Assembly: GCA_951394045.1 (NCBI GenBank) | Contig: OX595996.1 | Location: forward strand, 1,426,001-1,490,000 | Direction of reading: 5' to 3' | DNA from: Nitzschia sp. DOCU1 | Taxonomy: Eukaryota > Bacillariophyta > Bacillariophyceae > Bacillariales > Bacillariaceae | Length of the DNA stretch: 64,000 bases | Made by a program: the position numbers and the translations under genes | Shown here: piece after piece, positions 1-64,000 of the stretch | Numbering within the stretch: the first letter of the stretch is position 1 | Layout: the number at the start of each line of letters is the position of its first letter | Notes under the pieces: model-generated | Seen by the model: only the letters and a program-made list of their open reading frames with translations | The model's database searches: none | Told to the model about the DNA's origin: nothing

Positions 1-480
1 TTGGCGTTCTGCTGCTTCTCTTACCTGAATATGCTATTATGAGATCCCAAAGTGAACCAAATGCGTAGGCCTTTGACGCCGCCCTTTTTCTTCTCTGGAG
101 GGTATCGATAGCAAATGATTTCAGTAGTGAAAGTGACAGGGAAAGAAAGTCAATGGTCGGATCATGGTAAGCGCCATCCCCTCCAATCCTCTTTGTAATG
201 AAAGCGCCATCGCCTCTCTCTGTGCGGATTTTGGCGATTTTCTTGGTCGGAAGGATCGGAGAACCTACGATTCGATTTATTCGATTATGGTTCTTCGATT
301 CGAATGATCCAAACTACAGCTTAATAGCACCGGTGCACCATCCGTGTCTAGTAGAACCATTCCGACTCTAGGAAAACCAATTGAACACGTGATTCTGGAA
401 AGACATGAAGCTTGGTTGATGAGTGATATTTTCGCCCATCTTTTTGAGCTTTGTTTCCAACCAGCTTTCCCACTACACAT
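1..480. repeat. Diverged direct repeat, copy A
   Basis: This stretch matches 1715-2170 in the same orientation, with many substitutions and small indels. Shared landmarks in order are 'cttctcttacctga', 'gggtatcgatag', 'gtcgggat/ggtcggat' and 'catctttttgagcttt'. The two copies flank the DUF1349 gene at 689-1453. On the minus strand copy A keeps traces of the reading frame that is open in copy B (an N-x-KAQKD-like start), but that frame is closed by stops, so copy A looks like the decayed one. No known element was recognised. The left boundary lies outside the window. Confidence 0.6.
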
Positions 481-688
481 GGTCTAAGTAGAGCTAGTAG
501 AGCTCCTGGGAGAAGCTTTGTTTAGAACTTGCCGCCAGATAAAAGCTTCATGACCTAGTTGAACATCTACTTGTAGCTAGCTAAAAAATTTCGTTTTCGA
601 AACAGATTGTGCAACCATCGACGAAGGACAAGCCGCAGCATAAAAAACGCAAAAATCGCACAAGACGACTCCTAGTAAAATGCCTCAT

Positions 689-1453
689 TTACGCATCATG
701 AACAAACTGCGAACCTTGAGTGATGGACAGCTCGTCAAAGGTGGCGACCATGCCCTCCTGAGAATAGTGACACGCCGCGAATACTCCTACCATTAGGGTA
801 CCTGGAGGAGCACTTTCTCCTTCATAAGCTCCTTGCACGGCCGGGTCGTCGTTCAAAAGATCATGGTTAAAGTCGCCATTCATATGTGCGATACGAATGA
901 AGGCCCAATCTTCTGTACCAATGGGAGCTGCTTCGACAACAAAGCTGCCACCATTCTGAGGAAGAATATGGACACGAATCCTGATTGCCGGGACCGACCA
1001 ACTTTGAGTGGACCAGTCGCTAAAGCCGTTGGTTACCACACACGACAATCGCGGTTGCCCATCTACCACTTCGATTCCAGTCTTGATCCAGTGTTCCTTA
1101 TCTAGTCGGATAATGATGCCGGTCTGATCAAATTGTGCCTTGGGGGTCAGCGAAAATGCCGTTTGGATTGTGACGGGGAGGGTATCCTTTGGGACGGTCG
1201 CGTACAGGAACGAGCCGTCATCTTTGACCAACAATGGCTGGTAGTATGTTTTTCGCCAGAAGTCTTTCTTGGCTGCAGGCGCGAGTAACAGTTTTCCATC
1301 TTCGATCTTCCACCATCCACCCTTCCCTTCAACGCTGTCTTCCTTCCAGGTATCTTGCCAGCTGTCTGGGGCGCAATACCATTTCATCCCGACACCATTG
1401 TTAATGTCGTCGACCGACGGAAATGCATTGATAGGCGTAAATTTAGTCGCCAT
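689..1453 (-). CDS. DUF1349-family (concanavalin-like lectin fold) protein
   Basis: The 254-residue product matches the DUF1349 family ('regulation of enolase'-like, a concanavalin A-like jelly roll). Characteristic stretches are an N-terminal WxxPDSWQDTWK-like segment, GGWWKIEDG, 'FDQTGIIIRLDKEHWIKTGIE', a central 'LSCVVTNGFSDWS' and a C-terminal 'GVFAACHYSQEGMVATFDEL'. Members in bacteria and fungi are usually about 190-220 residues of unknown biochemical function. I start at the ATG at 1453 (MATKFTPIN). The frame stays open to 1567 and would add a hydrophobic leader (MIVSCLSSTVIVILAW), but that longer start is not an ATG. The gene lies between two copies of a diverged repeat. Family assignment is firm. 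The role is unknown. Confidence 0.85.
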   Translation of the reverse strand: MATKFTPINAFPSVDDINNGVGMKWYCAPDSWQDTWKEDSVEGKGGWWKIEDGKLLLAPAAKKDFWRKTYYQPLLVKDDGSFLYATVPKDTLPVTIQTAFSLTPKAQFDQTGIIIRLDKEHWIKTGIEVVDGQPRLSCVVTNGFSDWSTQSWSVPAIRIRVHILPQNGGSFVVEAAPIGTEDWAFIRIAHMNGDFNHDLLNDDPAVQGAYEGESAPPGTLMVGVFAACHYSQEGMVATFDELSITQGSQFVHDA

Positions 1454-1714
1454 TATCGCCTCTGATGCTTGTGTAGTCGGATTTGCTAAATTTTCCTTTG
1501 CGTCCCAGTGGTTAGATCGCCAAGCGAGAATAACAATGACGGTAGATGACAAACAAGAGACAATCAATCAGTGTCACTTTGGGAATTTCTCAAGTAAGAG
1601 ACTATATCAAGTTTTTAGCAGTGTTCTCACAACAAGAGGAGCCCCGTCCACCTTCAGATATAGTCAACGGTGAACCAATGGGATCGTATCCTGGCATGGA
1701 TTTTCTCGGTGTTT

Positions 1715-2170
1715 GTACCGCGTCTCTTCTACTTCTCTTACCTGAGTATTACTACAACGAGGAACAGATTTTTAGGTCTTTGGAATCCGCCCTTCTCTTC
1801 TGCGGGGGTATCGATAGAATGAGGTTTCAGTAATGAAAGGGAAGTGAAAGTCAATCGTCGGGATATGTAGTAAGCGCCATCTTCATCCCCTTTTGGCGGA
1901 TTTGGCGCTTTTGGCGCTTTTGGTCGGGATGAGGGAGAACGGAAATGCGATTGATTGGATTCGAAGGATCCAGCTAGGTATGTACGTGCGTATCCATACA
2001 AACAAAAAGCGTGCCATGCTTTGTGGGCATACCGGGTACTGGTAGCTGGTACAAAAACCATTTGAACACCACGGAACAGTTCAGAACGCCTGAACGGGGA
2101 TCTCTCTCTATCAAATGGAGAATCTGTGGTCGTTTCGCCCTCATCTTTTTGAGCTTTCGTATCCGCCATC
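1715..2170. repeat. Diverged direct repeat, copy B
   Basis: Partner of 1-480. It carries the same landmarks ('ctctcttctgcgggggtatcgatag', 'catctttttgagctttcg'), here with 'ggcgcttttggcgctttt' as a local doubling. On the minus strand it contains an ATG-started frame from 2169 to 1738. Confidence 0.6.
1738..2169 (-). CDS. Possible 143-residue protein inside repeat copy B
   Basis: An ATG-started frame begins MADTKAQKDEGETTTDSP, with a polar charged N-terminus, and then becomes low in recognisable features. No family was recognised. It coincides with a repeated segment whose other copy (1-480) has the corresponding frame interrupted. It may be a real small gene, the first exon of a larger one, or a chance frame in repeat DNA. 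Confidence 0.2.
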   Translation of the reverse strand: MADTKAQKDEGETTTDSPFDRERSPFRRSELFRGVQMVFVPATSTRYAHKAWHAFCLYGYARTYLAGSFESNQSHFRSPSSRPKAPKAPNPPKGDEDGAYYISRRLTFTSLSLLKPHSIDTPAEEKGGFQRPKNLFLVVVILR

Positions 2171-2533
2171 GACGCGAGCGTTCGCGGTAGTCGTAATAGC
2201 CATGAGCGACATTGTTGAAGTGGTTGAAGTGGGACTCTCTACCGGTAGAGAGCTAGCTAAAGCATTTCGTTTTCCTCTATAGCCAGATGTTCGGATTCTT
2301 AGCTTCTTGCAATAGGCTTTGCAACCGAGATGCAGTTCTATCCTAATACTTGCAATAGCCAGAAAAGTTAGAATAGGCCCGCCGCTACCAACTAAGAATT
2401 CATTCCCATGGTAGAGTTCTTCTTGAATCTTCTATAAATGCAATATGATTACTCTCTATCGAACGCCTGTTCGTGGGAAACTAGATTTCTAGTCAGGATA
2501 AAGCAACTGCTGCTTGCCCCGGCCTTGATACTT

Positions 2534-3085
2534 CTAGTCCAAGTTACGACCGCCTCCTTGCCGTCTGGAAAACATGGGCAACGTATCGCTGGACTGATGA
2601 AGGGGACCCTTGCCCCACCGAAACTCCTGGTGGTTGCCGCTCGACTCAACTCGGGCTTGCGGCTCCAATACATTGTTCTGAGGCTGCGAAGGTATTCCGT
2701 AGCTCGAGCTAGTGTGGTTCGAAGGATGCTTGCTGTGTTGAGAGTTGAGAAGGGAGCACTCCAAGCTCGATACGCTATCATCATTGTCCTCAACGAGCGA
2801 TGCATTGAAGTTACTCTCGCTGGCAAAGGACCCGTGACAAAACGACACCAGTCCAGGCATGCTGTCCTCCATTAGATTGGTGTCCCACCGTCCGCCTCGT
2901 CGCTTGTTCGTGGATCCAAATGAGGCGGCCCGAGGGCAAAGGATCCGTTCAATACTGCGGACACTCTCATCGTCGTCCTCCTCCTCCTCGTCGTCGTCCT
3001 GTCGGTATCGGTAGCCACCCGAAGTGCTCTCTACTCGATCGACGACATCCAGAACACTGGAGATGAGATCCTTTTTGGCGGACAT
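2534..3085 (-). CDS. Acidic hypothetical protein with VLDxVxxRVES motif
   Basis: The product is 183 residues if started at the ATG at 3085 (MSAKKDLISSVLDVVDRVES). The frame is open further upstream but contains no better start. Near the N-terminus 'SVLDVVDRVES' resembles the 'DVLDHVFERVES' motif of the genes at 57.3 and 61.1 kb. It is followed by an Asp/Glu run (DDDEEEEDDDES), a basic RRGGRWDTN segment and a Ser/Gln-rich tail. There is no transmembrane segment, signal peptide or known domain. It looks like a lineage-specific, low-complexity, probably soluble protein. The acidic run raises the chance of a nuclear or chaperone-type role, but that is only a guess. No intron is evident. Confidence 0.6.
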   Translation of the reverse strand: MSAKKDLISSVLDVVDRVESTSGGYRYRQDDDEEEEDDDESVRSIERILCPRAASFGSTNKRRGGRWDTNLMEDSMPGLVSFCHGSFASESNFNASLVEDNDDSVSSLECSLLNSQHSKHPSNHTSSSYGIPSQPQNNVLEPQARVESSGNHQEFRWGKGPLHQSSDTLPMFSRRQGGGRNLD

Positions 3086-4142
3086 TGTGGTGGTAGAAAA
3101 CGTGATGTCTGCCGTAGAACCCAAGGAGTTGTCTCGTTTGAGCACTCCACACAAGACATCACCCCCCTTTCCTTCGCCCCTCGCCGACGATCCTAGGGTA
3201 CACCGCTTTTGAAAGTGCTGCGTGAGAGCTTTATCGGCCGATATCACACAGGAAGGAGAGCTCCGAATCTCCGTATCAAGCCGGTCCTCTTGGCGGCCAA
3301 CGCTTCCAGATTCACAAGAGGTCAGCATGGTAACCGGTTTAGCTTCTCAAGGAATAGAGTGATGACGACCTTAATCGGGAAGCGGTGCTGGCTTCTAAAA
3401 CTGTGATGGCTTTTTTATTTTGTCAGTCACAAGGAATGCCAAGAGCCACGCCGCTGTTGTTGCCAGATTTTGTGTGAATGGCAAAAGTGAAAAAGTAGTA
3501 GAAATACAATTGCCGAAGCACACTGCCGACAATTATTCGAATGACAAAAACCAAGCGAAATAGCCCCCATGGAACGAAGGGTCGTAGTTTCTTGAAAATC
3601 GGATTATCTCAGAGCGCCGGATGGGTCTCAAGGCGAGGGCGATGCACTCGCCCCCGACCAGAAATATCAAACTGGCCAAAAATAATTAAAGGAATGAAGA
3701 ATTCAGAACGAGAATCGATCGACGGATCTTGGGTGGGCAATTGACAAAATTCGGGTCGGTAATTAAGGGAATGCTTAGTTCCGAATAAGCCCTTAGTTAC
3801 TGTTTAGTGGCGGAGACAGAAAGGACTGTGCAAAATAACTCGCGGTTTTATGCTCACAGGAATAGTACGTGGTTTCGACAAAACGGATGGGGCAATATCG
3901 CTGCTGGAGTACCGGGTTCGCGGAAGCAGCGGGGAATTTCTTTGCTTGTTAATCACCTTGGTACGTATGTTGGATTCCCAGCTACATAGCTATGGGAGCG
4001 AAGAGTTTGCGTCCAGCAGCAACTACTTTGACGAGATCGATCTCTTCCTTCTCTCTAGAATTAATACCTACCAGCAAGCAGATAGTTCTAGCAAAAGCTT
4101 CTAAACTGCACCAATCGCCCGCCAGGGGTGCTACCTACCCCG
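3086..4142. other. Intergenic stretch, no gene seen
   Basis: This is upstream DNA of the acidic gene on the left and the 3' flank of the ATPase gene on the right. Only short unconvincing frames occur. Nothing else is recognised. Confidence 0.5.
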
Positions 4143-7100
4143 TCAACCAAAGAATCCAGATCCTGTAGTCGCAAGGGACACCAGTTGGCGTTCTCGAAGA
4201 ATATTTACCTTCTCAATGATGCCCCATTCTTCATAGTATTGAATCGCCTGCTCGTAGCACCGGCCCGCCTCAGAAGCGTCACCGTGGATAAGCAGGAACT
4301 CTGCCAATCGCTCATTTGCCACTGCAGCGTCCTGAACAAAGCCACCGCGAGCAGCCAAGGATATGGCCTTTTGGTACAAACGTCTCGTCGTGTCGCGTCG
4401 TTCTCTCTTTAGAATAGAAAGCTCGGCATCCAGCAAAACGACGTAGTGGGCCACATTGCTGCATCCATCTTGCGCCCATTTTCGAAGGATCTTGTGTCGC
4501 TTCATGGCCAAGGCTCTGAGCCGGCGTCTTTTATAGTTCGATTTCTGCTGTGCAGCTATGTAAAACGAAAGTGCCTGCTGGTATAGTCCTGGCATGTTGG
4601 CGCTATGGGAAAGCAGCTTATCGAGTGGAATTCCGGACTCTTGGGCCAGAGCGGCTCCTTTGGCGTGATCACCGAAAATATAGTAAATAGACCCCTGGAA
4701 AACTCCTAGCATCGCAACCAGGAATGGGTCTTTCTCCTGAAATTCTTTGCGAATGTCACGCTGCCCCTCAATGTAGCCTGGTTTCGTCCCTACCAAAAGC
4801 TGGAGACAGGAACGGAGAATGGCCAAGATAACTAGTGGATAGCCAGCGTCGTTAAGTTCCATTGTTTGCAGGTAGTAAATCTCAACATCAGCGAGAAGAG
4901 GGCCCAAACTTCTCCCTGCAAAGTATGCTCCACATACGTAGGTTGAAATGCACTTTGTAAAGAAAAGACGGAGTGAGACTTACATCAACACAACACGAAA
5001 GACGCACGTCCATACGTTCTTTACTCACAAATATCGCGTTTCGCAGCTCACCCGCCTTCATGCCACTTTCGTATCCATCCAACAACAGTTTCAGGCTCAC
5101 ATGCCAGGGGCCTGAAAACGGTGCGCAGAAGCACCCCTGTAGCAGATTGAAACCAGAAACAGTTTTGTTGCCGTGCGCCCGTTCTTTCAAATGCAACGCG
5201 TATTCGGCCAAATGGGCAGTTCCCCTCAAGTCATTGAAAGCAACCATGAAAAACGGGGCCAACGAGGAAAATGCCTCATGGGATGCGTCATGAAGACCAT
5301 GCTTGAGTGTGATGGAAGCCTGCTTCATCGTACAGAGCCCACTCAGTTCCATTTCGCCCACCATGTAAGCATATAGCGAGAGCTCGTTCAAGATCTTGTC
5401 GATTTCCTGGAGGCGACGAGAATCCAGAAGCGGTAGTTGCATTACTTCTTCCAAAGTTCTTGATTTCATCTCCCGCTTATGTTTCATGAGCTCAATAACT
5501 AGCTTGAAAGTCTTGAGTGCGTTGCTCCGAGGAAAACGACACCCAAGCTGTTCCAGTAAATCAAGACACAGGGCGACGCCTTCCCGTATTCTTGTTTTGT
5601 CGCCCAAACCAATCGATTCTATTTGTGCATGGTAGACGCGCATTTTGTCCATGAGTGGAATATGCGGTTGCTTGGAGACCTCGGAACTGTACTGCAACAT
5701 TAGGTCCCGATTGCCCAGCGAAGCCTCTGCTTGTGCAGCCGTCGAGAAAAGATCCAGGGCAAGCTGGGTTTGACTTTGCCAATGATCGCTTCTCAAAAGA
5801 CTGATTCCTATCCGTGAAAACTTGGCTGCACTCGAAAAGGCTGATAAAAAGCTAGCTCTCTTGGCCGCACGGAGATTGAGTCCTGCAAGAGAGCCGTGCT
5901 CCGTTTCCTTCAGCCCTCCTTGAAGCACAAAGTCGTTGAGAAGCTCAACGACCACAAAAAGGCTGGCATCAAGATCTTCGCCTTCCAGATTCTCCAATAA
6001 TCGCTGCCCCACTTCGTACTTGAACTGCGAAAGGTGGTCTTCAGGTATGAGAGAAAGAGCCGCCTCTTGAATGTTGTCGTGAACCCATCGATACTCGGGT
6101 GAATCTCCTCGGATTGGCGCTTCTTCCAGGAAACCTTCGTCGACAGCACGGGCAAGGTAATTGTCGATGTCCTCTAGTGTCATGTCGGATCCGTACAATT
6201 GGTTTTGAGTCACAAGTTCAACTTTGCGCTTGGCGAACGAATACCCGAGACAAGAAGCAAGGGCAAGAAGCGTCTGGAACTTCGGATCAAGAGCGTTCAT
6301 CCTCAGTTTCATAAAGTCAACAACATTGGTCGTTGCTTCTGTTTCGCTTTCGATCTTTGCAATGTCCCACATCCATGTGAAGGTACCCAAATTGAAATCC
6401 AAATACTGGTTATCGCGTAGCATCCGAAGAAAGCAAATAATAAAGAATACATTGCCCCTGGTTCGGCGATGACAAAGGCTGGATAGGGCCATGGTGGCGC
6501 TACTGCTGTCGATAGCCAGCAAATCGGTGACAATTCCATCTACAGCATCGACTCCAATATCATCCCTGATTTCGATTTCGGTCAGTTCAAAAAGTTTATT
6601 GGAAGTGTTTTTCTCCTTCCATTCTTGGATGGCCTTGACTAGAAGATGCCCATCATCCACTTCGTTGGAACGATAGATACCCACAAACATGACATGCCGG
6701 TTATTGGTGACTCGATCCGATATGACCTCCTTGATCAGCTCCAACGATGCAACATCTGTTCGATGAAGGTCATCGAACACCATCACCATGGGTTTGTAAT
6801 GTGCGACTATTACGCGGAACAATCGTCGAAAGACGTAGTGTAGTCTCGGTTTGGAGTCGGAAAGATTCCCACGTTCAAAGTCTCCCTCAACGTCGCTTCT
6901 GGTGCTGAGACTGATTCCGTCGGGTATCAGCTGCTTCATCTTATCGACTCCTCCCCCAAAGATACATTCCTCCAGAGACGGAACGACTTCGCTCAAGAGA
7001 CCGATTGCGTCTCCAAGTTTCAAAAGCAAATCTTGTCGAAACGCATCGAGTTTGGCAGCTTCTTTTGTGGCGGCAATCGCTTCAAATATTTGACGACAAA

Positions 7101-7683
7101 CAGAAGCAATGGCCACAAAGGGCTCCAACTGATGTTGAAGACTATATTTTCCCAGAGCAAAGATACCACCTTGTCGTAGGACTGCTTTCTGCAAGGTCGC
7201 CGCCAAAGCTGTCTTTCCTGTACCAGAAGCCCCACGGATCAATACGAACTGCTTCTTTAATGAAGATTTCCCTGACGTTTCTTCGGATGGACTTTTTGTT
7301 GTTGCTGTTATACTTATTCGCTGCAGACACTCATTCAAAATGTCTTGTTCCTTTTGTCTTCCATGCAGATTCAATTCCCAAAAGCGAAGCTTGGCAAGAT
7401 CAATAAAGGCGCTGGGACGTCGTCCGGCTCGACTCGGTGGCGCCAAGAGCATACTCGAACAAAATTCTTGTCCTCCTTCAATCCGTCGAGTACTGTTCAT
7501 GGAAAACGTACTACTCATAAGAGAGGAGCTCATACTGCCCGACGTAGTAGTAAAGGAATCCTCGGATTTATGATTTGGATCCTCTGGGCCGAGTAATGAT
7601 TTTCGGAAGGAACCTTTGTTTACAGAAGAAGAAGTAGCACCTCCACCGCCGTGGGGATGTACAGCATAGGATGTACTTGCCAT
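4143..7683 (-). CDS. STAND-type AAA_16 ATPase with helical-repeat C-terminus (2 exons)
   Basis: The two exons (7683-5029 and 4952-4143) give 1154 residues. A Ser-rich tail (1-95) precedes the family start LHGRQKEQD (~107-114). Walker A GASGTGKT is at ~151-158 and Walker B VMVFDDLH at ~296-303, typical of the AAA_16/ORC-like STAND ATPases that act as signalling switches. The C-terminal 600 residues are helical, TPR-like ('GMKAGELRNAIF', 'GAYFAGRSLGPLL'). In diatoms and fungi this module often sits between an N-terminal kinase and a C-terminal histidine kinase. Neither is present here. I chose the ATG at 7683 because the open frame upstream has no ATG and overlaps a repeat. The splice keeps phase 0 and restores the expected A-x-F...YFAG-x-x-L family pattern. 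Substrate and partners are unknown. Confidence 0.85.
4953..5028 (-). other. Intron of the STAND ATPase gene
   Basis: This is a 76-nt intron in phase 0 with donor GTGAGT at 5028 and acceptor ACAAAG ending at 4953. A second donor (GTAAGT at 4983) would also keep frame, but it leaves only a 31-nt intron and inserts residues that break the family pattern. Confidence 0.75.
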
Positions 7684-7814
7684 ATTGTTGTTGCTGTGGT
7701 GGTGATTGAAATCAAAGCAAGGTACAATTAAGCCATGAAGTAAGCGATGGAGTTTTGTCTCATGGTGGTTCGAGAACCGTAATGCTTTGGAAATGGTACA
7801 TGACTTGCCTTCCC

Positions 7815-8075
7815 ACCATAAACTGTTTCGCTTGGGAGCGAGGCCACACTCCCAGCAAATGCGCCTCGGGCGATAGCTCGTATTATCCAAGTGGATTACG
7901 ATTTTTGCTTACAACACGAGTTATGGCGCGGGGCACATTTTCGGAGAGCGTGGCCTCGCTTCCAAGCGAAACAGTTTATGCTCTCCGCGCGGAGGCGACA
8001 ACACGAGTTATCGCGCGGCGGCCGATTTTTGGAAAGTCAGAGGCCTCGCGTCTGCGCGGAAGAGCTTATGGCGTT
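7815..8075. repeat. Three copies of a ~75-bp unit, one inverted
   Basis: The units are at 7815-7883 (minus), 7911-7990 (plus) and 7998-8075 (plus). All contain 'acgag-tatcgc/ggcgcg', then 'ggcctcgc' and 'agcgaaacagtttatg' or its diverged form. Translated, the three read as versions of T-S-Y-R-x-x-R-I...GLAxKRNSLW, so they may derive from a coding fragment. They lie just upstream of the ATPase start and make the frame upstream of that start look artificially open. Confidence 0.7.
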
Positions 8076-8079
8076 GCTT

Positions 8080-9770
8080 CCCACAAGAGATGGGTGGAAG
8101 TCTGCGGCCATTTTCATTGGTGTTCGATGGTGGCGGGAGATGACGAACCCAACAAAAGAAGCATCATCGACTGACTGACTCCGCTTCCGTTTCGCTCTCG
8201 ATCGGGCGCCAGCGCGGCATATGATCAGCTGGACCGGTGGGTCCAGTGGGTCTAACATTTGTCTCATTCGACTCACTCTGCTTCCTATTTCCAGCAGACG
8301 TCATCATTTATCGCCTATGTAAAAGCGCGCCGGGCCACCAACTGCGCGCACGCACAGCTGGATGCAAGTTTCGCCGTACGGCATCGCGATGAAACTATGT
8401 ATCATAGCAATCACCACGGAGTTGGGCCAAAGTGTTTGTTGAAGCCAATGCATCGAAATGGCGGCCTGAGCAAAGCAGACGGCATGGCAAACTTTTGACC
8501 ATGCTGTACCTGTGAGCTCACTACCCGAACCTGTTCGAAGAGAGTTACAGAAATTTGGAACTGAAATAGCAGAGAAACAGGAATTTGATGCTGCCGATCA
8601 TTTTCACATTTTCATCGAGCCGGCCTTGCCTACGGCGCGCCGTAGGATTCTACTCGATGCTCAAATCGACAGACCGTCAACAAAGCAACCTCAAGGACCC
8701 ACTTTCAACCAGATCCGGGGATTGACCGACATAACCAGTAACCCCTGGTAGAGCCGGGAGGTGTATCACACCCTTTTTTTGCCCCTTTTGTAGAAGGATC
8801 TGGACCTGAAACGGACAACCAGAAACCGCCGAGTTGATCCAAAACACCCGTGGCCATCGTCGTCGACCGTTGACGGTGACCCGTACAAGCCCGGGACCCC
8901 CGATAGCCCACCGCGCAAAAGGCTGTGCAGGCTGGTGTACCCCACGAGCCGGGCTATCGATGACGCCCAGAGAATATCTGCAAAAAAGACACTTGAAGTG
9001 CATGCAGATGCAGGCTATTAAACCGTAGCTTTTAAAACTACTAGCGCGAACCCTCCCTCCCCCCTCCCTTCTCCATCTGCCGGTGTCATTTGGCCATATC
9101 GGACCTACGGTATGAGAGTAGTAGAACAGTACGGGAGCCAACCTTTGACACCAATAAAGGGCCTATGTCCAGCTACGTAGGTAACGAAATTTTTATAAAG
9201 GGAAAGAAAGGAAAAAGAAGAGAAAAAGTTCGAAGAACATTTTGAAAGCAATAATCGCTGTTTTGTTTGTATCAAGGAATGTGATTTACCGCTGGGAACA
9301 GTCTTTTGCCGGCTTGCGCGGCGTGCAAGCCGCTCGCCATTAAGTCGAATTGGTCCAAATTTGTCTTTGAATTGGACAAGCGGCGACAATGGCGCAACAC
9401 AAAATCCATTCTTTCACTGTCAAACTTTTATTTGCGAGCAATTCTTGAGTACTGCAGCTGTATTCTTACCACCGCATGTGTATAAACTCATTGATTGGCA
9501 CTATACAGCCGTTCCAGCAGCAGTATTATTTGATTGCTAGTTATTATTCAATTACTACTTCAATATTACCAAGGTATGTGCATTCTATGGCGGACCAAAG
9601 TATTTTGATTCATGCATTTCACTAACATTGTCATGTAAACCTGACAACCTGCTCACCACCCAGCATCTTGACAACTCGCCTGTTGTGGCCTTTGCTGCCA
9701 AGCTACTCTAAAAACGAAGCTGCCGTCGCCGCCGCCACTTTCAACTCGTCAGTCATCATTTTGTTTCCCT
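8080..9770. other. Spacer with no confident gene
   Basis: No convincing gene was found. A non-ATG frame at 8512-8751 (LPEPVRRELQKFGTEI...) has reasonable codon texture and could be a gene remnant. Inverted repeats capable of short hairpins occur at 8898/8950 ('cgatagccc'/'gggctatcg') and at 9310-9332 ('cggcttgc'/'gcaagccg'). A polypyrimidine tract lies near 9045-9072. Confidence 0.4.
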
Positions 9771-9773
9771 GCC

Positions 9774-10165
9774 AATGAACGCTACAATCAACTTTCGATT
9801 GCTGTGGATTCATCTACAAGCTGCCACCGCCACTACTACACTACAATACACTTTATTATTCATGGCTACCTCTACGAAGCCATCGCCGCGCCGCTATTGT
9901 TTTCTTCATCTCATCGATCATTTTGTTCATGGGTCAAACGCTACAATCAACTTTGAATGGCTGTGAATTCGTCTACAAGCTGCCATGGCCACTACAACTA
10001 CTACACTACAATACACTTCATTATTTGCTGCTACCTCTACGCAGTCGCTGCCGCCCCGCCACTCTTTCGTTGAACTCCTAGTTTTGTTCTTTTGACAGGA
10101 TACAACGAATGCAACAATCAACTTCAAATCGTACGAGGAATGCAACAATCAACTTCGAATCATGA
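9774..10165. repeat. Imperfect tandem repeat, period ~160-170 bp
   Basis: The unit begins with 'cgctacaatcaacttt' at about 9780, recurs at about 9940, and recurs in shortened form at about 10109 and 10141 ('gcaacaatcaacttc'). Both full units contain 'ctacaagctgcca' and 'actacactacaatacactt'. No coding potential was recognised. Confidence 0.75.
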
Positions 10166-10901
10166 TTCATGGGAATGATAGAAGGATGATTCTGCTGATT
10201 TGAAATAGGGATTGCAATAGTAGACGTTGCTAGTCGTGCACTAGAAAGTCTGGTCGCCAATAAAGTGCCTTTTAGCCCGTAATAATAGAGTGTACACGAA
10301 ACGCCTGTATTCCATCACTCATTAATAATCCTTTGGGCCTTTTTCTGCTAATCTTTTGGGCCTTGTTTCGAAGCGGATGTGAGGGTGAAAAACCCAGCAT
10401 CATGAGATTTCTGGACGTTGAATATGCCTGCAGGAAGACGCTATTCCTTCGCTTTCGTTTTATTTGCAAACCTGAGGATGACGCTAACAAATATTCGTTC
10501 GCTTTTTCGTTTTATTTGCAAACCCATACGCATTCACCCTGGATTTCTCAGATGATAAAGCCCCTCTCGTTCCACACGTGCAGCGCTCGTTTTTCAGTGG
10601 AAGATGCATGATGGCAGCGAGTCATTTTGGAGGTTGCCCTTCTTCAACACAAACCCATCTCCCTTCTATTTGCTACACTTCCAATCGGCAGTGAGGTGAG
10701 CATCTTCTGCATTCTAAGTTGTTGTTACCTCCAGCTTTTCCTGCCTGTTGTGTTGTCATAACACCTACTACCACTAGCAACGACGGGACCTGGAGGAACA
10801 ACAATCCGACTCTCGGCCGCGGATTTAAAGAACGTGTATCTTCTTCAGCACAGGAAGCCTCACTCGTCATCATCGACTGCCCCATTTGCGACGCAGCAGC
10901 G
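10166..10901. other. Upstream region of the Asn-Pro repeat protein gene
   Basis: There is no gene here. Short direct repeats occur: 'tttgggcctt' at about 10332 and 10354, and 'cgttttatttgcaaacc' at about 10456 and 10507. The open frame that precedes the ATG at 10902 has no ATG of its own. Confidence 0.5.
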
Positions 10902-13900
10902 ATGATGTCATCCAAAAAAAGGAACACCGTACACACCCACGGTGTTCCTTCTTCCAAAGACGAGGAAGAATCAACTACACCACCAACTAGTAGTACCCTT
11001 CTCTTCTTCAATGATGACGATCTTGTTGTTGATCACGATGGAAAGGACTTTGGAAGGTACCAAGGGTTACAGCAGAAGACTCCTCACGAAGAAGGAGACG
11101 GGACAACAAGCAGGCCGAATCGGTTAGTAACTTGGGGAGACCGGACCACCACAGGCGAAGATTCGATGGATCAAGAAACATCGTCAGGTCATACGGCCAT
11201 GAGCAACAGCAGTGGAAGGTTGTCATCCCATGATGCTACTACCGGTAGTATGAGCGGCTCGACGAGATCCTTTGCTTTGTCGTCGTCGTACCTTCGTGAC
11301 GTCGGTTCTGGCGTTGGAACAAAGAAGCAGTCACTTAGTAGTATTTTGAAGAAGAGCAACGAGAAGAAGACATCACCCAGCAGCATCCCCAACACTGCCG
11401 GTAGTAGGCAGCAGGAGCTAAGTTTGTCGAGTGGTGCTGGATCGTCGCCTTCCTCCTCGGTTAGGGTGATGTCGATTGACGCGATCCAATTTCAAGGCCG
11501 CGTCGAAGAGGCAGCGAGAACAATTCAAGCAACCTTTCGAGGACGTAAATGGAAAGGTAATACATTGGAAGGCGGTTGGGACCAACAAGCAGACGAAGGC
11601 AGGATTCGTGCCACCGAAAATGGCAATGAAGCAGACGAGGAAGCCGAAAAGGAGAGCCAACAAGCTGATCGATCTCAACTCTACACGCTTCTTTTTGTGG
11701 GTTTGTTTGGAATCGCCACATTCTTGTGGAAAATGGTTTCCAAGTGTATCCAAATGACTTCAGACGGACCTGATGCCACAAACCTTATCCATCATGACCC
11801 GGGTGTCAACGTGATTGGACAAACTGCTGGCGGCCCAGCAGGACCTGGTGGTGGTGGTGGAGGGGTCGGCGGAGGAGTTGTCGCGCCCGTACAGCAGCCG
11901 CCGCCGTGAGTATGCTAGTACACCAACAGCCGTGGAAATCAGATTACTCGGCTTGTGGTGTCCTCAATCACTTTTTGCTCATCGGTTACTTAATCACAGG
12001 ATTCAAGGAATGGCTACACAGGCTGCCTCCTCGGCTGCTTCGGGAGCTGCATCCGGTGTAGCGGCGGGAGCAGCAGCGGCAGCTGCAGCTGGAGCTGCGG
12101 CACAAGCTGGAATATTAGCAGCTGTTGCCAGTTCGGCTCCGGCTGCGGCGGCAAGTGCTACGGTAGCTACTGCGGTCGTGGCTGCCACGGCCGCCGCTGC
12201 GGCTGTCTATGGGGGAGAACTGAAGGTTGTGTCGTCAACCAACTCTACAGCGGCTACTTCGCCGCCCGTCTTTCAATCCCCATGTGGTCTGGCCCTGGCC
12301 GACGACAAGAATGCCCAACATCGAAAAGGATCATTTTCGTTGTACTTGGAAGGATTCTATAGGCCGTTCACGGAACGAGAAAAGATATTGGTGGAGTCTT
12401 TGATTGTAGACGCCTACAACAACGTGACGGGTGGTGGTAGTGTAGGCAGCGATGAATGCGTTGACGTCTTTTTTCGAGAGATGCAAAACTCTACGATCGT
12501 GGAGCAGACATTTGAGTTATATGACTCTGAGGGTGCATCGAACGGTACTCTGATTACCGATTTTGATGCTTGGGTAGTCTGTGATGGATGTCCTGTGAAC
12601 GAGCCTTTGTTCGCTTTGGAAGAGGCGACGAGGAGGCTGCTTCGATCGTTGGGAGCATCAAGACGCGACCAGCAAAAAGAAGTTTCAGCGTACTTCAGTT
12701 CCAGTGAGATGTTTCGCTTGTTTTTGGAATCGGTCAATGAACTCATCATTCAAAGTGTGAGTTCTGAGGATCTACCGCTTGGCTTCACAACTCTGACGGT
12801 CGCCTACATTTCAGACACTACTGACGGCGAGCAGGTTGTGGTTGTAAACTTGGCTGTACCAATAACGAATGCTCCGAGCAACCCACCGTCGACTCTAGCG
12901 GACTACTTTAATCCGTTGCTGAATCCTATTTATCCCTCGAACCCAAACAACCCGAACAACCCTGCGAGTCCAACACAGCTCTCATTGCTGGATCCAAACC
13001 TCCCGACGAGCCCGAACAATCCAGTCAATCCCAACAACCCGACCAATCCTGGAAGCTCAGTCCAGCTAGCCTTGTTACCACCGGGAAATCCGAATAGCCC
13101 AAGCAATCCCGCCAACCCGTCAAGCCCCGGAAATCCCGTCAATCCGAACAACCCTGCAAGCAACCCTTCGAATCCGACCGCTCCAGGAAGTCCTTCGAAT
13201 CCACTGAGCCCAACCAACCCGGCAAGTAATCCTAGCAATCCAGCTGCTCCAGGGAACCCTTCGAACCCGCTAAATCCGGCTAGCAACCCAAGTAATCCAG
13301 CCGCTCCTGGAAGTCCCTCGAACCCTTTGAGCCCAACGAACCCCGCAAGCAACCCAAATAACCCGGCGGCTCCAGGAAGTCCTTCGAATCCACTGAGCCC
13401 ATCGAATCCGGCAAGCAACCCGAATAATCCTGCAGCTCCAGGAAGTCCTTCGAACCCTTTGAGCCCTACTAACCCGGCAAGCAACCCAAATAATCCTGCA
13501 GCACCTGGAAGTCCTTCGAACCCTTTGAGTCCGACGAACCCGGCAAGCAACCCAAGTAATCCAGCCGCTCCTGGAAGTCCCTGGAACCCTTTGAGCCCGA
13601 CGAATCCGGCAAGCAACCCGAATAATCCCGCAGCCCCAGGAAGTCCTTCGAATCCCCTGAGCCCATCGAATCCGGCAAGCAACCCGAATAATCCTGCAGC
13701 TCCAGGAAGTCCTTCGAACCCTTTGAGCCCTACCAACCCGGCAGCTCCAGGAAGCCCTTCGAACCCGCTGAGCCCGGCAAATCCAGCAAGCAATCCAAAT
13801 AATCCGGCAGCTCCAGGTAGCCCATCGAATCCATTGAACCCAAACAACCCAGCAAGCAACCCGAGTAATCCCAGAGCCCCTGGGAGCCCGTCGAATCCAG

Positions 13901-15164
13901 CCAATCCTGGCAATCCCAACAACCCAGCAAGCAACCCGAGCAATCCGAGTGCTCCAGGAAATCCTAAATCACCAGGAAGTCCTGCCAACCCTGCCAACCC
14001 GAACAATCCCAACAATCCTGCGAGTAGTCCGATCAACCCAATTTCACCAAACAGCCCGTCCAATCCAAATAATCCTTTGAACCCGGCCAATCCGAGCTCG
14101 CCGCGAAACCCTGCCAACCCAAGTAATCCAAATAATCCAAGCTCGCCGCGAAACCCTGCCAACCCACGCAATCCGAACAACCCCAGTAACCCGTCATGGC
14201 CTGTTAATCCCAATAATCCAGCCAGTCCAGGCAGCCCTGCCAACCCGAGCAGTCCATCCAGCCCACGAAATCCGCTGAGCCCTACGAATCCTGCAAACCC
14301 AGCCAATCCTCGGAATCCAAACAACCCACGGAACCCTGCCAACCCCGTTCAGTTGGCCCGTTGGCCAAGTACGGCACCAAGCTCGTTTCCCAGCCAGTTT
14401 CCTTCTCAATTTCCAAGTAATTTCCCCTCCGCTTTCCCATCGCTTCAGCCAAGTTCAGAGCCCTCGGATGAACCTAGTCTTCGTCCATCTGACATGCCTT
14501 CGGATGAGCCGAGTATGCAGCCTTCGGAGTCTCCATCGGACAAGCCAAGTATGACGCCTTCACAAAATCCAAGCCTGATACCTTCGAGTTATCCTTCTCT
14601 TTTCCCTTCGTCGGAACCGTCGTCGAGTCCCACAAAGTTCTATGAGTAAGATTTGTTGGTTCGCTGAATGCCGATTCGACTTGTTTTGACCTCATGTTTT
14701 CTTCTTGGTTTATTTGTTCGTGTTGTTCTGCTCTCTGTGCTCTCATCAGTCAATGGGATCTTCCAGTGACCATGGACGATGGTTTATCGGACTGTTTGGT
14801 GGATTTCTGGATTCCAGATGGCGCCAAGTGGAACGGTTGGGCATGCTTTGATGTGCTTTTATTCGGTGCTACAGTTGTAGTGAATATCCAGCAAACCTTT
14901 ACTCTCGAAGGATATCGTTTAAACAGTGTGAAAGTTACAATTGAGTGGTATCAAGATGATACTGCGGTCCTTCGGATGAATGGAAATAAAATTGGGCAGT
15001 ACGGAAACGCTGGCAATCTCAATACTGTTACCATCACCCAGAACAAGGCCACCCAGTTGCCGTTTGTCCAAACCGACAACACGATCAAGCTCACCGTAAC
15101 AAACACTGGTGGGGAAGGTTACGTCGCAGTGAAGAGTATCCGCGTTGAGGCCCGCCCATATTGA
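10902..15164 (+). CDS. Membrane-anchored Asn-Pro/PSxxPS repeat protein (3 exons)
   Basis: The exons 10902-11905, 12000-14645 and 14750-15164 join in frame to 1354 residues. The order is: a Ser-rich polar N-terminus; an IQ calmodulin-binding motif (IQATFRGRKWK, ~207); one transmembrane helix (LLFVGLFGIATFLW, ~263); a Gly/Pro linker; an Ala-rich segment (~339-415); a ~220-residue folded region; about 480 residues of N-P/S-P repeats (~637-1118, core unit NPAAPGSPSNPLSPTNPASN); P-S-x-x-P-S repeats (~1128-1215); and a C-terminal ~138-residue domain with Trp and alternating hydrophobics, perhaps a beta sandwich. PSxxPS tracts are common in diatom surface and secreted proteins. I infer an outward repeat region with the IQ motif in the cytosol, possibly linking the wall to calcium signalling. 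No known homologue was named. The ATG at 10902 is the first available. Confidence 0.8.
11906..11999 (+). other. Intron 1 of the Asn-Pro repeat protein gene
   Basis: This is a 94-nt intron with donor GTGAGT and acceptor AATCACAG, phase 2. Joining CC with G rebuilds a proline codon and links the two long frames. Confidence 0.85.
13140..13860 (+). repeat. Coding minisatellite, 66-bp unit
   Basis: Roughly ten imperfect 66-bp (22-codon) units encode S-P-S-N-P-L-S-P-T-N-P-A-S-N-P-x-N-P-A-A-P-G. Third positions vary while the peptide is kept, which indicates selection on the protein or conversion among units. The codon pattern leaves a long antisense frame open that is not a gene. Confidence 0.85.
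14646..14749 (+). other. Intron 2 of the Asn-Pro repeat protein gene
   Basis: This is a 104-nt intron with donor GTAAGA and acceptor CTCATCAG, preceded by a pyrimidine-rich tract. GA joins T to make Asp and gives FYDQWDLPVT across the junction. Confidence 0.85.
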
Positions 15165-15660
15165 TGGTGGGGCGGCGACGGATGGATTCAATGGTTGCGC
15201 GGCAAGTACTTCTTCTCGAATATCAATAATAAAATAACAGTTTCATTCCATTCCTTTGTCCTGCTTCGCTGCTTTAATAGTAGCAAATGATCCTAGTAGA
15301 AATATTTTGCATGTCATGGCTATGGTGCTTCTGAGACTTGGATGGAATTTGCATCGTCGTGAGGAAGGATGCAACTACGGGGTTTTTGTGCATGCTTGAT
15401 GAGAGTGGATATGCACGCGCGCGGGGATGATGGACTCCTCAACCAGAGTCGACGGAGTGCGTCGTTTTGACCACTTTTCTCTTTTACATTGAGATAGGGA
15501 GGGGTGCTAAATTGCGCAACTAGTTACTAGTAGCTACTAGTAGTCCTTTAAGGAGCAGAAGAATTGAAGTTGATGTTGTTCAAAGTAAGTAGCAGATCAC
15601 TGCCCCTCTTCTACCGCATTAGGCACGGTGGCAAGGAGCCAAACGGATCGCTCCTTCTTC

Positions 15661-17361
15661 TCACAACGCTTTGTCGAACAAAATATATTTGCACGGAACC
15701 ACCTGCCCCAAGTAGCTGTACATTTCCCTAATTTCATCGGGCTCAAAGCGTAGATAGATCGTTTCTCGATGCTCGTAGCCAAGTTTCAAATACCACTTTT
15801 GTAACCATTGCTTGTACTCCGGCTCCTTATCGGCTGGACAAAGAATGCCCAGATTCATGAGGCTGCAACCCGCATCGCGGCACTTGAACTCGGCGGCTCG
15901 TACCAACATGGACCCAATGCCAACAGTACCCCCCGATGTCTTGTTCTTGTGCATTTTTACAGCCAGCATGGAAAACTCACCCACTAACTGATCTTCCATG
16001 CCGACATTGGGAAGACCAGCATGCGCTCCGGTTCCCTTGACTTCGGTCTGAATAGCTCCCAAAACTTCACCCGTCGCCAAGTCACGGGCCACCAAGAGTT
16101 CTTGACGCTCAATCATTCCTACTATTTCTTTTGCTGGAATCCGTTCCGTACAAAGTGTGATATCGTAGTCACTGTAGCGATATGCGTGATTGACAATTCG
16201 TGTGACTTCGTCAACAAAGGCAGGATCGGTTTGAGTTGCCACTTGTACTTGTGCATTCAACGTGTAGTGGATTGGTTTGGTACCACGGCAGACATAAAAA
16301 TTCATGGTCCCAAAGAGTTCTTGCTTCTTGGCTTCCTCTTCTTCCCATTCCAACCGATCCAACCATGCTTGTGCTTCATCTGCTGTCACTGTTCCATTGT
16401 TGATTGCCAGTCTCGAGAAATACGTAATGGGCACTACAGTTTCCATGGTCTTGCGACCTTGCATGATTGCAGGAATAATCGTCAAGTCAATCTTTTTGGG
16501 GGCCATACCCACAGATCGAAACAGTCGAGGCAACGAGACTCCCAGATACGAGTACGAATTCAGCTGGGGAATGACACCCTCCAAGACACGTCGCGTCAAT
16601 TGGCCCAAATCCAATTGCAAGTCTGGAGGAGGCCGTCGCATCTCTCCCCATCGTCGACCGCTTTCACCCAATCGATGGTAACCCGCCGACGTCACATCCA
16701 TGACAAAGGTTCTCCAATCTGGCTGACCACAGACTATGGAACCTCCAGGTCGACAGACACGCATCATTTCTTGAAGAGCTTCTTGCGGTCGGGTCAAATG
16801 TTGGAGCATGCGATCTTCCAGGACTACATCAAAGGAATTTGAAGGAATATCCATTAGATTGTAGACGTTTCCCACTTGAAAAGTTTCTCCTGGATGGGCT
16901 TCTCGTGCCGTTTTTACCAAATCCGACGACAAGTCCACACTTAAAATGGTTCCGGTCGGTCCCACTTTTTGGCGCAACAGAGGTGTCAAACCCCCCAGAC
17001 CGCACCCTACATTGAGAACCGACATGCCGGGTTGCAAGTTGGCCGCATCTATCACACCTTGACGATACGCTTGAGTGGCAGGACAACGATCAAAATGATA
17101 CAGGTACGCGACAGGGTCGGGTGTCACCATGGCATTCGGGTCATGACGATTCTGGTCCACCGCCGTCCAAGTGGCCGAATACCCCGATCGATCGTCAGCT
17201 GTAGTAGTCGCAAACTGCTGACGAATGGCAGAAGTAGAAGATATGGCCCGGCGTATTGTACAACTTGTTGGATATCGCCACGATGACGACGACTCTCTGC
17301 TGCAGATCGTGTGGAATGCCAATCGCAGGTGTCCATTGCGTGGAAAAAGGCTACGCATCAT
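15661..17361 (-). CDS. SAM methyltransferase fused to a GNAT acetyltransferase-like domain
   Basis: The protein has 566 residues from the tandem ATGs at 17361/17358. The N-terminus (~1-55) is Arg/Ser-rich without acids, as in a mitochondrial targeting peptide. Residues ~70-300 form a class I methyltransferase: motif I VLNVGCGLGG (~115), an acidic end of strand 2 (ILSVDLS), 'DVVLEDRMLQHL' and 'RVCRPGGSIV'. Residues ~375-560 resemble GNAT acetyltransferases: 'ATGEVLGAIQTE', 'GEFSMLAVKM', then 'GGTVGIGSMLVRAAE' as the acetyl-CoA loop and helix, and 'WYLKLGYEHRETIYLRF' near the end. The substrates of both halves are unknown. The methyltransferase half is like small-molecule methylases. No intron separates the halves, so the fusion is read directly from one open frame. 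Confidence 0.85.
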   Translation of the reverse strand: MMRSLFPRNGHLRLAFHTICSRESSSSWRYPTSCTIRRAISSTSAIRQQFATTTADDRSGYSATWTAVDQNRHDPNAMVTPDPVAYLYHFDRCPATQAYRQGVIDAANLQPGMSVLNVGCGLGGLTPLLRQKVGPTGTILSVDLSSDLVKTAREAHPGETFQVGNVYNLMDIPSNSFDVVLEDRMLQHLTRPQEALQEMMRVCRPGGSIVCGQPDWRTFVMDVTSAGYHRLGESGRRWGEMRRPPPDLQLDLGQLTRRVLEGVIPQLNSYSYLGVSLPRLFRSVGMAPKKIDLTIIPAIMQGRKTMETVVPITYFSRLAINNGTVTADEAQAWLDRLEWEEEEAKKQELFGTMNFYVCRGTKPIHYTLNAQVQVATQTDPAFVDEVTRIVNHAYRYSDYDITLCTERIPAKEIVGMIERQELLVARDLATGEVLGAIQTEVKGTGAHAGLPNVGMEDQLVGEFSMLAVKMHKNKTSGGTVGIGSMLVRAAEFKCRDAGCSLMNLGILCPADKEPEYKQWLQKWYLKLGYEHRETIYLRFEPDEIREMYSYLGQVVPCKYILFDKAL

Positions 17362-17705
17362 CCTCACTCCTTGGCCGAAGAAACACAGCGGCGCTCTAGA
17401 GGACTACGCCATAGACCCAAGGGTTTGTTTGTACAGCCCAACATAAAAATGTCAAGTGTCCCTGTCTTGGAAAGAAATATCATGGTTGTGACGATCGTTG
17501 GAGGGTTTTCGTCGCGTCATCGTCTCGTCGTTGAGGAAAGATACGAAATTGACTCCTTGGAACCGAACTTTGACCGCGAAACTGCTTTAGTCGATGAAAT
17601 CCAAACTTGGGTCCAGGTAGTCAAACCGGCACTCGACTATCTAATAGCAGTCATGATCGTCTAACGACCTTTATCCAATCTTAGCCTATTAATAGAGCTT
17701 GCTCC

Positions 17706-18740
17706 TTATAACCGAAATAGTACCTTCCCTTTGGATTGTCCACTTTCCAGATAGGTATGGCCTTGTTGGGCTTGATCGAGAGGGAAGATTTGGTCGACTT
17801 TGACGGCAATGTCACCCTGGCTCACCCACGCAAAGACTTGTTGGGCGCGATACTCCAATTCTTCCACAGTTACCGTATAATCTCCCAATTTGGGACGTGT
17901 ACAAAAGGCGGATTTCGGTACCAATTTCAATAAGGAAAATGGCGGGACCGCCCCGGAGGCGTTGCCAAAGGAAATCCAAATGCCACGACGCGCGAGGCAT
18001 GCCACGGAAATATCGCTGGTACTCTTACCGACACCATCCACAATCAACTTGACACCTTCTCCTCCAGTAATTTCCATGACTCGCTGGACAATGTCTACCG
18101 AAGTAAAATCAGAATATGTCTTTCCCTCGACGGCATCCAATACAATCAGTTCGTCACAACATTTGGGTGCCGAATCCTTTTTGCTTTGACTAGTCGTTCC
18201 AATAACTTTGTAGCCTTGTAACTTGGCCATTTGAGCAGCCCATTGACAAGTACCACTTCCTACCGAGTAGATCAGGCACCATTCCGATGGTTTGATGAGA
18301 CCCGCCGTGGCATCGGTCACCAAGTAATGGGCTGTCAAGCCTTGTACCATACAAGCCAGGGCGGTTTCCATATCAATGTTGCTGGGAAGCTTGACAATTT
18401 TATCCGCGGGAACAGCCGTATATTCACAATAGGTCCCAAGATGCATGTACACCACTTGATCTCCCACTTGAATTCTACCGGATTCTTGCACCGATTTGGA
18501 GACGGCCACTACGGTACCACCACCTTCACCACCCGAAATAAAGGGCAAGTCTTGCTTGTACAAACCGGAACGGTAGTATGTATCAATAAAGTTCAAGCCG
18601 GCATATTGATTCTTTACGAGAATCTGACCTTCGGCCAGTGTGGGGACGGGAAAATCCGTTTCGTAGGAAAGCGCCTCAATGCCACCATGGGCACGAATGA
18701 CGACAGCCTTCATGGTTTGGGGGATGGTAGTATGAGACAT
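17706..18740 (-). CDS. Quinone oxidoreductase, zeta-crystallin type (MDR superfamily)
   Basis: The protein has 344 residues from the ATG at 18740 (MSHTTIPQTMKAVV). It is a medium-chain dehydrogenase/reductase of the zinc-free NADPH:quinone reductase type. It has KAVVIRAHGG at the start, the family signature YAGLNFIDTYYRSGLY, GGEGGGTV, a Rossmann nucleotide-binding region around 'YSVGSGTCQWAAQMAKLQGYKVIGT', IVDGVGK, and a C-terminal SGQSKGKVLF. Zinc-ligand Cys clusters are absent, as expected. The product likely reduces quinones or enals with NADPH in the cytosol. The frame extends upstream to an ATG at 18803 that would add a hydrophobic leader (LPFIPLVFQSLLFYIVSA). A TTTCAG acceptor-like site lies just before the chosen ATG, so that leader may be a 5'UTR intron instead. 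Confidence 0.9.
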   Translation of the reverse strand: MSHTTIPQTMKAVVIRAHGGIEALSYETDFPVPTLAEGQILVKNQYAGLNFIDTYYRSGLYKQDLPFISGGEGGGTVVAVSKSVQESGRIQVGDQVVYMHLGTYCEYTAVPADKIVKLPSNIDMETALACMVQGLTAHYLVTDATAGLIKPSEWCLIYSVGSGTCQWAAQMAKLQGYKVIGTTSQSKKDSAPKCCDELIVLDAVEGKTYSDFTSVDIVQRVMEITGGEGVKLIVDGVGKSTSDISVACLARRGIWISFGNASGAVPPFSLLKLVPKSAFCTRPKLGDYTVTVEELEYRAQQVFAWVSQGDIAVKVDQIFPLDQAQQGHTYLESGQSKGKVLFRL

Positions 18741-19527
18741 TGTGGCTGCTGAAACAATATAGAAAAGTAAGCTTTGAAAAACTAAAGGAATGAACGGTAA
18801 CATCAAGATGAGCAGGAGTCAGGGAAGTGAAGCATGCAGCGGCCGGCAAAACGCAAGAAACCAAAAGCCGAGCTTTCGATCGCGATCTTTTTTTGTGAAG
18901 GGGCGAACGACGACGCGAAGAAAGATACGCGCACTGACGATGCAAGACGATGCGCTCAATCACGTACGCGAATCCCACGATCTCGTTTGCCGGAGAACAC
19001 ACATGCAAAATGCCTTTCCCCTCCCGAGAACCCTTTTGGTCGAAACAGAAAAGGCTTCGCATCAATCATCATCGATCCGTTGTCGTCGACATGATGGATT
19101 CTGGCTAGACTAGAGTTTGAGTAAAGACAATGGCAATAATAATGAATGCTTTTAGGCTTACAGTCGCTGGGGGGATAAATGCTGTTTACTCCAGATAATC
19201 TAAATTCTGAAGACGACGACGACGCTGGGTCCAGCGAACCTCTTCTGACTGCTGCTGTCAGCTCAGGGTGAATCACCTGGTTCATTCTTCTGGCGTCCCC
19301 CCACAGGTATTTGACGGCCGGTGGTGGTCGTAATAACAACTTTCTACGGCATCGTATTACACAGTTGTGTGTGTTATGGATACAGAGTGCCAGCAGAACC
19401 TGCTTGCTGCTCCACCGATTGAGCACAATTCTCTGAACAACGGGTCCTGGAAAACCTGCATAACACCGTCTCGTTTGCCGCTCCAAGAAATTCCTTCTTA
19501 ATCGGCATTTGATAGCTGGCGCCTTTT
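18741..19527. other. Intergenic stretch, no gene seen
   Basis: This lies between the quinone oxidoreductase start and the end of the next gene. The frames in it are short, or overlap the stop of the neighbour (19546-18956) and show no domain. Confidence 0.5.
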
Positions 19528-19953
19528 CTAACACGTCATGGCGCATGCCAAAAGATCGTTCGAGCCAACAAGCTCCAGTTTTACTTCTTCTTGTTTTTCT
19601 TCCGTCCAGAATCCATCTTGCTGCGCTATAATCTCCGCGAACAATAATGCTTCTTGTGCCGGATTTCTTGACAGCTCGCCATTGTTAAGGGCCGTGGAAT
19701 CCTCGACCCCAGCAGGTTCTTCTCGAATAACACGTTTATAAATTCGAACCGCATCCAATTGATCCTGGGTAAGTCCATTGGCATGTTCGACATTGGCGTA
19801 CTTGTAGGGAAAGTAAGCGTAAAGCATGCGATGGGCTCCAATCTCAATATAACATGCCAGGGTACACGACGCGACGGTCGAACTCAAGGTAATGGCAGCT
19901 CCCTTGGCCGTCACTTTCATGGCGCCTTTGAATAAACAGAACCAGGTGGACAT
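19528..19953 (-). CDS. Small hypothetical protein with one hydrophobic segment
   Basis: The protein has 141 residues from the ATG at 19953 (MSTWFCLFKGAMKVTAKG). One weakly hydrophobic stretch (AAITLSSTVASCTLACYIEI, ~19-38) could be a membrane helix. It is followed by HRMLYAYFPYKYANVEHANG and an acidic C-terminal half. The composition and uninterrupted frame look coding, but no family was recognised. A cleavable plastid or mitochondrial leader is possible but not evident. Confidence 0.5.
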   Translation of the reverse strand: MSTWFCLFKGAMKVTAKGAAITLSSTVASCTLACYIEIGAHRMLYAYFPYKYANVEHANGLTQDQLDAVRIYKRVIREEPAGVEDSTALNNGELSRNPAQEALLFAEIIAQQDGFWTEEKQEEVKLELVGSNDLLACAMTC

Positions 19954-21309
19954 GATGAAAAGTAGTAATATCGTGTAGTCGAATGGAAGAAGATGTGGTA
20001 ACAAATGTAGTCCGTTTCGATGGTCGGCAGATGGTCAAAGGAGAATGTTGGTCTGTTGTGGCCAAAATCTGTAGTGTCGGTGGAGAGAGTGTGTGAGAGT
20101 TCTGTTCTTTGACTGCCTTCGGGTCTTGTAACACAAAGAAGCGGCGCAAAAAAGATCTTTGGAGTTGTTTTGACTTCCCTATCGCGTGGAAGGTGGGCGA
20201 TGGGCGCGGCGGAGTGCTTGACACGTGAAAGAAGCGAATCATTAGCATGTCATCGCGTCGCATGTTCTTTATTGATTTGATTGGTCCCCATTGAGGCGAA
20301 TGATACCTTTCGTGCGTCACAGTTCTGAGTTGTGTAGAAAACTTACTAGAGTGACACAATCTTGCAGAAGTGCGAAGAGTGCGTAGAAACGTACGGAAGG
20401 AATCATTCGCTATCCCAACTTGCGAACAGCATCTGTTCGGCACCAGATGGGTGGTACAGAAAAGAACCCCCGAAATTTTGGCCTCCAACAACAAAAAAAC
20501 GCCGCCCCCCAAACCCCTCTTGAAATGGTATCTTTTTCAAAGAATTTTCGAAAACACGTGGGCAATGGCGCTGACGATAGCAAGTTTACCGGATCGCAAC
20601 TTCGGCAAAGATCTCAACTGCTGTCTATTACAATTTGAATAGATCCATCATCATCTATGCATCGCTCCGTGACGGATGGCAAGGATGCCCTTTTGCTTGA
20701 ATCCGACACACCAGTCCCCACGCCGTGAGAAGGAGTTGCCAAGTCAATCCCTAAGAATTAATAATGATGCCCGACATGGAAAGAAGCTTGATTGATATTT
20801 TCAAGGCGCCGACATGACGACGACGACGGATGCGGCGGATGCGTTGAAGGATTGACGCAGTCATTTAGATACAGTTGAATGATCGGGACAAGAGGACGAA
20901 CGACGAGGAGGGCAATAGTTCCCACCACGGAGCATCCGTTTTCGACAAGGCCAACAGCAATCAGCTGTTTGTACCTCTGAAGTGAATTCACAGTACCACC
21001 TCATCAGGTTCGAGAGAAGATTGACAAATACCGAGTCGATGGTGGATGGACCACCCCATTCTTGGGAACGATACTGTTCCTCGGAAGCTTGCAGAATTTT
21101 CTGTCTTGGGTCTTGAAATACGTTCGCAGCGCGGAATTTGTAACAGGTTAACAAAAAACAACAATCAGCAGGAAGTTATTGCACGCTATGCTGTTCAACG
21201 AAGCAAGTTAGGTTGCCCACCGCGCGCAACAACACAATCGTATGGAATACACGCTTCCCTCCTCGGCGTTCATTCAACTTGTTTCACTACGACTATTACT
21301 TTCTTTATC
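19954..21309. other. Intergenic stretch with weak coding hints
   Basis: There is no firm gene. On the minus strand two overlapping frames (about 21150-20861 and 20991-20758) read '...EEQYRSQEWGGPSTIDSVFVN' and 'KQLIAVGLVENGCSVVGTIALLVVRPLVP'. They could be pieces of a small membrane-protein gene, but no splice that joins them cleanly was found. Confidence 0.3.
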
Positions 21310-22803
21310 CTATTTTGTGGTTGCAGTAGCATTTTGTTTCCTACGAATCGACACCATGACGGGCCCTTGTCGTTGTGCCAATGTCGCTCGTTCAAATGAC
21401 AAGGGCGGAATCTTGGTAGGCAACGTCACGTCGTATTCCAAAAGCAAAAACGCCACGGTACATTGTAACAACACCAGTGCCAATTGTTGGCCCGGACACT
21501 TGTGGACACCATGAGAAAAAGTCGTAAAACAATAATCATCCTGATAGGATCCCATGGGATGCCCGCGCAACGAAAACTTGGAGGCATCTTGCTGAGCGCC
21601 CCACAGTTGAGGATTGAGACTGGGTGTAATATGAGTCAAGCCGACGGAGGCACCCTTGGGCAACACATACGTGGTGTTTGAAACTTGAAGGCTAAAGTCT
21701 TCTTGTACCGTACGCACACCCCCAATGGAGTGGGCCGTCAATCGCAACGTTTCCAAACACAAGCGCCGCAACGACGTGTCTGGTTGATTCCAAAATTGTT
21801 CCTTTTCGTTGCTGCTTGTATTACTGCAAGACAATAGTGTCTTGGCATCCTCAACAATAGCTTGTTGATCGCCCTTGGAGCAATGCTCCCATAACATCAA
21901 ATAGGATTGTGCGGCTCCAATGGCAGGATTTTTGTGTGCCGCAAACAAGAGTCCCACTATATATTCCGCAATATCGTTCAGCGAATGATCCGGTAGCATT
22001 TCCTGTAGCCAAAATCCTACATTCTTAGGAGCAATCGACAATTCTTGCAGACGCTGAACAACGGTCACTTGGAGTTGTTCTCGTTTTCTTCGCATGGGTC
22101 GCAAAAGAAGATGCAAAGCAATCCATCGAGGCAGCACCACCGCCTTAGCCGTTACTTCTTCGAGTTCATCTTGAAAGTTCATGAAATCATCCAAAAAGTT
22201 TGAGTTGGACAAAAAGTCGGATCCAATCATTTGATCAATGACCACTCGTAACATGACACGACGCACAAACTCCAAAAACTCCACTGGACGACTAGACGAG
22301 GATTCCACTTGAACTCTTAAGGCCTCTCCCACAGCCTTTTTCCAGTGCACAAAAGTTGCGGTTGGATTATCCTTCCAAATGCCCTTGATGATTCCCTTGT
22401 GCAAATCCGTTCCTTGTAAAACATTAAGTTTTCCCAAGGTTTCTTCAAATCCCAAATCTGCCACGGCCTGACGAGCACTTAACAAACGTTCCGGGGCCTT
22501 GGCGACTTGACGCTGAGCGTCTTGTCCCGCAACAATAATCATGATCTTGCCCGCCAAGTTTAATTGAAAAATCGGACCAACTTGTTGAGATGTCTCTAGA
22601 AGAAATTGAGAAGGATTCTTGCGATAGGACAAGGCGTGGCCTAATAGTGGAATCTGGCCCGGTGCCCAGGGAATTGTCGTCGACGCGTCATTTTTGCGTG
22701 GGGTCGTCGAGGGACCCGAAGAAACGAAATAATAATATGCCGCTAAGGTCAATGGCAGTATCACGGCCACTGCTGTCGAAAGAGGATCCGATAGAATGTC
22801 CAT
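21310..22803 (-). CDS. Cytochrome P450
   Basis: The protein has 497 residues with an ATG at 22803. An N-terminal membrane anchor (AVAVILPLTLAAYYYFV) is followed by a Pro-rich hinge (PWAPGQIPLLGHALSY). The I-helix region is FAAHKNPAIGAA, the K-helix ETLR gives the invariant ExxR (~350), and the heme loop FSHGVHKCPGQQLA gives FxxGxxxCxG with the thiolate Cys at ~435. The I-helix lacks the common A/G-G-x-D/E-T-T form and is closest to CYP51-clan proteins by eye, so the substrate might be a sterol or other lipid. This remains inference. It is an ER monooxygenase that needs an NADPH-P450 reductase. It is transcribed divergently from the ribonucleotide reductase gene, with start codons about 520 bp apart. 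Confidence 0.92.
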   Translation of the reverse strand: MDILSDPLSTAVAVILPLTLAAYYYFVSSGPSTTPRKNDASTTIPWAPGQIPLLGHALSYRKNPSQFLLETSQQVGPIFQLNLAGKIMIIVAGQDAQRQVAKAPERLLSARQAVADLGFEETLGKLNVLQGTDLHKGIIKGIWKDNPTATFVHWKKAVGEALRVQVESSSSRPVEFLEFVRRVMLRVVIDQMIGSDFLSNSNFLDDFMNFQDELEEVTAKAVVLPRWIALHLLLRPMRRKREQLQVTVVQRLQELSIAPKNVGFWLQEMLPDHSLNDIAEYIVGLLFAAHKNPAIGAAQSYLMLWEHCSKGDQQAIVEDAKTLLSCSNTSSNEKEQFWNQPDTSLRRLCLETLRLTAHSIGGVRTVQEDFSLQVSNTTYVLPKGASVGLTHITPSLNPQLWGAQQDASKFSLRGHPMGSYQDDYCFTTFSHGVHKCPGQQLALVLLQCTVAFLLLEYDVTLPTKIPPLSFERATLAQRQGPVMVSIRRKQNATATTK

Positions 22804-23090
22804 AGTCTGACTGCTGGTGTGGGGGAGTGGCTCAGGTCTTTTGTGTGTAATGCATTACCGATAGCTATTGCTCGTCGTCATTGTCGCTAAGCCATTTCTG
22901 CGTCTCCTTTCCGTCGGCAGCAGCCGTACGTTGGCAAGACGATCCAAAATCCGTGAATCAATTCCAGTCCAGGGTGGAGGCAATTCTCGCGCGGTTCTTC
23001 CTTTCTGCCTGCCGGCCACGCCAGCAAAGCTTCGTTCCTCCATACCACGTCGCCGTAGCTGTGGTACATGTGGGTACGGATTCCAAATGC

Positions 23091-23120
23091 CGCGCCAAAA
23101 TGAAATAGCAGGGTTGGCGC
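23091..23120. promoter_or_regulatory. Pair of E2F-like sites upstream of the RNR small subunit
   Basis: On the minus strand 'ttttggcgcgg' (23090-23100) fits the E2F/DP consensus TTTSSCGC. A second core 'ttggcgc' lies on the plus strand at 23114-23120. Both are about 200-230 nt upstream of the RNR ATG. E2F control of ribonucleotide reductase at G1/S is established in animals and plants. Its use here is inferred from the sequence match only. Confidence 0.45.
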
Positions 23121-23320
23121 TTTGGTACATTTTTATACGAAATATTCTACACCGGACTCTTTGGAGCAGGTTTCAAACTGTCTGTTGGCACGCGTTTTCC
23201 CACCCATTCTCACGTTTAATAATGCCACACCACCAAAGACGCCGCCCTCCAGACTCTCTCTCATAAAAAAATATATTCACAGATCCATCAAAGTCTCCAT
23301 CCCATCAACCTACTTTCACC

Positions 23321-24602
23321 ATGCCGATTGCTACTAACCTCGAACAACAATTTTCTTCCTTGTCAACTTCTGACAATGTCGCCAAGGGCGACAGTGCTGC
23401 TGCCCCGGCTGTGATTAGTCCTGCCAAGAGCGATGCCGGTGCGTCCATCTTTTCCTCGGCCTCGGACGATGATGATGCCTCGCAAGATGCTGATGGCGTT
23501 CAAATGTTGCTGCGCAAAACCGAACACAAACTCTTGGAAGAGCAGGGCATGATGAAGGATGAGCCTCTTCTCAAGGCGAATCCGTATCGATTCGTTCTCT
23601 TTCCGATTCAAGACAATGAGGTACGTGCTAATGCAGTTTCTCCCTCCACAGCGCGTCATGCATGCTCGCTTCTTTCTCACCTCCACTCTGCTCTACTATT
23701 AGCTCTGGGAAATGTACAAAAAAGCCGAAGCTTCCTTTTGGACTTCGGAAGAGATTGATCTCGGCAGTGACCTCAAGGACTGGAACTCTTTGACAGACAA
23801 GGAACGTCATTTCATTAGCCACGTCCTAGCCTTTTTTGCCGCCTCGGACGGCATTGTCAATGAAAACTTGGCCCAGAATTTCATGACGGAAATCCAAAGT
23901 CCCGAAGCGCGCTGCTTTTATGGCTTTCAAATTGCCGTGGAAAACATTCATTCGGAAACTTACTCTCTCTTGATTGACACTTATATCAAAGATCCCAAGG
24001 AACGTTTGCACTTGTTGCACGCCATTGACACTGTGCCCTGTGTGCAGCGCAAGGCGAGTTGGGCCTTGCAGTGGTGCAATTCGGACTATGCCAGCTTTGC
24101 TGAACGATGTATTGCCTTTTGTGTTGTGGAAGGCATTTTCTTTTCGGGAAGCTTTTGCGCCATTTTCTGGCTCAAGAAGCGGGGACTCATGCCCGGACTG
24201 GCCTTTTCCAATGAACTCATTTCGCGAGATGAAGGCTTGCATTGCGACTTTGCGTGCATGTTGTACAAGAAACTCAAGCATCAACTGCCGGAATCTCGTA
24301 TCATCGAGATTGTTACTCATGCTGTAGATATTGAGAAGGAGTTTGTCTCGGATGCCTTGCCGGTGGAATTGATTGGCATGAACTCTCGTCTCATGAGTCA
24401 GTACATTGAATTCTGTGCCGATCGATTGTTGGTGGCCTTGGGATGCTCCAAATTCTACAAGTCGGCCAATCCGTTTGACTGGATGGAAACGATTTCGCTC
24501 CAGGGCAAGACCAACTTTTTTGAAAAGCGGGTCGGGGAATATGCCAAGAGCGGCGTCGGTGTCGAGGACAACCATTGCTTTGATTTGGATGCCGACTTTT
24601 AA
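23321..24602 (+). CDS. RNR2: Ribonucleoside-diphosphate reductase small subunit, class Ia (2 exons)
   Basis: The exons 23321-23620 and 23703-24602 are joined across an 82-nt intron (GTACGT...TATTAG, phase 0) and give 399 residues. This is the diiron-tyrosyl radical subunit (R2) that, with the large subunit, makes deoxynucleotides. Visible landmarks are the [21 protein letters not shown] entry, [15 protein letters not shown] carrying Glu and His ligands and the radical Tyr, [32 protein letters not shown] with Glu and His ligands, and the C-terminal FDLDADF tail that docks on the large subunit. The extra ~65 N-terminal residues are Ser/Ala/Asp-rich, as in other eukaryotic R2 proteins. All key residues are present. 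It shares an upstream region with the P450 gene. Confidence 0.97.
23621..23702 (+). other. Intron of the RNR small-subunit gene
   Basis: This is an 82-nt phase 0 intron with donor GTACGT, a pyrimidine-rich 3' half and acceptor CTATTAG. It splits Asp-Asn-Glu from Leu-Trp-Glu, a contiguous block in R2 proteins. Confidence 0.92.
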
Positions 24603-25164
24603 AACGCACAACAACTGTGGGGAACTACTAGACGTGAGAAATAAAGATGATCTTTGGGGTATCCATTCGAGAGAGAAAGAGTGGCTGAGGCAAATTGCCG
24701 TATTGATTTAGACAAGGAGGCCAAAGTAGTAGTATTAAAGATACAAACATAGTAGGGAGTGAGAAAAAGAAGAGTGTTTGTATCGGATGATCGATGAGTG
24801 CCTAGTAGCAGTAGAGCAGTCGGGGTTCGTAATTCCTACGAGATAGTACTACTTTGCTATCCAAATTTCGGCGGCAGCATCATGTAGCACGCATGCATCG
24901 CCAAGTACGATCAGTTCGATTCGATTTTTACGGTCGAACGAATCAATCATCTCACTTTTGTATTGCAAACGTCATTCATTTTTCTTTGCGCATCATCGTC
25001 ATTGAGCTCAACTTTCCCATCCCGATAATGGAGTAATAACGTGGAAGACATTAATTTTCACAATAGACAAAGCCTGCCATTCACGCAAGGAGTGCTTTAT
25101 TGTACCGAGAGAAAGATATCATCATTGCATTCATTGTCTTGTCTTCCCGTTGAATGTTCCGAAA
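24603..25164. other. Intergenic stretch, no gene seen
   Basis: It holds the 3' flank of the RNR gene and the promoter side of the plastid protein gene. Nothing else is recognised. Confidence 0.5.
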
Positions 25165-26106
25165 ATGCGCCGCTGCTCACTGCCACAAATCGCGGTATTG
25201 ACAGCAGCTCTTTGTTCGGTGTTGGTGGTGAACAACATCGTCTTTGTCGAGGGATTCTCCGCCAGTAAGGGCGTCGGCCACTCTTCTTCAAAACATGCTA
25301 CACACTGTTATTCCACTACCAACAATAAGAAGGGATCGGACTTTTTCAAAGACAATGAGCAAGCTATCAATGATTTTTGCATTGGAACGAACGAATTCTG
25401 GAAAAAGCTTGTCATCAAACCAGTCCGCGATTACGTTGAAATACAACCTGCTGGTACAAGTGGATCGGATATCCTCTCAAAATTGACCGCGCCCCCAGAA
25501 GTTCCTGGGATTCCTCGACCAGTGTGGTTTACCATATTGGGCTCGGTTTCGACGGCACTTGGATGGTATGGATACTACAAGTTCAGTGTCGAGGAAGAAT
25601 TGTATCAATATGAGTTGCAACGGGGCAAACCGGTGACGGGCGCTGGGGGCTTTGGAACACTATTTCCCTTTGTTTATGGTGTTATTATTGGGTTTCCACT
25701 TTCTTTTCTACCGCTGCCTGGGAGTGATTTGGTTCTTGAGGCAGCGGCACTTTGGATTTTGCTCGGTCAAGTCAACCTCTACCGTCGAGTAAACGAATTG
25801 TGCACCGAAGAAGCAACGCCGGAACTATTGGAAAAGTTGGGTGGAGAGCCTCCTCTCTACGCCTGGTGGGCGCTTTTGCCCCCGCCTTTGGATGTCGTGG
25901 TCGGCCTTCGTCAAGTCCACTTTCTGAGCGAATTCTGGAGGATAAAGCGAGGCGAAGAATACGATAAGGATATCGTGGCGGAAGAGTTATTTCTGTTCAT
26001 AAGTTCTCCTCGATTCACGCTCAAGGAATTCTTTCGCACACCGTCAAACTGGTTTTGGTTTACAAAAGACTGGAAGGATTTTGATTTCGAGATTCTGAAA
26101 GACTAG
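25165..26106 (+). CDS. Plastid-targeted membrane protein, conserved hypothetical
   Basis: The protein has 313 residues from the ATG at 25165. Its N-terminus is a bipartite diatom plastid presequence: a signal peptide (IAVLTAALCSVLVVNNIVFV) ending VEG, then F-S-A-S at the predicted +1, which fits the ASAFAP rule, then a Ser/Lys-rich transit peptide. The mature part has helices around 'FTILGSVSTALGWYGYYKF' and 'LFPFVYGVIIGFPLSFLPLPG', then 'LVLEAAALWILLGQVNLYRRVNEL'. A Pro-rich YAWWALLPPPLDVVVGLRQV segment precedes a soluble, Trp-rich tail. No enzyme family was recognised. I infer a thylakoid or envelope membrane protein of photosynthetic stramenopiles. No intron is evident. Confidence 0.75.
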   Translation: MRRCSLPQIAVLTAALCSVLVVNNIVFVEGFSASKGVGHSSSKHATHCYSTTNNKKGSDFFKDNEQAINDFCIGTNEFWKKLVIKPVRDYVEIQPAGTSGSDILSKLTAPPEVPGIPRPVWFTILGSVSTALGWYGYYKFSVEEELYQYELQRGKPVTGAGGFGTLFPFVYGVIIGFPLSFLPLPGSDLVLEAAALWILLGQVNLYRRVNELCTEEATPELLEKLGGEPPLYAWWALLPPPLDVVVGLRQVHFLSEFWRIKRGEEYDKDIVAEELFLFISSPRFTLKEFFRTPSNWFWFTKDWKDFDFEILKD

Positions 26107-27303
26107 AGCCTCATCCGGTAACATTTTGGCGTACACGAAATAACGCCGGCATTATGGACCTATGTAGCTAGTATTTGCAATTCTTTCAGCCCGCCTATTC
26201 CGTAGTAATGCAACGAACAGGAATCACATAATGTCCGGAGCGCAATTGAAACGAGGAGCACCCAATGTGATCACCAATCGAACTACTTTACCGAGTAGCT
26301 ACTGCGTATTCCACGGCGCTGGGCGGTTGGTGTCAAAAATGCACGACCGTATGGAGTAGGTGCAGTCGGTCTTTTGTTGCAAAGAGATACCACATGGCGG
26401 TCCGTCCACCAGTGAATGTGGCCAGCGACGCTACGACAAATCCTTCAGATTGAAGTCGTCTGGAAAGGCTTGAATCACCATCGCTTTTGTCAGAAAATCA
26501 TGCGACACACGATATCAACGACGTAAAGTCATTGGACAACGTACCCAAAAAGACATTGTTGTGCGCCAAGTTTATTTTGGATTTGACCGTTTGGCTTCCG
26601 CTCGTCATCTCCGGAAATGCTGCCGACGGATTTTGTGCCATGGAAGGCGAGGGTCTTTCGGCGGACGTCGACTCTCCAGCCTGGGTACTCGTATGTTCAG
26701 GGTCCATTTTGAGGAACAAGTAATGGAAATGCTCTCACAAAGGCCGTGGGTCAAGCCTTTCCAACTTTTGTGAAAGACGGGTGTAACTTTTGCAACCGAC
26801 GGTTGGGCTGACTGACGGGCGCCCAATCCTTGCCGTGCACAGACAGTGTCAAGTAGCGTGGTAGGGGGGGGGGGGGGGCGTTGTACGCGTGGAAGGCAGA
26901 AGCTGGTTTTAGCGAAGGGGGAATAATTGAGGGGAAATTACGTAGCGGAATTGCGATGGAACACGATGTGGGTAAAGATGGAAGTGGGATGGCTCGCAGC
27001 AAGAGGATTATGATTCGGGAGGTGGCAACACTTGGTATTGATATTGCACTAGGTTAGGATTCAACGTGTCCGTTGAGGAAGGTTCGCGGCGAGAGGATGA
27101 AAAGTTGATGTGGAAGGTCGCGGTGGAAGCATTGATGTGAAATTATTGCATCCTATTTGGAGCACCAAACCAACGCGTGTGGCGTACCTTGGGAAAGGCT
27201 TATAGGAAGGGAGGTCGTTTGTGATGCGGGAGGATAGTATCGCATCGTATTCAGATCGTATTAGAGTAAGGAAAACTAGAGTATGTCTATTTAGAGCAAT
27301 TAT
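26107..27303. other. Intergenic stretch with a 15-base G run
   Basis: A homopolymer of 15 G lies at about 26864-26878. Small frames on both strands at 26498-26723 have no supporting feature. Composition becomes more AT-rich to the right. Confidence 0.5.
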
Positions 27304-28263
27304 TCAACGCTGTCCATCTGTCCATCGGTAAAGGGACCGTTGTTCAATCTCACTCTGGCTGATAGTTTCTTGGTTAGTGAAGTAGCCCAAACCCATAGTA
27401 ACATTGTAGGATACGCTTCCGTCGCTTGAGCGGACGAAGTCCGTCACACGGCCCAAGGAAGTTTTCAAAAACTCGCCAGCCCAATCGCGACGCACGACGA
27501 GGCGATCCAAGAAATCTACTGGATGCTCGTCAGAGTTTTCCTTTGACTGTAAGATAATCTCATGCCCTCTTTCAATAGATGAAATAGCACGAATGATACC
27601 ATTTGAAGTCATTCTTGCGTTAGGAGGTGGGGTATTTTGATGCGATAAGCGAATAAACGCAGCGCCAAAGTGTAATACTCCATCATCGGCTTCGAAGGTT
27701 TCGTGGGGATATTTCAAAGTGATAATGTCTCCTTCCTTGCGGGGAATGAGAGCAAATATTCCGTATTCGTAGTCGATGGCTTTCGATTGAATTGCCTTTA
27801 ATTCCAGCAGTGAAACGAATGTATCTTCTTCATGAAGACCCGCGTGAATGTTGACTCGCATCTTAAGTCGTAGCGGTCCTCCAACTGGAGTTACTGCTCG
27901 TTTAGCTCCCATTTTGGTAATTTTTGTCGCTGCAAGCTCCCAAAGGCATAATACTGGGTGAGTGACACCTACGGAACCCACTTGTGGCGGTGAGTGGAAG
28001 AAATCTTTCTCTGTTGACGATATAAAGTGCGCGAACTTTCGAATGTCAATGTGGTCGTCGCAATGCATTAGTGGCGGTTTGTAAGAGGACAAAGCAACTG
28101 TAATCCAGGGAATTTGATAGTCATAGACTGCGTATACCGTCATTGTTGTTCTTGGGTCGAAAACGGAATGAAGAAGATGTGACAATGGATTACGATCATG
28201 CGGAACCGCGTTTATGAGCTCGAGTACCCTGTACAGAATTTTTCGAGGCACTACCAATTTACC
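27304..28263 (-). CDS. SET-domain-like protein, probably 5'-incomplete
   Basis: About 319 codons are open. The first ATG is at 28143 (MTVYAVYDYQIPW), but a CTACAG acceptor lies just before 28263 in phase 0, so an upstream exon is likely. The C-terminal half follows the outline of a SET lysine-methyltransferase domain: 'EYGIFALIPRKEGDIITLKYP' (GxFA...kGdiI), 'LHFGAAFIRLSHQNTPPPNARM' (where N-H-S-C-x-P-N is expected), and 'GIIRAISSIERGHEIIL' (aiRdIxxGeEI). The NHSC asparagine and cysteine and the catalytic Tyr are not evident, so it may be a non-catalytic derivative. No AdoMet motif GxG is clear. The gene sits at the left edge of the AT-rich accessory block. Confidence 0.45.
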   Translation of the reverse strand, partial: GKLVVPRKILYRVLELINAVPHDRNPLSHLLHSVFDPRTTMTVYAVYDYQIPWITVALSSYKPPLMHCDDHIDIRKFAHFISSTEKDFFHSPPQVGSVGVTHPVLCLWELAATKITKMGAKRAVTPVGGPLRLKMRVNIHAGLHEEDTFVSLLELKAIQSKAIDYEYGIFALIPRKEGDIITLKYPHETFEADDGVLHFGAAFIRLSHQNTPPPNARMTSNGIIRAISSIERGHEIILQSKENSDEHPVDFLDRLVVRRDWAGEFLKTSLGRVTDFVRSSDGSVSYNVTMGLGYFTNQETISQSEIEQRSLYRWTDGQR

Positions 28264-28824
28264 CTGTAGTACTGATCATTTTCGAGTGTGCTACGCGCAA
28301 TGAATGGTGGATTCTGAGGTTGTTCGATGGTGTTCGCGTCCGTTTGTGTTTGCGTCCGTTTGCGTCTATGTTAAGCTATCTATGAAACATACTTGGATAA
28401 CTAGACTAAGGTACCGAATAGAATTCTATTCCATGATTGGCTGAGTACTCCCACTTGTTGCAATGATACATGTTGAGCTTGTGGGAGGGTGTTTGTTTGT
28501 TATCGCAAATTTCCTTGTATCTGTGAATACTAATTAATGGAGCAGACTAATAGAATTCTATTCCATGAGTGGGACAGGCAACAATGGTAGGTATTGAGAT
28601 TGTCCCTGGGTTTTCGTTCATTTGCGTCGATATTTTTTCATCTATAAAACTTAGTAATTGATTAAGTAGATGAATGAAATGTCTGAAGGACGTACCCAGC
28701 ATGCGGCTAAAAAAGCACGCAAGGTCGCGTGCACCTTCTATTCGTAAACAAAACAAATGGGTGAGTTCCCTGTTGAAGAAACCTGCTGTTTGCTTTCCCC
28801 AATTCTGCCGGTAGGCATGTACCT

Positions 28825-29077
28825 CACTAACGCACGCGGGTGGTGGCAAAGGCGAGGGCGTCCTACTGGTATAGTACAGGACTGCATCACTAACGCACGC
28901 GGGGCAGTGGCAAAGGCAAGGGCGTCCTACTGGCATAGTACAGGACTGCATCACTAACGCGTGCGGGCGGCGGCAAAGGCGAGGGCGTCCTATTGTCATA
29001 GTACAGGACTGCTTCACTAACGCACGCGGGTGGCGGCAAAGACAAGGGCGTCCTACTGGCATAGTACAGAACTGCAA
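28825..29077. repeat. Minisatellite, four 63-64 bp units
   Basis: The units start at 28825, 28888, 28952 and 29015 with 'cactaacgc' and contain 'ggcaaaggc', 'agggcgtcctactgg' and 'tagtacaggactgc'. The ~55 bp to the left (about 28768-28824) plus one unit also match 49231-49370, inside the 5' end of the gene at 47.8-49.5 kb. The minus-strand frame over the array (RTPSPLPPPACVSEVHAYRQ) parallels that gene's RTPSPLLPPP...RVSEVYTYRH. Confidence 0.85.
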
Positions 29078-29155
29078 GATCTGAAGATTTTGGTACTAGA
29101 GGGTCGTCTTGGAAAAACTTATATTGTTGGCATACTAATCGACAAATACATCCTC

Positions 29156-29545
29156 ATGGAGCCAGTCATAATTTCGATCATGACAAAAACTAGAAGCCAA
29201 ACAAAACGCCAAACCTCCTATCTAAGCAAAGGGAAACGTAAACAATACATCCCTAAAAAGTGCATTTATCCAACTGTATCAGATTGTACCCAGTTATACA
29301 AAAATGCTGCAAATGAGGTGGGCGGAAGTGATATCAATGTTGCTGATAGCAAGTTTATTTTACAAGGACTTAAATTACTGGATGATAAACAAAGCAAAGA
29401 TGGGAGGAGAGCTCGGGCAGTAAATAAGCTCAATTTGAAAGAAAAACTGATTCAAATTGGTAATCCCTCTTTTGACTGGAAATCTTTGTTGAAGTATTTC
29501 ATCAAACCAGAGTTATTCAAGAAGAAGTGGCTTCCTTGGAAATAA
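29156..29545 (+). CDS. Small basic hypothetical protein
   Basis: The protein has 129 residues from the ATG at 29156 (MEPVIISIMTKTRSQTKRQ), with another ATG at 29180. It is Lys/Arg-rich with KGKRKQYIPKK, then a helical 'SKFILQGLKLLDDKQSKDGRRARAVNKLNLKEK' stretch, ending KKWLPWK. Codon texture fits the AT-rich surroundings. No family was recognised. The basic N-terminus would suit a nucleic-acid-binding role, which is inference only. It begins just after the minisatellite and runs opposite to its neighbours. Confidence 0.4.
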   Translation: MEPVIISIMTKTRSQTKRQTSYLSKGKRKQYIPKKCIYPTVSDCTQLYKNAANEVGGSDINVADSKFILQGLKLLDDKQSKDGRRARAVNKLNLKEKLIQIGNPSFDWKSLLKYFIKPELFKKKWLPWK

Positions 29546-30002
29546 TGTGGGATTCTGCCTCTTTTGAAAGGAGTTACCCTAGTCCGTTTGAATAAGAATT
29601 AAGTCGTTCAAAATACCATTATAGCACTTGAGGTTGCTCATTCATGAAATGCAATAGGTAGAGTTAGAAAGTTTGCTTGTTCAAAAAAAAGAATCACACA
29701 TTTTAGCTTTCATGTATTAACCTTGTTATATCGCAACGTTTCTTAGGGGACAAGAAAAGTTAATCAAGAATATGAGAGCTAAAGACCAATGCCCTCAAAT
29801 TTTGAACCAGATTTGTCCTTTACTACCGCACAAAGTCAGGTTGCTAGTATTAGCTCAGGGGCATAACTATGGCTTGGCAACAATGGCCTTTTGCTGTAGG
29901 CCTGAAAGAAAAACAGTTGACAATAGTATAGTCTTGTAGATGAATATCCTATCGAATGAATTTGGCTATATTAGGTAAGATATATGGAGTCAAGCATAGG
30001 TA

Positions 30003-31205
30003 TTAAACCAGATCACCACCATTGTCATTGCTTTCATCATCATCGTCGTCATCATCATTAGCATTGACATTGTTGTTGTGGTTGTTGTTATTACCATCAA
30101 CTTGTATTTGGCGTCTTTGATTGTGTGCAGAAGGGGTGTATCCAATGCGTAGGGAAGAGAAAGCCTCGGATAGAATTAGCTCATCACCTGCAGAGGGATA
30201 AAGATATGATAAACGAACTGTAACATCAGTGTTCACCACTTTTTCCTTTTCATTTGCAGCATCAGCAACTTCTCCAAGTTTGAACCATCCAACAATAGTC
30301 CAGCCTCCATGGTTGTTAATGTATTGCACCATGTCAGATATTTTGGAACGGTGTGTTCTTTTGACAGCAAGCATTTCATCGTCAATTTCAAAGATTGAGA
30401 CGTAATCATCAAAATTGTGGAAGAAGATTTTTGTAGTCTGAAGAGATCGAAAGCCACTGGTGGTGTAGGAATTACCGAATCCAAATTTGGGCGGAATGGG
30501 AAACTCAATATCAAAGGAATAGACGAAAGCTTTGTCTGGTCCATTGTGCAAGCAGGTACACTCACCCCGAGGTTTTTGCCTATCACATTGCATACCACTG
30601 CATGAAACATCAAATGGCATTGTTGGACGGTGAAGATGAATACTTTGATTCTTTAAGACAAAATAATTTGTCTCGGCAGGCACAGTAGGCAGACGCATCT
30701 TGGAAGAAGTACTTCTCGTAGACTCTTCCGTGAGCTTGAGAGGAATTAGGGTACGATCCTTGAAATTAACAATAGGAAGAGTTTTTCCAATGCTTTGCGT
30801 TGTTAGGTTTGGTTCAAACAGATAGAAATCTTTGCCAACAAATGTTGTTCCATGTAAATGTCGCAGAAGATTTGTTGTTTCTTGAACATTTTGTGTCATT
30901 ATGGCACAACAGTGAGGCGGATTAGATAGATCGGCACAAAGGAAGAAACGATTATAGCTCTTCACTGTTTGAGTTGTTTTCATTCTTTTGTTGCCAGTAG
31001 TTGCGTAATTGTTGATAGTTGCATTTCTGCTGCTTCCACCCATTGTGCAGGACAGAATCTTCAGATGCAATACCTTATCCTCTAGTGCATTTGCATGATC
31101 TCTGTTCTGAAAATACACAAGAGGCACAATTTTTGTCTGAGGGCTAAGCACTTCTCCAGGTCCCTCCTCTGGAACTAAATTCAAATCTACGAAAGATGTT
31201 GCCAT
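30003..31205 (-). CDS. Accessory protein with possible OB-fold and Cys cluster
   Basis: The protein has 400 residues from the ATG at 31205 (MATSFVDLNLVPEEGPGEVL). The N-terminal half alternates beta-type segments ('KVLHLKILSC', 'FFLCADLSNPPHCCAIM', 'GKDFYLFEPNL', 'GKTLPIVNF'), an arrangement that could be an OB fold. In the middle, C-x4-C-x8-C-x-C (CSGMQC...CTC) resembles a zinc ribbon. The tail is Asn-rich, then Asp-rich (NNNNHNNN...DDDDDDD). Plant Helitrons carry RPA70-like accessory proteins that combine OB folds and a C4 zinc ribbon. This gene lies 3.2 kb beyond the Rep-helicase stop on the same strand. The RPA comparison is an inference from arrangement, not from a clear sequence match. 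Confidence 0.5.
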   Translation of the reverse strand: MATSFVDLNLVPEEGPGEVLSPQTKIVPLVYFQNRDHANALEDKVLHLKILSCTMGGSSRNATINNYATTGNKRMKTTQTVKSYNRFFLCADLSNPPHCCAIMTQNVQETTNLLRHLHGTTFVGKDFYLFEPNLTTQSIGKTLPIVNFKDRTLIPLKLTEESTRSTSSKMRLPTVPAETNYFVLKNQSIHLHRPTMPFDVSCSGMQCDRQKPRGECTCLHNGPDKAFVYSFDIEFPIPPKFGFGNSYTTSGFRSLQTTKIFFHNFDDYVSIFEIDDEMLAVKRTHRSKISDMVQYINNHGGWTIVGWFKLGEVADAANEKEKVVNTDVTVRLSYLYPSAGDELILSEAFSSLRIGYTPSAHNQRRQIQVDGNNNNHNNNVNANDDDDDDDESNDNGGDLV

Positions 31206-31908
31206 TGTTCTGTATTGCAAATTATGACAGCTGCAGTAACAACTTTGTCAGCATGATATGGGCAAAGATTACGAGAAAAAATGTCTTTATTGCATTTGAA
31301 TTCAAGGTATAATCTGCTTAATCATCAGCCGCATTGTGGCTGTTGCGTTCTTGTGGCTGCAGATCAGAATGATAGATATCAATGACCCACATTGTGTGGA
31401 AGAGCTTTGGCAAAGTTGTTGGCAAGTTGTTGCAGTCGTGGTTGCTTCTGTTATGTTGACAGTTTGATTTCTTGATTTGTATTAGTCGATTTGTTCTGTA
31501 GAATTCTCAAATCCATGTTATGGAACGTAATGATTGTGGTAGGAGAGAAGGGCTAGGGATTGCCTCAGAGTGCATGGCATTAGTCGTTTCTTGAAGAACA
31601 CGTGGCTAAAAAGAAGGGAGCGTTAAAGAGCAGGAAGGAGGAAAGGGGGAGTCTCCAGGTCGCAGTATAGGACTCGTTTCTGCAGGAGTTTGTTTTAGAC
31701 CTCTCCGCATCCTTTGCTGTTGCGAAGTATGCATATGCTTCTTACTGCACCATTTTGCTTTGGATTCCAACCGTGTGCAGTGACCTTGAGTTTTGAATGG
31801 CAGCTTCCGTAGTAATAACAAGGCATCTGGCTAATGAGGTATTCCCATATTAAGAATTGTAATTATGTATATTCATCAAGTTATAAATATTAGTATATAT
31901 TGCACTGT
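31206..31908. other. AT-rich spacer, no gene seen
   Basis: It contains only one short non-ATG frame on the minus strand (31821-31606). Nothing is recognised. Confidence 0.4.
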
Positions 31909-32766
31909 TCAATTGTTGATATTCTCACAATAACCCAATTCATTCATTGCAATGGCTGGAAACGGTTCCGAAAAAAGCGCATTCGCTATTTTCTCGTTCA
32001 AGGAATAGAATTGCTTGTGTAAGTGACGGGTTTGGATCATCAGCTTTGTAATTTTGAGTACATCCTCATCAAGAAGAAACCAATCAAGAGCGGAAGGCAC
32101 AGGTGGAGTTTGATCAAAGTCTGGTGGAACAGTGATGAAGTGATCTGAGTTACTACTCGTCATTTGTTCGCCATATGGATTCTGGTAAGGGTGACTCTTT
32201 CGCCAATTATTAAGGAAAGTGGCAACACACTGAGCCATTCGGTTGCACTGATGACTGGTGAAACCCATAGGTTGGAAACAAACAATATAACATTTCTTGT
32301 ATTGAGTTTTGCCCTGTGTAGTTTTGTAAATAGGAACATTATCTTGTTTGGAAACTCTTCTCGGTGCAATCGCAATTACAGGTACTTCTTTCAAAAGGGA
32401 TGATCGTTCCTCATTAGGCTGATCAGTAGAAGTAATTAATTTGATCAAAGGATGAAGGAAAGCTTCATCATTGCCCTGATTAACTTCAATTAGAGCAATA
32501 AGATTTGAAGAAGTCCGGATAACAGAAACTTCTGCACCCAATGACATGAAGTTTTTGGGTACAATGTTCTGACGGAATATTTGTGACCACTGCGTAAAGG
32601 GCACCACCCTGTTATCTTCTGCGGTTGATTTGAATCTTTTGTCAGGAATGGGAGTAACAACGTTACTCTCTACAACAGCAGTATTGCTTTTTGAAGCATC
32701 TTGTGAAAGTCGAGGGTCAAGATGATCCTGGTTATGATCAAAATCAGCCATGATCAAACGTTTCAT
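31909..32766 (-). CDS. Accessory hypothetical protein
   Basis: The protein has 285 residues with an ATG at 32766 (MKRLIMADFDHNQDHLD) and a second Met at 32751. An Asp/Asn-rich N-terminus is followed by a mixed alpha/beta region: 'NFMSLGAEVSVIRTSSNLIALIEV', 'EVPVIAIAPRRVS' and 'KCYIVCFQPMGFTSHQCNRMAQC'. No family was recognised. It belongs to a run of four minus-strand genes with similar AT-rich composition downstream of the Rep-helicase, so I treat it as possible cargo of that element. Confidence 0.5.
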   Translation of the reverse strand: MKRLIMADFDHNQDHLDPRLSQDASKSNTAVVESNVVTPIPDKRFKSTAEDNRVVPFTQWSQIFRQNIVPKNFMSLGAEVSVIRTSSNLIALIEVNQGNDEAFLHPLIKLITSTDQPNEERSSLLKEVPVIAIAPRRVSKQDNVPIYKTTQGKTQYKKCYIVCFQPMGFTSHQCNRMAQCVATFLNNWRKSHPYQNPYGEQMTSSNSDHFITVPPDFDQTPPVPSALDWFLLDEDVLKITKLMIQTRHLHKQFYSLNEKIANALFSEPFPAIAMNELGYCENINN

Positions 32767-33115
32767 GATTTCTTTTTATGACCTGAAGGAAATGGTATGC
32801 TATGAGTGGTGTTTTCTTATCTGATGACTTTCTACATTGAAAGAAAAACAAATTTTTAGGACTTTAGTTTCAGGTGAAACTATACAACATCATCATAAAA
32901 ATGCTCCTAACTTAGCTTTGCTATACTGAACACAAATTTATGTCACTGCTTACGCTATAGAACTGAACAGGCATAGAACTATATTGTTATCTAGTTTTTG
33001 CCACAGCGCTTTTTTCCACTCAGTGGAAAAAAGACGCTTTCATTAGTTTCATGCCAAGAATCTAATCACTTTCAGAAAATGTTCATTTCAATTATTTGGA
33101 TACAACATTTATGCT

Positions 33116-33862
33116 TTAGTAGTATTTTGGGGGTACTAACATGTTTTCGTCTTTTTTTGAGCTGCGTTCAATAAACTTGAGAACTCTAGGGGTATTTCTG
33201 TTGGCAGAATGGACTTCATTTCCTTGTTCATTACAAGCTTTCTTTGTGTTCTTGATTAGCGTGGTATCAACATCAATTGATCTTCTTTTAGTATTGGCTG
33301 GGCAATCAGGAGGTTGACCGTCTTGATGGTTGAAAGAAGGCATGGAATAGCTGTGGTCACAACCACTGCAATGGGTTCCTTGAATGTGGAACGTTATGGC
33401 TGGTTGAATGACGTTGGGTTGATGCATAACTGGTAGTACTTGATGATATTTGTGTTCATATATGGATTGATCAATAATATCATCTTCTGTTCTGGAATTT
33501 GTTTTCCTTTCTATTTCTGTACTACAAATGTGTGTTAAAATTCCATGCATGGTCAACTTTGTCTTTCCACAATCAAAGCATCCAAAGCATGGAGCCAATG
33601 ATCCTGTGTTGTTAAGATGCTGGGTTTATGGTCATGTGAGATGTGGTCTCAAAAATATTCGTTGGAGTGGTTAATGACTTACATTGGGACGTCTTGTTTG
33701 GACAAAGATAGTTGTTGGCTCAGCATCTTTGTTCAAACAGACATCATTTGCCCATGAAGTTTCATCAACTACAACTAAGCCATGATAACGCAATTTATCA
33801 TTAATGGCTTTGCTCCTGGCTTTAGCAAGAGTAAACTGCAGTTGATGAATATTGATCGACAT
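33116..33862 (-). CDS. Cys-rich accessory protein (2 exons)
   Basis: The exons 33862-33683 and 33619-33116 are joined across a 63-nt phase 0 intron (GTAAGT...CCCAG), giving 227 residues. The first exon has 'LAKARSKAINDKLRYHGLVVVDETSWAND' and TTIFVQTRRPN. The second begins HLNNTGSLAPCFGCFDCGK and also contains GTHCSGCDHSY and PPDC, so Cys pairs could bind zinc. A Lys/Arg-rich tail follows (KRRSIDVD...KNTKK). No family was recognised. The ATG at 33862 follows a TTACAG acceptor-like site by only a few bases, so an upstream exon is possible. It lies between the Rep-helicase stop and the other accessory genes. Confidence 0.5.
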
Positions 33863-33989
33863 GTCAGGTACTGTAATTTTATGGCAATGAGATATATGGG
33901 ATGGTGGAATGCTCAAGAAAAGGACTCACGAATGTGATGAATTATTGAAATCAATGGAGCAAGGGCGCATCGATGGCGCTGGTTTGGAA

Positions 33990-34175
33990 CGAAAAAGGTG
34001 CGGCAAGACCCGCTTTCTTGGAAGAAAGCAAGGGTTGCTACTACCTTACCAAAGAACAAGGGGGGTTCATCTTCGCTACTACTACCTGCGTCGTCATGAT
34101 GCTATGTGACTGCCTGTAGTACAGTCAGATAGTGTGTACGACCCCGTCGATCCATTCCTAGGAGAGGGTGGGTTG
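33990..34175 (-). pseudogene. Fragment copied from the gene at 45.3-45.8 kb
   Basis: About 185 bp match 45405-45575 at high identity in the same orientation, including 'ctaccttaccaaagaacaag' and 'gtgtgtacgaccccgtcgat'. On the minus strand the peptide matches LLGMDRRGRTHY and DDAGSSSEDE of that gene, but an in-frame TAG follows the QAVT segment. It is a dead fragment lying between the Rep-helicase stop and the Cys-rich gene. Confidence 0.75.
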
Positions 34176-34456
34176 TTGTCGTTGTACCAGGAGGTGCTGC
34201 AACAACTTCCACAAGAAACAATCTACCCATGAGCTCCCGCCTATGATTGTCATTAGTTCCTTCACGAACCTTTACTAATCAGTCAGATGTTCAACTTGTT
34301 GCCTCATGATTATGTGGCACGTTCCTTGGCTACCACGCTACTTGCAAGATAAGCAATGAAAACTTGCGTAAGATAATGTTGACAAAGTTGTTACTGAGCT
34401 ATATTAGAATAATTTGAATGAACAATTCTCTTTTATATTATTTGTATGTATAATGG

Positions 34457-37400
34457 TTATTGTGTCGTGTTAATGTGACCACAACGTATCACTCGAAGGA
34501 ACGTTCGTCTGGTGCGATTCCATTCTTCTGCCATTTCATGGCCAATATGAAGTAGTGCTTCTGCATCTAATGGTTGTTGGCGCCGTCCTCTGGAGCGTGC
34601 TCTCAATTTCCAAATACTCTCAAATGTCTGTCTATTTCTTTTGCTTGTAAACCCAATCACAAATGCATAGACGGCCCATGGTTGAAGAAATCGTTGCTTT
34701 GTCACAGCTGAACCGCCATCTCCGCTGTTATGTTGAGTTAACCGATGACGAATATTTTTGGTCTCACCAATGTACATCACGTTAATATCCCTTGTGGAAA
34801 TCAACTCATAAACAACACCATGATTTTCTGGTGGTAATTGAGCATCACAAGGGCGGAACATGCAAGGGTTTTGGAGGATTGGTAGACTGTCATTTTCACT
34901 GGTAAGTTGAGACAAAAGCTGACGAATGTAAGGTAGAAATCGATTTGTTCTTTGGAGCACTTGCAATAAATGTTCTGACACTTCAGATGGATCTCCAACA
35001 AAGTAAATATCTTTTGCTTTTCGCGTTCGACTCAACAGTACCACTACTTGCGCAGCTTCCCAAAGATTGTAGTCATATCCATCATCTTTATTTGTAACCT
35101 GAGTGACAACGGAAGATAAGGTTGAACCCATACTGGAATGAATAGTAGCAGCAATTCTGGGTTTCAATCCATATTGTGTTCGTCTGGCTTGGACACCTCG
35201 GAATACAGTTTCGTTTTGTGATGTTGTGTAAGAAACTTGGACTTTTTTCCAGCCTCTTTCGGTTAGACCATTTTCATTGAAAAAATCCATCGGAGGAAAA
35301 TCCTTACATCCAGGAGGTCCTGCCCAGACACTTATAGGTTCCTTGCTGTGAATGCGCTCCTCTTCCAATTCCAATAAAATAGCCAATTGACCCTGTTGGA
35401 AGTTCCTATCATTGTGGCAAAATTCAAAGCGTGCATTTTTGTAAAAAACAAGCTGTTTTTTTCTTTTCTGCTGTCTTGAAAGCTTTCGAACAATTGGAAG
35501 AGCAGCTGGGTGCCAATTTCCACCTGTGGTTGACTCTTCGTCTGTTGCTAGAGATATGACAAGAGGAATTGACATGCGGCGAAGCTGCTCAAGCATTTGC
35601 TTTTCCACTTGAAGACAGGGTTCGTGTCTACCAAAAATGAATACTGCATCTTCTGGGATTCGCGAATCAACCAAACTTGATAGAAACATGCAGCTTGTAG
35701 AAAGAAGAAATGAGAATCGATCAATATCTTCAAGGGACCAGGATATATTTCTGGTTAACGAACAAATTTCTCGAAGTGCAGCACAGTTTGCTGCTCGTAC
35801 TGATTCAACAAGCTCATGAAATTTGAATTCAGCAATCATGTTGATGGACATCATGATTGGCGTTCCCTGCCAAGGCATGAGTTGCAATATATCCATTGAA
35901 GAAATTATGAGCATTCCTCCCATAAAGACTCCACTGTGCTTGATATATCTTGCAATAATGTCAAGGGTTGCCAAGAGTTCAGCATACATCAACCCCAACT
36001 CATCAATATACAAATAATCCAAACATTGCCAAAAGAAGAGAAGTTGTGGATTCCAATATATAGCTGCCAAAGCATTTTCGGCCATTCTTCCTGGTGTTAG
36101 ATTTCCACCAGATGCTTTCATGGAAGCCAGGCGATGAACGTGAAGACCGCCAAGCTGTTTTGCACGATCTGCAACAATGCTGGTGGAAACACCATTCAGT
36201 CCTTTACACATAGCGTAAAGTGATGCCATTTCGCATACCGTTGTTTTTCCAGTTCCTGGACCACCAACAACAACAACATTCTTGTGATTTTTAGTGGGAT
36301 CAATGTATGCATCCATTTCTTTCTTCATTGCCAATAAAGTTTGTTTCTGCTCCTGATAGGATGCAACGTTCTGATCAAAAGAGGGAGGAGGAGGATAAAA
36401 ACTGGTAGTATCGATACTCATAGGAAATTGTCTTGCATGGAGAATTGCTTCCTTGTCTGGCAAAATGTTGCTGAGGCCACAAGCAACAAGATCGTTCCAA
36501 AGAACATCAATGAACAAACGTCGCTGCTCTATTTGAAATCTTTGGGTTGTTGACATAGCTTCCTCCACCATATGAGTGTGTAAAACAGATGGAAGTGGTG
36601 GTGTTTCAACCAAATCATTTGCCAGTAACACTTCTTTCAATGTAGAGTATGCCAAGCATAAATTCCGGTCAAATTGGAAAGTTGATCCGGGTTGAATGGA
36701 GAGAAATTCCCGCACGTACCGGCTGGTTAGGTTTAGAAGTGATGTTTCTCCTTGAACTGGATCAAATAAGCCTGCGTGGATAAAGGCAGAACGTAGGTTC
36801 CCAGTTAGCATCAGTTCATATTCTGTTTCAAAGCTGCCCATTGCCAGAAGAAGGTGAACCATAAAACGGTTTCTGTTTTTGGGATAGACAGGAGTGTGCC
36901 AGATGATTGGTAAAGCTTCACTTGACTTTTCTGAAAGAAATCTTTTTTCGATATCCTTGAAATCTTTTTGTGCTCGTAAAAGTGCAGGAAGACGGATTGA
37001 CACAGTCCTTGTAACAAAAATATTGTATAAGCGCTGAATTTTCAACAAAAGGGCAAGCGTTTCCTGTTTTCGAACATTGCTTCCAAAATGAGAAGCATTT
37101 GCTTTTTGTGCGTAGAACAGAACTTCCCCAATTGCTCCCCTTCGAAGTCTTAATTTTGTATTAAAACCATCAAGCCATTCACTTTCTTCAAGGCGACCTT
37201 TGATATGAGTCTTCACGTATTGCAAAGAAGATTGTGGGTCAAATAAGGGCGTCACAGTTTGCCGCTCAAACCAACGCAAATAGTACTTTTGCTGCCGTAT
37301 AAAACGTAATTCAGGAGGACGCATGCTGAAATATGTGGTCACATCAGTTGAAAGTGGTGCACGCAATTCATCCTGAATTACAGTGAGTTGGAAAGTGGTG

Positions 37401-40400
37401 AATAACCTTGAAGCTGGAAAGCTTGGTATTTCAGCCCGAGCAGTTTGTCCTGTTACTGCCATCATGGCCTGTATGTCATGGGGACGTCTTCCGGACCCCA
37501 TTACACGGTTAAAAACAGCAGCACGATATTCCCGAGCACAAGTTGGCATACGGATGAATTGGATTGTACTTGTTACCAGTGAATCACCTTGAATAACTGT
37601 GAGACACTCCATTTGTGTCAGAGCCCGTCCATGACCATGACGAGTTTTGTTTTTTGTTTTTTCTGCAAGTCTCTTCCAAGAGGTAATCTTAGTGTTGTGG
37701 AGTGCCGTGTATTCCCCGTTCACATTCAGGCTTCCAGGAGTAATACCTTCTGATTCATCTCTTAGAGGAGTTGGAGGTGTCAATCTTACAATTGCGACTT
37801 CATCCAATTCAGAAACATATTTTGCCAAGTATGCAGAAACACTGTACCCTGTAGTGAATTGCAAGTTTTGAGCACTTGGAAAACAAATGAAAAGTTTTCC
37901 ATTAGTAGGAGAAAATTTGGAATCAGTGTTTGCACTTCGAGGAATGTGTCGTTCTGCTTGTAGCAGTTTTTCAGTCATTGCATTGCCATCCATCATCGAT
38001 AAAAGTCGCAGCACTTCACAGCATTCTTTAGAGTGCTGAACTGGCAATGGTTGAATGGAATGATTTTGGGGTTGATCTGTCAGCCAAAAATTGCTGGGCA
38101 CCTTACAAACAAAATGAGTTTCTCCATTGCTGTCTATACGTGGCACCTGACACCTATCATGACATTGATGGGCAAGAAACTTCTCTGCATCCCACAAAAT
38201 TTCTTGAAGCTGCAAAGAAGAGGATATGAAACCTTCTTCCTTAAGCTGGGCAATTTCATTGTAGTGTATTAGATCTGCCAAACAGCCTCGTATTTTGTAT
38301 AGAACAGCCTTCAGTCCTTCTGGAGTAGTGATATCCATTTTTGTGCGAAGGATAGCGTGAATATGGCTTGGATTTCCTTGTTTTTCTTGGAATTCGTGAC
38401 GCCACCATGCCCATTCAATTTCATGCAAAGGCGCTTCCACAGAATATACAATATATTTCATCCATAGAGTGCTTACGTCATTCCAGCTCCTTAGGACGTA
38501 TGGGGCTGCTGACTCACGCAAAAGAAAACGGGCTTCGTCCATAGTGACACCATACTTTCTGGAAACTTCTTCAAGGGCTATACTGGATGTTGTCCATTCT
38601 CTGAGAACTCGTAATCCCCGGCATGTCTTTTGGTTGCATGATTGAGTAAAAAAATAGTGGGGAGGCCTGTGTCCAATGAGAGCAGATAGTTTGTGAACAT
38701 TGGTGGCATTTTCTGAAGAATCTCCATACAGTTCACCATTCTCATTGCTCTGAAATGCAATGCCATCTTGTCCTTGCCGGTCTGCAAATCCACGGTGAAG
38801 AATTAATCTGCTGTCATTGCCACGGAGCCCCAGGTTTACCAAGATATCAAATGTCAAGAATTGATAACGAGGATCCGTACTGCATAGGAGCGAAGGGTCC
38901 AAAATACGATTTCGTCCATGTTGTCGCATGGAAGCTATACCATACTTAGCCAATGTTTTTTCGTCAGTCCACAAAGCAGTTGGTAAAGCTCCAAGAATGG
39001 ATCCATCACCAGTATGGAAATAAAAAATATCTGGAAATAGTAAGCCTTCTGCATACACCAAAGGAACAGTCTGTCCTTTAGATCTTGATACAATTCTTTC
39101 GTAGAAGTTTGAATTTTTTTTTCTCATTCGAAGCTTTGTGTTCCTTCTGATAAGTAGATGACCTTGCATGTTTAAGAGCACGTGTAGAGGAGAAGAAATA
39201 ACATCAGTAGGTCCATGTAAATGTACACCCATTGGTTGGCGAGCAGTATTGGTTGTGGGAATCATCTCATTGCTGTCGTTAGAGCCAAAACTGTCATCAT
39301 CATTGTATTCTTCACCATATAGATCAGTAGCAAGTTCATGAGCCTCAATTGGTCCATAAGCTGCATAATTTATGTCCTGCCTGGTGCAGTTGCCCATGAT
39401 GATATCACTGTCATGAAGAATTTCTTGTTCTTCACCAATGATACAATCATTTTCTGAAATAAAAACCAGTTTACTGGAGTGATTTTGTTCCTTCACCATT
39501 TCTTCCCAATGTTCCTTACAGATTTGGATTCGACAATTCTTTTCAGGACAAATATAGAGAGGAATATTGGTGCAAACCATTTCCTCATCTCTGTCAAGCA
39601 AGTTTTTGATTACACAAGAAGCCTCATCACGCACTGGTTTGTTGAAATATGCATTAGTGACCAATGCAACCTTGTGTCTACCACAATAACATATACTTTG
39701 CCCCCCTAAACACTTCAAATAGCGGCGGCGAAGTTCTTCTTGTCGATCTCCACTTTGTCGGCAATATATTGCAACTTGAAGATTTTCCAAATCAGTTGGT
39801 AGTACTGTGGTTCGTCCAAATTGAGCCAAGCTGCCTGGTTGACACCACCATGCTTGTCCTGAATGACGAGCAAAAATAGATACTTCAGCACTGTCCATTA
39901 AGGATGGGAGTCCATCAGATCCAGCTTCAAGAACACCAAACACCAAAGCACGGATCTCCCAGAAAGGATTTTCAGTCAAGATAGTGGAGGGTCTGACAAC
40001 TATAACAATGTTACTTTCACATTGTCCTTCCATTTCCCATTCTCTGTGCATAACTTTGATGCCATCAATTGAATGAAAAAGATTCAACAGCTGGCTCACA
40101 TATGAATCTCCAAATAATTCCAACTTTTCAATGGCTTTGTGTCGAGGTGTCTCAGGATAGAATATTTTCTTGTGTTTTTGCCCGTGTCCTCTCCCTGGAA
40201 GTTTCAGACTTTCCGCAGCCAAAACCAGCCACCAACCAAACCACATCTGGTTATCTTTAACATTGTTCACAAGCACAGACCAAAACTCATCAACCACTGT
40301 CATAATACCAAGGAGAAGAAACCCAACAAAACTCTTCGTTGGGTCAGATATTCGGACAAATCGTTCTCCAAAACCATCATACGGATGAATCCGTAACTGG

Positions 40401-41677
40401 CGACATGGCCAAGGTGGATCAAAAAGAATTTCTTCACTAGCTCCATGTTCATCGAAAACCAATAATACTTGCGATTTTGCTTCATATGACTGTTCTTGAA
40501 GCTCAATAGAATCCAAAAGATTGACATAAGTTGAAGCTCTCAATTCCTTTCTATCAGGCAGATCGATGAATGAATTTTCTGCTACCATCAACTTGCGATC
40601 AATAATATTGGCGGGAACATAGGCCATGTCATATGGATTCTTACTCAATTGTCGAACATATTCACGGATATCACTTCTTCCTTTTATCGATAAAGAATCT
40701 CGTAGCAAAGCCAAAGCATTCCCATGATGAAGGTTCCCCCTGTTTATAATGTAGGATGAATCAATACCATCATAACCACCCTGTAAAACTCCAGTTTGGT
40801 ATGTATCAGAAAAATTGTGTAGCTTGGTTTCTCGTAAAGTCCGGCTCCTGCACACAGCTGGGGATAGTTGATTAGAGTTGTTGGTAAACAAAGTGCCAGT
40901 ACTTGTTGAAGGTGGAAAGACATATCTCTCTTTGGATTGAATTGTATGGTTCCTGCATGATAAAATTTGAGCCCCTTCTTCACCAATGCAAATAGTGGGT
41001 TGACACAAAAATTTGTCATTTTCCAGAATACAAACTGAGCTTGGAAAATCAGGCCGAATACAATCTGTCCACTTCCTTGAATTTGCCGTTCCAGATTGAT
41101 AGCAGTCAAAAATCCAGTTGCTGTAACTGAAAAAAAAATCTTCCAATGGTAGTTTATTGCATTTGTGGAGAAACTCGCTACAGCCCCAAGGACATCTAAC
41201 TTCAGGATAAGCTAAATGGCTATCCATTTGTTTCGCCAGTTCCATCCACCGTAGTTCCAAAATGGTTTGTTGAAATGCATTTGCTTCTAAAGTCATGTCC
41301 GAGAATAGAGGTGGTGGGTTATGCATAGAAATGGGGCTTTCATGAAGAACAATAGCCGATGATAACCACCATTCCCGCCATTTAGCAGGGATTAAAGACC
41401 AGCGATCACTGAGGGATGTAGATTGAAGACAATCAAATTTACTTCCATGAGAAAGGAAAGCCCAAACCATTGATGGCCAGTACTCCTTTGGATGAGGTTT
41501 TCCGGTACTCAACAAATAGCGCTCACAGTTGGCACATAGTGATATTACTGTAGCGGGTCCATCAATTACAGGTAGTTGACAATATTTCTTGCCACGCTTT
41601 CGTTTCAGAATATCTGATGAATGGACAAAAAGGGGCACTTGATGCCGTCTGCAATTGCAACAATGCTCGTTTGTCAT
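34457..41677 (-). CDS. Helitron-like Rep/Pif1-type helicase with C-terminal GIY-YIG nuclease
   Basis: This is a single frame of 2406 residues from the ATG at 41677. The upstream open stretch has no ATG and carries a TATACAG acceptor, so another exon is possible. It starts with Cys pairs (CCNC...CANC). A Rep region follows: PHYFFTQSCNQ, EFQEKQGNPSHIHAIL (~1100, the HUH site) and SAYLAKYVSELDE (~1280, two Tyr spaced Y-x3-Y as in Helitron Rep). The helicase is SF1, Pif1/RecD-like: Walker A GGPGTGKTT (~1805), YIDELG (~1888), LQLMPW, ATIHSSMGSTL (~2179) and VVLLSRTRKA (~2216). The C-terminus is a GIY-YIG nuclease: VVYELI...VMYIGETKNIRHRLTQH (~2286) and catalytic Glu in FESIWK. It should nick, unwind and mobilise DNA as a single-stranded intermediate. 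The added nuclease is unusual. All catalytic residues looked for are present, so the gene may be active. Confidence 0.85.
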   Translation of the reverse strand: MTNEHCCNCRRHQVPLFVHSSDILKRKRGKKYCQLPVIDGPATVISLCANCERYLLSTGKPHPKEYWPSMVWAFLSHGSKFDCLQSTSLSDRWSLIPAKWREWWLSSAIVLHESPISMHNPPPLFSDMTLEANAFQQTILELRWMELAKQMDSHLAYPEVRCPWGCSEFLHKCNKLPLEDFFFSYSNWIFDCYQSGTANSRKWTDCIRPDFPSSVCILENDKFLCQPTICIGEEGAQILSCRNHTIQSKERYVFPPSTSTGTLFTNNSNQLSPAVCRSRTLRETKLHNFSDTYQTGVLQGGYDGIDSSYIINRGNLHHGNALALLRDSLSIKGRSDIREYVRQLSKNPYDMAYVPANIIDRKLMVAENSFIDLPDRKELRASTYVNLLDSIELQEQSYEAKSQVLLVFDEHGASEEILFDPPWPCRQLRIHPYDGFGERFVRISDPTKSFVGFLLLGIMTVVDEFWSVLVNNVKDNQMWFGWWLVLAAESLKLPGRGHGQKHKKIFYPETPRHKAIEKLELFGDSYVSQLLNLFHSIDGIKVMHREWEMEGQCESNIVIVVRPSTILTENPFWEIRALVFGVLEAGSDGLPSLMDSAEVSIFARHSGQAWWCQPGSLAQFGRTTVLPTDLENLQVAIYCRQSGDRQEELRRRYLKCLGGQSICYCGRHKVALVTNAYFNKPVRDEASCVIKNLLDRDEEMVCTNIPLYICPEKNCRIQICKEHWEEMVKEQNHSSKLVFISENDCIIGEEQEILHDSDIIMGNCTRQDINYAAYGPIEAHELATDLYGEEYNDDDSFGSNDSNEMIPTTNTARQPMGVHLHGPTDVISSPLHVLLNMQGHLLIRRNTKLRMRKKNSNFYERIVSRSKGQTVPLVYAEGLLFPDIFYFHTGDGSILGALPTALWTDEKTLAKYGIASMRQHGRNRILDPSLLCSTDPRYQFLTFDILVNLGLRGNDSRLILHRGFADRQGQDGIAFQSNENGELYGDSSENATNVHKLSALIGHRPPHYFFTQSCNQKTCRGLRVLREWTTSSIALEEVSRKYGVTMDEARFLLRESAAPYVLRSWNDVSTLWMKYIVYSVEAPLHEIEWAWWRHEFQEKQGNPSHIHAILRTKMDITTPEGLKAVLYKIRGCLADLIHYNEIAQLKEEGFISSSLQLQEILWDAEKFLAHQCHDRCQVPRIDSNGETHFVCKVPSNFWLTDQPQNHSIQPLPVQHSKECCEVLRLLSMMDGNAMTEKLLQAERHIPRSANTDSKFSPTNGKLFICFPSAQNLQFTTGYSVSAYLAKYVSELDEVAIVRLTPPTPLRDESEGITPGSLNVNGEYTALHNTKITSWKRLAEKTKNKTRHGHGRALTQMECLTVIQGDSLVTSTIQFIRMPTCAREYRAAVFNRVMGSGRRPHDIQAMMAVTGQTARAEIPSFPASRLFTTFQLTVIQDELRAPLSTDVTTYFSMRPPELRFIRQQKYYLRWFERQTVTPLFDPQSSLQYVKTHIKGRLEESEWLDGFNTKLRLRRGAIGEVLFYAQKANASHFGSNVRKQETLALLLKIQRLYNIFVTRTVSIRLPALLRAQKDFKDIEKRFLSEKSSEALPIIWHTPVYPKNRNRFMVHLLLAMGSFETEYELMLTGNLRSAFIHAGLFDPVQGETSLLNLTSRYVREFLSIQPGSTFQFDRNLCLAYSTLKEVLLANDLVETPPLPSVLHTHMVEEAMSTTQRFQIEQRRLFIDVLWNDLVACGLSNILPDKEAILHARQFPMSIDTTSFYPPPPSFDQNVASYQEQKQTLLAMKKEMDAYIDPTKNHKNVVVVGGPGTGKTTVCEMASLYAMCKGLNGVSTSIVADRAKQLGGLHVHRLASMKASGGNLTPGRMAENALAAIYWNPQLLFFWQCLDYLYIDELGLMYAELLATLDIIARYIKHSGVFMGGMLIISSMDILQLMPWQGTPIMMSINMIAEFKFHELVESVRAANCAALREICSLTRNISWSLEDIDRFSFLLSTSCMFLSSLVDSRIPEDAVFIFGRHEPCLQVEKQMLEQLRRMSIPLVISLATDEESTTGGNWHPAALPIVRKLSRQQKRKKQLVFYKNARFEFCHNDRNFQQGQLAILLELEEERIHSKEPISVWAGPPGCKDFPPMDFFNENGLTERGWKKVQVSYTTSQNETVFRGVQARRTQYGLKPRIAATIHSSMGSTLSSVVTQVTNKDDGYDYNLWEAAQVVVLLSRTRKAKDIYFVGDPSEVSEHLLQVLQRTNRFLPYIRQLLSQLTSENDSLPILQNPCMFRPCDAQLPPENHGVVYELISTRDINVMYIGETKNIRHRLTQHNSGDGGSAVTKQRFLQPWAVYAFVIGFTSKRNRQTFESIWKLRARSRGRRQQPLDAEALLHIGHEMAEEWNRTRRTFLRVIRCGHINTTQ

Positions 41678-41895
41678 AGTTTCACTTTGCAATTTGTGAG
41701 CATCACCAGAACAACTCACTGTATAAAATACCACTTGAGAAAAAAGCAATTATTATGGAAACTAATTTGAGCTAATTACAATGGCGTTGGTACTACACAC
41801 TTAGATAATTTCTACTTAGAGCCATATCAAAATCGACCACCAAATATTATAATCATTCATAAAATCATGTGCTAACTCCGAGCACTATTATGGTA

Positions 41896-42144
41896 TTACA
41901 CTACAAACGAATAGACACTAAACGCCTGACGGCAAAGAGGGCACGTGGGGCATTTCCTCCGCCACGTATCCAAACAGCACCTATGAAACTCATGCACACA
42001 ACAATCAGGATTCACTATGACCTGCGCAATACAGTCCATTTGCTCATAACAAATTGAGCACTCTTGGTAGTCCAATGGCTCAACATATAGTAGCTCTGCT
42101 TTTGTCCCACTCTTGCGCACTTCTTCTTTTTCCACAACGGTCAT
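41896..42144 (-). CDS. RING-H2 finger protein
   Basis: The protein has 82 residues with an ATG at 42144. Almost all of it is one RING-H2 domain: CSICYEQM, then CCVHEFHRCCLDTW, then CPTCPLCRQAF, with Cys and His spacing as in E3 ubiquitin ligases. There is no membrane segment or substrate domain. It lies about 220 bp upstream of the Rep-helicase start on the same strand. It is a likely small E3 or zinc-binding adaptor. The family is clear, the target unknown. Confidence 0.8.
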   Translation of the reverse strand: MTVVEKEEVRKSGTKAELLYVEPLDYQECSICYEQMDCIAQVIVNPDCCVHEFHRCCLDTWRRKCPTCPLCRQAFSVYSFVV

Positions 42145-42406
42145 CCTATCAATTTTTGGCTGCCAAAAACAATGTAAGCCCCATGGCTTGCATGTCGAAT
42201 GTATGCCTTGTTAAACGCAACAATTCTAGATTTATTCCTTGGATGCTATTACGTCACTCACAGCCGATAATGTGCTCATGGAGTTCTTCTCACATGCTTG
42301 CACCTTCCCGGAAACCTAACTGATGGCAATAATGAAAAAACAGTGCTCACCAATTTTCACGTTAGCAACAATGCAACAACAGTGCTCACCAATCTGACAT
42401 GACAAA

Positions 42407-42844
42407 TTACACATGGTCCTCTAAGATCAAGTCAAAAGCTTTTTTACAGGCTGGGCAGTTTGAATGTCCCCTGTTCCACCACATATTGAACCAGGTATCA
42501 AAACAACCTTGGTGAAACTCATGCTCGCACACGTCTAGTTGAACAACAGTGTTTACCAGTCTGCAGTGACAAATTGAGCATGGTGCTCTGATTGTAGTAG
42601 CCAATTCTGCAGCAACCAATTGCTCATGTAAAATAAAGTCGAATGCTTGATTACAGACTGGGCAGATTGAACGTCCCTGGTTCCACCACATACGGAACCA
42701 AGTACCGAAACAATGCTGATGAAACTCATGCTCACAGTTATCCAATTGAACAACAGTGTTTACCAATCTGCAGTTACAAATTGCACATGGTGCTCTGGTT
42801 GTGGTAGATAATTGAATTACTGTAGAGTCTTGGTGTGCATCCAT
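42407..42844 (-). CDS. Tandem double RING-H2 protein
   Basis: The protein has 145 residues with an ATG at 42844. It consists of two RING-H2 domains of about 65 residues that are near copies: CAICNCRLVNTVVQLDNCEH with ICPVCNQAFD, and CSICHCRLVNTVVQLDVCEH with NCPACKKAFD. Both have WFxMWWNxG between the metal-binding halves and end with a similar F-D-x-I-L tail. The duplicated unit is also visible in the DNA, so it arose by recent internal duplication. All zinc ligands are kept in both. It would be an E3-like or zinc-bridge protein. The repeated Trp pair is an unusual detail. Confidence 0.8.
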   Translation of the reverse strand: MDAHQDSTVIQLSTTTRAPCAICNCRLVNTVVQLDNCEHEFHQHCFGTWFRMWWNQGRSICPVCNQAFDFILHEQLVAAELATTIRAPCSICHCRLVNTVVQLDVCEHEFHQGCFDTWFNMWWNRGHSNCPACKKAFDLILEDHV

Positions 42845-43173
42845 CTTTCAAAGTTATGACCGATCCAGCTTTCCTCATGATAACGGCAAGGGTGAATTGA
42901 AGATTGTGTCACTCTCCTGTACTACGGTTTTCATGTAAGATGCATGATTACTACCTAGCACGCTATTACGCCATTCTCTGTTATCAACAGCAGATAATGT
43001 CATCACCACAGAGCTCTTTGTTTCTCGCATGCTCATACATTCCCAGTTACATTGTTCATATCAGGACTAAATCTCTTTGTGGATTGCTAATAGCTCCACG
43101 TAGCTAGTTGCTCATCATCCAAAATACATAAGACTGTTTCACAATTGTGAAAATACAGTATTAAATATTTTCT

Positions 43174-43734
43174 TTAAAAAGAGTACCAATCGCTATTGGT
43201 GGAAGTTTGTGACTGTTCATCATCAGATGATTCACTTGTTAGCATGTCATTGTAACTCATACAAGGATCATAGGGAGAAGATTCCAATGGAGAATCATCA
43301 TCAAGAATAGAATGGACATCATCGTCTTCTGGTCTTTCCAATGAATGATTCATGGCAAAACTATATTGAGTGGGGAAGTAGGATCTTCCTCGTACATCCG
43401 AACGTGTACCAGACAGTAGTTGATTTTGAGTGCGACTTTGGATAATTTGTCTGCCTGCGTAGGGGTGAACACGTATACTGGTAACAGGGAGCAGAGGGGG
43501 CATGTCATCATCAGTATCATCATCTGAATCAGACTCAAGATATAGCTGTCCATTAGTAAGCCTATGAAGAGGAGAATAGTCCTCATCCACTTCACTACGA
43601 CCAAGAGGATCTCCATACTCAACAGCATCACCTAGCAAATCCTCGTAGTAATTGCGTAGCATTTCTCTGATATTTGAAAGGGATGCCAGGTCATCATTAC
43701 ATTCTTTCACAGGGTAGACAGTGTTGGTCAACAT
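43174..43734 (-). CDS. Acidic hypothetical protein
   Basis: The protein has 186 residues with an ATG at 43734 (MLTNTVYPVKECNDD). It is very rich in Asp, Glu and Ser (ESDSDDDTDDDMPPLLPV, SILDDDSPLESSPYD, ESSDDEQSQTSTNSDWYSF). There are no hydrophobic helices, Cys or known motif. The C-terminal Ser/Asp clusters resemble casein kinase 2 sites. It is of similar style to the product at 45.3 kb. It lies within the RING cluster. Its function is unknown. Confidence 0.5.
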   Translation of the reverse strand: MLTNTVYPVKECNDDLASLSNIREMLRNYYEDLLGDAVEYGDPLGRSEVDEDYSPLHRLTNGQLYLESDSDDDTDDDMPPLLPVTSIRVHPYAGRQIIQSRTQNQLLSGTRSDVRGRSYFPTQYSFAMNHSLERPEDDDVHSILDDDSPLESSPYDPCMSYNDMLTSESSDDEQSQTSTNSDWYSF

Positions 43735-44107
43735 GGTATCATTGTGTTGAGCAGGTAAAATAATGATCCAAATCAGAGGATTGGTAGCAATTGGCTCTTT
43801 AAATCATTAGCCAAATAATTTACCATTTCAGCCCATTAGGGTTTTTGGAGCGCACAAGGCCGTGCATACCTTCTATGTGTCAAAAGAATAAGCGAGCGCA
43901 GAAGCGGTGGCAAAAAAAGCAGAAGTGGCGACAATGCGACTGAATTAAAACGTGGAAACTGGCAGCAGGGCATGCTGGGATAATTGTTGAGTTAATGAAA
44001 ACGTGTACAGATTCACGTGTCGCAGAAAATGTAGATTAGTACGCTCTTTCCCCAGAGGCAACACTAATGTTCACAAGAGTTGAAGCAGAGCACATAAATA
44101 TGGAAAC

Positions 44108-44323
44108 ATGAATGCGGAACAAGATCACCCTGCAATCAATTTGACTGGAATTTATAAACCGTGTCCGATCTGCCATGTCAGAATGACGCAAGACGACATT
44201 GTTCAACCTGACACTTGCAGACATGATTTTCATCATGAATGCTTGCGGCTTTGGCAAATGAGGCACCCTAACTGCCCCGTGTGTCATGAGGAATTCAACT
44301 ACATTTGCTTTGTAGTCGACTAA
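44108..44323 (+). CDS. Single RING-H2 finger protein
   Basis: The protein has 71 residues with an ATG at 44108 (MNAEQDHPAINLTGIYK). The RING-H2 is CPICHVRMTQDD, TCRHDFHHECLRLW and NCPVCHEEF, with complete ligands. It resembles the two neighbouring RING genes in size and style but is on the opposite strand and has no Trp pair insertion. Confidence 0.8.
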   Translation: MNAEQDHPAINLTGIYKPCPICHVRMTQDDIVQPDTCRHDFHHECLRLWQMRHPNCPVCHEEFNYICFVVD

Positions 44324-44596
44324 ACAAACTACTAGGACCTATATTGATACACACTTCAACTCGTGTGATGTATTGTTACATTATTACTATGATATAGTGG
44401 GACAAGTCATGAAACTCAGCTGCCTTTCTAGGTAGCCATGATTGCTTGGGCGATTTGGCAAGATTGTTCGCCAATCGTGCAGTTAGCTGCTAAATGGATA
44501 GTGCACTTTTTGCTGCTTTAATAGTAGTAGGATTACTCCTAGCTAGTACGTTTAGTTTAAAAGCGTGTTGATGTGTAATAAATAGATGCTATATAC

Positions 44597-45133
44597 TTAT
44601 GCAGCTGGAGCAGTACATGAAGTAAATACCCCAATGACGGACAATTTGGTAGCAAGAGCTACACTTTTCGGAGTCGACGGCAATTCTGACAAACAATTGT
44701 GGGCCTCATTTATAGCCTGAATCATCTCGTACACATTGCCGCACAATGAACAAAGATGCCCAATGCTATTCAAAATACCAACAAACAATAGGGGATCGCC
44801 CTTTTTATCAAAGTTGTCATATCTACAGTATGCTTCACGTGCCCACCTTAAAACAGCTAGGGCTGTCGAAAGTTGGTTCACTGCTAGATACGATTCACCC
44901 AACCAAAACAACATGTTCGCCAATGTATGTGCATCTTTCTTAGCTATCAGCTTACCTGGTGACATAATCCATTTGTAAACGAGACCACTAGCTACCAAGG
45001 CACGACTAAAGTATTCAATTGCATCTGCGTAAGCTTCCAAACTGTAGTGCGTTCTTCCCGTCCTATAGTATACCCAGTAGAGACTACCAACAGCTCTACT
45101 GCTGCTAGTACTAGCTGCAATACTTTTTGCCAT
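44597..45133 (-). CDS. TPR-like helical repeat protein
   Basis: The protein has 178 residues with an ATG at 45133 (MAKSIAASTSSSRAVG). It has TPR-type helix pairs: 'YYRTGRTHYSLEAYADAIEYFSRALV', 'ANMLFWLGESYLAVNQLSTALAVLRWA' and 'ILNSIGHLCSLCGNVYEMIQAINEA', each with the small-residue and Tyr/Ala positions of a TPR. It is probably a protein-protein scaffold in the cytosol. No fused domain is present. It marks the right part of the AT-rich block. Confidence 0.65.
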   Translation of the reverse strand: MAKSIAASTSSSRAVGSLYWVYYRTGRTHYSLEAYADAIEYFSRALVASGLVYKWIMSPGKLIAKKDAHTLANMLFWLGESYLAVNQLSTALAVLRWAREAYCRYDNFDKKGDPLLFVGILNSIGHLCSLCGNVYEMIQAINEAHNCLSELPSTPKSVALATKLSVIGVFTSCTAPAA

Positions 45134-45280
45134 GATGGCTATTTTATGACCATAGTGTAGTGCTTATATGGCTACTCTAAAGTTAATAATATCAGGGAAG
45201 ATTTGGTAAAATTGGTAGGTTGGATGAAGTTAATTATCGCAATTATCGCAAAAAGCACGCAAATTGATTTAAATGATTAA

Positions 45281-45763
45281 CTAAGTAGAGAATACCGAGT
45301 CATCGTCGCTCGTAAGGAAAATGTCGTCGTAGCATTCCTCGTCGGAAGGCAGCTCATACCCATCGTCCGACTCGGTAGGGTAGTCCTCCCAGTAATCGTG
45401 GTTCGGAGCAAGGGTTGGTACTACCTTACCAAAGAACAAGGGGGATTCGTCTTCGCTACTACTTCCTGCGTCGTCATAATGCTTCGTAACTGCCTGTAGT
45501 ACAGTCGGATAGTGTGTACGACCCCGTCGATCCATTCCTAGTAGAGGGTGGGTTGTTGTCGTAGGGATCGTTGTAGGAATCATCATACCTAGTACTAAAG
45601 GGTGGGTTGTTGTCGTTGATTCTGCATTGTCGCCCTTGCGATTCTTGTCGTCAGGAAAATCTTCGAATGATTCATCATCCGACTCTTCCATTAGTGGAAA
45701 ACCATCGTAGTTTTTGGGAAAATCATCGAATGATTCATCGTCAAGGGTGGAGAGGGAGTTCAT
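45281..45763 (-). CDS. Acidic hypothetical protein, donor of the 34-kb fragment
   Basis: The protein has 160 residues from the ATG at 45763 (MNSLSTLDDESFDDFP). The longer open frame upstream has no ATG. The protein is acidic with DDESFDDFP/DDESFEDFP repeats, a Thr/Pro segment with a duplicated THPLL/THPLV motif, then DRRGRTHYPTVLQAV and a Ser/Asp/Glu tail. A 170-bp part has a broken copy at 33990-34175. No family was recognised. Confidence 0.5.
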   Translation of the reverse strand: MNSLSTLDDESFDDFPKNYDGFPLMEESDDESFEDFPDDKNRKGDNAESTTTTHPLVLGMMIPTTIPTTTTHPLLGMDRRGRTHYPTVLQAVTKHYDDAGSSSEDESPLFFGKVVPTLAPNHDYWEDYPTESDDGYELPSDEECYDDIFLTSDDDSVFST

Positions 45764-45959
45764 TGTTGCAATGGATGAATAGAATGAGCGAGCTAGGATT
45801 GAAAAGCATCCCAACACTGGGCAGCAACGTCTAACCAAAAAAAACTAGATCCGACAAAAAACGTCCGACAAGGCCCGCTTTCCTGAAAGAAAGCACGTTC
45901 GTTCGAGAAAAACTAGATACTTTAAATGTTTAAAGCACATTACCCCTACCCTTCTGCCT

Positions 45960-47095
45960 ACACCTGTTCCCCGCAAAGTCCGCAAGTCTTCCGATGAGAG
46001 GAAGAGTTCCAAGACGTCGAGCAGCAAGGTCGACCGAAGCCCAGTAGTGGGACGGTTTCGAGCAAATCGGACCAAGAAAAGAACAGCTTGCGTCGAGACG
46101 AGTTGACAAACCAGGTTTGTCGGTTGCTACCGATCCTTCTCTTCCCCAAGTCTTCGAATGAGAGTAAGAGTTCCAAGACGGAGCAGCAAGGCCGACCGAA
46201 GGGCTTCGAATGAGAGTAGTAGTAAGACGGTTTCGAGCTAATTCGACCAGGAAAAGAACAGCTTGCGTCGAGACGAGTTGACAGAACCAGGTTTGTCGCT
46301 TGCTACCGATCCTTCTCGCCTGAAGTTCAAGATCCGCCAGATGCTCAAGATCAAATCCAGTGCCATTGCCGCGGCGAACGAATCAAAACTTTCTGCACAA
46401 CTTCGTTACAGGAATTCCAACACCCAAGTCAAAGTTACCGTAACCACCTGTTCCCCGCACAATCCGCAACTCTTCGGATGAGAGTAAGAGTTCCAAGACG
46501 TCAAGCAGCAAGGCCGACCGAAGGACTTCGAATGAGAGTAGCAGTGGGACAGTTTCGAGCAAATCGGACCAGGACAAGAACAGCTTGCGTCGAGACGAGT
46601 TGACAGAACCAGGTTTGTCGCTTGCTACCGATCCTTCTCTTCCGCAAGTCTTCGAATAAGAGTAAGAGTTCCAAGACGTCGAGCAGCAAGGCCGACCGAA
46701 GGGCTTCGAATGAGAGTTGCAGTGGGACGGTTTTGAGCAAATCGGACCAGGACAAGAACAGCTTGCGTCGAGACGAGTTGACAGAACCAGGTTTGTCGCT
46801 TGCTACCGATCCTTCTCGCCTGAAGCTCAAGATCAAATCCAGTGCCGTTGCCGCGGCGAACGAATCAAAACTTTCTGCACAACTTCGTTACAGAAATTCC
46901 AACACTTAGCAGTGGGACGGTTTCGAGCAAATCGGACCAGGAAAAGAACAGCTTGCGTCGAGACGAGTTAACAAAACCACGTTTGTCGGTTGCTACCGAT
47001 TCTTCTCGCCTGAAGTTCAAGATCCGCCAGACGCTCAAGATTAAATCCAGTGCCGTTGCCGCCGTCAACGAATCAAAATTTCTGCAAACACTTCC
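45960..47095 (+). repeat. Array of ~180-bp modules, left group
   Basis: 'gacggtttcgagcaaatcgg' or close variants begin modules near 46049, 46228, 46548, 46726 and 46916. Each continues with 'gaacagcttgcgtcgagacgagtt', then 'ttgctaccgatccttctc'. Two alternative 3' parts follow: one encoding KSSKTSSSKADRR (plus strand), the other 'LKIKSSA-AAxNESK'. The peptide texture (SKSDQDKNSLRRDEL) is coding-like, but stops break every longer frame, so this looks like amplified pieces of a former gene. The same modules recur at 49877-50611. Confidence 0.7.
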
Positions 47096-47582
47096 CTAAG
47101 AATCCACGTGACGCTTTGTGATTTCAACCGTCTCCCAAGAAACAAGTCAAGAAGTAAAGTAGCCCTTGTCCCGAACAAGATTCCACTAGAAGGTCGGATG
47201 CCTTGAGTGTGTGAATAGAATAGAATAGAACGAGAAGGATTTAGATCGTTTCACGTCGCATATATGGCAAATACACTTCTTCTTTCAACTTACGTTATAG
47301 GCTGCGGCCACATAGAACAAATCCCTCCAGTTGACTCGTTGCAGCACTTGCCGTTGCCCCCACTCTTGACATTGTCGCCCATTGGTAACCCGATGCGGAT
47401 GAATGCAATCAAAAGCGGAGAAAATTGGATTTTGTGAGACGACGAGATGAGATGCTTTCGTCGATGGTGTGAAAAAGTCTTCAGAAAGAGTGGCTCTCGA
47501 ATCCTTCCACTTACCCCATCACGGTCGTCATAAGCGGTGGCTAATCGTTGCCCCAAGAAATTATGTGACAAACCGAAACGTC
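46471..47582. repeat. 1112-bp direct repeat, left arm
   Basis: It matches 49983-51094 at a constant offset of 3512. The only difference I found is G at 47306 versus T at 50818. Identity stops sharply at 47582/51094 on the right. On the left it fades into the shared module array. The arms flank the gene at 47760-49514. Confidence 0.9.
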
Positions 47583-47759
47583 TGGGGGCGCCAATGGACT
47601 GTTATCCCGTATCTTCCACTTTGTTATTCGCGATAGAATACGCTGCAAAACCCCACTAGCTCGGACCCCGACTGATTCTAAAACCAGACGCCGGAGGATT
47701 GTGCACTACGTTAGCGGTAGTAGATGTAATTTCGTAAATCGCTATGCATTTTCGGACGA

Positions 47760-49514
47760 TTATTTATGTATGTTGCTGCGAGCAGCGAACCTCGCCTCGA
47801 GCTCAACAATGTGCCGCTGTAGTTCCAGCTTGTCCAGCTCTAGTTGAGACACCTTGAGTTGAAGTTGGGCAATCTCGTCCCTCAGTTCGTACACAATGTC
47901 TTCGTGTTCTTCGTCGGCCCCTTCTTCAAACACACGCATTACACAGCTGATACGAAAGCTTTTCTCTTCCTCGTCCTCAGTACCGCAAGTGAATGTACAG
48001 GTACTCGTAGATCCCATGTCGTCGTCACGACCCTCAGTACGAATGGAAGAGTTCGGATTGAAGTCAGACAATGTCATAGGGGTACCGGTAGATTCTTCGT
48101 CAGCCTCGGCACAAGTAATTTCGAGAGGGGGAGGGGCTTCGAGAGCGGGAGGGGCTTGGGCAATAGCTCCGATAGGCCCAGAATTCAGAGCCTTCATTTT
48201 GCTTGCGAATTCCGAGCCTTTCTTCTCTCTCCGTTTATTGCCCACCCATCTGTCGAACTTGTTCTCTGATTTCAGGCCATAAGCCCCTGTCTCTTTACAC
48301 AAGGCGCAGCGTGCATGCAAAACAAGGTGGCGCAAGCATACGTAGAGCTTACGTTTGTTGAGGTTCGCCTTCAGATGTTCAACATTCCCGAATTCAAATA
48401 TGTTGTCCTTGGTCCGCTTAGCGCTAGTAAAGAGAACCCTCATGCAATTCTCAATGTCAGCTGCCTCTTCGTCAAAGGTGTCAAACTTTTGTCCATCGAA
48501 CATAGGATCGTCCGGCTGGACAGGTCTCAATTTCACGCCAACTGACCACTGTTTAAGCTGTTGAAGTTCGTCAGAAGAGCTGGGAATTGCCACGTAATTA
48601 CCGGTTTCTTCGTCATCAAACTCAAGGCGGGGGTGAGAACCGGTAAGTCGACTAAGGCTTCTAAAAGCATCCGCCAGAGAAGTGGTCTTCTTGAAGAATG
48701 CTCGTACGAGAAGCACCAGTCTGCTCATGTGCGTCATCTTATCATCGTATTCCAAATAAGGAAACCGAAGTTTAAACGCCATCAAGGCAATAACAAAGAA
48801 CTCCAGGTGCTGTTCTCCCTTGTCCTCGTCATTCCGTCTACTGTTACCGGTAGTCTCGACCTTACGCTTTTCCGTCACCAGATCATGAATCTTGTTGCAT
48901 ATGGAACTCCAATAGCCGTTCGTCTCCCCACGTTTGCTGGCCCCTATATTCAAAAATGTCACGACAATCTTTCCAGTCTTGGTGTCTACTCTGGCACGAA
49001 ATTTCTTCAACTTCAATACGTCAGCGAATGTCACACCATTACCGCCCTCTTGCTTAAGGGCCCAAATGAAGTAGATTGCATGCGTGGCAACATTGTCAAA
49101 GTTCGCAGAAATCCTGGCAAGAGTGAGAACCCTAACAGCCTCTGTGGGTTCCCAATCTAACGAATTAAGCTCAGGATCTCCGAAGAACACAACATCGTTC
49201 GGATGCATCTCCTTAGCCCTTTCCGTCGGAAAAACCTGCTGTTCTCCTTCCCACCGCTCAGCGTGCCTGTACGTATATACCTCACTAACGCGCGGGGGCG
49301 GGGGCGGCAAGGGCGGGGGCGGGGGCAGCAAAGGCGAAGGCGTCCTACTGGCATCGTACAGGACGTCGCGAACAACCGACGAATTCGCAGATTCCTCAAA
49401 ATCGTACCGTTCGTTAATCAAAGCTTCCGCATATGTCGCGCACTCCGCATACAACATGTCGGAGTAGTCGTCACTGTCAACGCTTTCGTCGCCTGCACGA
49501 ATTTGTTTCGCCAT
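47760..49514 (-). CDS. Hypothetical protein with Pro-rich N-terminus and C-terminal coiled coil
   Basis: The protein has 584 residues with an ATG at 49514 (MAKQIRAGDESVDSDDYSD). An acidic N-terminus is followed by a Pro run (PSPLLPPPPPLPPPPP) encoded by a GC-rich simple repeat, then RVSEVYTYRH. The middle (~100-400) is a mixed helical region with no recognised domain. It has one Cys-x2-Cys-like spot (HARCALCKETG), a basic NKRREKKG segment, then a Pro/Ala linker and an acidic stretch. The last 60 residues form a leucine-heptad coiled coil (YELRDEIAQLQLKVSQLELDKL...), so it probably self-associates. There is no reverse transcriptase, transposase or protease. It sits between two near-identical 1.1-kb repeats, as a mobile or recently duplicated gene would. 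Confidence 0.65.
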   Translation of the reverse strand: MAKQIRAGDESVDSDDYSDMLYAECATYAEALINERYDFEESANSSVVRDVLYDASRTPSPLLPPPPPLPPPPPRVSEVYTYRHAERWEGEQQVFPTERAKEMHPNDVVFFGDPELNSLDWEPTEAVRVLTLARISANFDNVATHAIYFIWALKQEGGNGVTFADVLKLKKFRARVDTKTGKIVVTFLNIGASKRGETNGYWSSICNKIHDLVTEKRKVETTGNSRRNDEDKGEQHLEFFVIALMAFKLRFPYLEYDDKMTHMSRLVLLVRAFFKKTTSLADAFRSLSRLTGSHPRLEFDDEETGNYVAIPSSSDELQQLKQWSVGVKLRPVQPDDPMFDGQKFDTFDEEAADIENCMRVLFTSAKRTKDNIFEFGNVEHLKANLNKRKLYVCLRHLVLHARCALCKETGAYGLKSENKFDRWVGNKRREKKGSEFASKMKALNSGPIGAIAQAPPALEAPPPLEITCAEADEESTGTPMTLSDFNPNSSIRTEGRDDDMGSTSTCTFTCGTEDEEEKSFRISCVMRVFEEGADEEHEDIVYELRDEIAQLQLKVSQLELDKLELQRHIVELEARFAARSNIHK

Positions 49515-49982
49515 TGTAACAGCTATCCTATTTCTATTCTGACTTCAAAGGGCGGACCTAAAAAAATGAGCTAGAAACATCGCAACCTCTAGGTAGGTAG
49601 GTACAACTATCTACTTTAGGATATCTTGGCAATGCAGCTCTGCACTATTAGCTAGGCCCCTACCCTACAGCCACCATTCTTCCCCCCGACAGAGAAACAA
49701 AGAATTCAAGTATTCTACACCAGATTGAAATAAAAACTATAGTGCAACGAATAATTACGAAGTTATCAAAAGGGCTAGAGAAGCTAGAAAGTGGGATCGG
49801 TTTTTGTAAACATTGATTTACGACGAAAATCGCTTTTCGACGCAAACTAATGGTTACAGAAACCTACGAGAAAAGTAGTGGGACGGTTTCCAGCAAATCG
49901 GAACAGGACAAGAACAGCTTGCGTCGAGACGAGTTGACAGAACCAGGTTTGTCGGTTGCTACCGATCCTTCTCGTCCGCAAG

Positions 49983-51094
49983 TCTTCGGATGAGAGTAAG
50001 AGTTCCAAGACGTCAAGCAGCAAGGCCGACCGAAGGACTTCGAATGAGAGTAGCAGTGGGACAGTTTCGAGCAAATCGGACCAGGACAAGAACAGCTTGC
50101 GTCGAGACGAGTTGACAGAACCAGGTTTGTCGCTTGCTACCGATCCTTCTCTTCCGCAAGTCTTCGAATAAGAGTAAGAGTTCCAAGACGTCGAGCAGCA
50201 AGGCCGACCGAAGGGCTTCGAATGAGAGTTGCAGTGGGACGGTTTTGAGCAAATCGGACCAGGACAAGAACAGCTTGCGTCGAGACGAGTTGACAGAACC
50301 AGGTTTGTCGCTTGCTACCGATCCTTCTCGCCTGAAGCTCAAGATCAAATCCAGTGCCGTTGCCGCGGCGAACGAATCAAAACTTTCTGCACAACTTCGT
50401 TACAGAAATTCCAACACTTAGCAGTGGGACGGTTTCGAGCAAATCGGACCAGGAAAAGAACAGCTTGCGTCGAGACGAGTTAACAAAACCACGTTTGTCG
50501 GTTGCTACCGATTCTTCTCGCCTGAAGTTCAAGATCCGCCAGACGCTCAAGATTAAATCCAGTGCCGTTGCCGCCGTCAACGAATCAAAATTTCTGCAAA
50601 CACTTCCCTAAGAATCCACGTGACGCTTTGTGATTTCAACCGTCTCCCAAGAAACAAGTCAAGAAGTAAAGTAGCCCTTGTCCCGAACAAGATTCCACTA
50701 GAAGGTCGGATGCCTTGAGTGTGTGAATAGAATAGAATAGAACGAGAAGGATTTAGATCGTTTCACGTCGCATATATGGCAAATACACTTCTTCTTTCAA
50801 CTTACGTTATAGGCTGCTGCCACATAGAACAAATCCCTCCAGTTGACTCGTTGCAGCACTTGCCGTTGCCCCCACTCTTGACATTGTCGCCCATTGGTAA
50901 CCCGATGCGGATGAATGCAATCAAAAGCGGAGAAAATTGGATTTTGTGAGACGACGAGATGAGATGCTTTCGTCGATGGTGTGAAAAAGTCTTCAGAAAG
51001 AGTGGCTCTCGAATCCTTCCACTTACCCCATCACGGTCGTCATAAGCGGTGGCTAATCGTTGCCCCAAGAAATTATGTGACAAACCGAAACGTC
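49983..51094. repeat. 1112-bp direct repeat, right arm
   Basis: Partner of 46471-47582. One extra module to its left (from about 49877) is more diverged. After 51094 the sequence is unrelated to what follows the left arm, which rules out a simple full-length tandem duplication. Confidence 0.9.
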
Positions 51095-51906
51095 GTGGCG
51101 GCGAGTTGCGTCCCATGCCTGGCGGACTACTGGCAGACAGTTATGCGAGCGCATGGGCGGCTGCAGCGCAGTCACGGGCACGACAATGGCGGTTTGGAAC
51201 AACAAACGTCCGACAAAGCAGCTTTCTTGGAAGGCAAATTCTGGATGAGTCCTTCACAACCGGTACAATCATCCATTCATTGAGTGCCTTTCAATGAGCC
51301 GGAGAGATGTCTCCATGGTCATTGTTTGCTTTGATTCCACAACGTGAGAAAAACCATCAAAACCGATTCCAGCGGTGTTCGGGCGATTTTCGGTATTTTT
51401 CGTAAAAAGCGCGCGTGATTTACCCGAATTTTTTAAGTAATATAACGGCAGTTTTTTTATCGCGAAGATTTCTTATATTTTGCTCTTCACTTTGTACCCT
51501 TGAGGCGCCGGCAGGGCCCCTACCCCACCGCGCCATCGTTTTTCATGGTCTCCCCAGGGAGAGCCACGGACCATTATCAAGTGGCATGGCACTGGAATGG
51601 CATTGAGAGAGGCCATAGCGTAACGACGATTTTGTCGCGAGGATATCGCGAAGAATACACATCGTAACACAATGCCAGAATGAGCGTGTTCCAAAAGGCC
51701 TGCTAAAAAGCCTCGCATCGGGTCTGAATTGAGACCCTTACGACTACTCATTACAGTCAATATTGCATGCAGGACGGGCCACATCCGGGTGGCTTCCCGT
51801 CCCGCATGTTCGATGGAGTTCCAACGTTATTGGTCACAAAACGAGACACACCTCTCATAAAATCAAAAAGCGGGTGCAATACACAACCCAACGAAGCAAC
51901 CAGAAA
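51095..51906. other. Intergenic stretch, no gene seen
   Basis: The first part (51160-51240) carries 'atggcggtttggaacaac' and 'gtccgacaaagcagctttctt', a sequence that also occurs in diverged form near 33970-34020 and 45850-45895. The rest is the promoter side of a glutaredoxin gene. Confidence 0.4.
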
Positions 51907-52042
51907 ATGGCAACCACCGGCAAACAAATGATCGCATCATCATATGTCAAATCCATAATAAATAAGCACCAAGTGGTTATCTTTGCCAAGTCCTGGTGCC
52001 CATATTGCATCCGGGTAAAGGCACTCTTCGCCGCCAATGAAG

Positions 52043-52057
52043 TATTTGACGATGTTG
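52043..52057 (+). repeat. Target-site duplication, left copy
   Basis: The sequence is tatttgacgatgttg, identical to 53705-53719. Confidence 0.9.
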
Positions 52058-52666
52058 GAGCGAGAATGGCGCAGGGCGATGATTTTGCAACAGCCTCCAG
52101 TGATCCTTGGCCATAGAGTCCATATCAACGTTTAATCGACCCCATGCATCCAGATCCACGTAGGCCACGTGATTATCCTGATGACCCTTGACCCAGTGGT
52201 CTCGCCAAGTGATGCGAGAGGAGCGTTTGAAAAGAAAAATTTCCCACAGTAAGTCCATATCAGCGAATTTAGGGGCAGGTGGCCGATCCAAGAAGGTGTG
52301 GGTTAGAGCTTCTTTGCAGTCACACGCGATGGTAATAGAGCCGTTCGATGGAAAGGAGGGATGTTGCTGGAGGCGGTCCAGGAAGGCAGCCACGCCGTAT
52401 AGTCCTCCAAGTTCTGCACGATACGGAGTCATAGAATGCGGCAATCCAGGGGTCATGTGCACAAAGGCCAACCGACGAGGATCCTCGATGGAGGACTTAA
52501 AGGCGAAAGCTGCAGTGCCAAATTCATCCTTCAGGGATCCATCAGTAAGGACTATCGCCGTTCCTGAGAGAATCGCATCTAGAAGATCCTGCAAAGGAAG
52601 ACTGTCGTCAGTCAAAATAGCCCACCATTCATCTGGGAGAGTAGGGGGGCAAGGACGATGAGTCAC
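52058..52666 (-). pseudogene. LINE RNase H domain (inverted part)
   Basis: A fragment of ~203 codons shows the RNase H core: VLTDGSLKDEFGTAAFAF (first Asp), RAELGGLYG (Glu), CDCKEAL (Asp), WVKGHQDN (His loop), LNVDMDSMAKD (last Asp). It is cut at 52058 by the insertion border. Another frame upstream on the same strand (to ~52975) continues element coding (NWRLWESALVRCFVGDHDQ) with a frame change, so the copy is decayed. Confidence 0.85.
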
Positions 52667-52972
52667 AATCCCAGTATGACGTATAGCAGTAAGCGATCCC
52701 TTGGTAGTAGTAGGAATGGCATCACCTGGTAACTCTGAGCAGGTAGTAAAGCGTTGGAACGTGGGTTGCCGCGTGGCCCCAACTCGCCCTGCTCTTCGGA
52801 ATTGCTGAAATCGTCCAATGACATCCGGGCAGTAGATACAGTCCCGACTAACCGAGTAGAAGGCCGAGCCGTATAAAGCGGGCGATCACCGAGCTGTACC
52901 CGCAGTTTCCAGGGGTATTGATCATGATCCCCGACAAAGCACCGAACCAGGGCTGATTCCCACAGCCGCCAA

Positions 52973-53515
52973 TTGGAGCTGTGGCTGGTCAAGCAGAGCA
53001 CTCACCCGACCCTCCGTCGTGGCGTCGTCACGTTGCTGCGGTCCTCTTTTCGGGGAATGCCGTGGGTGCCACCTGACACCAATATTGACTCGATCCGAAC
53101 AACGTTCCTGCGACAAAGCCAATTCGGCTCATCTTCGGTGCTTTTCGGGTGGTGGACGAATGGCTGGGCAGAGGCCCAACACGCGTATTATTTGTCGCTT
53201 CAGCGCCGCACGACCGGCAAGCGGTGGCTCACTCGACTGATCACCAAACAGTGGGAGATTGCCTGGGACCTTTGGAAGCACCGCATGGAGATCGCCAAGA
53301 CTCCCGACTCCTTTTCCTTAGCCCATGAAAATGCTCTACTCGATGCGGTAGTTACGGCTGATTATCATCGTCTCCATGACTCCCACCCACCCCAACTTGA
53401 TCGCTGGTTCCGGTTTACACTGCAGAATCTCTTGAATTTTCCGCTTTCGTATAAGCAGGAGTGGCTGGACATGGTCCGCTCATTTGATCCTCCTCCACAG
53501 GCTCCCGATGCCTGA
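52973..53515 (+). pseudogene. LINE C-terminal region (direct part)
   Basis: About 180 codons end with a stop at 53513. They contain FGWWTNGWAEAQHAYY, RRTTGKRWLTRLITKQWEIAWDLWKHRMEI and a Trp-rich helical tail. By pattern this resembles the region that follows RNase H in diatom non-LTR elements. No ATG is used; the fragment begins at the inversion joint. Confidence 0.75.
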
Positions 53516-53704
53516 GGGCCCTGCTGCTTTGCGAAACTTTCCATAATGTTAGACCCGGGCTTCGGCCCGCGGTCTTCCGTCCGCGTTACACTTCGACACG
53601 TCATTAACGTGGGTAGATGGTCGAACTTCTGTGCGCTGCCTTTCTGGGGCGATAGACTTGGCTTGTGCCTAATGTTCTATAAATCCTTGTGTTGTTGTTG
53701 TTGT

Positions 53705-53719
53705 TATTTGACGATGTTG
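53705..53719 (+). repeat. Target-site duplication, right copy
   Basis: Identical to 52043-52057. It directly follows the GTT tail of the LINE; the first t could belong to either. Confidence 0.9.
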
Positions 53720-53976
53720 ACGTGAAAATATACGATCTTGACACGATGGATGCAGGTGCCTTGATTCAAAAAGAACTCTACCACATGACCAGCCAAGCAA
53801 CTGTCCCAAGTGTTTGGGTGAATGGGGTATTCATGGGAGGCAATAATGAGACTCAAAAGGCTTGGAGGACAGGTGAACTTTCGGCACGACTTGGGCAAAG
53901 TAGTAGTACAATAGGGTGGAAGAGCAATGAGACATACATCAATCAATTCAAGCAAGCAGCAGACCGGATAGAATAA

Positions 53977-54595
53977 TAGACAATAGAGAAAATATATTAC
54001 CATCTTACTTGATGCTACCAATTTGCTTGTTTTATTGGCACATGGACATAACAAAGAGGGCGTCACATCAGCAGCAGCAGAGAGAGCAGGATATTAGTAC
54101 TCTTCTTGGGTAATTCTGCTTGTAGCCGTTAACATACCGAGTGTACCTGGTAGCAGGTTAGTAAGTATGAATAAGATTTGCCTGGTAGTGCAAGAACCGA
54201 ACTGAATTCCTCTAGTGGGGTGGAGTTGCGATGCTTGCATCTACCGGTAGCTATTTCACCGAAAGCTGTCAGTCGTACAGTACAGTTTGCGCGTGTGAAT
54301 GGATAGGCCTTATTGGTGCAATACGACTGAACGACTTTGCAGAATTCCGTCTGAACTCTAAACACGGACCTAAATACGGAAAAATAATGATATGCCCCGG
54401 AATGAAGTTTGCCACTTTGCGTGCCTGAGCTTTTTCCGATCCGTCGTGCTTTCGAGGAAGTTCCAACCACAAGATTGAAATTATCTCCGATATTTGCGAT
54501 CGGCCGACCAACAATGCTCACAAAATTCGAAACCGAAGAATCCACAACGCAATCACCTCCATTCTGCTGCTGTTTGCTGCAAGAGATACAACAAA
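53977..54595. other. Intergenic stretch between the two glutaredoxins
   Basis: It holds the 3' flank of the first glutaredoxin and the promoter of the second. Short frames only. Confidence 0.5.
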
Positions 54596-54920
54596 ATGAC
54601 AGCCACCAAGACCTCCTCCATCAAAGCATTTATTGAATCCATTATTGCCAAGCATCAAGTTGTGATCTTTGCCAAGTCCTGGTGCCCGTACTGCGACGAA
54701 ACAAAGTCGCTCTTTGCCGACAACAAGTTCTTTCGCGGAGTTGACGTCAAGAGTATCGACCTCGCTGGTCCAGGATGAACTCTATAAAATGACGGGTCAA
54801 CGTACAGTGCCCAGTGTTTGGGTCAATGGTACCTTTGTCGGTGGAAACAGCGACACTCAAAAAGCCTGGAGAAGCGGCCAGCTTGCCGTCCGCCTTCAAC
54901 AAGCGGCCGGGCAACAATGA
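54596..54920 (+). pseudogene. Second dithiol glutaredoxin, apparent frameshift
   Basis: The ATG at 54596 begins MTATKTSSIKAFIES, then KHQVVIFAKSWCPYC with an intact CPYC. After VDVKSIDL the frame runs into a stop at 54776, while another frame continues LVQDELYKMTGQRTVPSVWV and VGGNSDTQKAWRSGQL to a stop at 54918. Comparison with the paralogue at 51.9 kb shows that about 20 nt are missing between Asp-Leu and Leu-Val-Gln. The reading is two exact halves of a glutaredoxin in different frames. It could be a pseudogene, a sequencing or assembly error, or a case of unusual processing. No GT-AG intron fits. Confidence 0.75.
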
Positions 54921-55383
54921 AAGCACACGACGAAAGAGAAAAAATAAGATAATAACAGTTATTACAAAACGATCAAATGTTTGGAGATTCCATCTCGTTA
55001 CACTAGTCCGACTAGTGAGGATCGTCGTGCCCATTCGTATGGTGGTACGAGGATGCTCCGTTCGAACATCACTGCCGATTGCCATTTTCCACGTGACAGT
55101 TTAGCACAGGAGATCGTTGACATTTATCTCGCTTAAAGTCCATGCAGAGACTGTCGGGGAATTGAAGAGTCGCTGCTCCGCTGTCGATATGACACCTTAC
55201 GGACGGGACAATAACCAAGACCGTGGTCGTTCTTCTGTTTGGGACTTGTATCGGTTACATAACCCAATAGAGCAGCAAGGACTCGTGTCGTCAGGTCTAC
55301 CGTGACGATTCGGATCGAGGATTACTACTACTCGTTCGGTAGTTGTGCCCTTGTTGTGATGACATGATGAATTGATGACTTAC

Positions 55384-56658
55384 ATTTTCTTGCAGCGTCT
55401 TGGCTATAAAACCAATGGGCAGTGAATGTTCCGCACCACTTTCCTCCATGCCGACAAACACAAAACTCCACAAGGCCACAGGAATGAGCATTGCCAGCAT
55501 TCCTGGTGTCGACGCACTACCCACCATCAAGGCAATGGGTAAAAGACTTAAATACAAGCACAGTACCCTTGATGTATGGCGTGCATATGCGGCCGGAATA
55601 GGACTTTCCCACGAGCCTTCTTGTTTGCAGGTTCCCAACACTCCTTCCAGTTCGGCCAAACGATCTTCCATGGCATTCCAAGCCACTGGGGGCAAGTCCG
55701 AACAGCTTTCCGCAATGATCTGTCGCAATCGAAATAGAATCGAAGTCGGGGTATCCGCGGGTGCTCGTTGCAACAACCAAGCCGCTTCTTCGGGTGGCAA
55801 GACGGTTTGCAAAATGGTGGGATCGTCACAAAATCCTGACAGAGTCCAGCCCCAAACTGCCAAGTAGCGTCCCATTAACAAGGCCTTGTTTTCATCTACC
55901 AGGTAGGTAGCTGCCAATCCTGCCAGACTCGTTCCGGCTCGGACCATGGCGGCCCACGATGACCGCACTTTTAAAAATCGATTCCAGGCTTGATTCGTTT
56001 GGAGTACTAGTAGTAAGGACATGGGTACCGTCAAAGAGGACATCAAGCCCCCTGTAAAAAAGGACGCATGTTCTTCGACCCAGCCTAACAGTATCGGATT
56101 TCGATGCAACACGTGAAATACGACAGCACTCCAAATCATCCACGCCGCGACTTTGGGCAATACGGCCGTTGGAGATCGTGGCAACAACCAGAGTCCATAA
56201 TGTCGACGCAAGAATCGAGCCGGAAGGTACGACGAAGGATCGCTTTGGTGTGATGGTTGTGATTGCCCATGTTGCAAATTGGCTAGATCCGCCAACAAGG
56301 CTTGGATGGAATCTTCTTCTCCACGACGCCAGACGCGACGGAGTGTCGCCATGGTGACGGTAGGTTTCACATTACTATGGATTTCGTGAAAGGAATTCAT
56401 ATCCTCATTGCTTTCTTCGTGGAACGAATTTGTATGATTGGAGGCTTGAATGTCCCTGACATCATGCTGCTCTCCATGGTGGTTAAAATTGTGAGGATCA
56501 TGACGATGATGATGATGGCCACTGTTGCCGCTGTGTTCCGAGGCGGCTTGAGCCACTAGGGAAGAAAGGTTGAAAAAGGTCGACAATACTAGGATCCAAG
56601 CGAAAAAGATGATGTTCTTCCTTCCCGGCGCCGCCGCAAGAACTCCTGGCGTCTTCAT
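55384..56658 (-). CDS. Bestrophin-family channel with His-rich N-terminus (3' exon uncertain)
   Basis: The first exon encodes 425 residues from the ATG at 56658. A signal peptide (NIIFFAWILVLSTFFNLSSLVAQA) is followed by a His-rich segment (GHHHHRHDPHNFNHHGEQHD). The bestrophin-like membrane domain has YGLWLLPRSPTAVLPKVAAW, PMSLLLVLQTNQAWNRF, YARHTSRVLCLYLSLLPIALM and a C-terminal GMEESGAEHSLPIGFIAKTLQEN, where bestrophins have their acidic, Pro-containing closing segment. Diatom bestrophins have been linked to bicarbonate flux into thylakoids in the carbon-concentrating mechanism. This member could do so, but the presequence lacks a clear plastid-type Phe. A GTAAGT donor at 55383 (phase 0) ends the exon. 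One possible last exon is 55234-55133 (149-nt intron). Read-through would stop at 55297. Confidence 0.8.
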
Positions 56659-57334
56659 ATCGCGGCCTCTCCAGGTGGGCTAGTGTTTGACACTGCTGAA
56701 AAGTATTTAAATGGCAATAACGAACAATGCCCCGACAGCTCTCTTCTTTTTCTTTCCTTCGACGAGGGCGGAATGCAATGACCCCTTCGACGCCCTTGCT
56801 GTGGATGTTCGTTTACGTCAAGAAGAGAAAGGAAATAGAATTTGGCGGAAAGAACATACCGGTAGTGTCATTTTTGTGGAGACGCCGGGGCGAAGAAAAT
56901 GCCAGCTGCTGGGGCGGATTTCGAATCTTCGCGCGCTGTCGCGCGTGCAAGACTGCCAAAATTTCGAAGGAATCATCGGAATTTTTCCCGCTCGCCAATC
57001 ATTCGAGCAAGCCCATTGGTACTCTCTTGAGCTATATCGCTCCTTCTCTGGCTAGTAGGTACTACTATTAAAATCAAGAAAAGTCTTGGTAGGTATCAAA
57101 CGTATCGTATTAGCGTGGTGCAATGGTACAGTGTCGCCACTCTTCTTGTTCTAGCCACTACTGAATTATAGACAGGAAGGGCTACTTTGCCATCCTTGTT
57201 GACGCTTGTAATACTAAGCGACCTCGATTTTGTAACAAGTCTACGATACAATGGTTCGTGGGCACTCTAGCTAGCTTCGCTATTTGAAAGGCTTTGTATG
57301 CAACGATGGTTTCCTAGCATATATCATAACATTT
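56659..57334. other. Intergenic stretch, no gene seen
   Basis: Only short overlapping frames at 56711-57071 and no recognisable domain. Confidence 0.5.
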
Positions 57335-58156
57335 TTACTTCCCGCCCCCCCGGGCAACGAGAATAATCCCAGTCAGAACCAAAATCAAGATCCCCACAAC
57401 CAGAAGAATCCAAGCTACTCGCTGCCGTTCGTAACCTTTTGGAAAGGAGTAAAGTGAATAACAGTATCCCCCATACTGCCTTTCGGGCGTAACAAAACTA
57501 AAAGCATCTCGGAAACGGACCCCCGCCTGACTTTCCAAATCCGCTTGGGGGCTGACAAAGTCATCCTCGTATATCATTTGTCCTGCCGGAGATGCGTGGT
57601 AACGAGTAGTGGGTGGTTTGCGTCCTCCATTTAGTACAATGGCCGAGGGAGGTAGTTGGTTTTGTGGAGGTTCCGGCATGGCACCACACGTCATACTTTC
57701 GACTCGTTCAAACACGTGATCGAGAACATCCTTTTCATCCTTGACGGCTCGTGGTGATTCTAACGAGCTGATGTGGTCATCCTCATCGTCGTCATCATCC
57801 AATACTAACAATTCTCCTCCCCGTCGAGCGACTGCTCGATCCACTCTTGTTGCTGTAGTAAGACTCAAAGTCCGCTCCATTCCCTCAAAGACATGATCCA
57901 AAATATCCGCTTGTTCTTCCAGTCGCTTCTGTTCCAGCGCTGGATCAAAGGCTTCACTGGGGAGACTGGAAGGCACTGGGCAAAGTATAGTAGCTCTGTC
58001 ACAAATTTTATCAAGCCAGTCTTGTTGCTCTTCGTCTTGCTGTTTCTGTTCTTGATTCTTAATTGGACGATTCAAATCCTTTGTATTCTTTGCTCGTGTC
58101 CCTTCTTGTTGTCCCCCACGACCAGGACTCGCGGCGCTTGAAGAGGATGCAGACAT
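57335..58156 (-). CDS. Tail-anchored protein with two (D)ILDHVFExxE motifs
   Basis: The protein has 273 residues with an ATG at 58156. A polar Gln/Glu/Lys-rich N-terminus is followed by QADILDHVFEGMERTLS (~82-98). Then come a basic stretch, an acidic DDDDDEDD run, and a second copy, DEKDVLDHVFERVESMTC (~141-158). After a Pro-rich region, one hydrophobic helix ends the protein (VAWILLVVGILILVLTGIILV, ~247-267) with a short basic tail, so it is a type II or tail-anchored membrane protein. No known domain was recognised. The same motif, once, ends the product of 61.1-62.1 kb, and a relative occurs at 3.1 kb, which suggests a diatom-specific family. Confidence 0.7.
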   Translation of the reverse strand: MSASSSSAASPGRGGQQEGTRAKNTKDLNRPIKNQEQKQQDEEQQDWLDKICDRATILCPVPSSLPSEAFDPALEQKRLEEQADILDHVFEGMERTLSLTTATRVDRAVARRGGELLVLDDDDDEDDHISSLESPRAVKDEKDVLDHVFERVESMTCGAMPEPPQNQLPPSAIVLNGGRKPPTTRYHASPAGQMIYEDDFVSPQADLESQAGVRFRDAFSFVTPERQYGGYCYSLYSFPKGYERQRVAWILLVVGILILVLTGIILVARGGGK

Positions 58157-59187
58157 GGCGTAGAGTTAAATTCGGAAAGACACTGAATTATGAAAACGCG
58201 TCGACTTTTTGAAGGACGGGGTTGAAAATCCAAAACTGTTGTTTGTGGTGTGCCCTTTGACAAAGTGGCTGCTTGTCGGTGGATAGAAGTGCGTTTGATG
58301 CTTCAGTATTACCTACTCAAGGGCAACGACCATTGTCAAGTTTTGCTGCTTCGTGTTGGAGACTCGCACCACTTGTTGCTCTGTTTCCTAAGGAAACTTC
58401 CGTCGGACATCATCTTCGTCAATGATTGTTAGACAGGACATGAGTTTATGGCGAAAGAAATTCTTCAAGGTGGCCAAAAACGATTATCCGTGTCTCACTT
58501 TTTTGGGCGGGCGCGCCAAAATTCGAATTGACGAGTGTATCAAATCAAACTGATACCTACGTCCTGACTGATACTGTGTAACTATGACAGCACATATGAA
58601 TACCTGAGTGGTGCAATGACTGCTTGCATACGCTATTCGACCCAGTCGCAGTATTTGGTCGCAAGAATGTCATCGCTTGCTCGCAACCAGAAAACGGCAT
58701 AGCGAAGTGGGGCATAATTGTTTTGGTGCTAAAGGGCTGTTCTGCTTAGGGCATTGAGCACTTATATATACAAGGGAATGATGTCACTTACTTCTAATAA
58801 GCATTAGCAATATTCTGTTGTCTTCTTATTTGTCCGATCGTTGCCGCCAAGGTTTTCCCGGTATTCGGCTTTCGAAAGCAGGGTATGATACAGTCAGTAA
58901 TCTCACAGACAGACCCACTCTCCGTTACTGCCGTGGATCGTTCAACTTTCTCTTCATCCGGGTTCTTTTTGCGGTAGTGTCCCTTTTCCCCGCTATCATT
59001 ACGATTCGATTGTCGACGGTCTGACTTGGCAAGATTTCGATGGTCGCGGCGTCGTTTCCTCCCGATATTTCACTCATCCATTTTTCAAATACGCAGTGGG
59101 AGGATTCTGGATGTACAAAGCTCTCTTTCGGTAGCGTTGATCGGTCCTTGGATAGTGATCTAAGATCTCTAATCATAGTGCGTCCAG
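58157..59187. other. Divergent intergenic region
   Basis: This is the shared upstream region of the tail-anchored gene (minus) and the DUF6824 gene (plus). It contains the E2F-like palindrome at 58501-58522 and no supported gene. Confidence 0.5.
58501..58522. promoter_or_regulatory. E2F-like palindrome
   Basis: 'ttttgggcgggcgcgccaaaa' holds TTTTGGGCGG on one strand and TTTTGGCGCG on the other, so both halves fit TTTSSCGC-like sites. It lies ~345 bp upstream of the tail-anchored gene. There is no experimental support. Confidence 0.3.
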
Positions 59188-60814
59188 ATGGCGGAGGCTT
59201 CATGTTTTGACTTTGAAAGGAGCGGGGGAGAGCGACTCGTGCCGGCGGAAAGTGAGGACGATGCTTTGGTGGCCCAGGCACTGAATGAGTTGACAATGGA
59301 AGAACGCGAGAAAGTATACGAGGAGGTGGGTTATATCATTCGGGATTTGCAGTTCGTTCGACGTGGTGTTTACTAATTTTCGGTGTATTTTAATTTTGCG
59401 GCTACATAGCTCCATGGGGTGAACGAAATTGCCGAGGAATCTCCCGAATTCATCGCCGAGCGAATAAAGGCTATAAGAGCAGAACTGGGGCGATTTCCAA
59501 TTTCAAAGCGACGAGCATTTGATCGAGCTGTGTTTTTGAAGCCCGCGCTCGAGCATGACGAAAAGTTATATCTTTTATTCCTAAGGGCGGAGCGATTTGA
59601 CGAGGTTGCCGCTGCGAAAAAACTGTGTTTACATTTTGATCATAAATTGGAGCTCTTTGGAGAAGTTAAACTACCAAAAAAAATAACGCTTGATGACATG
59701 GATGAAGATGACATGGCTTGCTTTTATGCTGGGTCATATGTTATCCTGCCGAAGAAAGACCGTGCTGGACGAAGTGTGGGGCTGATCAATCTTCCCAGAA
59801 TAAAATTTCGCGACTGGAAGAATCAGGTATGTCACAGAAACCCACGGAAATTGTGTTCGGCTCACCTGCCAAAATAAAACTTACCCCCATCTAACCCACA
59901 CCCGCTAGGTTCGGTATACATGGTACAACATATTCAGTGTCTTGCTTGCTGACGAGGACGCTCAGAAGAAAGGCACAGTTGATGTGATGTATTTTGTGGA
60001 TATGCAGGGCATCCCCGATGATATGCTCAAATACGTCAGAGACTCGCACCATATCCTCTCTGCCATGCCTTGTCGGCCGTGTGGCTTCCACATTTGCTAC
60101 AACAATGAATTCGTTCGTCCGTTCGTTTCATTTTTGCATATGGTTACGTCCAAGGATCGAAAACTGCGGGAACGTCTGCACTTTGGATCACATCTCGAGG
60201 TTCAGTATGCGTTATGTACTTTCGGAATCGATCTGCGCCGGGAAAATTTCGGAAACGCGTATATCGAAAAGTTTTTGAAAGTCCAACGGCAGAACGAAAA
60301 CGAGGAGAAACGAAAGCAACAGGAGGAGGAGGCGAGGACAGGAATAATTATGCACCCATCTGAGATCGATGTGCTATGTGGCAGGGGGAGACCATACCAA
60401 GACTTTCCAGGGAATCTGCAGGTCGGAAGAATTGTGGACCAGCATGTGCCGCAGTATCTGGAAACACATGAACGCCTCGCCAAGACGATGATCGCAATCG
60501 GCATTGTGAAAAGTGTCAGAAACTACGGAGGGCGCTTCTTGACGCGCACAGAAGTGGGTTGGGAGCTTGCAACAGATAAAGTGGCGCGAGGAAAGATTAG
60601 CCAAGCATTGCGCGTTCGAGCATTGAAAAAGGTACGAGGGGAAAGCTTGGAACCAGAGCCGCTTTCGTTCAAGCCTGAGCCTGAGACCGTCCCGTCAAGA
60701 GAAGTGAAGAGGCGTCGTTGTTCCAGCGAGGAGGAGGCGGTGGAAGACCAAGAAGGTGATTTATTTGATGATGATGATTTTGACACTACGTTTGAAGAGC
60801 TCTCCATGGTGTAA
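59188..60814 (+). CDS. DUF6824-domain protein, diatom-specific (3 exons)
   Basis: The exons 59188-59325, 59410-59826 and 59909-60814 give 486 residues. The introns are 84 and 82 nt (GTGGGT...CATAG; GTATGT...GCTAG, both phase 0). The N-terminal ~260 residues contain the diatom repeat-family region (LTMEEREKVYEELHGVNEIAEE, ...RAELGRF, ...FRDWKNQVRYTWYNIFSVL) often seen with a CRAL/TRIO-like fold. Then comes a Lys/Glu helix (EKRKQQEEEART), the DUF6824 domain (SEIDVLCGRGRPYQDFPGN at ~371-389, GGRFLTR, AKTMIAI), and a tail with a basic KRRRCSSEEE signal and an acidic end. DUF6824 is common in diatoms and of unknown function. The basic stretch could be a nuclear signal. The exon joins make one continuous family pattern. 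Confidence 0.88.
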
Positions 60815-61069
60815 GGGGATCATGGTAGCGGTGCACGGACGGGGCGTTCCCCCGGCAGCTTTCAAATGCTATACTCGATGTGGAGTTTCCTCTAGGTCTT
60901 CTCGGTAATGCCGATACATATCACTCAAGTGATCCCAAGGGACCAGCCTGTTAGAAGACGAAGCGCCTCCGCATGTGTCGGTCAAGAAAAACTAGACTGA
61001 AAAAGTGTTCTACTGTCAAGACGCTTTCGCACCTAATTATTTGACCCCCTGTCATCCAAAAGGCTTAAT
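60815..61069. other. Short intergenic stretch
   Basis: This is the convergent 3' region between the DUF6824 gene and the LDHVF gene. Nothing recognised. Confidence 0.4.
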
Positions 61070-62083
61070 CTAGATTTCAATTCGCTCTGATGGATGTCCG
61101 TGATCAAAGACATGATCGAGCACATCCCATGTCGACGGATCGGGTTTGGCATCCCATATAGCCACTTTGGACTCCTTCGAGAAGCCAGTCGTAGCCGTCC
61201 AGCCATTAAAGGCCCCAAAGAACTGAGAGGAAGACTCTTCCATCGTGTCAATCCACGAACCTTTCGGAGCTTCTGCCACTGCTCGCACCCGATTCTTGTA
61301 CGCACCCGCGTGTCGACGCCTCGATGAAGATTTCCATGTATAGTTCGTCGTACTCGTCGACGTGCTGCAAGTAGAGGCGAACGAGCACCTTGTTCTCGCA
61401 AGGCTGGCATTGTCACCGGTGGTGACAGCAGAGGTGTCTCCAGCGTTCCAAAAGACACTCAGCATGTAGGTTTCGTCAATATCTTCCAAGTTGTCAATCA
61501 AGTCCAGCACCGCGGCACTTTCTTGCGCCCCAGACTCGGAGCGGGCGTTACCGATCGCAGACGAAGAAAATGTATCCAAAAGTGCATTTGTTGCCGCAAG
61601 CGTCGAGCTATCTAACGAGGACGATGCTACCGATTGGAGGGCGCTAATGTCGCTTGTTCGATCCACGTCACTATCATCAACTTCCGAGGGGATAGAAGAT
61701 GATTTGGAACGCAGATAAGGGTTCCTATCCCGCTGTGCCCTTGTTTGCGCTGAAGATCCGGTCATCTGTGGAGTGCCGATTCGTGCCGTGACCCTCCTCT
61801 GTGAACAAGTTTCGGCTCTTTCGTAGCACCGGTTGTTGGTGGGGGACGGACTTCTTTCGTCTTCCTTCGTTTTGGAAAACTTGGCAGGGATTCTTCGGCT
61901 AAGGGATGGGATCTTTACTCTACTGTTATAGAGAAACTCCTCTTCACTTTTTCTGCTAGGTCTCTCGCAGGTTTGTGTCGGCGATCTTCCCAGGAAGCCC
62001 CTGATGTTGGCCGATCGTCCCGTGCTGGGCTTTCCCACCTGATCAGCCATTCGATAGGAGGAGTAAGTCGAAGGTCCTGTCAT
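61070..62083 (-). CDS. Ser/Arg-rich protein ending in a WDVLDHVFDH motif
   Basis: The protein has 337 residues from the ATG at 62083 (MTGPSTYSSYRMADQVG), with another Met at 62050. The longer frame upstream has no ATG. It is rich in Ser, Arg and Thr (SLSRRIPAKFSK, RRVTARIGTP) with a Ser/Asp middle (SSSIPSEVDDSDVDRTSD). A segment 'AVLDLIDNLEDIDETYMLSVFWNAGD' precedes an RRRHAGAYKNRVRAVAEAP basic stretch. The C-terminus has STWDVLDHVFDHGHPSERI, the same motif as in the tail-anchored gene at 57.3 kb. There is no membrane helix. It has no recognised domain and is probably a paralogous or associated family member. Confidence 0.6.
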   Translation of the reverse strand: MTGPSTYSSYRMADQVGKPSTGRSANIRGFLGRSPTQTCERPSRKSEEEFLYNSRVKIPSLSRRIPAKFSKTKEDERSPSPTNNRCYERAETCSQRRVTARIGTPQMTGSSAQTRAQRDRNPYLRSKSSSIPSEVDDSDVDRTSDISALQSVASSSLDSSTLAATNALLDTFSSSAIGNARSESGAQESAAVLDLIDNLEDIDETYMLSVFWNAGDTSAVTTGDNASLARTRCSFASTCSTSTSTTNYTWKSSSRRRHAGAYKNRVRAVAEAPKGSWIDTMEESSSQFFGAFNGWTATTGFSKESKVAIWDAKPDPSTWDVLDHVFDHGHPSERIEI

Positions 62084-63840
62084 CTTCTTGTGTGTGTGTG
62101 TTTTATGAAGCAAAAGATCAATGAATGGGTCCACTCACACACTTTTCGACAAGATCCCACTTGAAAGTGGCGCCCCGTGTTGTTTGAACCACATGGCGTC
62201 ACAAAAGGTGCCGCGCACCTTTCCTTCATGATTTTTGCCTTGTGCGGGACCAAACCAAAATATTGGGCTCGTTAGATCGACGTTCTCGCGCCCGCCGCGG
62301 TTCGTGGGCGCCATTTCTGCTGCCGTTGGGTCACACGGAGCCTTTCGTAGAGGTCTACCAGGAATTGAATGTGGGATGCACGCCCGCCGGTCCGATTTCC
62401 GAGCATGGCATTCTTGAACGGAGAAAACGCGTGATCAACCGTGCGGTAGGAAGTGAAAATTTGGTTTCATCATGATCATGTCCCGCATGGAGAAATGTGG
62501 AAGCGGATGCCCCAATACCGAACATCTCATCAATCGGATATCGTCAGTCAAAAAACTTTGCCTATAGCCATGGACATTCATCCTACCGTAGGTGATTTGT
62601 CATGAGTTGCAGGCAACCATTAGCCTTCCCTTTTGGGGGTTAGGAATGCGTCGCTTCAATAGAGAGCCTGGTTTCTTCGGCGCATAGTATATTTGACAAT
62701 CCACAGAGAACGATGAGCCTTGCGATTGACAAAGTTGTGCTGGGTCAGAGCTCGGAAGAGTTGGACTGGTCTCAATTCTTCGTCGGTTTTCACCTGTGGC
62801 ATGTTCTTCTTGGGAAGAGAGGAATAGCCCGCCAAAACAGAGTCCGGCTTTCAGGAACATGCTATCGTATATACTTCCGTGGACGAAGCGTGGTATTCAT
62901 ATTGGCTGTTGAGAACTATCGTCCGGGCATTGTCTTGGCCGTAGAGTCGTGGGAGGTACAGTCGGGAGATTCTTCCATTTATTGCTGCCGCAATTCACAC
63001 AAAACCCCGCGCTAGTGAAACGCTGCTCGCATGAGACTCGGTCCTTGAGAGAGAACTGGGGCCAGTTCCTTCGACGACGTAGGTTAATTGACAGATCTAG
63101 CACCGTGATTCTGGACTAAATGCGCTAAGATGCAGTAATATACAGAAACTAACGTGCATGCGACGCCCTATTGTCGACATTGACGAAGGAAAGAATCATC
63201 ACATGTCGAACCAACTTTGAGGCGGGTTGAAAGACATTTTCTCATTGGGCAATCTCCAAGGGCCTCGTCTCGAGGCCTACACTCTTGCTCCAAGATTCGT
63301 CTTACTACCTTTTCGGCACATTGCTTACAAGATGATGCAATACCAGAGCCGTATCAAAGCTCATGGAAAATGCTGGAAGACGACGACGTTTTAATGGAAA
63401 CTCCATGCCTTTGGATCACGAAGCAGATCTCCTTGGATAGGTCTTGCATTGCATGGTTATGCCTTTGATCAGAACAACCTGATAATATCTATCACATCTT
63501 TTAAGAAGCCTCGAAAACCCTACCGCTTCCGCGCGTCTGGTAATCCTTGTCTTTCGCGGTCTTCTCCATCAACGCCGCTGTTCATTCCTTTTTCGAATCG
63601 CCACTAAGCCTCTCCTTGCCTTGGCGAACGTCGTTTTTGATCTTCCAATTACTATTTTATAAGAAACTAAATTTAAATCTTATGCCGTCATCTTTATCGT
63701 TGTCAACCCCGAAGAGAAACCAAGGTCCAGCATCGTGAGATGATGGGCGCTGTAGTAATCAATTGGAGTTGTAACACACTATGCACCAAGCGTTGTCCTG
63801 GTACTGCTTCTTGCTGGGGATTTATTCGGCACCAGTCGTG
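62084..63840. other. Non-coding stretch, no confident gene
   Basis: Weak frames occur at 62713-63015 (plus) and 62860-62600 (minus) without domains. A short perfect hairpin-type sequence 'aaaggtg-ccgcg-cacctt' lies at 62204-62222. Confidence 0.4.
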
Positions 63841-63867
63841 CCCATGTTTTTAGACATTCAGATCCTT

Positions 63868-63993
63868 GAGATGTTGAAGATAATCAACTAATTCGTCGAT
63901 GATGCGTCCTAAACCAAGTTCAAAGATGTCGAGATGTTGAACATGATCAAGTCCGTCGAGGATGTGTCCAAAACCAAGTTCATCGATGCTGTT
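63868..63993. repeat. Two 63-bp tandem units at the window edge
   Basis: The units start at 63868 and 63931 with 'gagatgttgaa' and share 'ccaaaccaagttca-cgatg'-like text. The second reads E-M-L-N-M-I-K-S-V-E-D-V-S-K-T-K-F in one frame and stays open to the edge. The first has stops in that frame. This may be the beginning of a repeat-coding gene that continues beyond the window. Confidence 0.6.
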
Positions 63994-64000
63994 ACTTCTG

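Follow-up and report, generated by a model that had tools for sequence, protein, structure and literature searches.

A probable Helitron-type transposase with a C-terminal nuclease domain

The gene at 34457..41677 on the minus strand of the window, by which we mean the whole 64-kb stretch of DNA analyzed here, probably encodes the transposase of an autonomous, Helitron-like element of the rolling-circle kind, one of a clade that appears to have gained a SLX1-type GIY-YIG nuclease. Its product, which we call RepHel-GIY, belongs to a family of 64 proteins. An initial annotation of this DNA had joined an HUH signature, a Y-x3-Y motif, an SF1 helicase and a GIY-YIG nuclease in one frame, an observation that we confirm, and its interpretation as a Helitron-type Rep-helicase with a C-terminal GIY-YIG is supported at the level of the domains and of the family. 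The minus-strand frame is open from 41749 to 34457 over 2430 codons, which are used for residue numbering throughout; from its first ATG, codon 25 (41677), it encodes a protein of 2406 aa, stop codon included, in agreement with the 2406 codons annotated before. The chance that a random frame of the same base composition would stay open for 2430 codons is about 5e-67. In full-length relatives, the distance from the start to the first Cys-rich motif is about the same as in the window protein.

The Cys-rich N-terminal region (residues 25-860, 39170..41677, minus strand) contains no domain recognized by the Pfam search. A profile of this region matches 52 of the 64 relatives, the other 12 being proteins of 1340-1885 aa. 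The clade carrying RepHel-GIY appears to be deep, and provisionally we consider it undescribed, as no description of it was found in the literature covered. The papers given by PMC number are cited from excerpts.

Conservation of the fusion

A search with the sequence from the Rep domain to the end of the protein gave 20 proteins, 18 of which carry a precomputed GIY-YIG assignment, and a second search, started from the distant member P0020, returned 46, of which two had already been found. The family set of 64 includes the window protein; duplicates were removed, as was P0002, a slightly altered version of the window protein. Profiles of the individual domains, made from the first 20 proteins, were applied to all 64 and matched the Rep domain in 64, the helicase in 62 and the GIY-YIG in 59. 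Four of the proteins with no GIY-YIG match (P0019, P0021, P0086 and P0099) terminate within the helicase or ahead of it; the fifth, P0102, is an ordinary Helentron and has a different endonuclease. All 59 proteins with three matches, P0101 included, have Rep, helicase and GIY-YIG in this order in one frame, which makes a separate gene for the nuclease very unlikely; the GIY-YIG match begins 35-98 positions (median 44) downstream of that of the helicase.

The active-site residues of the GIY-YIG are kept as well. With P0101 excluded, the second Tyr, the YIG Gly, the Arg and the His are present in 58/58 proteins, the first Tyr in 57/58 (Ser in P0005) and the Glu in 57/58 (P0100 ends before it); in the full 59, the first Tyr is found in 57 and the other five residues in 58 each. 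P0101 has a clear Helitron_like_N domain, and its C-terminus resembles a GIY-YIG only weakly (16 bits), with replacement of the active-site Tyr (the first by Phe), Gly, Arg and His. This C-terminus could be either a decayed or a precursor domain.

Pairwise distances of the helicase and the GIY-YIG correlate with r 0.77 over 58 proteins, the largest value in 999 permutations being 0.12, and those of Rep and helicase with r 0.93. These sequence distances show co-inheritance of the nuclease with the helicase. Since dozens of related proteins have the same fusion, the nuclease is probably part of the movement of the element. We give very little credence to the idea that the GIY-YIG is a passenger resembling homing endonucleases and has no role in transposition. 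It has been noted that many GIY-YIG fusions may reflect the mobility of the domain itself (PMC1564403); against this, the co-variation with the helicase stands together with active-site residues kept in relatives down to 27% identity (P0100), and no homing enzyme is among the PDB matches under E 0.5, which is weak evidence.

In a quick maximum-likelihood tree built from 62 proteins, the window protein groups with P0003, P0016 and P0018 (SH-aLRT 99%), within a larger set of 18 (SH-aLRT 100%). P0101 and P0102 lie on very long branches, and the tree thus fixes neither the root nor a single origin of the nuclease. One relative, P0084, has a Ulp1-type cysteine protease (PF02902) behind the GIY-YIG.

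The HUH Rep domain

The Rep domain (residues 1012-1325, 37775..38716, minus strand) is delineated by the motifs FFTQSCNQ and GNPSHIHAIL, an H/C cluster and Y-x3-Y, with a weak signal for the fold. Both motifs of the initial annotation were borne out by the 64 aligned relatives: each histidine of PSHIHAIL (H1129 and H1131) is present in all 64, and each tyrosine of YLAKY (Y1307 and Y1311) in 62. Helitron_like_N gave no Pfam match in the whole window protein at E up to 1; the Rep core alone reaches E 0.057, below the curated cut-off, and nine of 12 family Rep cores match at E up to 1, the best at 5.2e-4. Because the window protein by itself stays under this cut-off, the HUH assignment is based on profiles and relatives. 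In hhalign comparisons, the family Rep aligned with P0101 at 99.8% and with P0102 at 96.1% (E 3.2e-9, 199 columns), and four control comparisons gave 0.1-0.4%. P0101 and P0102 themselves match Helitron_like_N with 43.1 and 95.5 bits (Pfam cut-off 28.9). An HUH Rep is thus placed by profiles, and weakly by fold, within residues ~950-1350, where an HUH fold had been expected. The Rep core profile retrieved only chance matches from PDB sequences, none better than E 0.5 and none to Helraiser. Judged from these alignments, the Rep domain is homologous to the Helentron-type Rep and has its motifs in the order I-II-III with two Tyr.

Between HUH and Y-x3-Y (37769-38365, residues 1129-1327) lies a conserved cluster of His and Cys residues, H1194, C1196, C1200 and C1215, found in 60-63 of the 64 relatives. 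These residues might form a zinc site within Rep.

The helicase

C-terminal to Rep in the same protein is a Pif1-like SF1 helicase (residues 1815-2260, 34970..36307, minus strand), identified by Pfam, PDB matches, alignment and family profile. Of the Pif1/RecD-like motif set read from the sequence before, Walker A (GGPGTGKT), Walker B (DEL) and motifs III, V and VI are conserved in the alignment, and Pif1 proteins are the top PDB matches (E 4e-8). A weak match of the family profile to Helraiser (7lcc; E 0.0048) also falls in the helicase.

The GIY-YIG nuclease

The nuclease domain (residues 2311-2386, 34592..34819, minus strand) matches Pfam PF01541 with E 4.7e-10 and 40.1 bits (cut-off 22.6), and the annotated Tyr, Gly, Arg, His and Glu are those kept in the family. 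When the C-terminal 136 residues were compared with the PDB, five SLX1 chains were found with E 2.6e-6 to 5.6e-4; the next match was endonuclease II at E 0.5. With the nuclease part of the family profile, SLX1 was again first (E 2e-11) and UPF0213 proteins were lower (E 3.4e-6 and 0.0011). NCBIfam gave no match for the nuclease part. By these comparisons, the window GIY-YIG is closest to SLX1 among solved structures; we know of no Penelope nuclease in the PDB.

The window nuclease has the same GIY-YIG core residues as SLX1 (PDB 4xlg, 6seh, 7cq2), and a PW-x-GF-FE-W stretch (PW...GF...FE..W) is common to both. The absence of a C-terminal Asn is a mark of SLX1 in the GIY-YIG superfamily (PMC1564403), and the family consensus has no conserved Asn there. 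SLX1 differs in carrying a RING/PHD domain behind the GIY-YIG, for which Pfam gave no match in the window protein, where the nuclease is fused to a transposase. The tail after the GIY-YIG match has a median of 6 residues in 59 proteins.

Comparison with known systems

A close parallel in layout is the Helentron, in which an HUH Rep and a Pif1-like helicase are likewise followed by a fused endonuclease, and for which RPA-type companion genes are known (PMC4067079); the window has an RPA-like neighbor. The Helentron enzyme is an AP (Exo_endo_phos) endonuclease, which Pfam did not detect in the window protein at E up to 1, and a SLX1-type GIY-YIG takes its place here. Rep and helicase are also far diverged from those of the Helentron P0102, where the family profiles score 10 and 36 bits, and the window protein has a large extra N-terminal region. 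The canonical Helitron Helraiser shares the Rep with HUH and two Tyr and the SF1 helicase (PMC5876387); the C-terminal nuclease and the N-terminal region are extra in the window protein.

An SF1 helicase with a C-terminal GIY-YIG is also described outside Helitrons, in the nearest precedents that we found. Tlr8p of Tetrahymena (1405 aa) has an SF1 helicase followed by a GIY-YIG that is called I-TevI-like, whereas that of the window is closest to SLX1 among solved structures; its region 140-800 is called unknown. Sixteen Cryptomonas Polinton-like elements encode proteins of about 1000-1400 aa with an SF1 helicase and a C-terminal GIY-YIG (for both groups: PMC1564403, PMC3671162, PMC12220804). 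The layout of P0100 (1415 aa, HUH at 238-240, helicase at 855-1014, GIY-YIG at the end, 27% identity to the window protein) is similar to these proteins, judged from their descriptions, and an HUH Rep is not mentioned for them in the excerpts of PMC1564403, PMC3671162 and PMC12220804. The shared helicase-nuclease order could mean that the window protein comes from a Polinton-like or Tlr-like virus-related element and not from a Helitron-type transposon. We consider this improbable, as the Rep is homologous to the Helentron Rep. Tlr elements and Polintons encode capsid proteins (PMC4028283), and a Pfam scan of 13 different ORFs in and next to the low-GC block around the gene, where 31 ORFs begin with ATG and reach at least 60 aa, gave no match to a capsid, protease, packaging ATPase or integrase. 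Viral contigs contained no relatives with alignments A1, A5 or the RPA-like alignment A2; alignment A6 found five loci there with helicase similarity only, in frames of 410-485 aa without a match to the Rep and GIY profiles at E up to 1, the comparison with Tlr/Polinton-like proteins being one of descriptions. No relatives were found in prokaryote genome contigs by two peptide patterns.

Penelope-like retroelements likewise have a GIY-YIG in a eukaryotic transposable element; unlike them, the window protein has no Pfam match to a reverse transcriptase. Excerpts that mention a GIY-YIG do not place it in a Helitron; its carriers there are Penelope elements, Terminons, mitochondrial introns or a Mariner element (PMC3627910, PMC6431247, PMC5718144, PMC12910113, PMC4226871, PMC8504770). 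We found no Helitron-GIY-YIG fusion in the excerpts of open-licence literature covered; Repbase lies outside this scope, and the word undescribed is for these two reasons provisional. Helitron-like elements with a captured nuclease are known, and with the same proviso a SLX1-type GIY-YIG in that place is new.

Proposed mechanism

The HUH enzymes known so far act on single strands, which they cut and join; they nick one strand and stay linked to its 5' end. As the conserved residues suggest, the HUH/Y2 Rep of the window protein would nick one strand at the end of the element and remain joined to the 5' end, the Pif1-like helicase would peel off the nicked strand, and the neighboring RPA-like protein would coat it; a circle would arise and then re-insert. 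Helraiser requires a double-stranded donor, forms its junctions from one strand and has circles as intermediates (PMC5876387), and after this example the Rep would cut and join single strands that are possibly supplied by the helicase. A cut by Rep in one strand would leave two branches, at the joint of the peeled strand with the donor and at the joint of the incoming strand with the target. SLX1-SLX4 cuts flaps and junctions (PMC8287910), that is, such branches, and the GIY-YIG would therefore cut a branch. Held beside the helicase, it could reach branched DNA beyond the reach of Rep alone. It would most likely cut a flap or the opposite strand, either at the junction with the target or at the base of the peeled strand. 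Cleavage of a branch at one of the two joints has, in our estimate, about an even chance of being correct. SLX1 without SLX4 is inactive (PMC8287910), so the fused GIY-YIG may depend on other parts of the protein or on a partner.

The GIY-YIG might instead nick an intact target duplex and so open the insertion site, which we regard as the less likely action of the two. The Helentron endonuclease sits at the same position and an initial nick was proposed for it by its authors (PMC4067079), P0102, itself found in the family search, is a Helentron with such an endonuclease, and the GIY-YIG of Penelope is thought to cut the target (PMC1564403). The nearest solved relatives of the window nuclease are SLX1 proteins, which are structure-selective, and this counts against a nick in the plain target. 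Nuclease activity, substrate, element extent and mobility are all features that we infer.

The handling of the second strand and the target by Helitrons is an open question, and a clade with a second, probably structure-selective nuclease would offer a direct test of which step needs another cut. Beside the AP endonuclease of Helentrons, it would be the second instance in which a nuclease was acquired at this position. The RepHel-GIY clade may also connect Helitrons with Tlr/Polinton-like elements. A wider proposal would be that a deep clade of Helitron-like elements of microbial eukaryotes combines two nucleases of different chemistry in one protein, an HUH/Y2 strand-transferase and a SLX1-type branch nuclease, the latter to complete the second strand, and that the helicase-GIY-YIG proteins of Tlr/Polinton-like elements are its relatives with an overlooked HUH domain. 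Taken as a whole this proposal is doubtful; if true, the overlooked domain would join Helitrons to virus-like elements.

Neighboring genes and extent of the element

A 400-aa protein encoded at 30003..31205 (minus strand) is predicted to be an RPA1-like single-strand DNA-binding protein. It has a CxGxxCDRQ...CxC motif and 36 homologs besides itself, and its model (pLDDT 82.6) has OB-fold matches. The identification is based on the predicted fold because the alignment profile gave E 0.22 or worse against the PDB and no meaningful family in Pfam. For one of the 36 homologs, the longest listed contig has the same size (11739) as that of a RepHel relative. A 285-aa ORF at 31909..32766 is on the same strand and has the GC3 of the RepHel gene, and is possibly a member of the element. 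GC3 is 0.331-0.354 in the RepHel, RPA-like and 285-aa genes versus 0.477-0.501 in five flanking genes, and the best-scoring low-GC block, 29061..45294, gives the approximate extent of the element.

The RepHel-GIY gene is present in one copy in the 64-kb window and the element has candidate ends only, as might be expected of a domesticated host gene of Helitron origin. We find such a host gene very improbable: the base composition is unlike that of the five flanking genes and is common with the RPA-like gene, and clusters of many member sequences, either copies or merely samples, stand behind some relatives (148 for P0100 and 35 for P0019). Helitrons typically begin with 5' TC, end with a 3' hairpin and CTRR, and insert without target-site duplication. 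A search for such termini around the RepHel gene gave no convincing pair in the window sequence with its single copy. A 156-bp direct repeat, 94% identical, occurs at 34027-34182 and 45407-45562, and similar hairpins lie near its copies (34012-34029 and about 45879-45896). The order of hairpin and repeat is reversed between the two places and gives no consistent element, and these were rejected as element ends.

Three RING-H2 ORFs adjoin the 5' side of the RepHel gene, two on the minus strand (41896-42144 and 42407-42844) and one of 71 aa on the plus strand (44108..44323). These, like a 178-aa TPR ORF (44597..45133, minus strand), were detected by the Pfam scan and are possible cargo. One RING-H2 ORF contains a tandem duplication (42414-42606 / 42621-42813, 80%). 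Scans of the window with Rfam (gathering scores) and for tRNA returned nothing.

Other repeats were observed in the window. A 24-bp inverted repeat, 92% complementary (31234-31257 / 34373-34396), encloses 3.1 kb between the RPA-like and RepHel genes, with the 285-aa ORF and a 144-aa ORF, and this is possibly a separate inserted TIR element. A 63-bp tandem repeat is present in four copies (28824-29076) directly where the low-GC block begins on the left, and related pieces recur at 49319-49364. A stretch of 1.1 kb occurs twice with 99.6% identity (46463-47590 / 49975-51103), amid related tandem repeats of ~178 bp.
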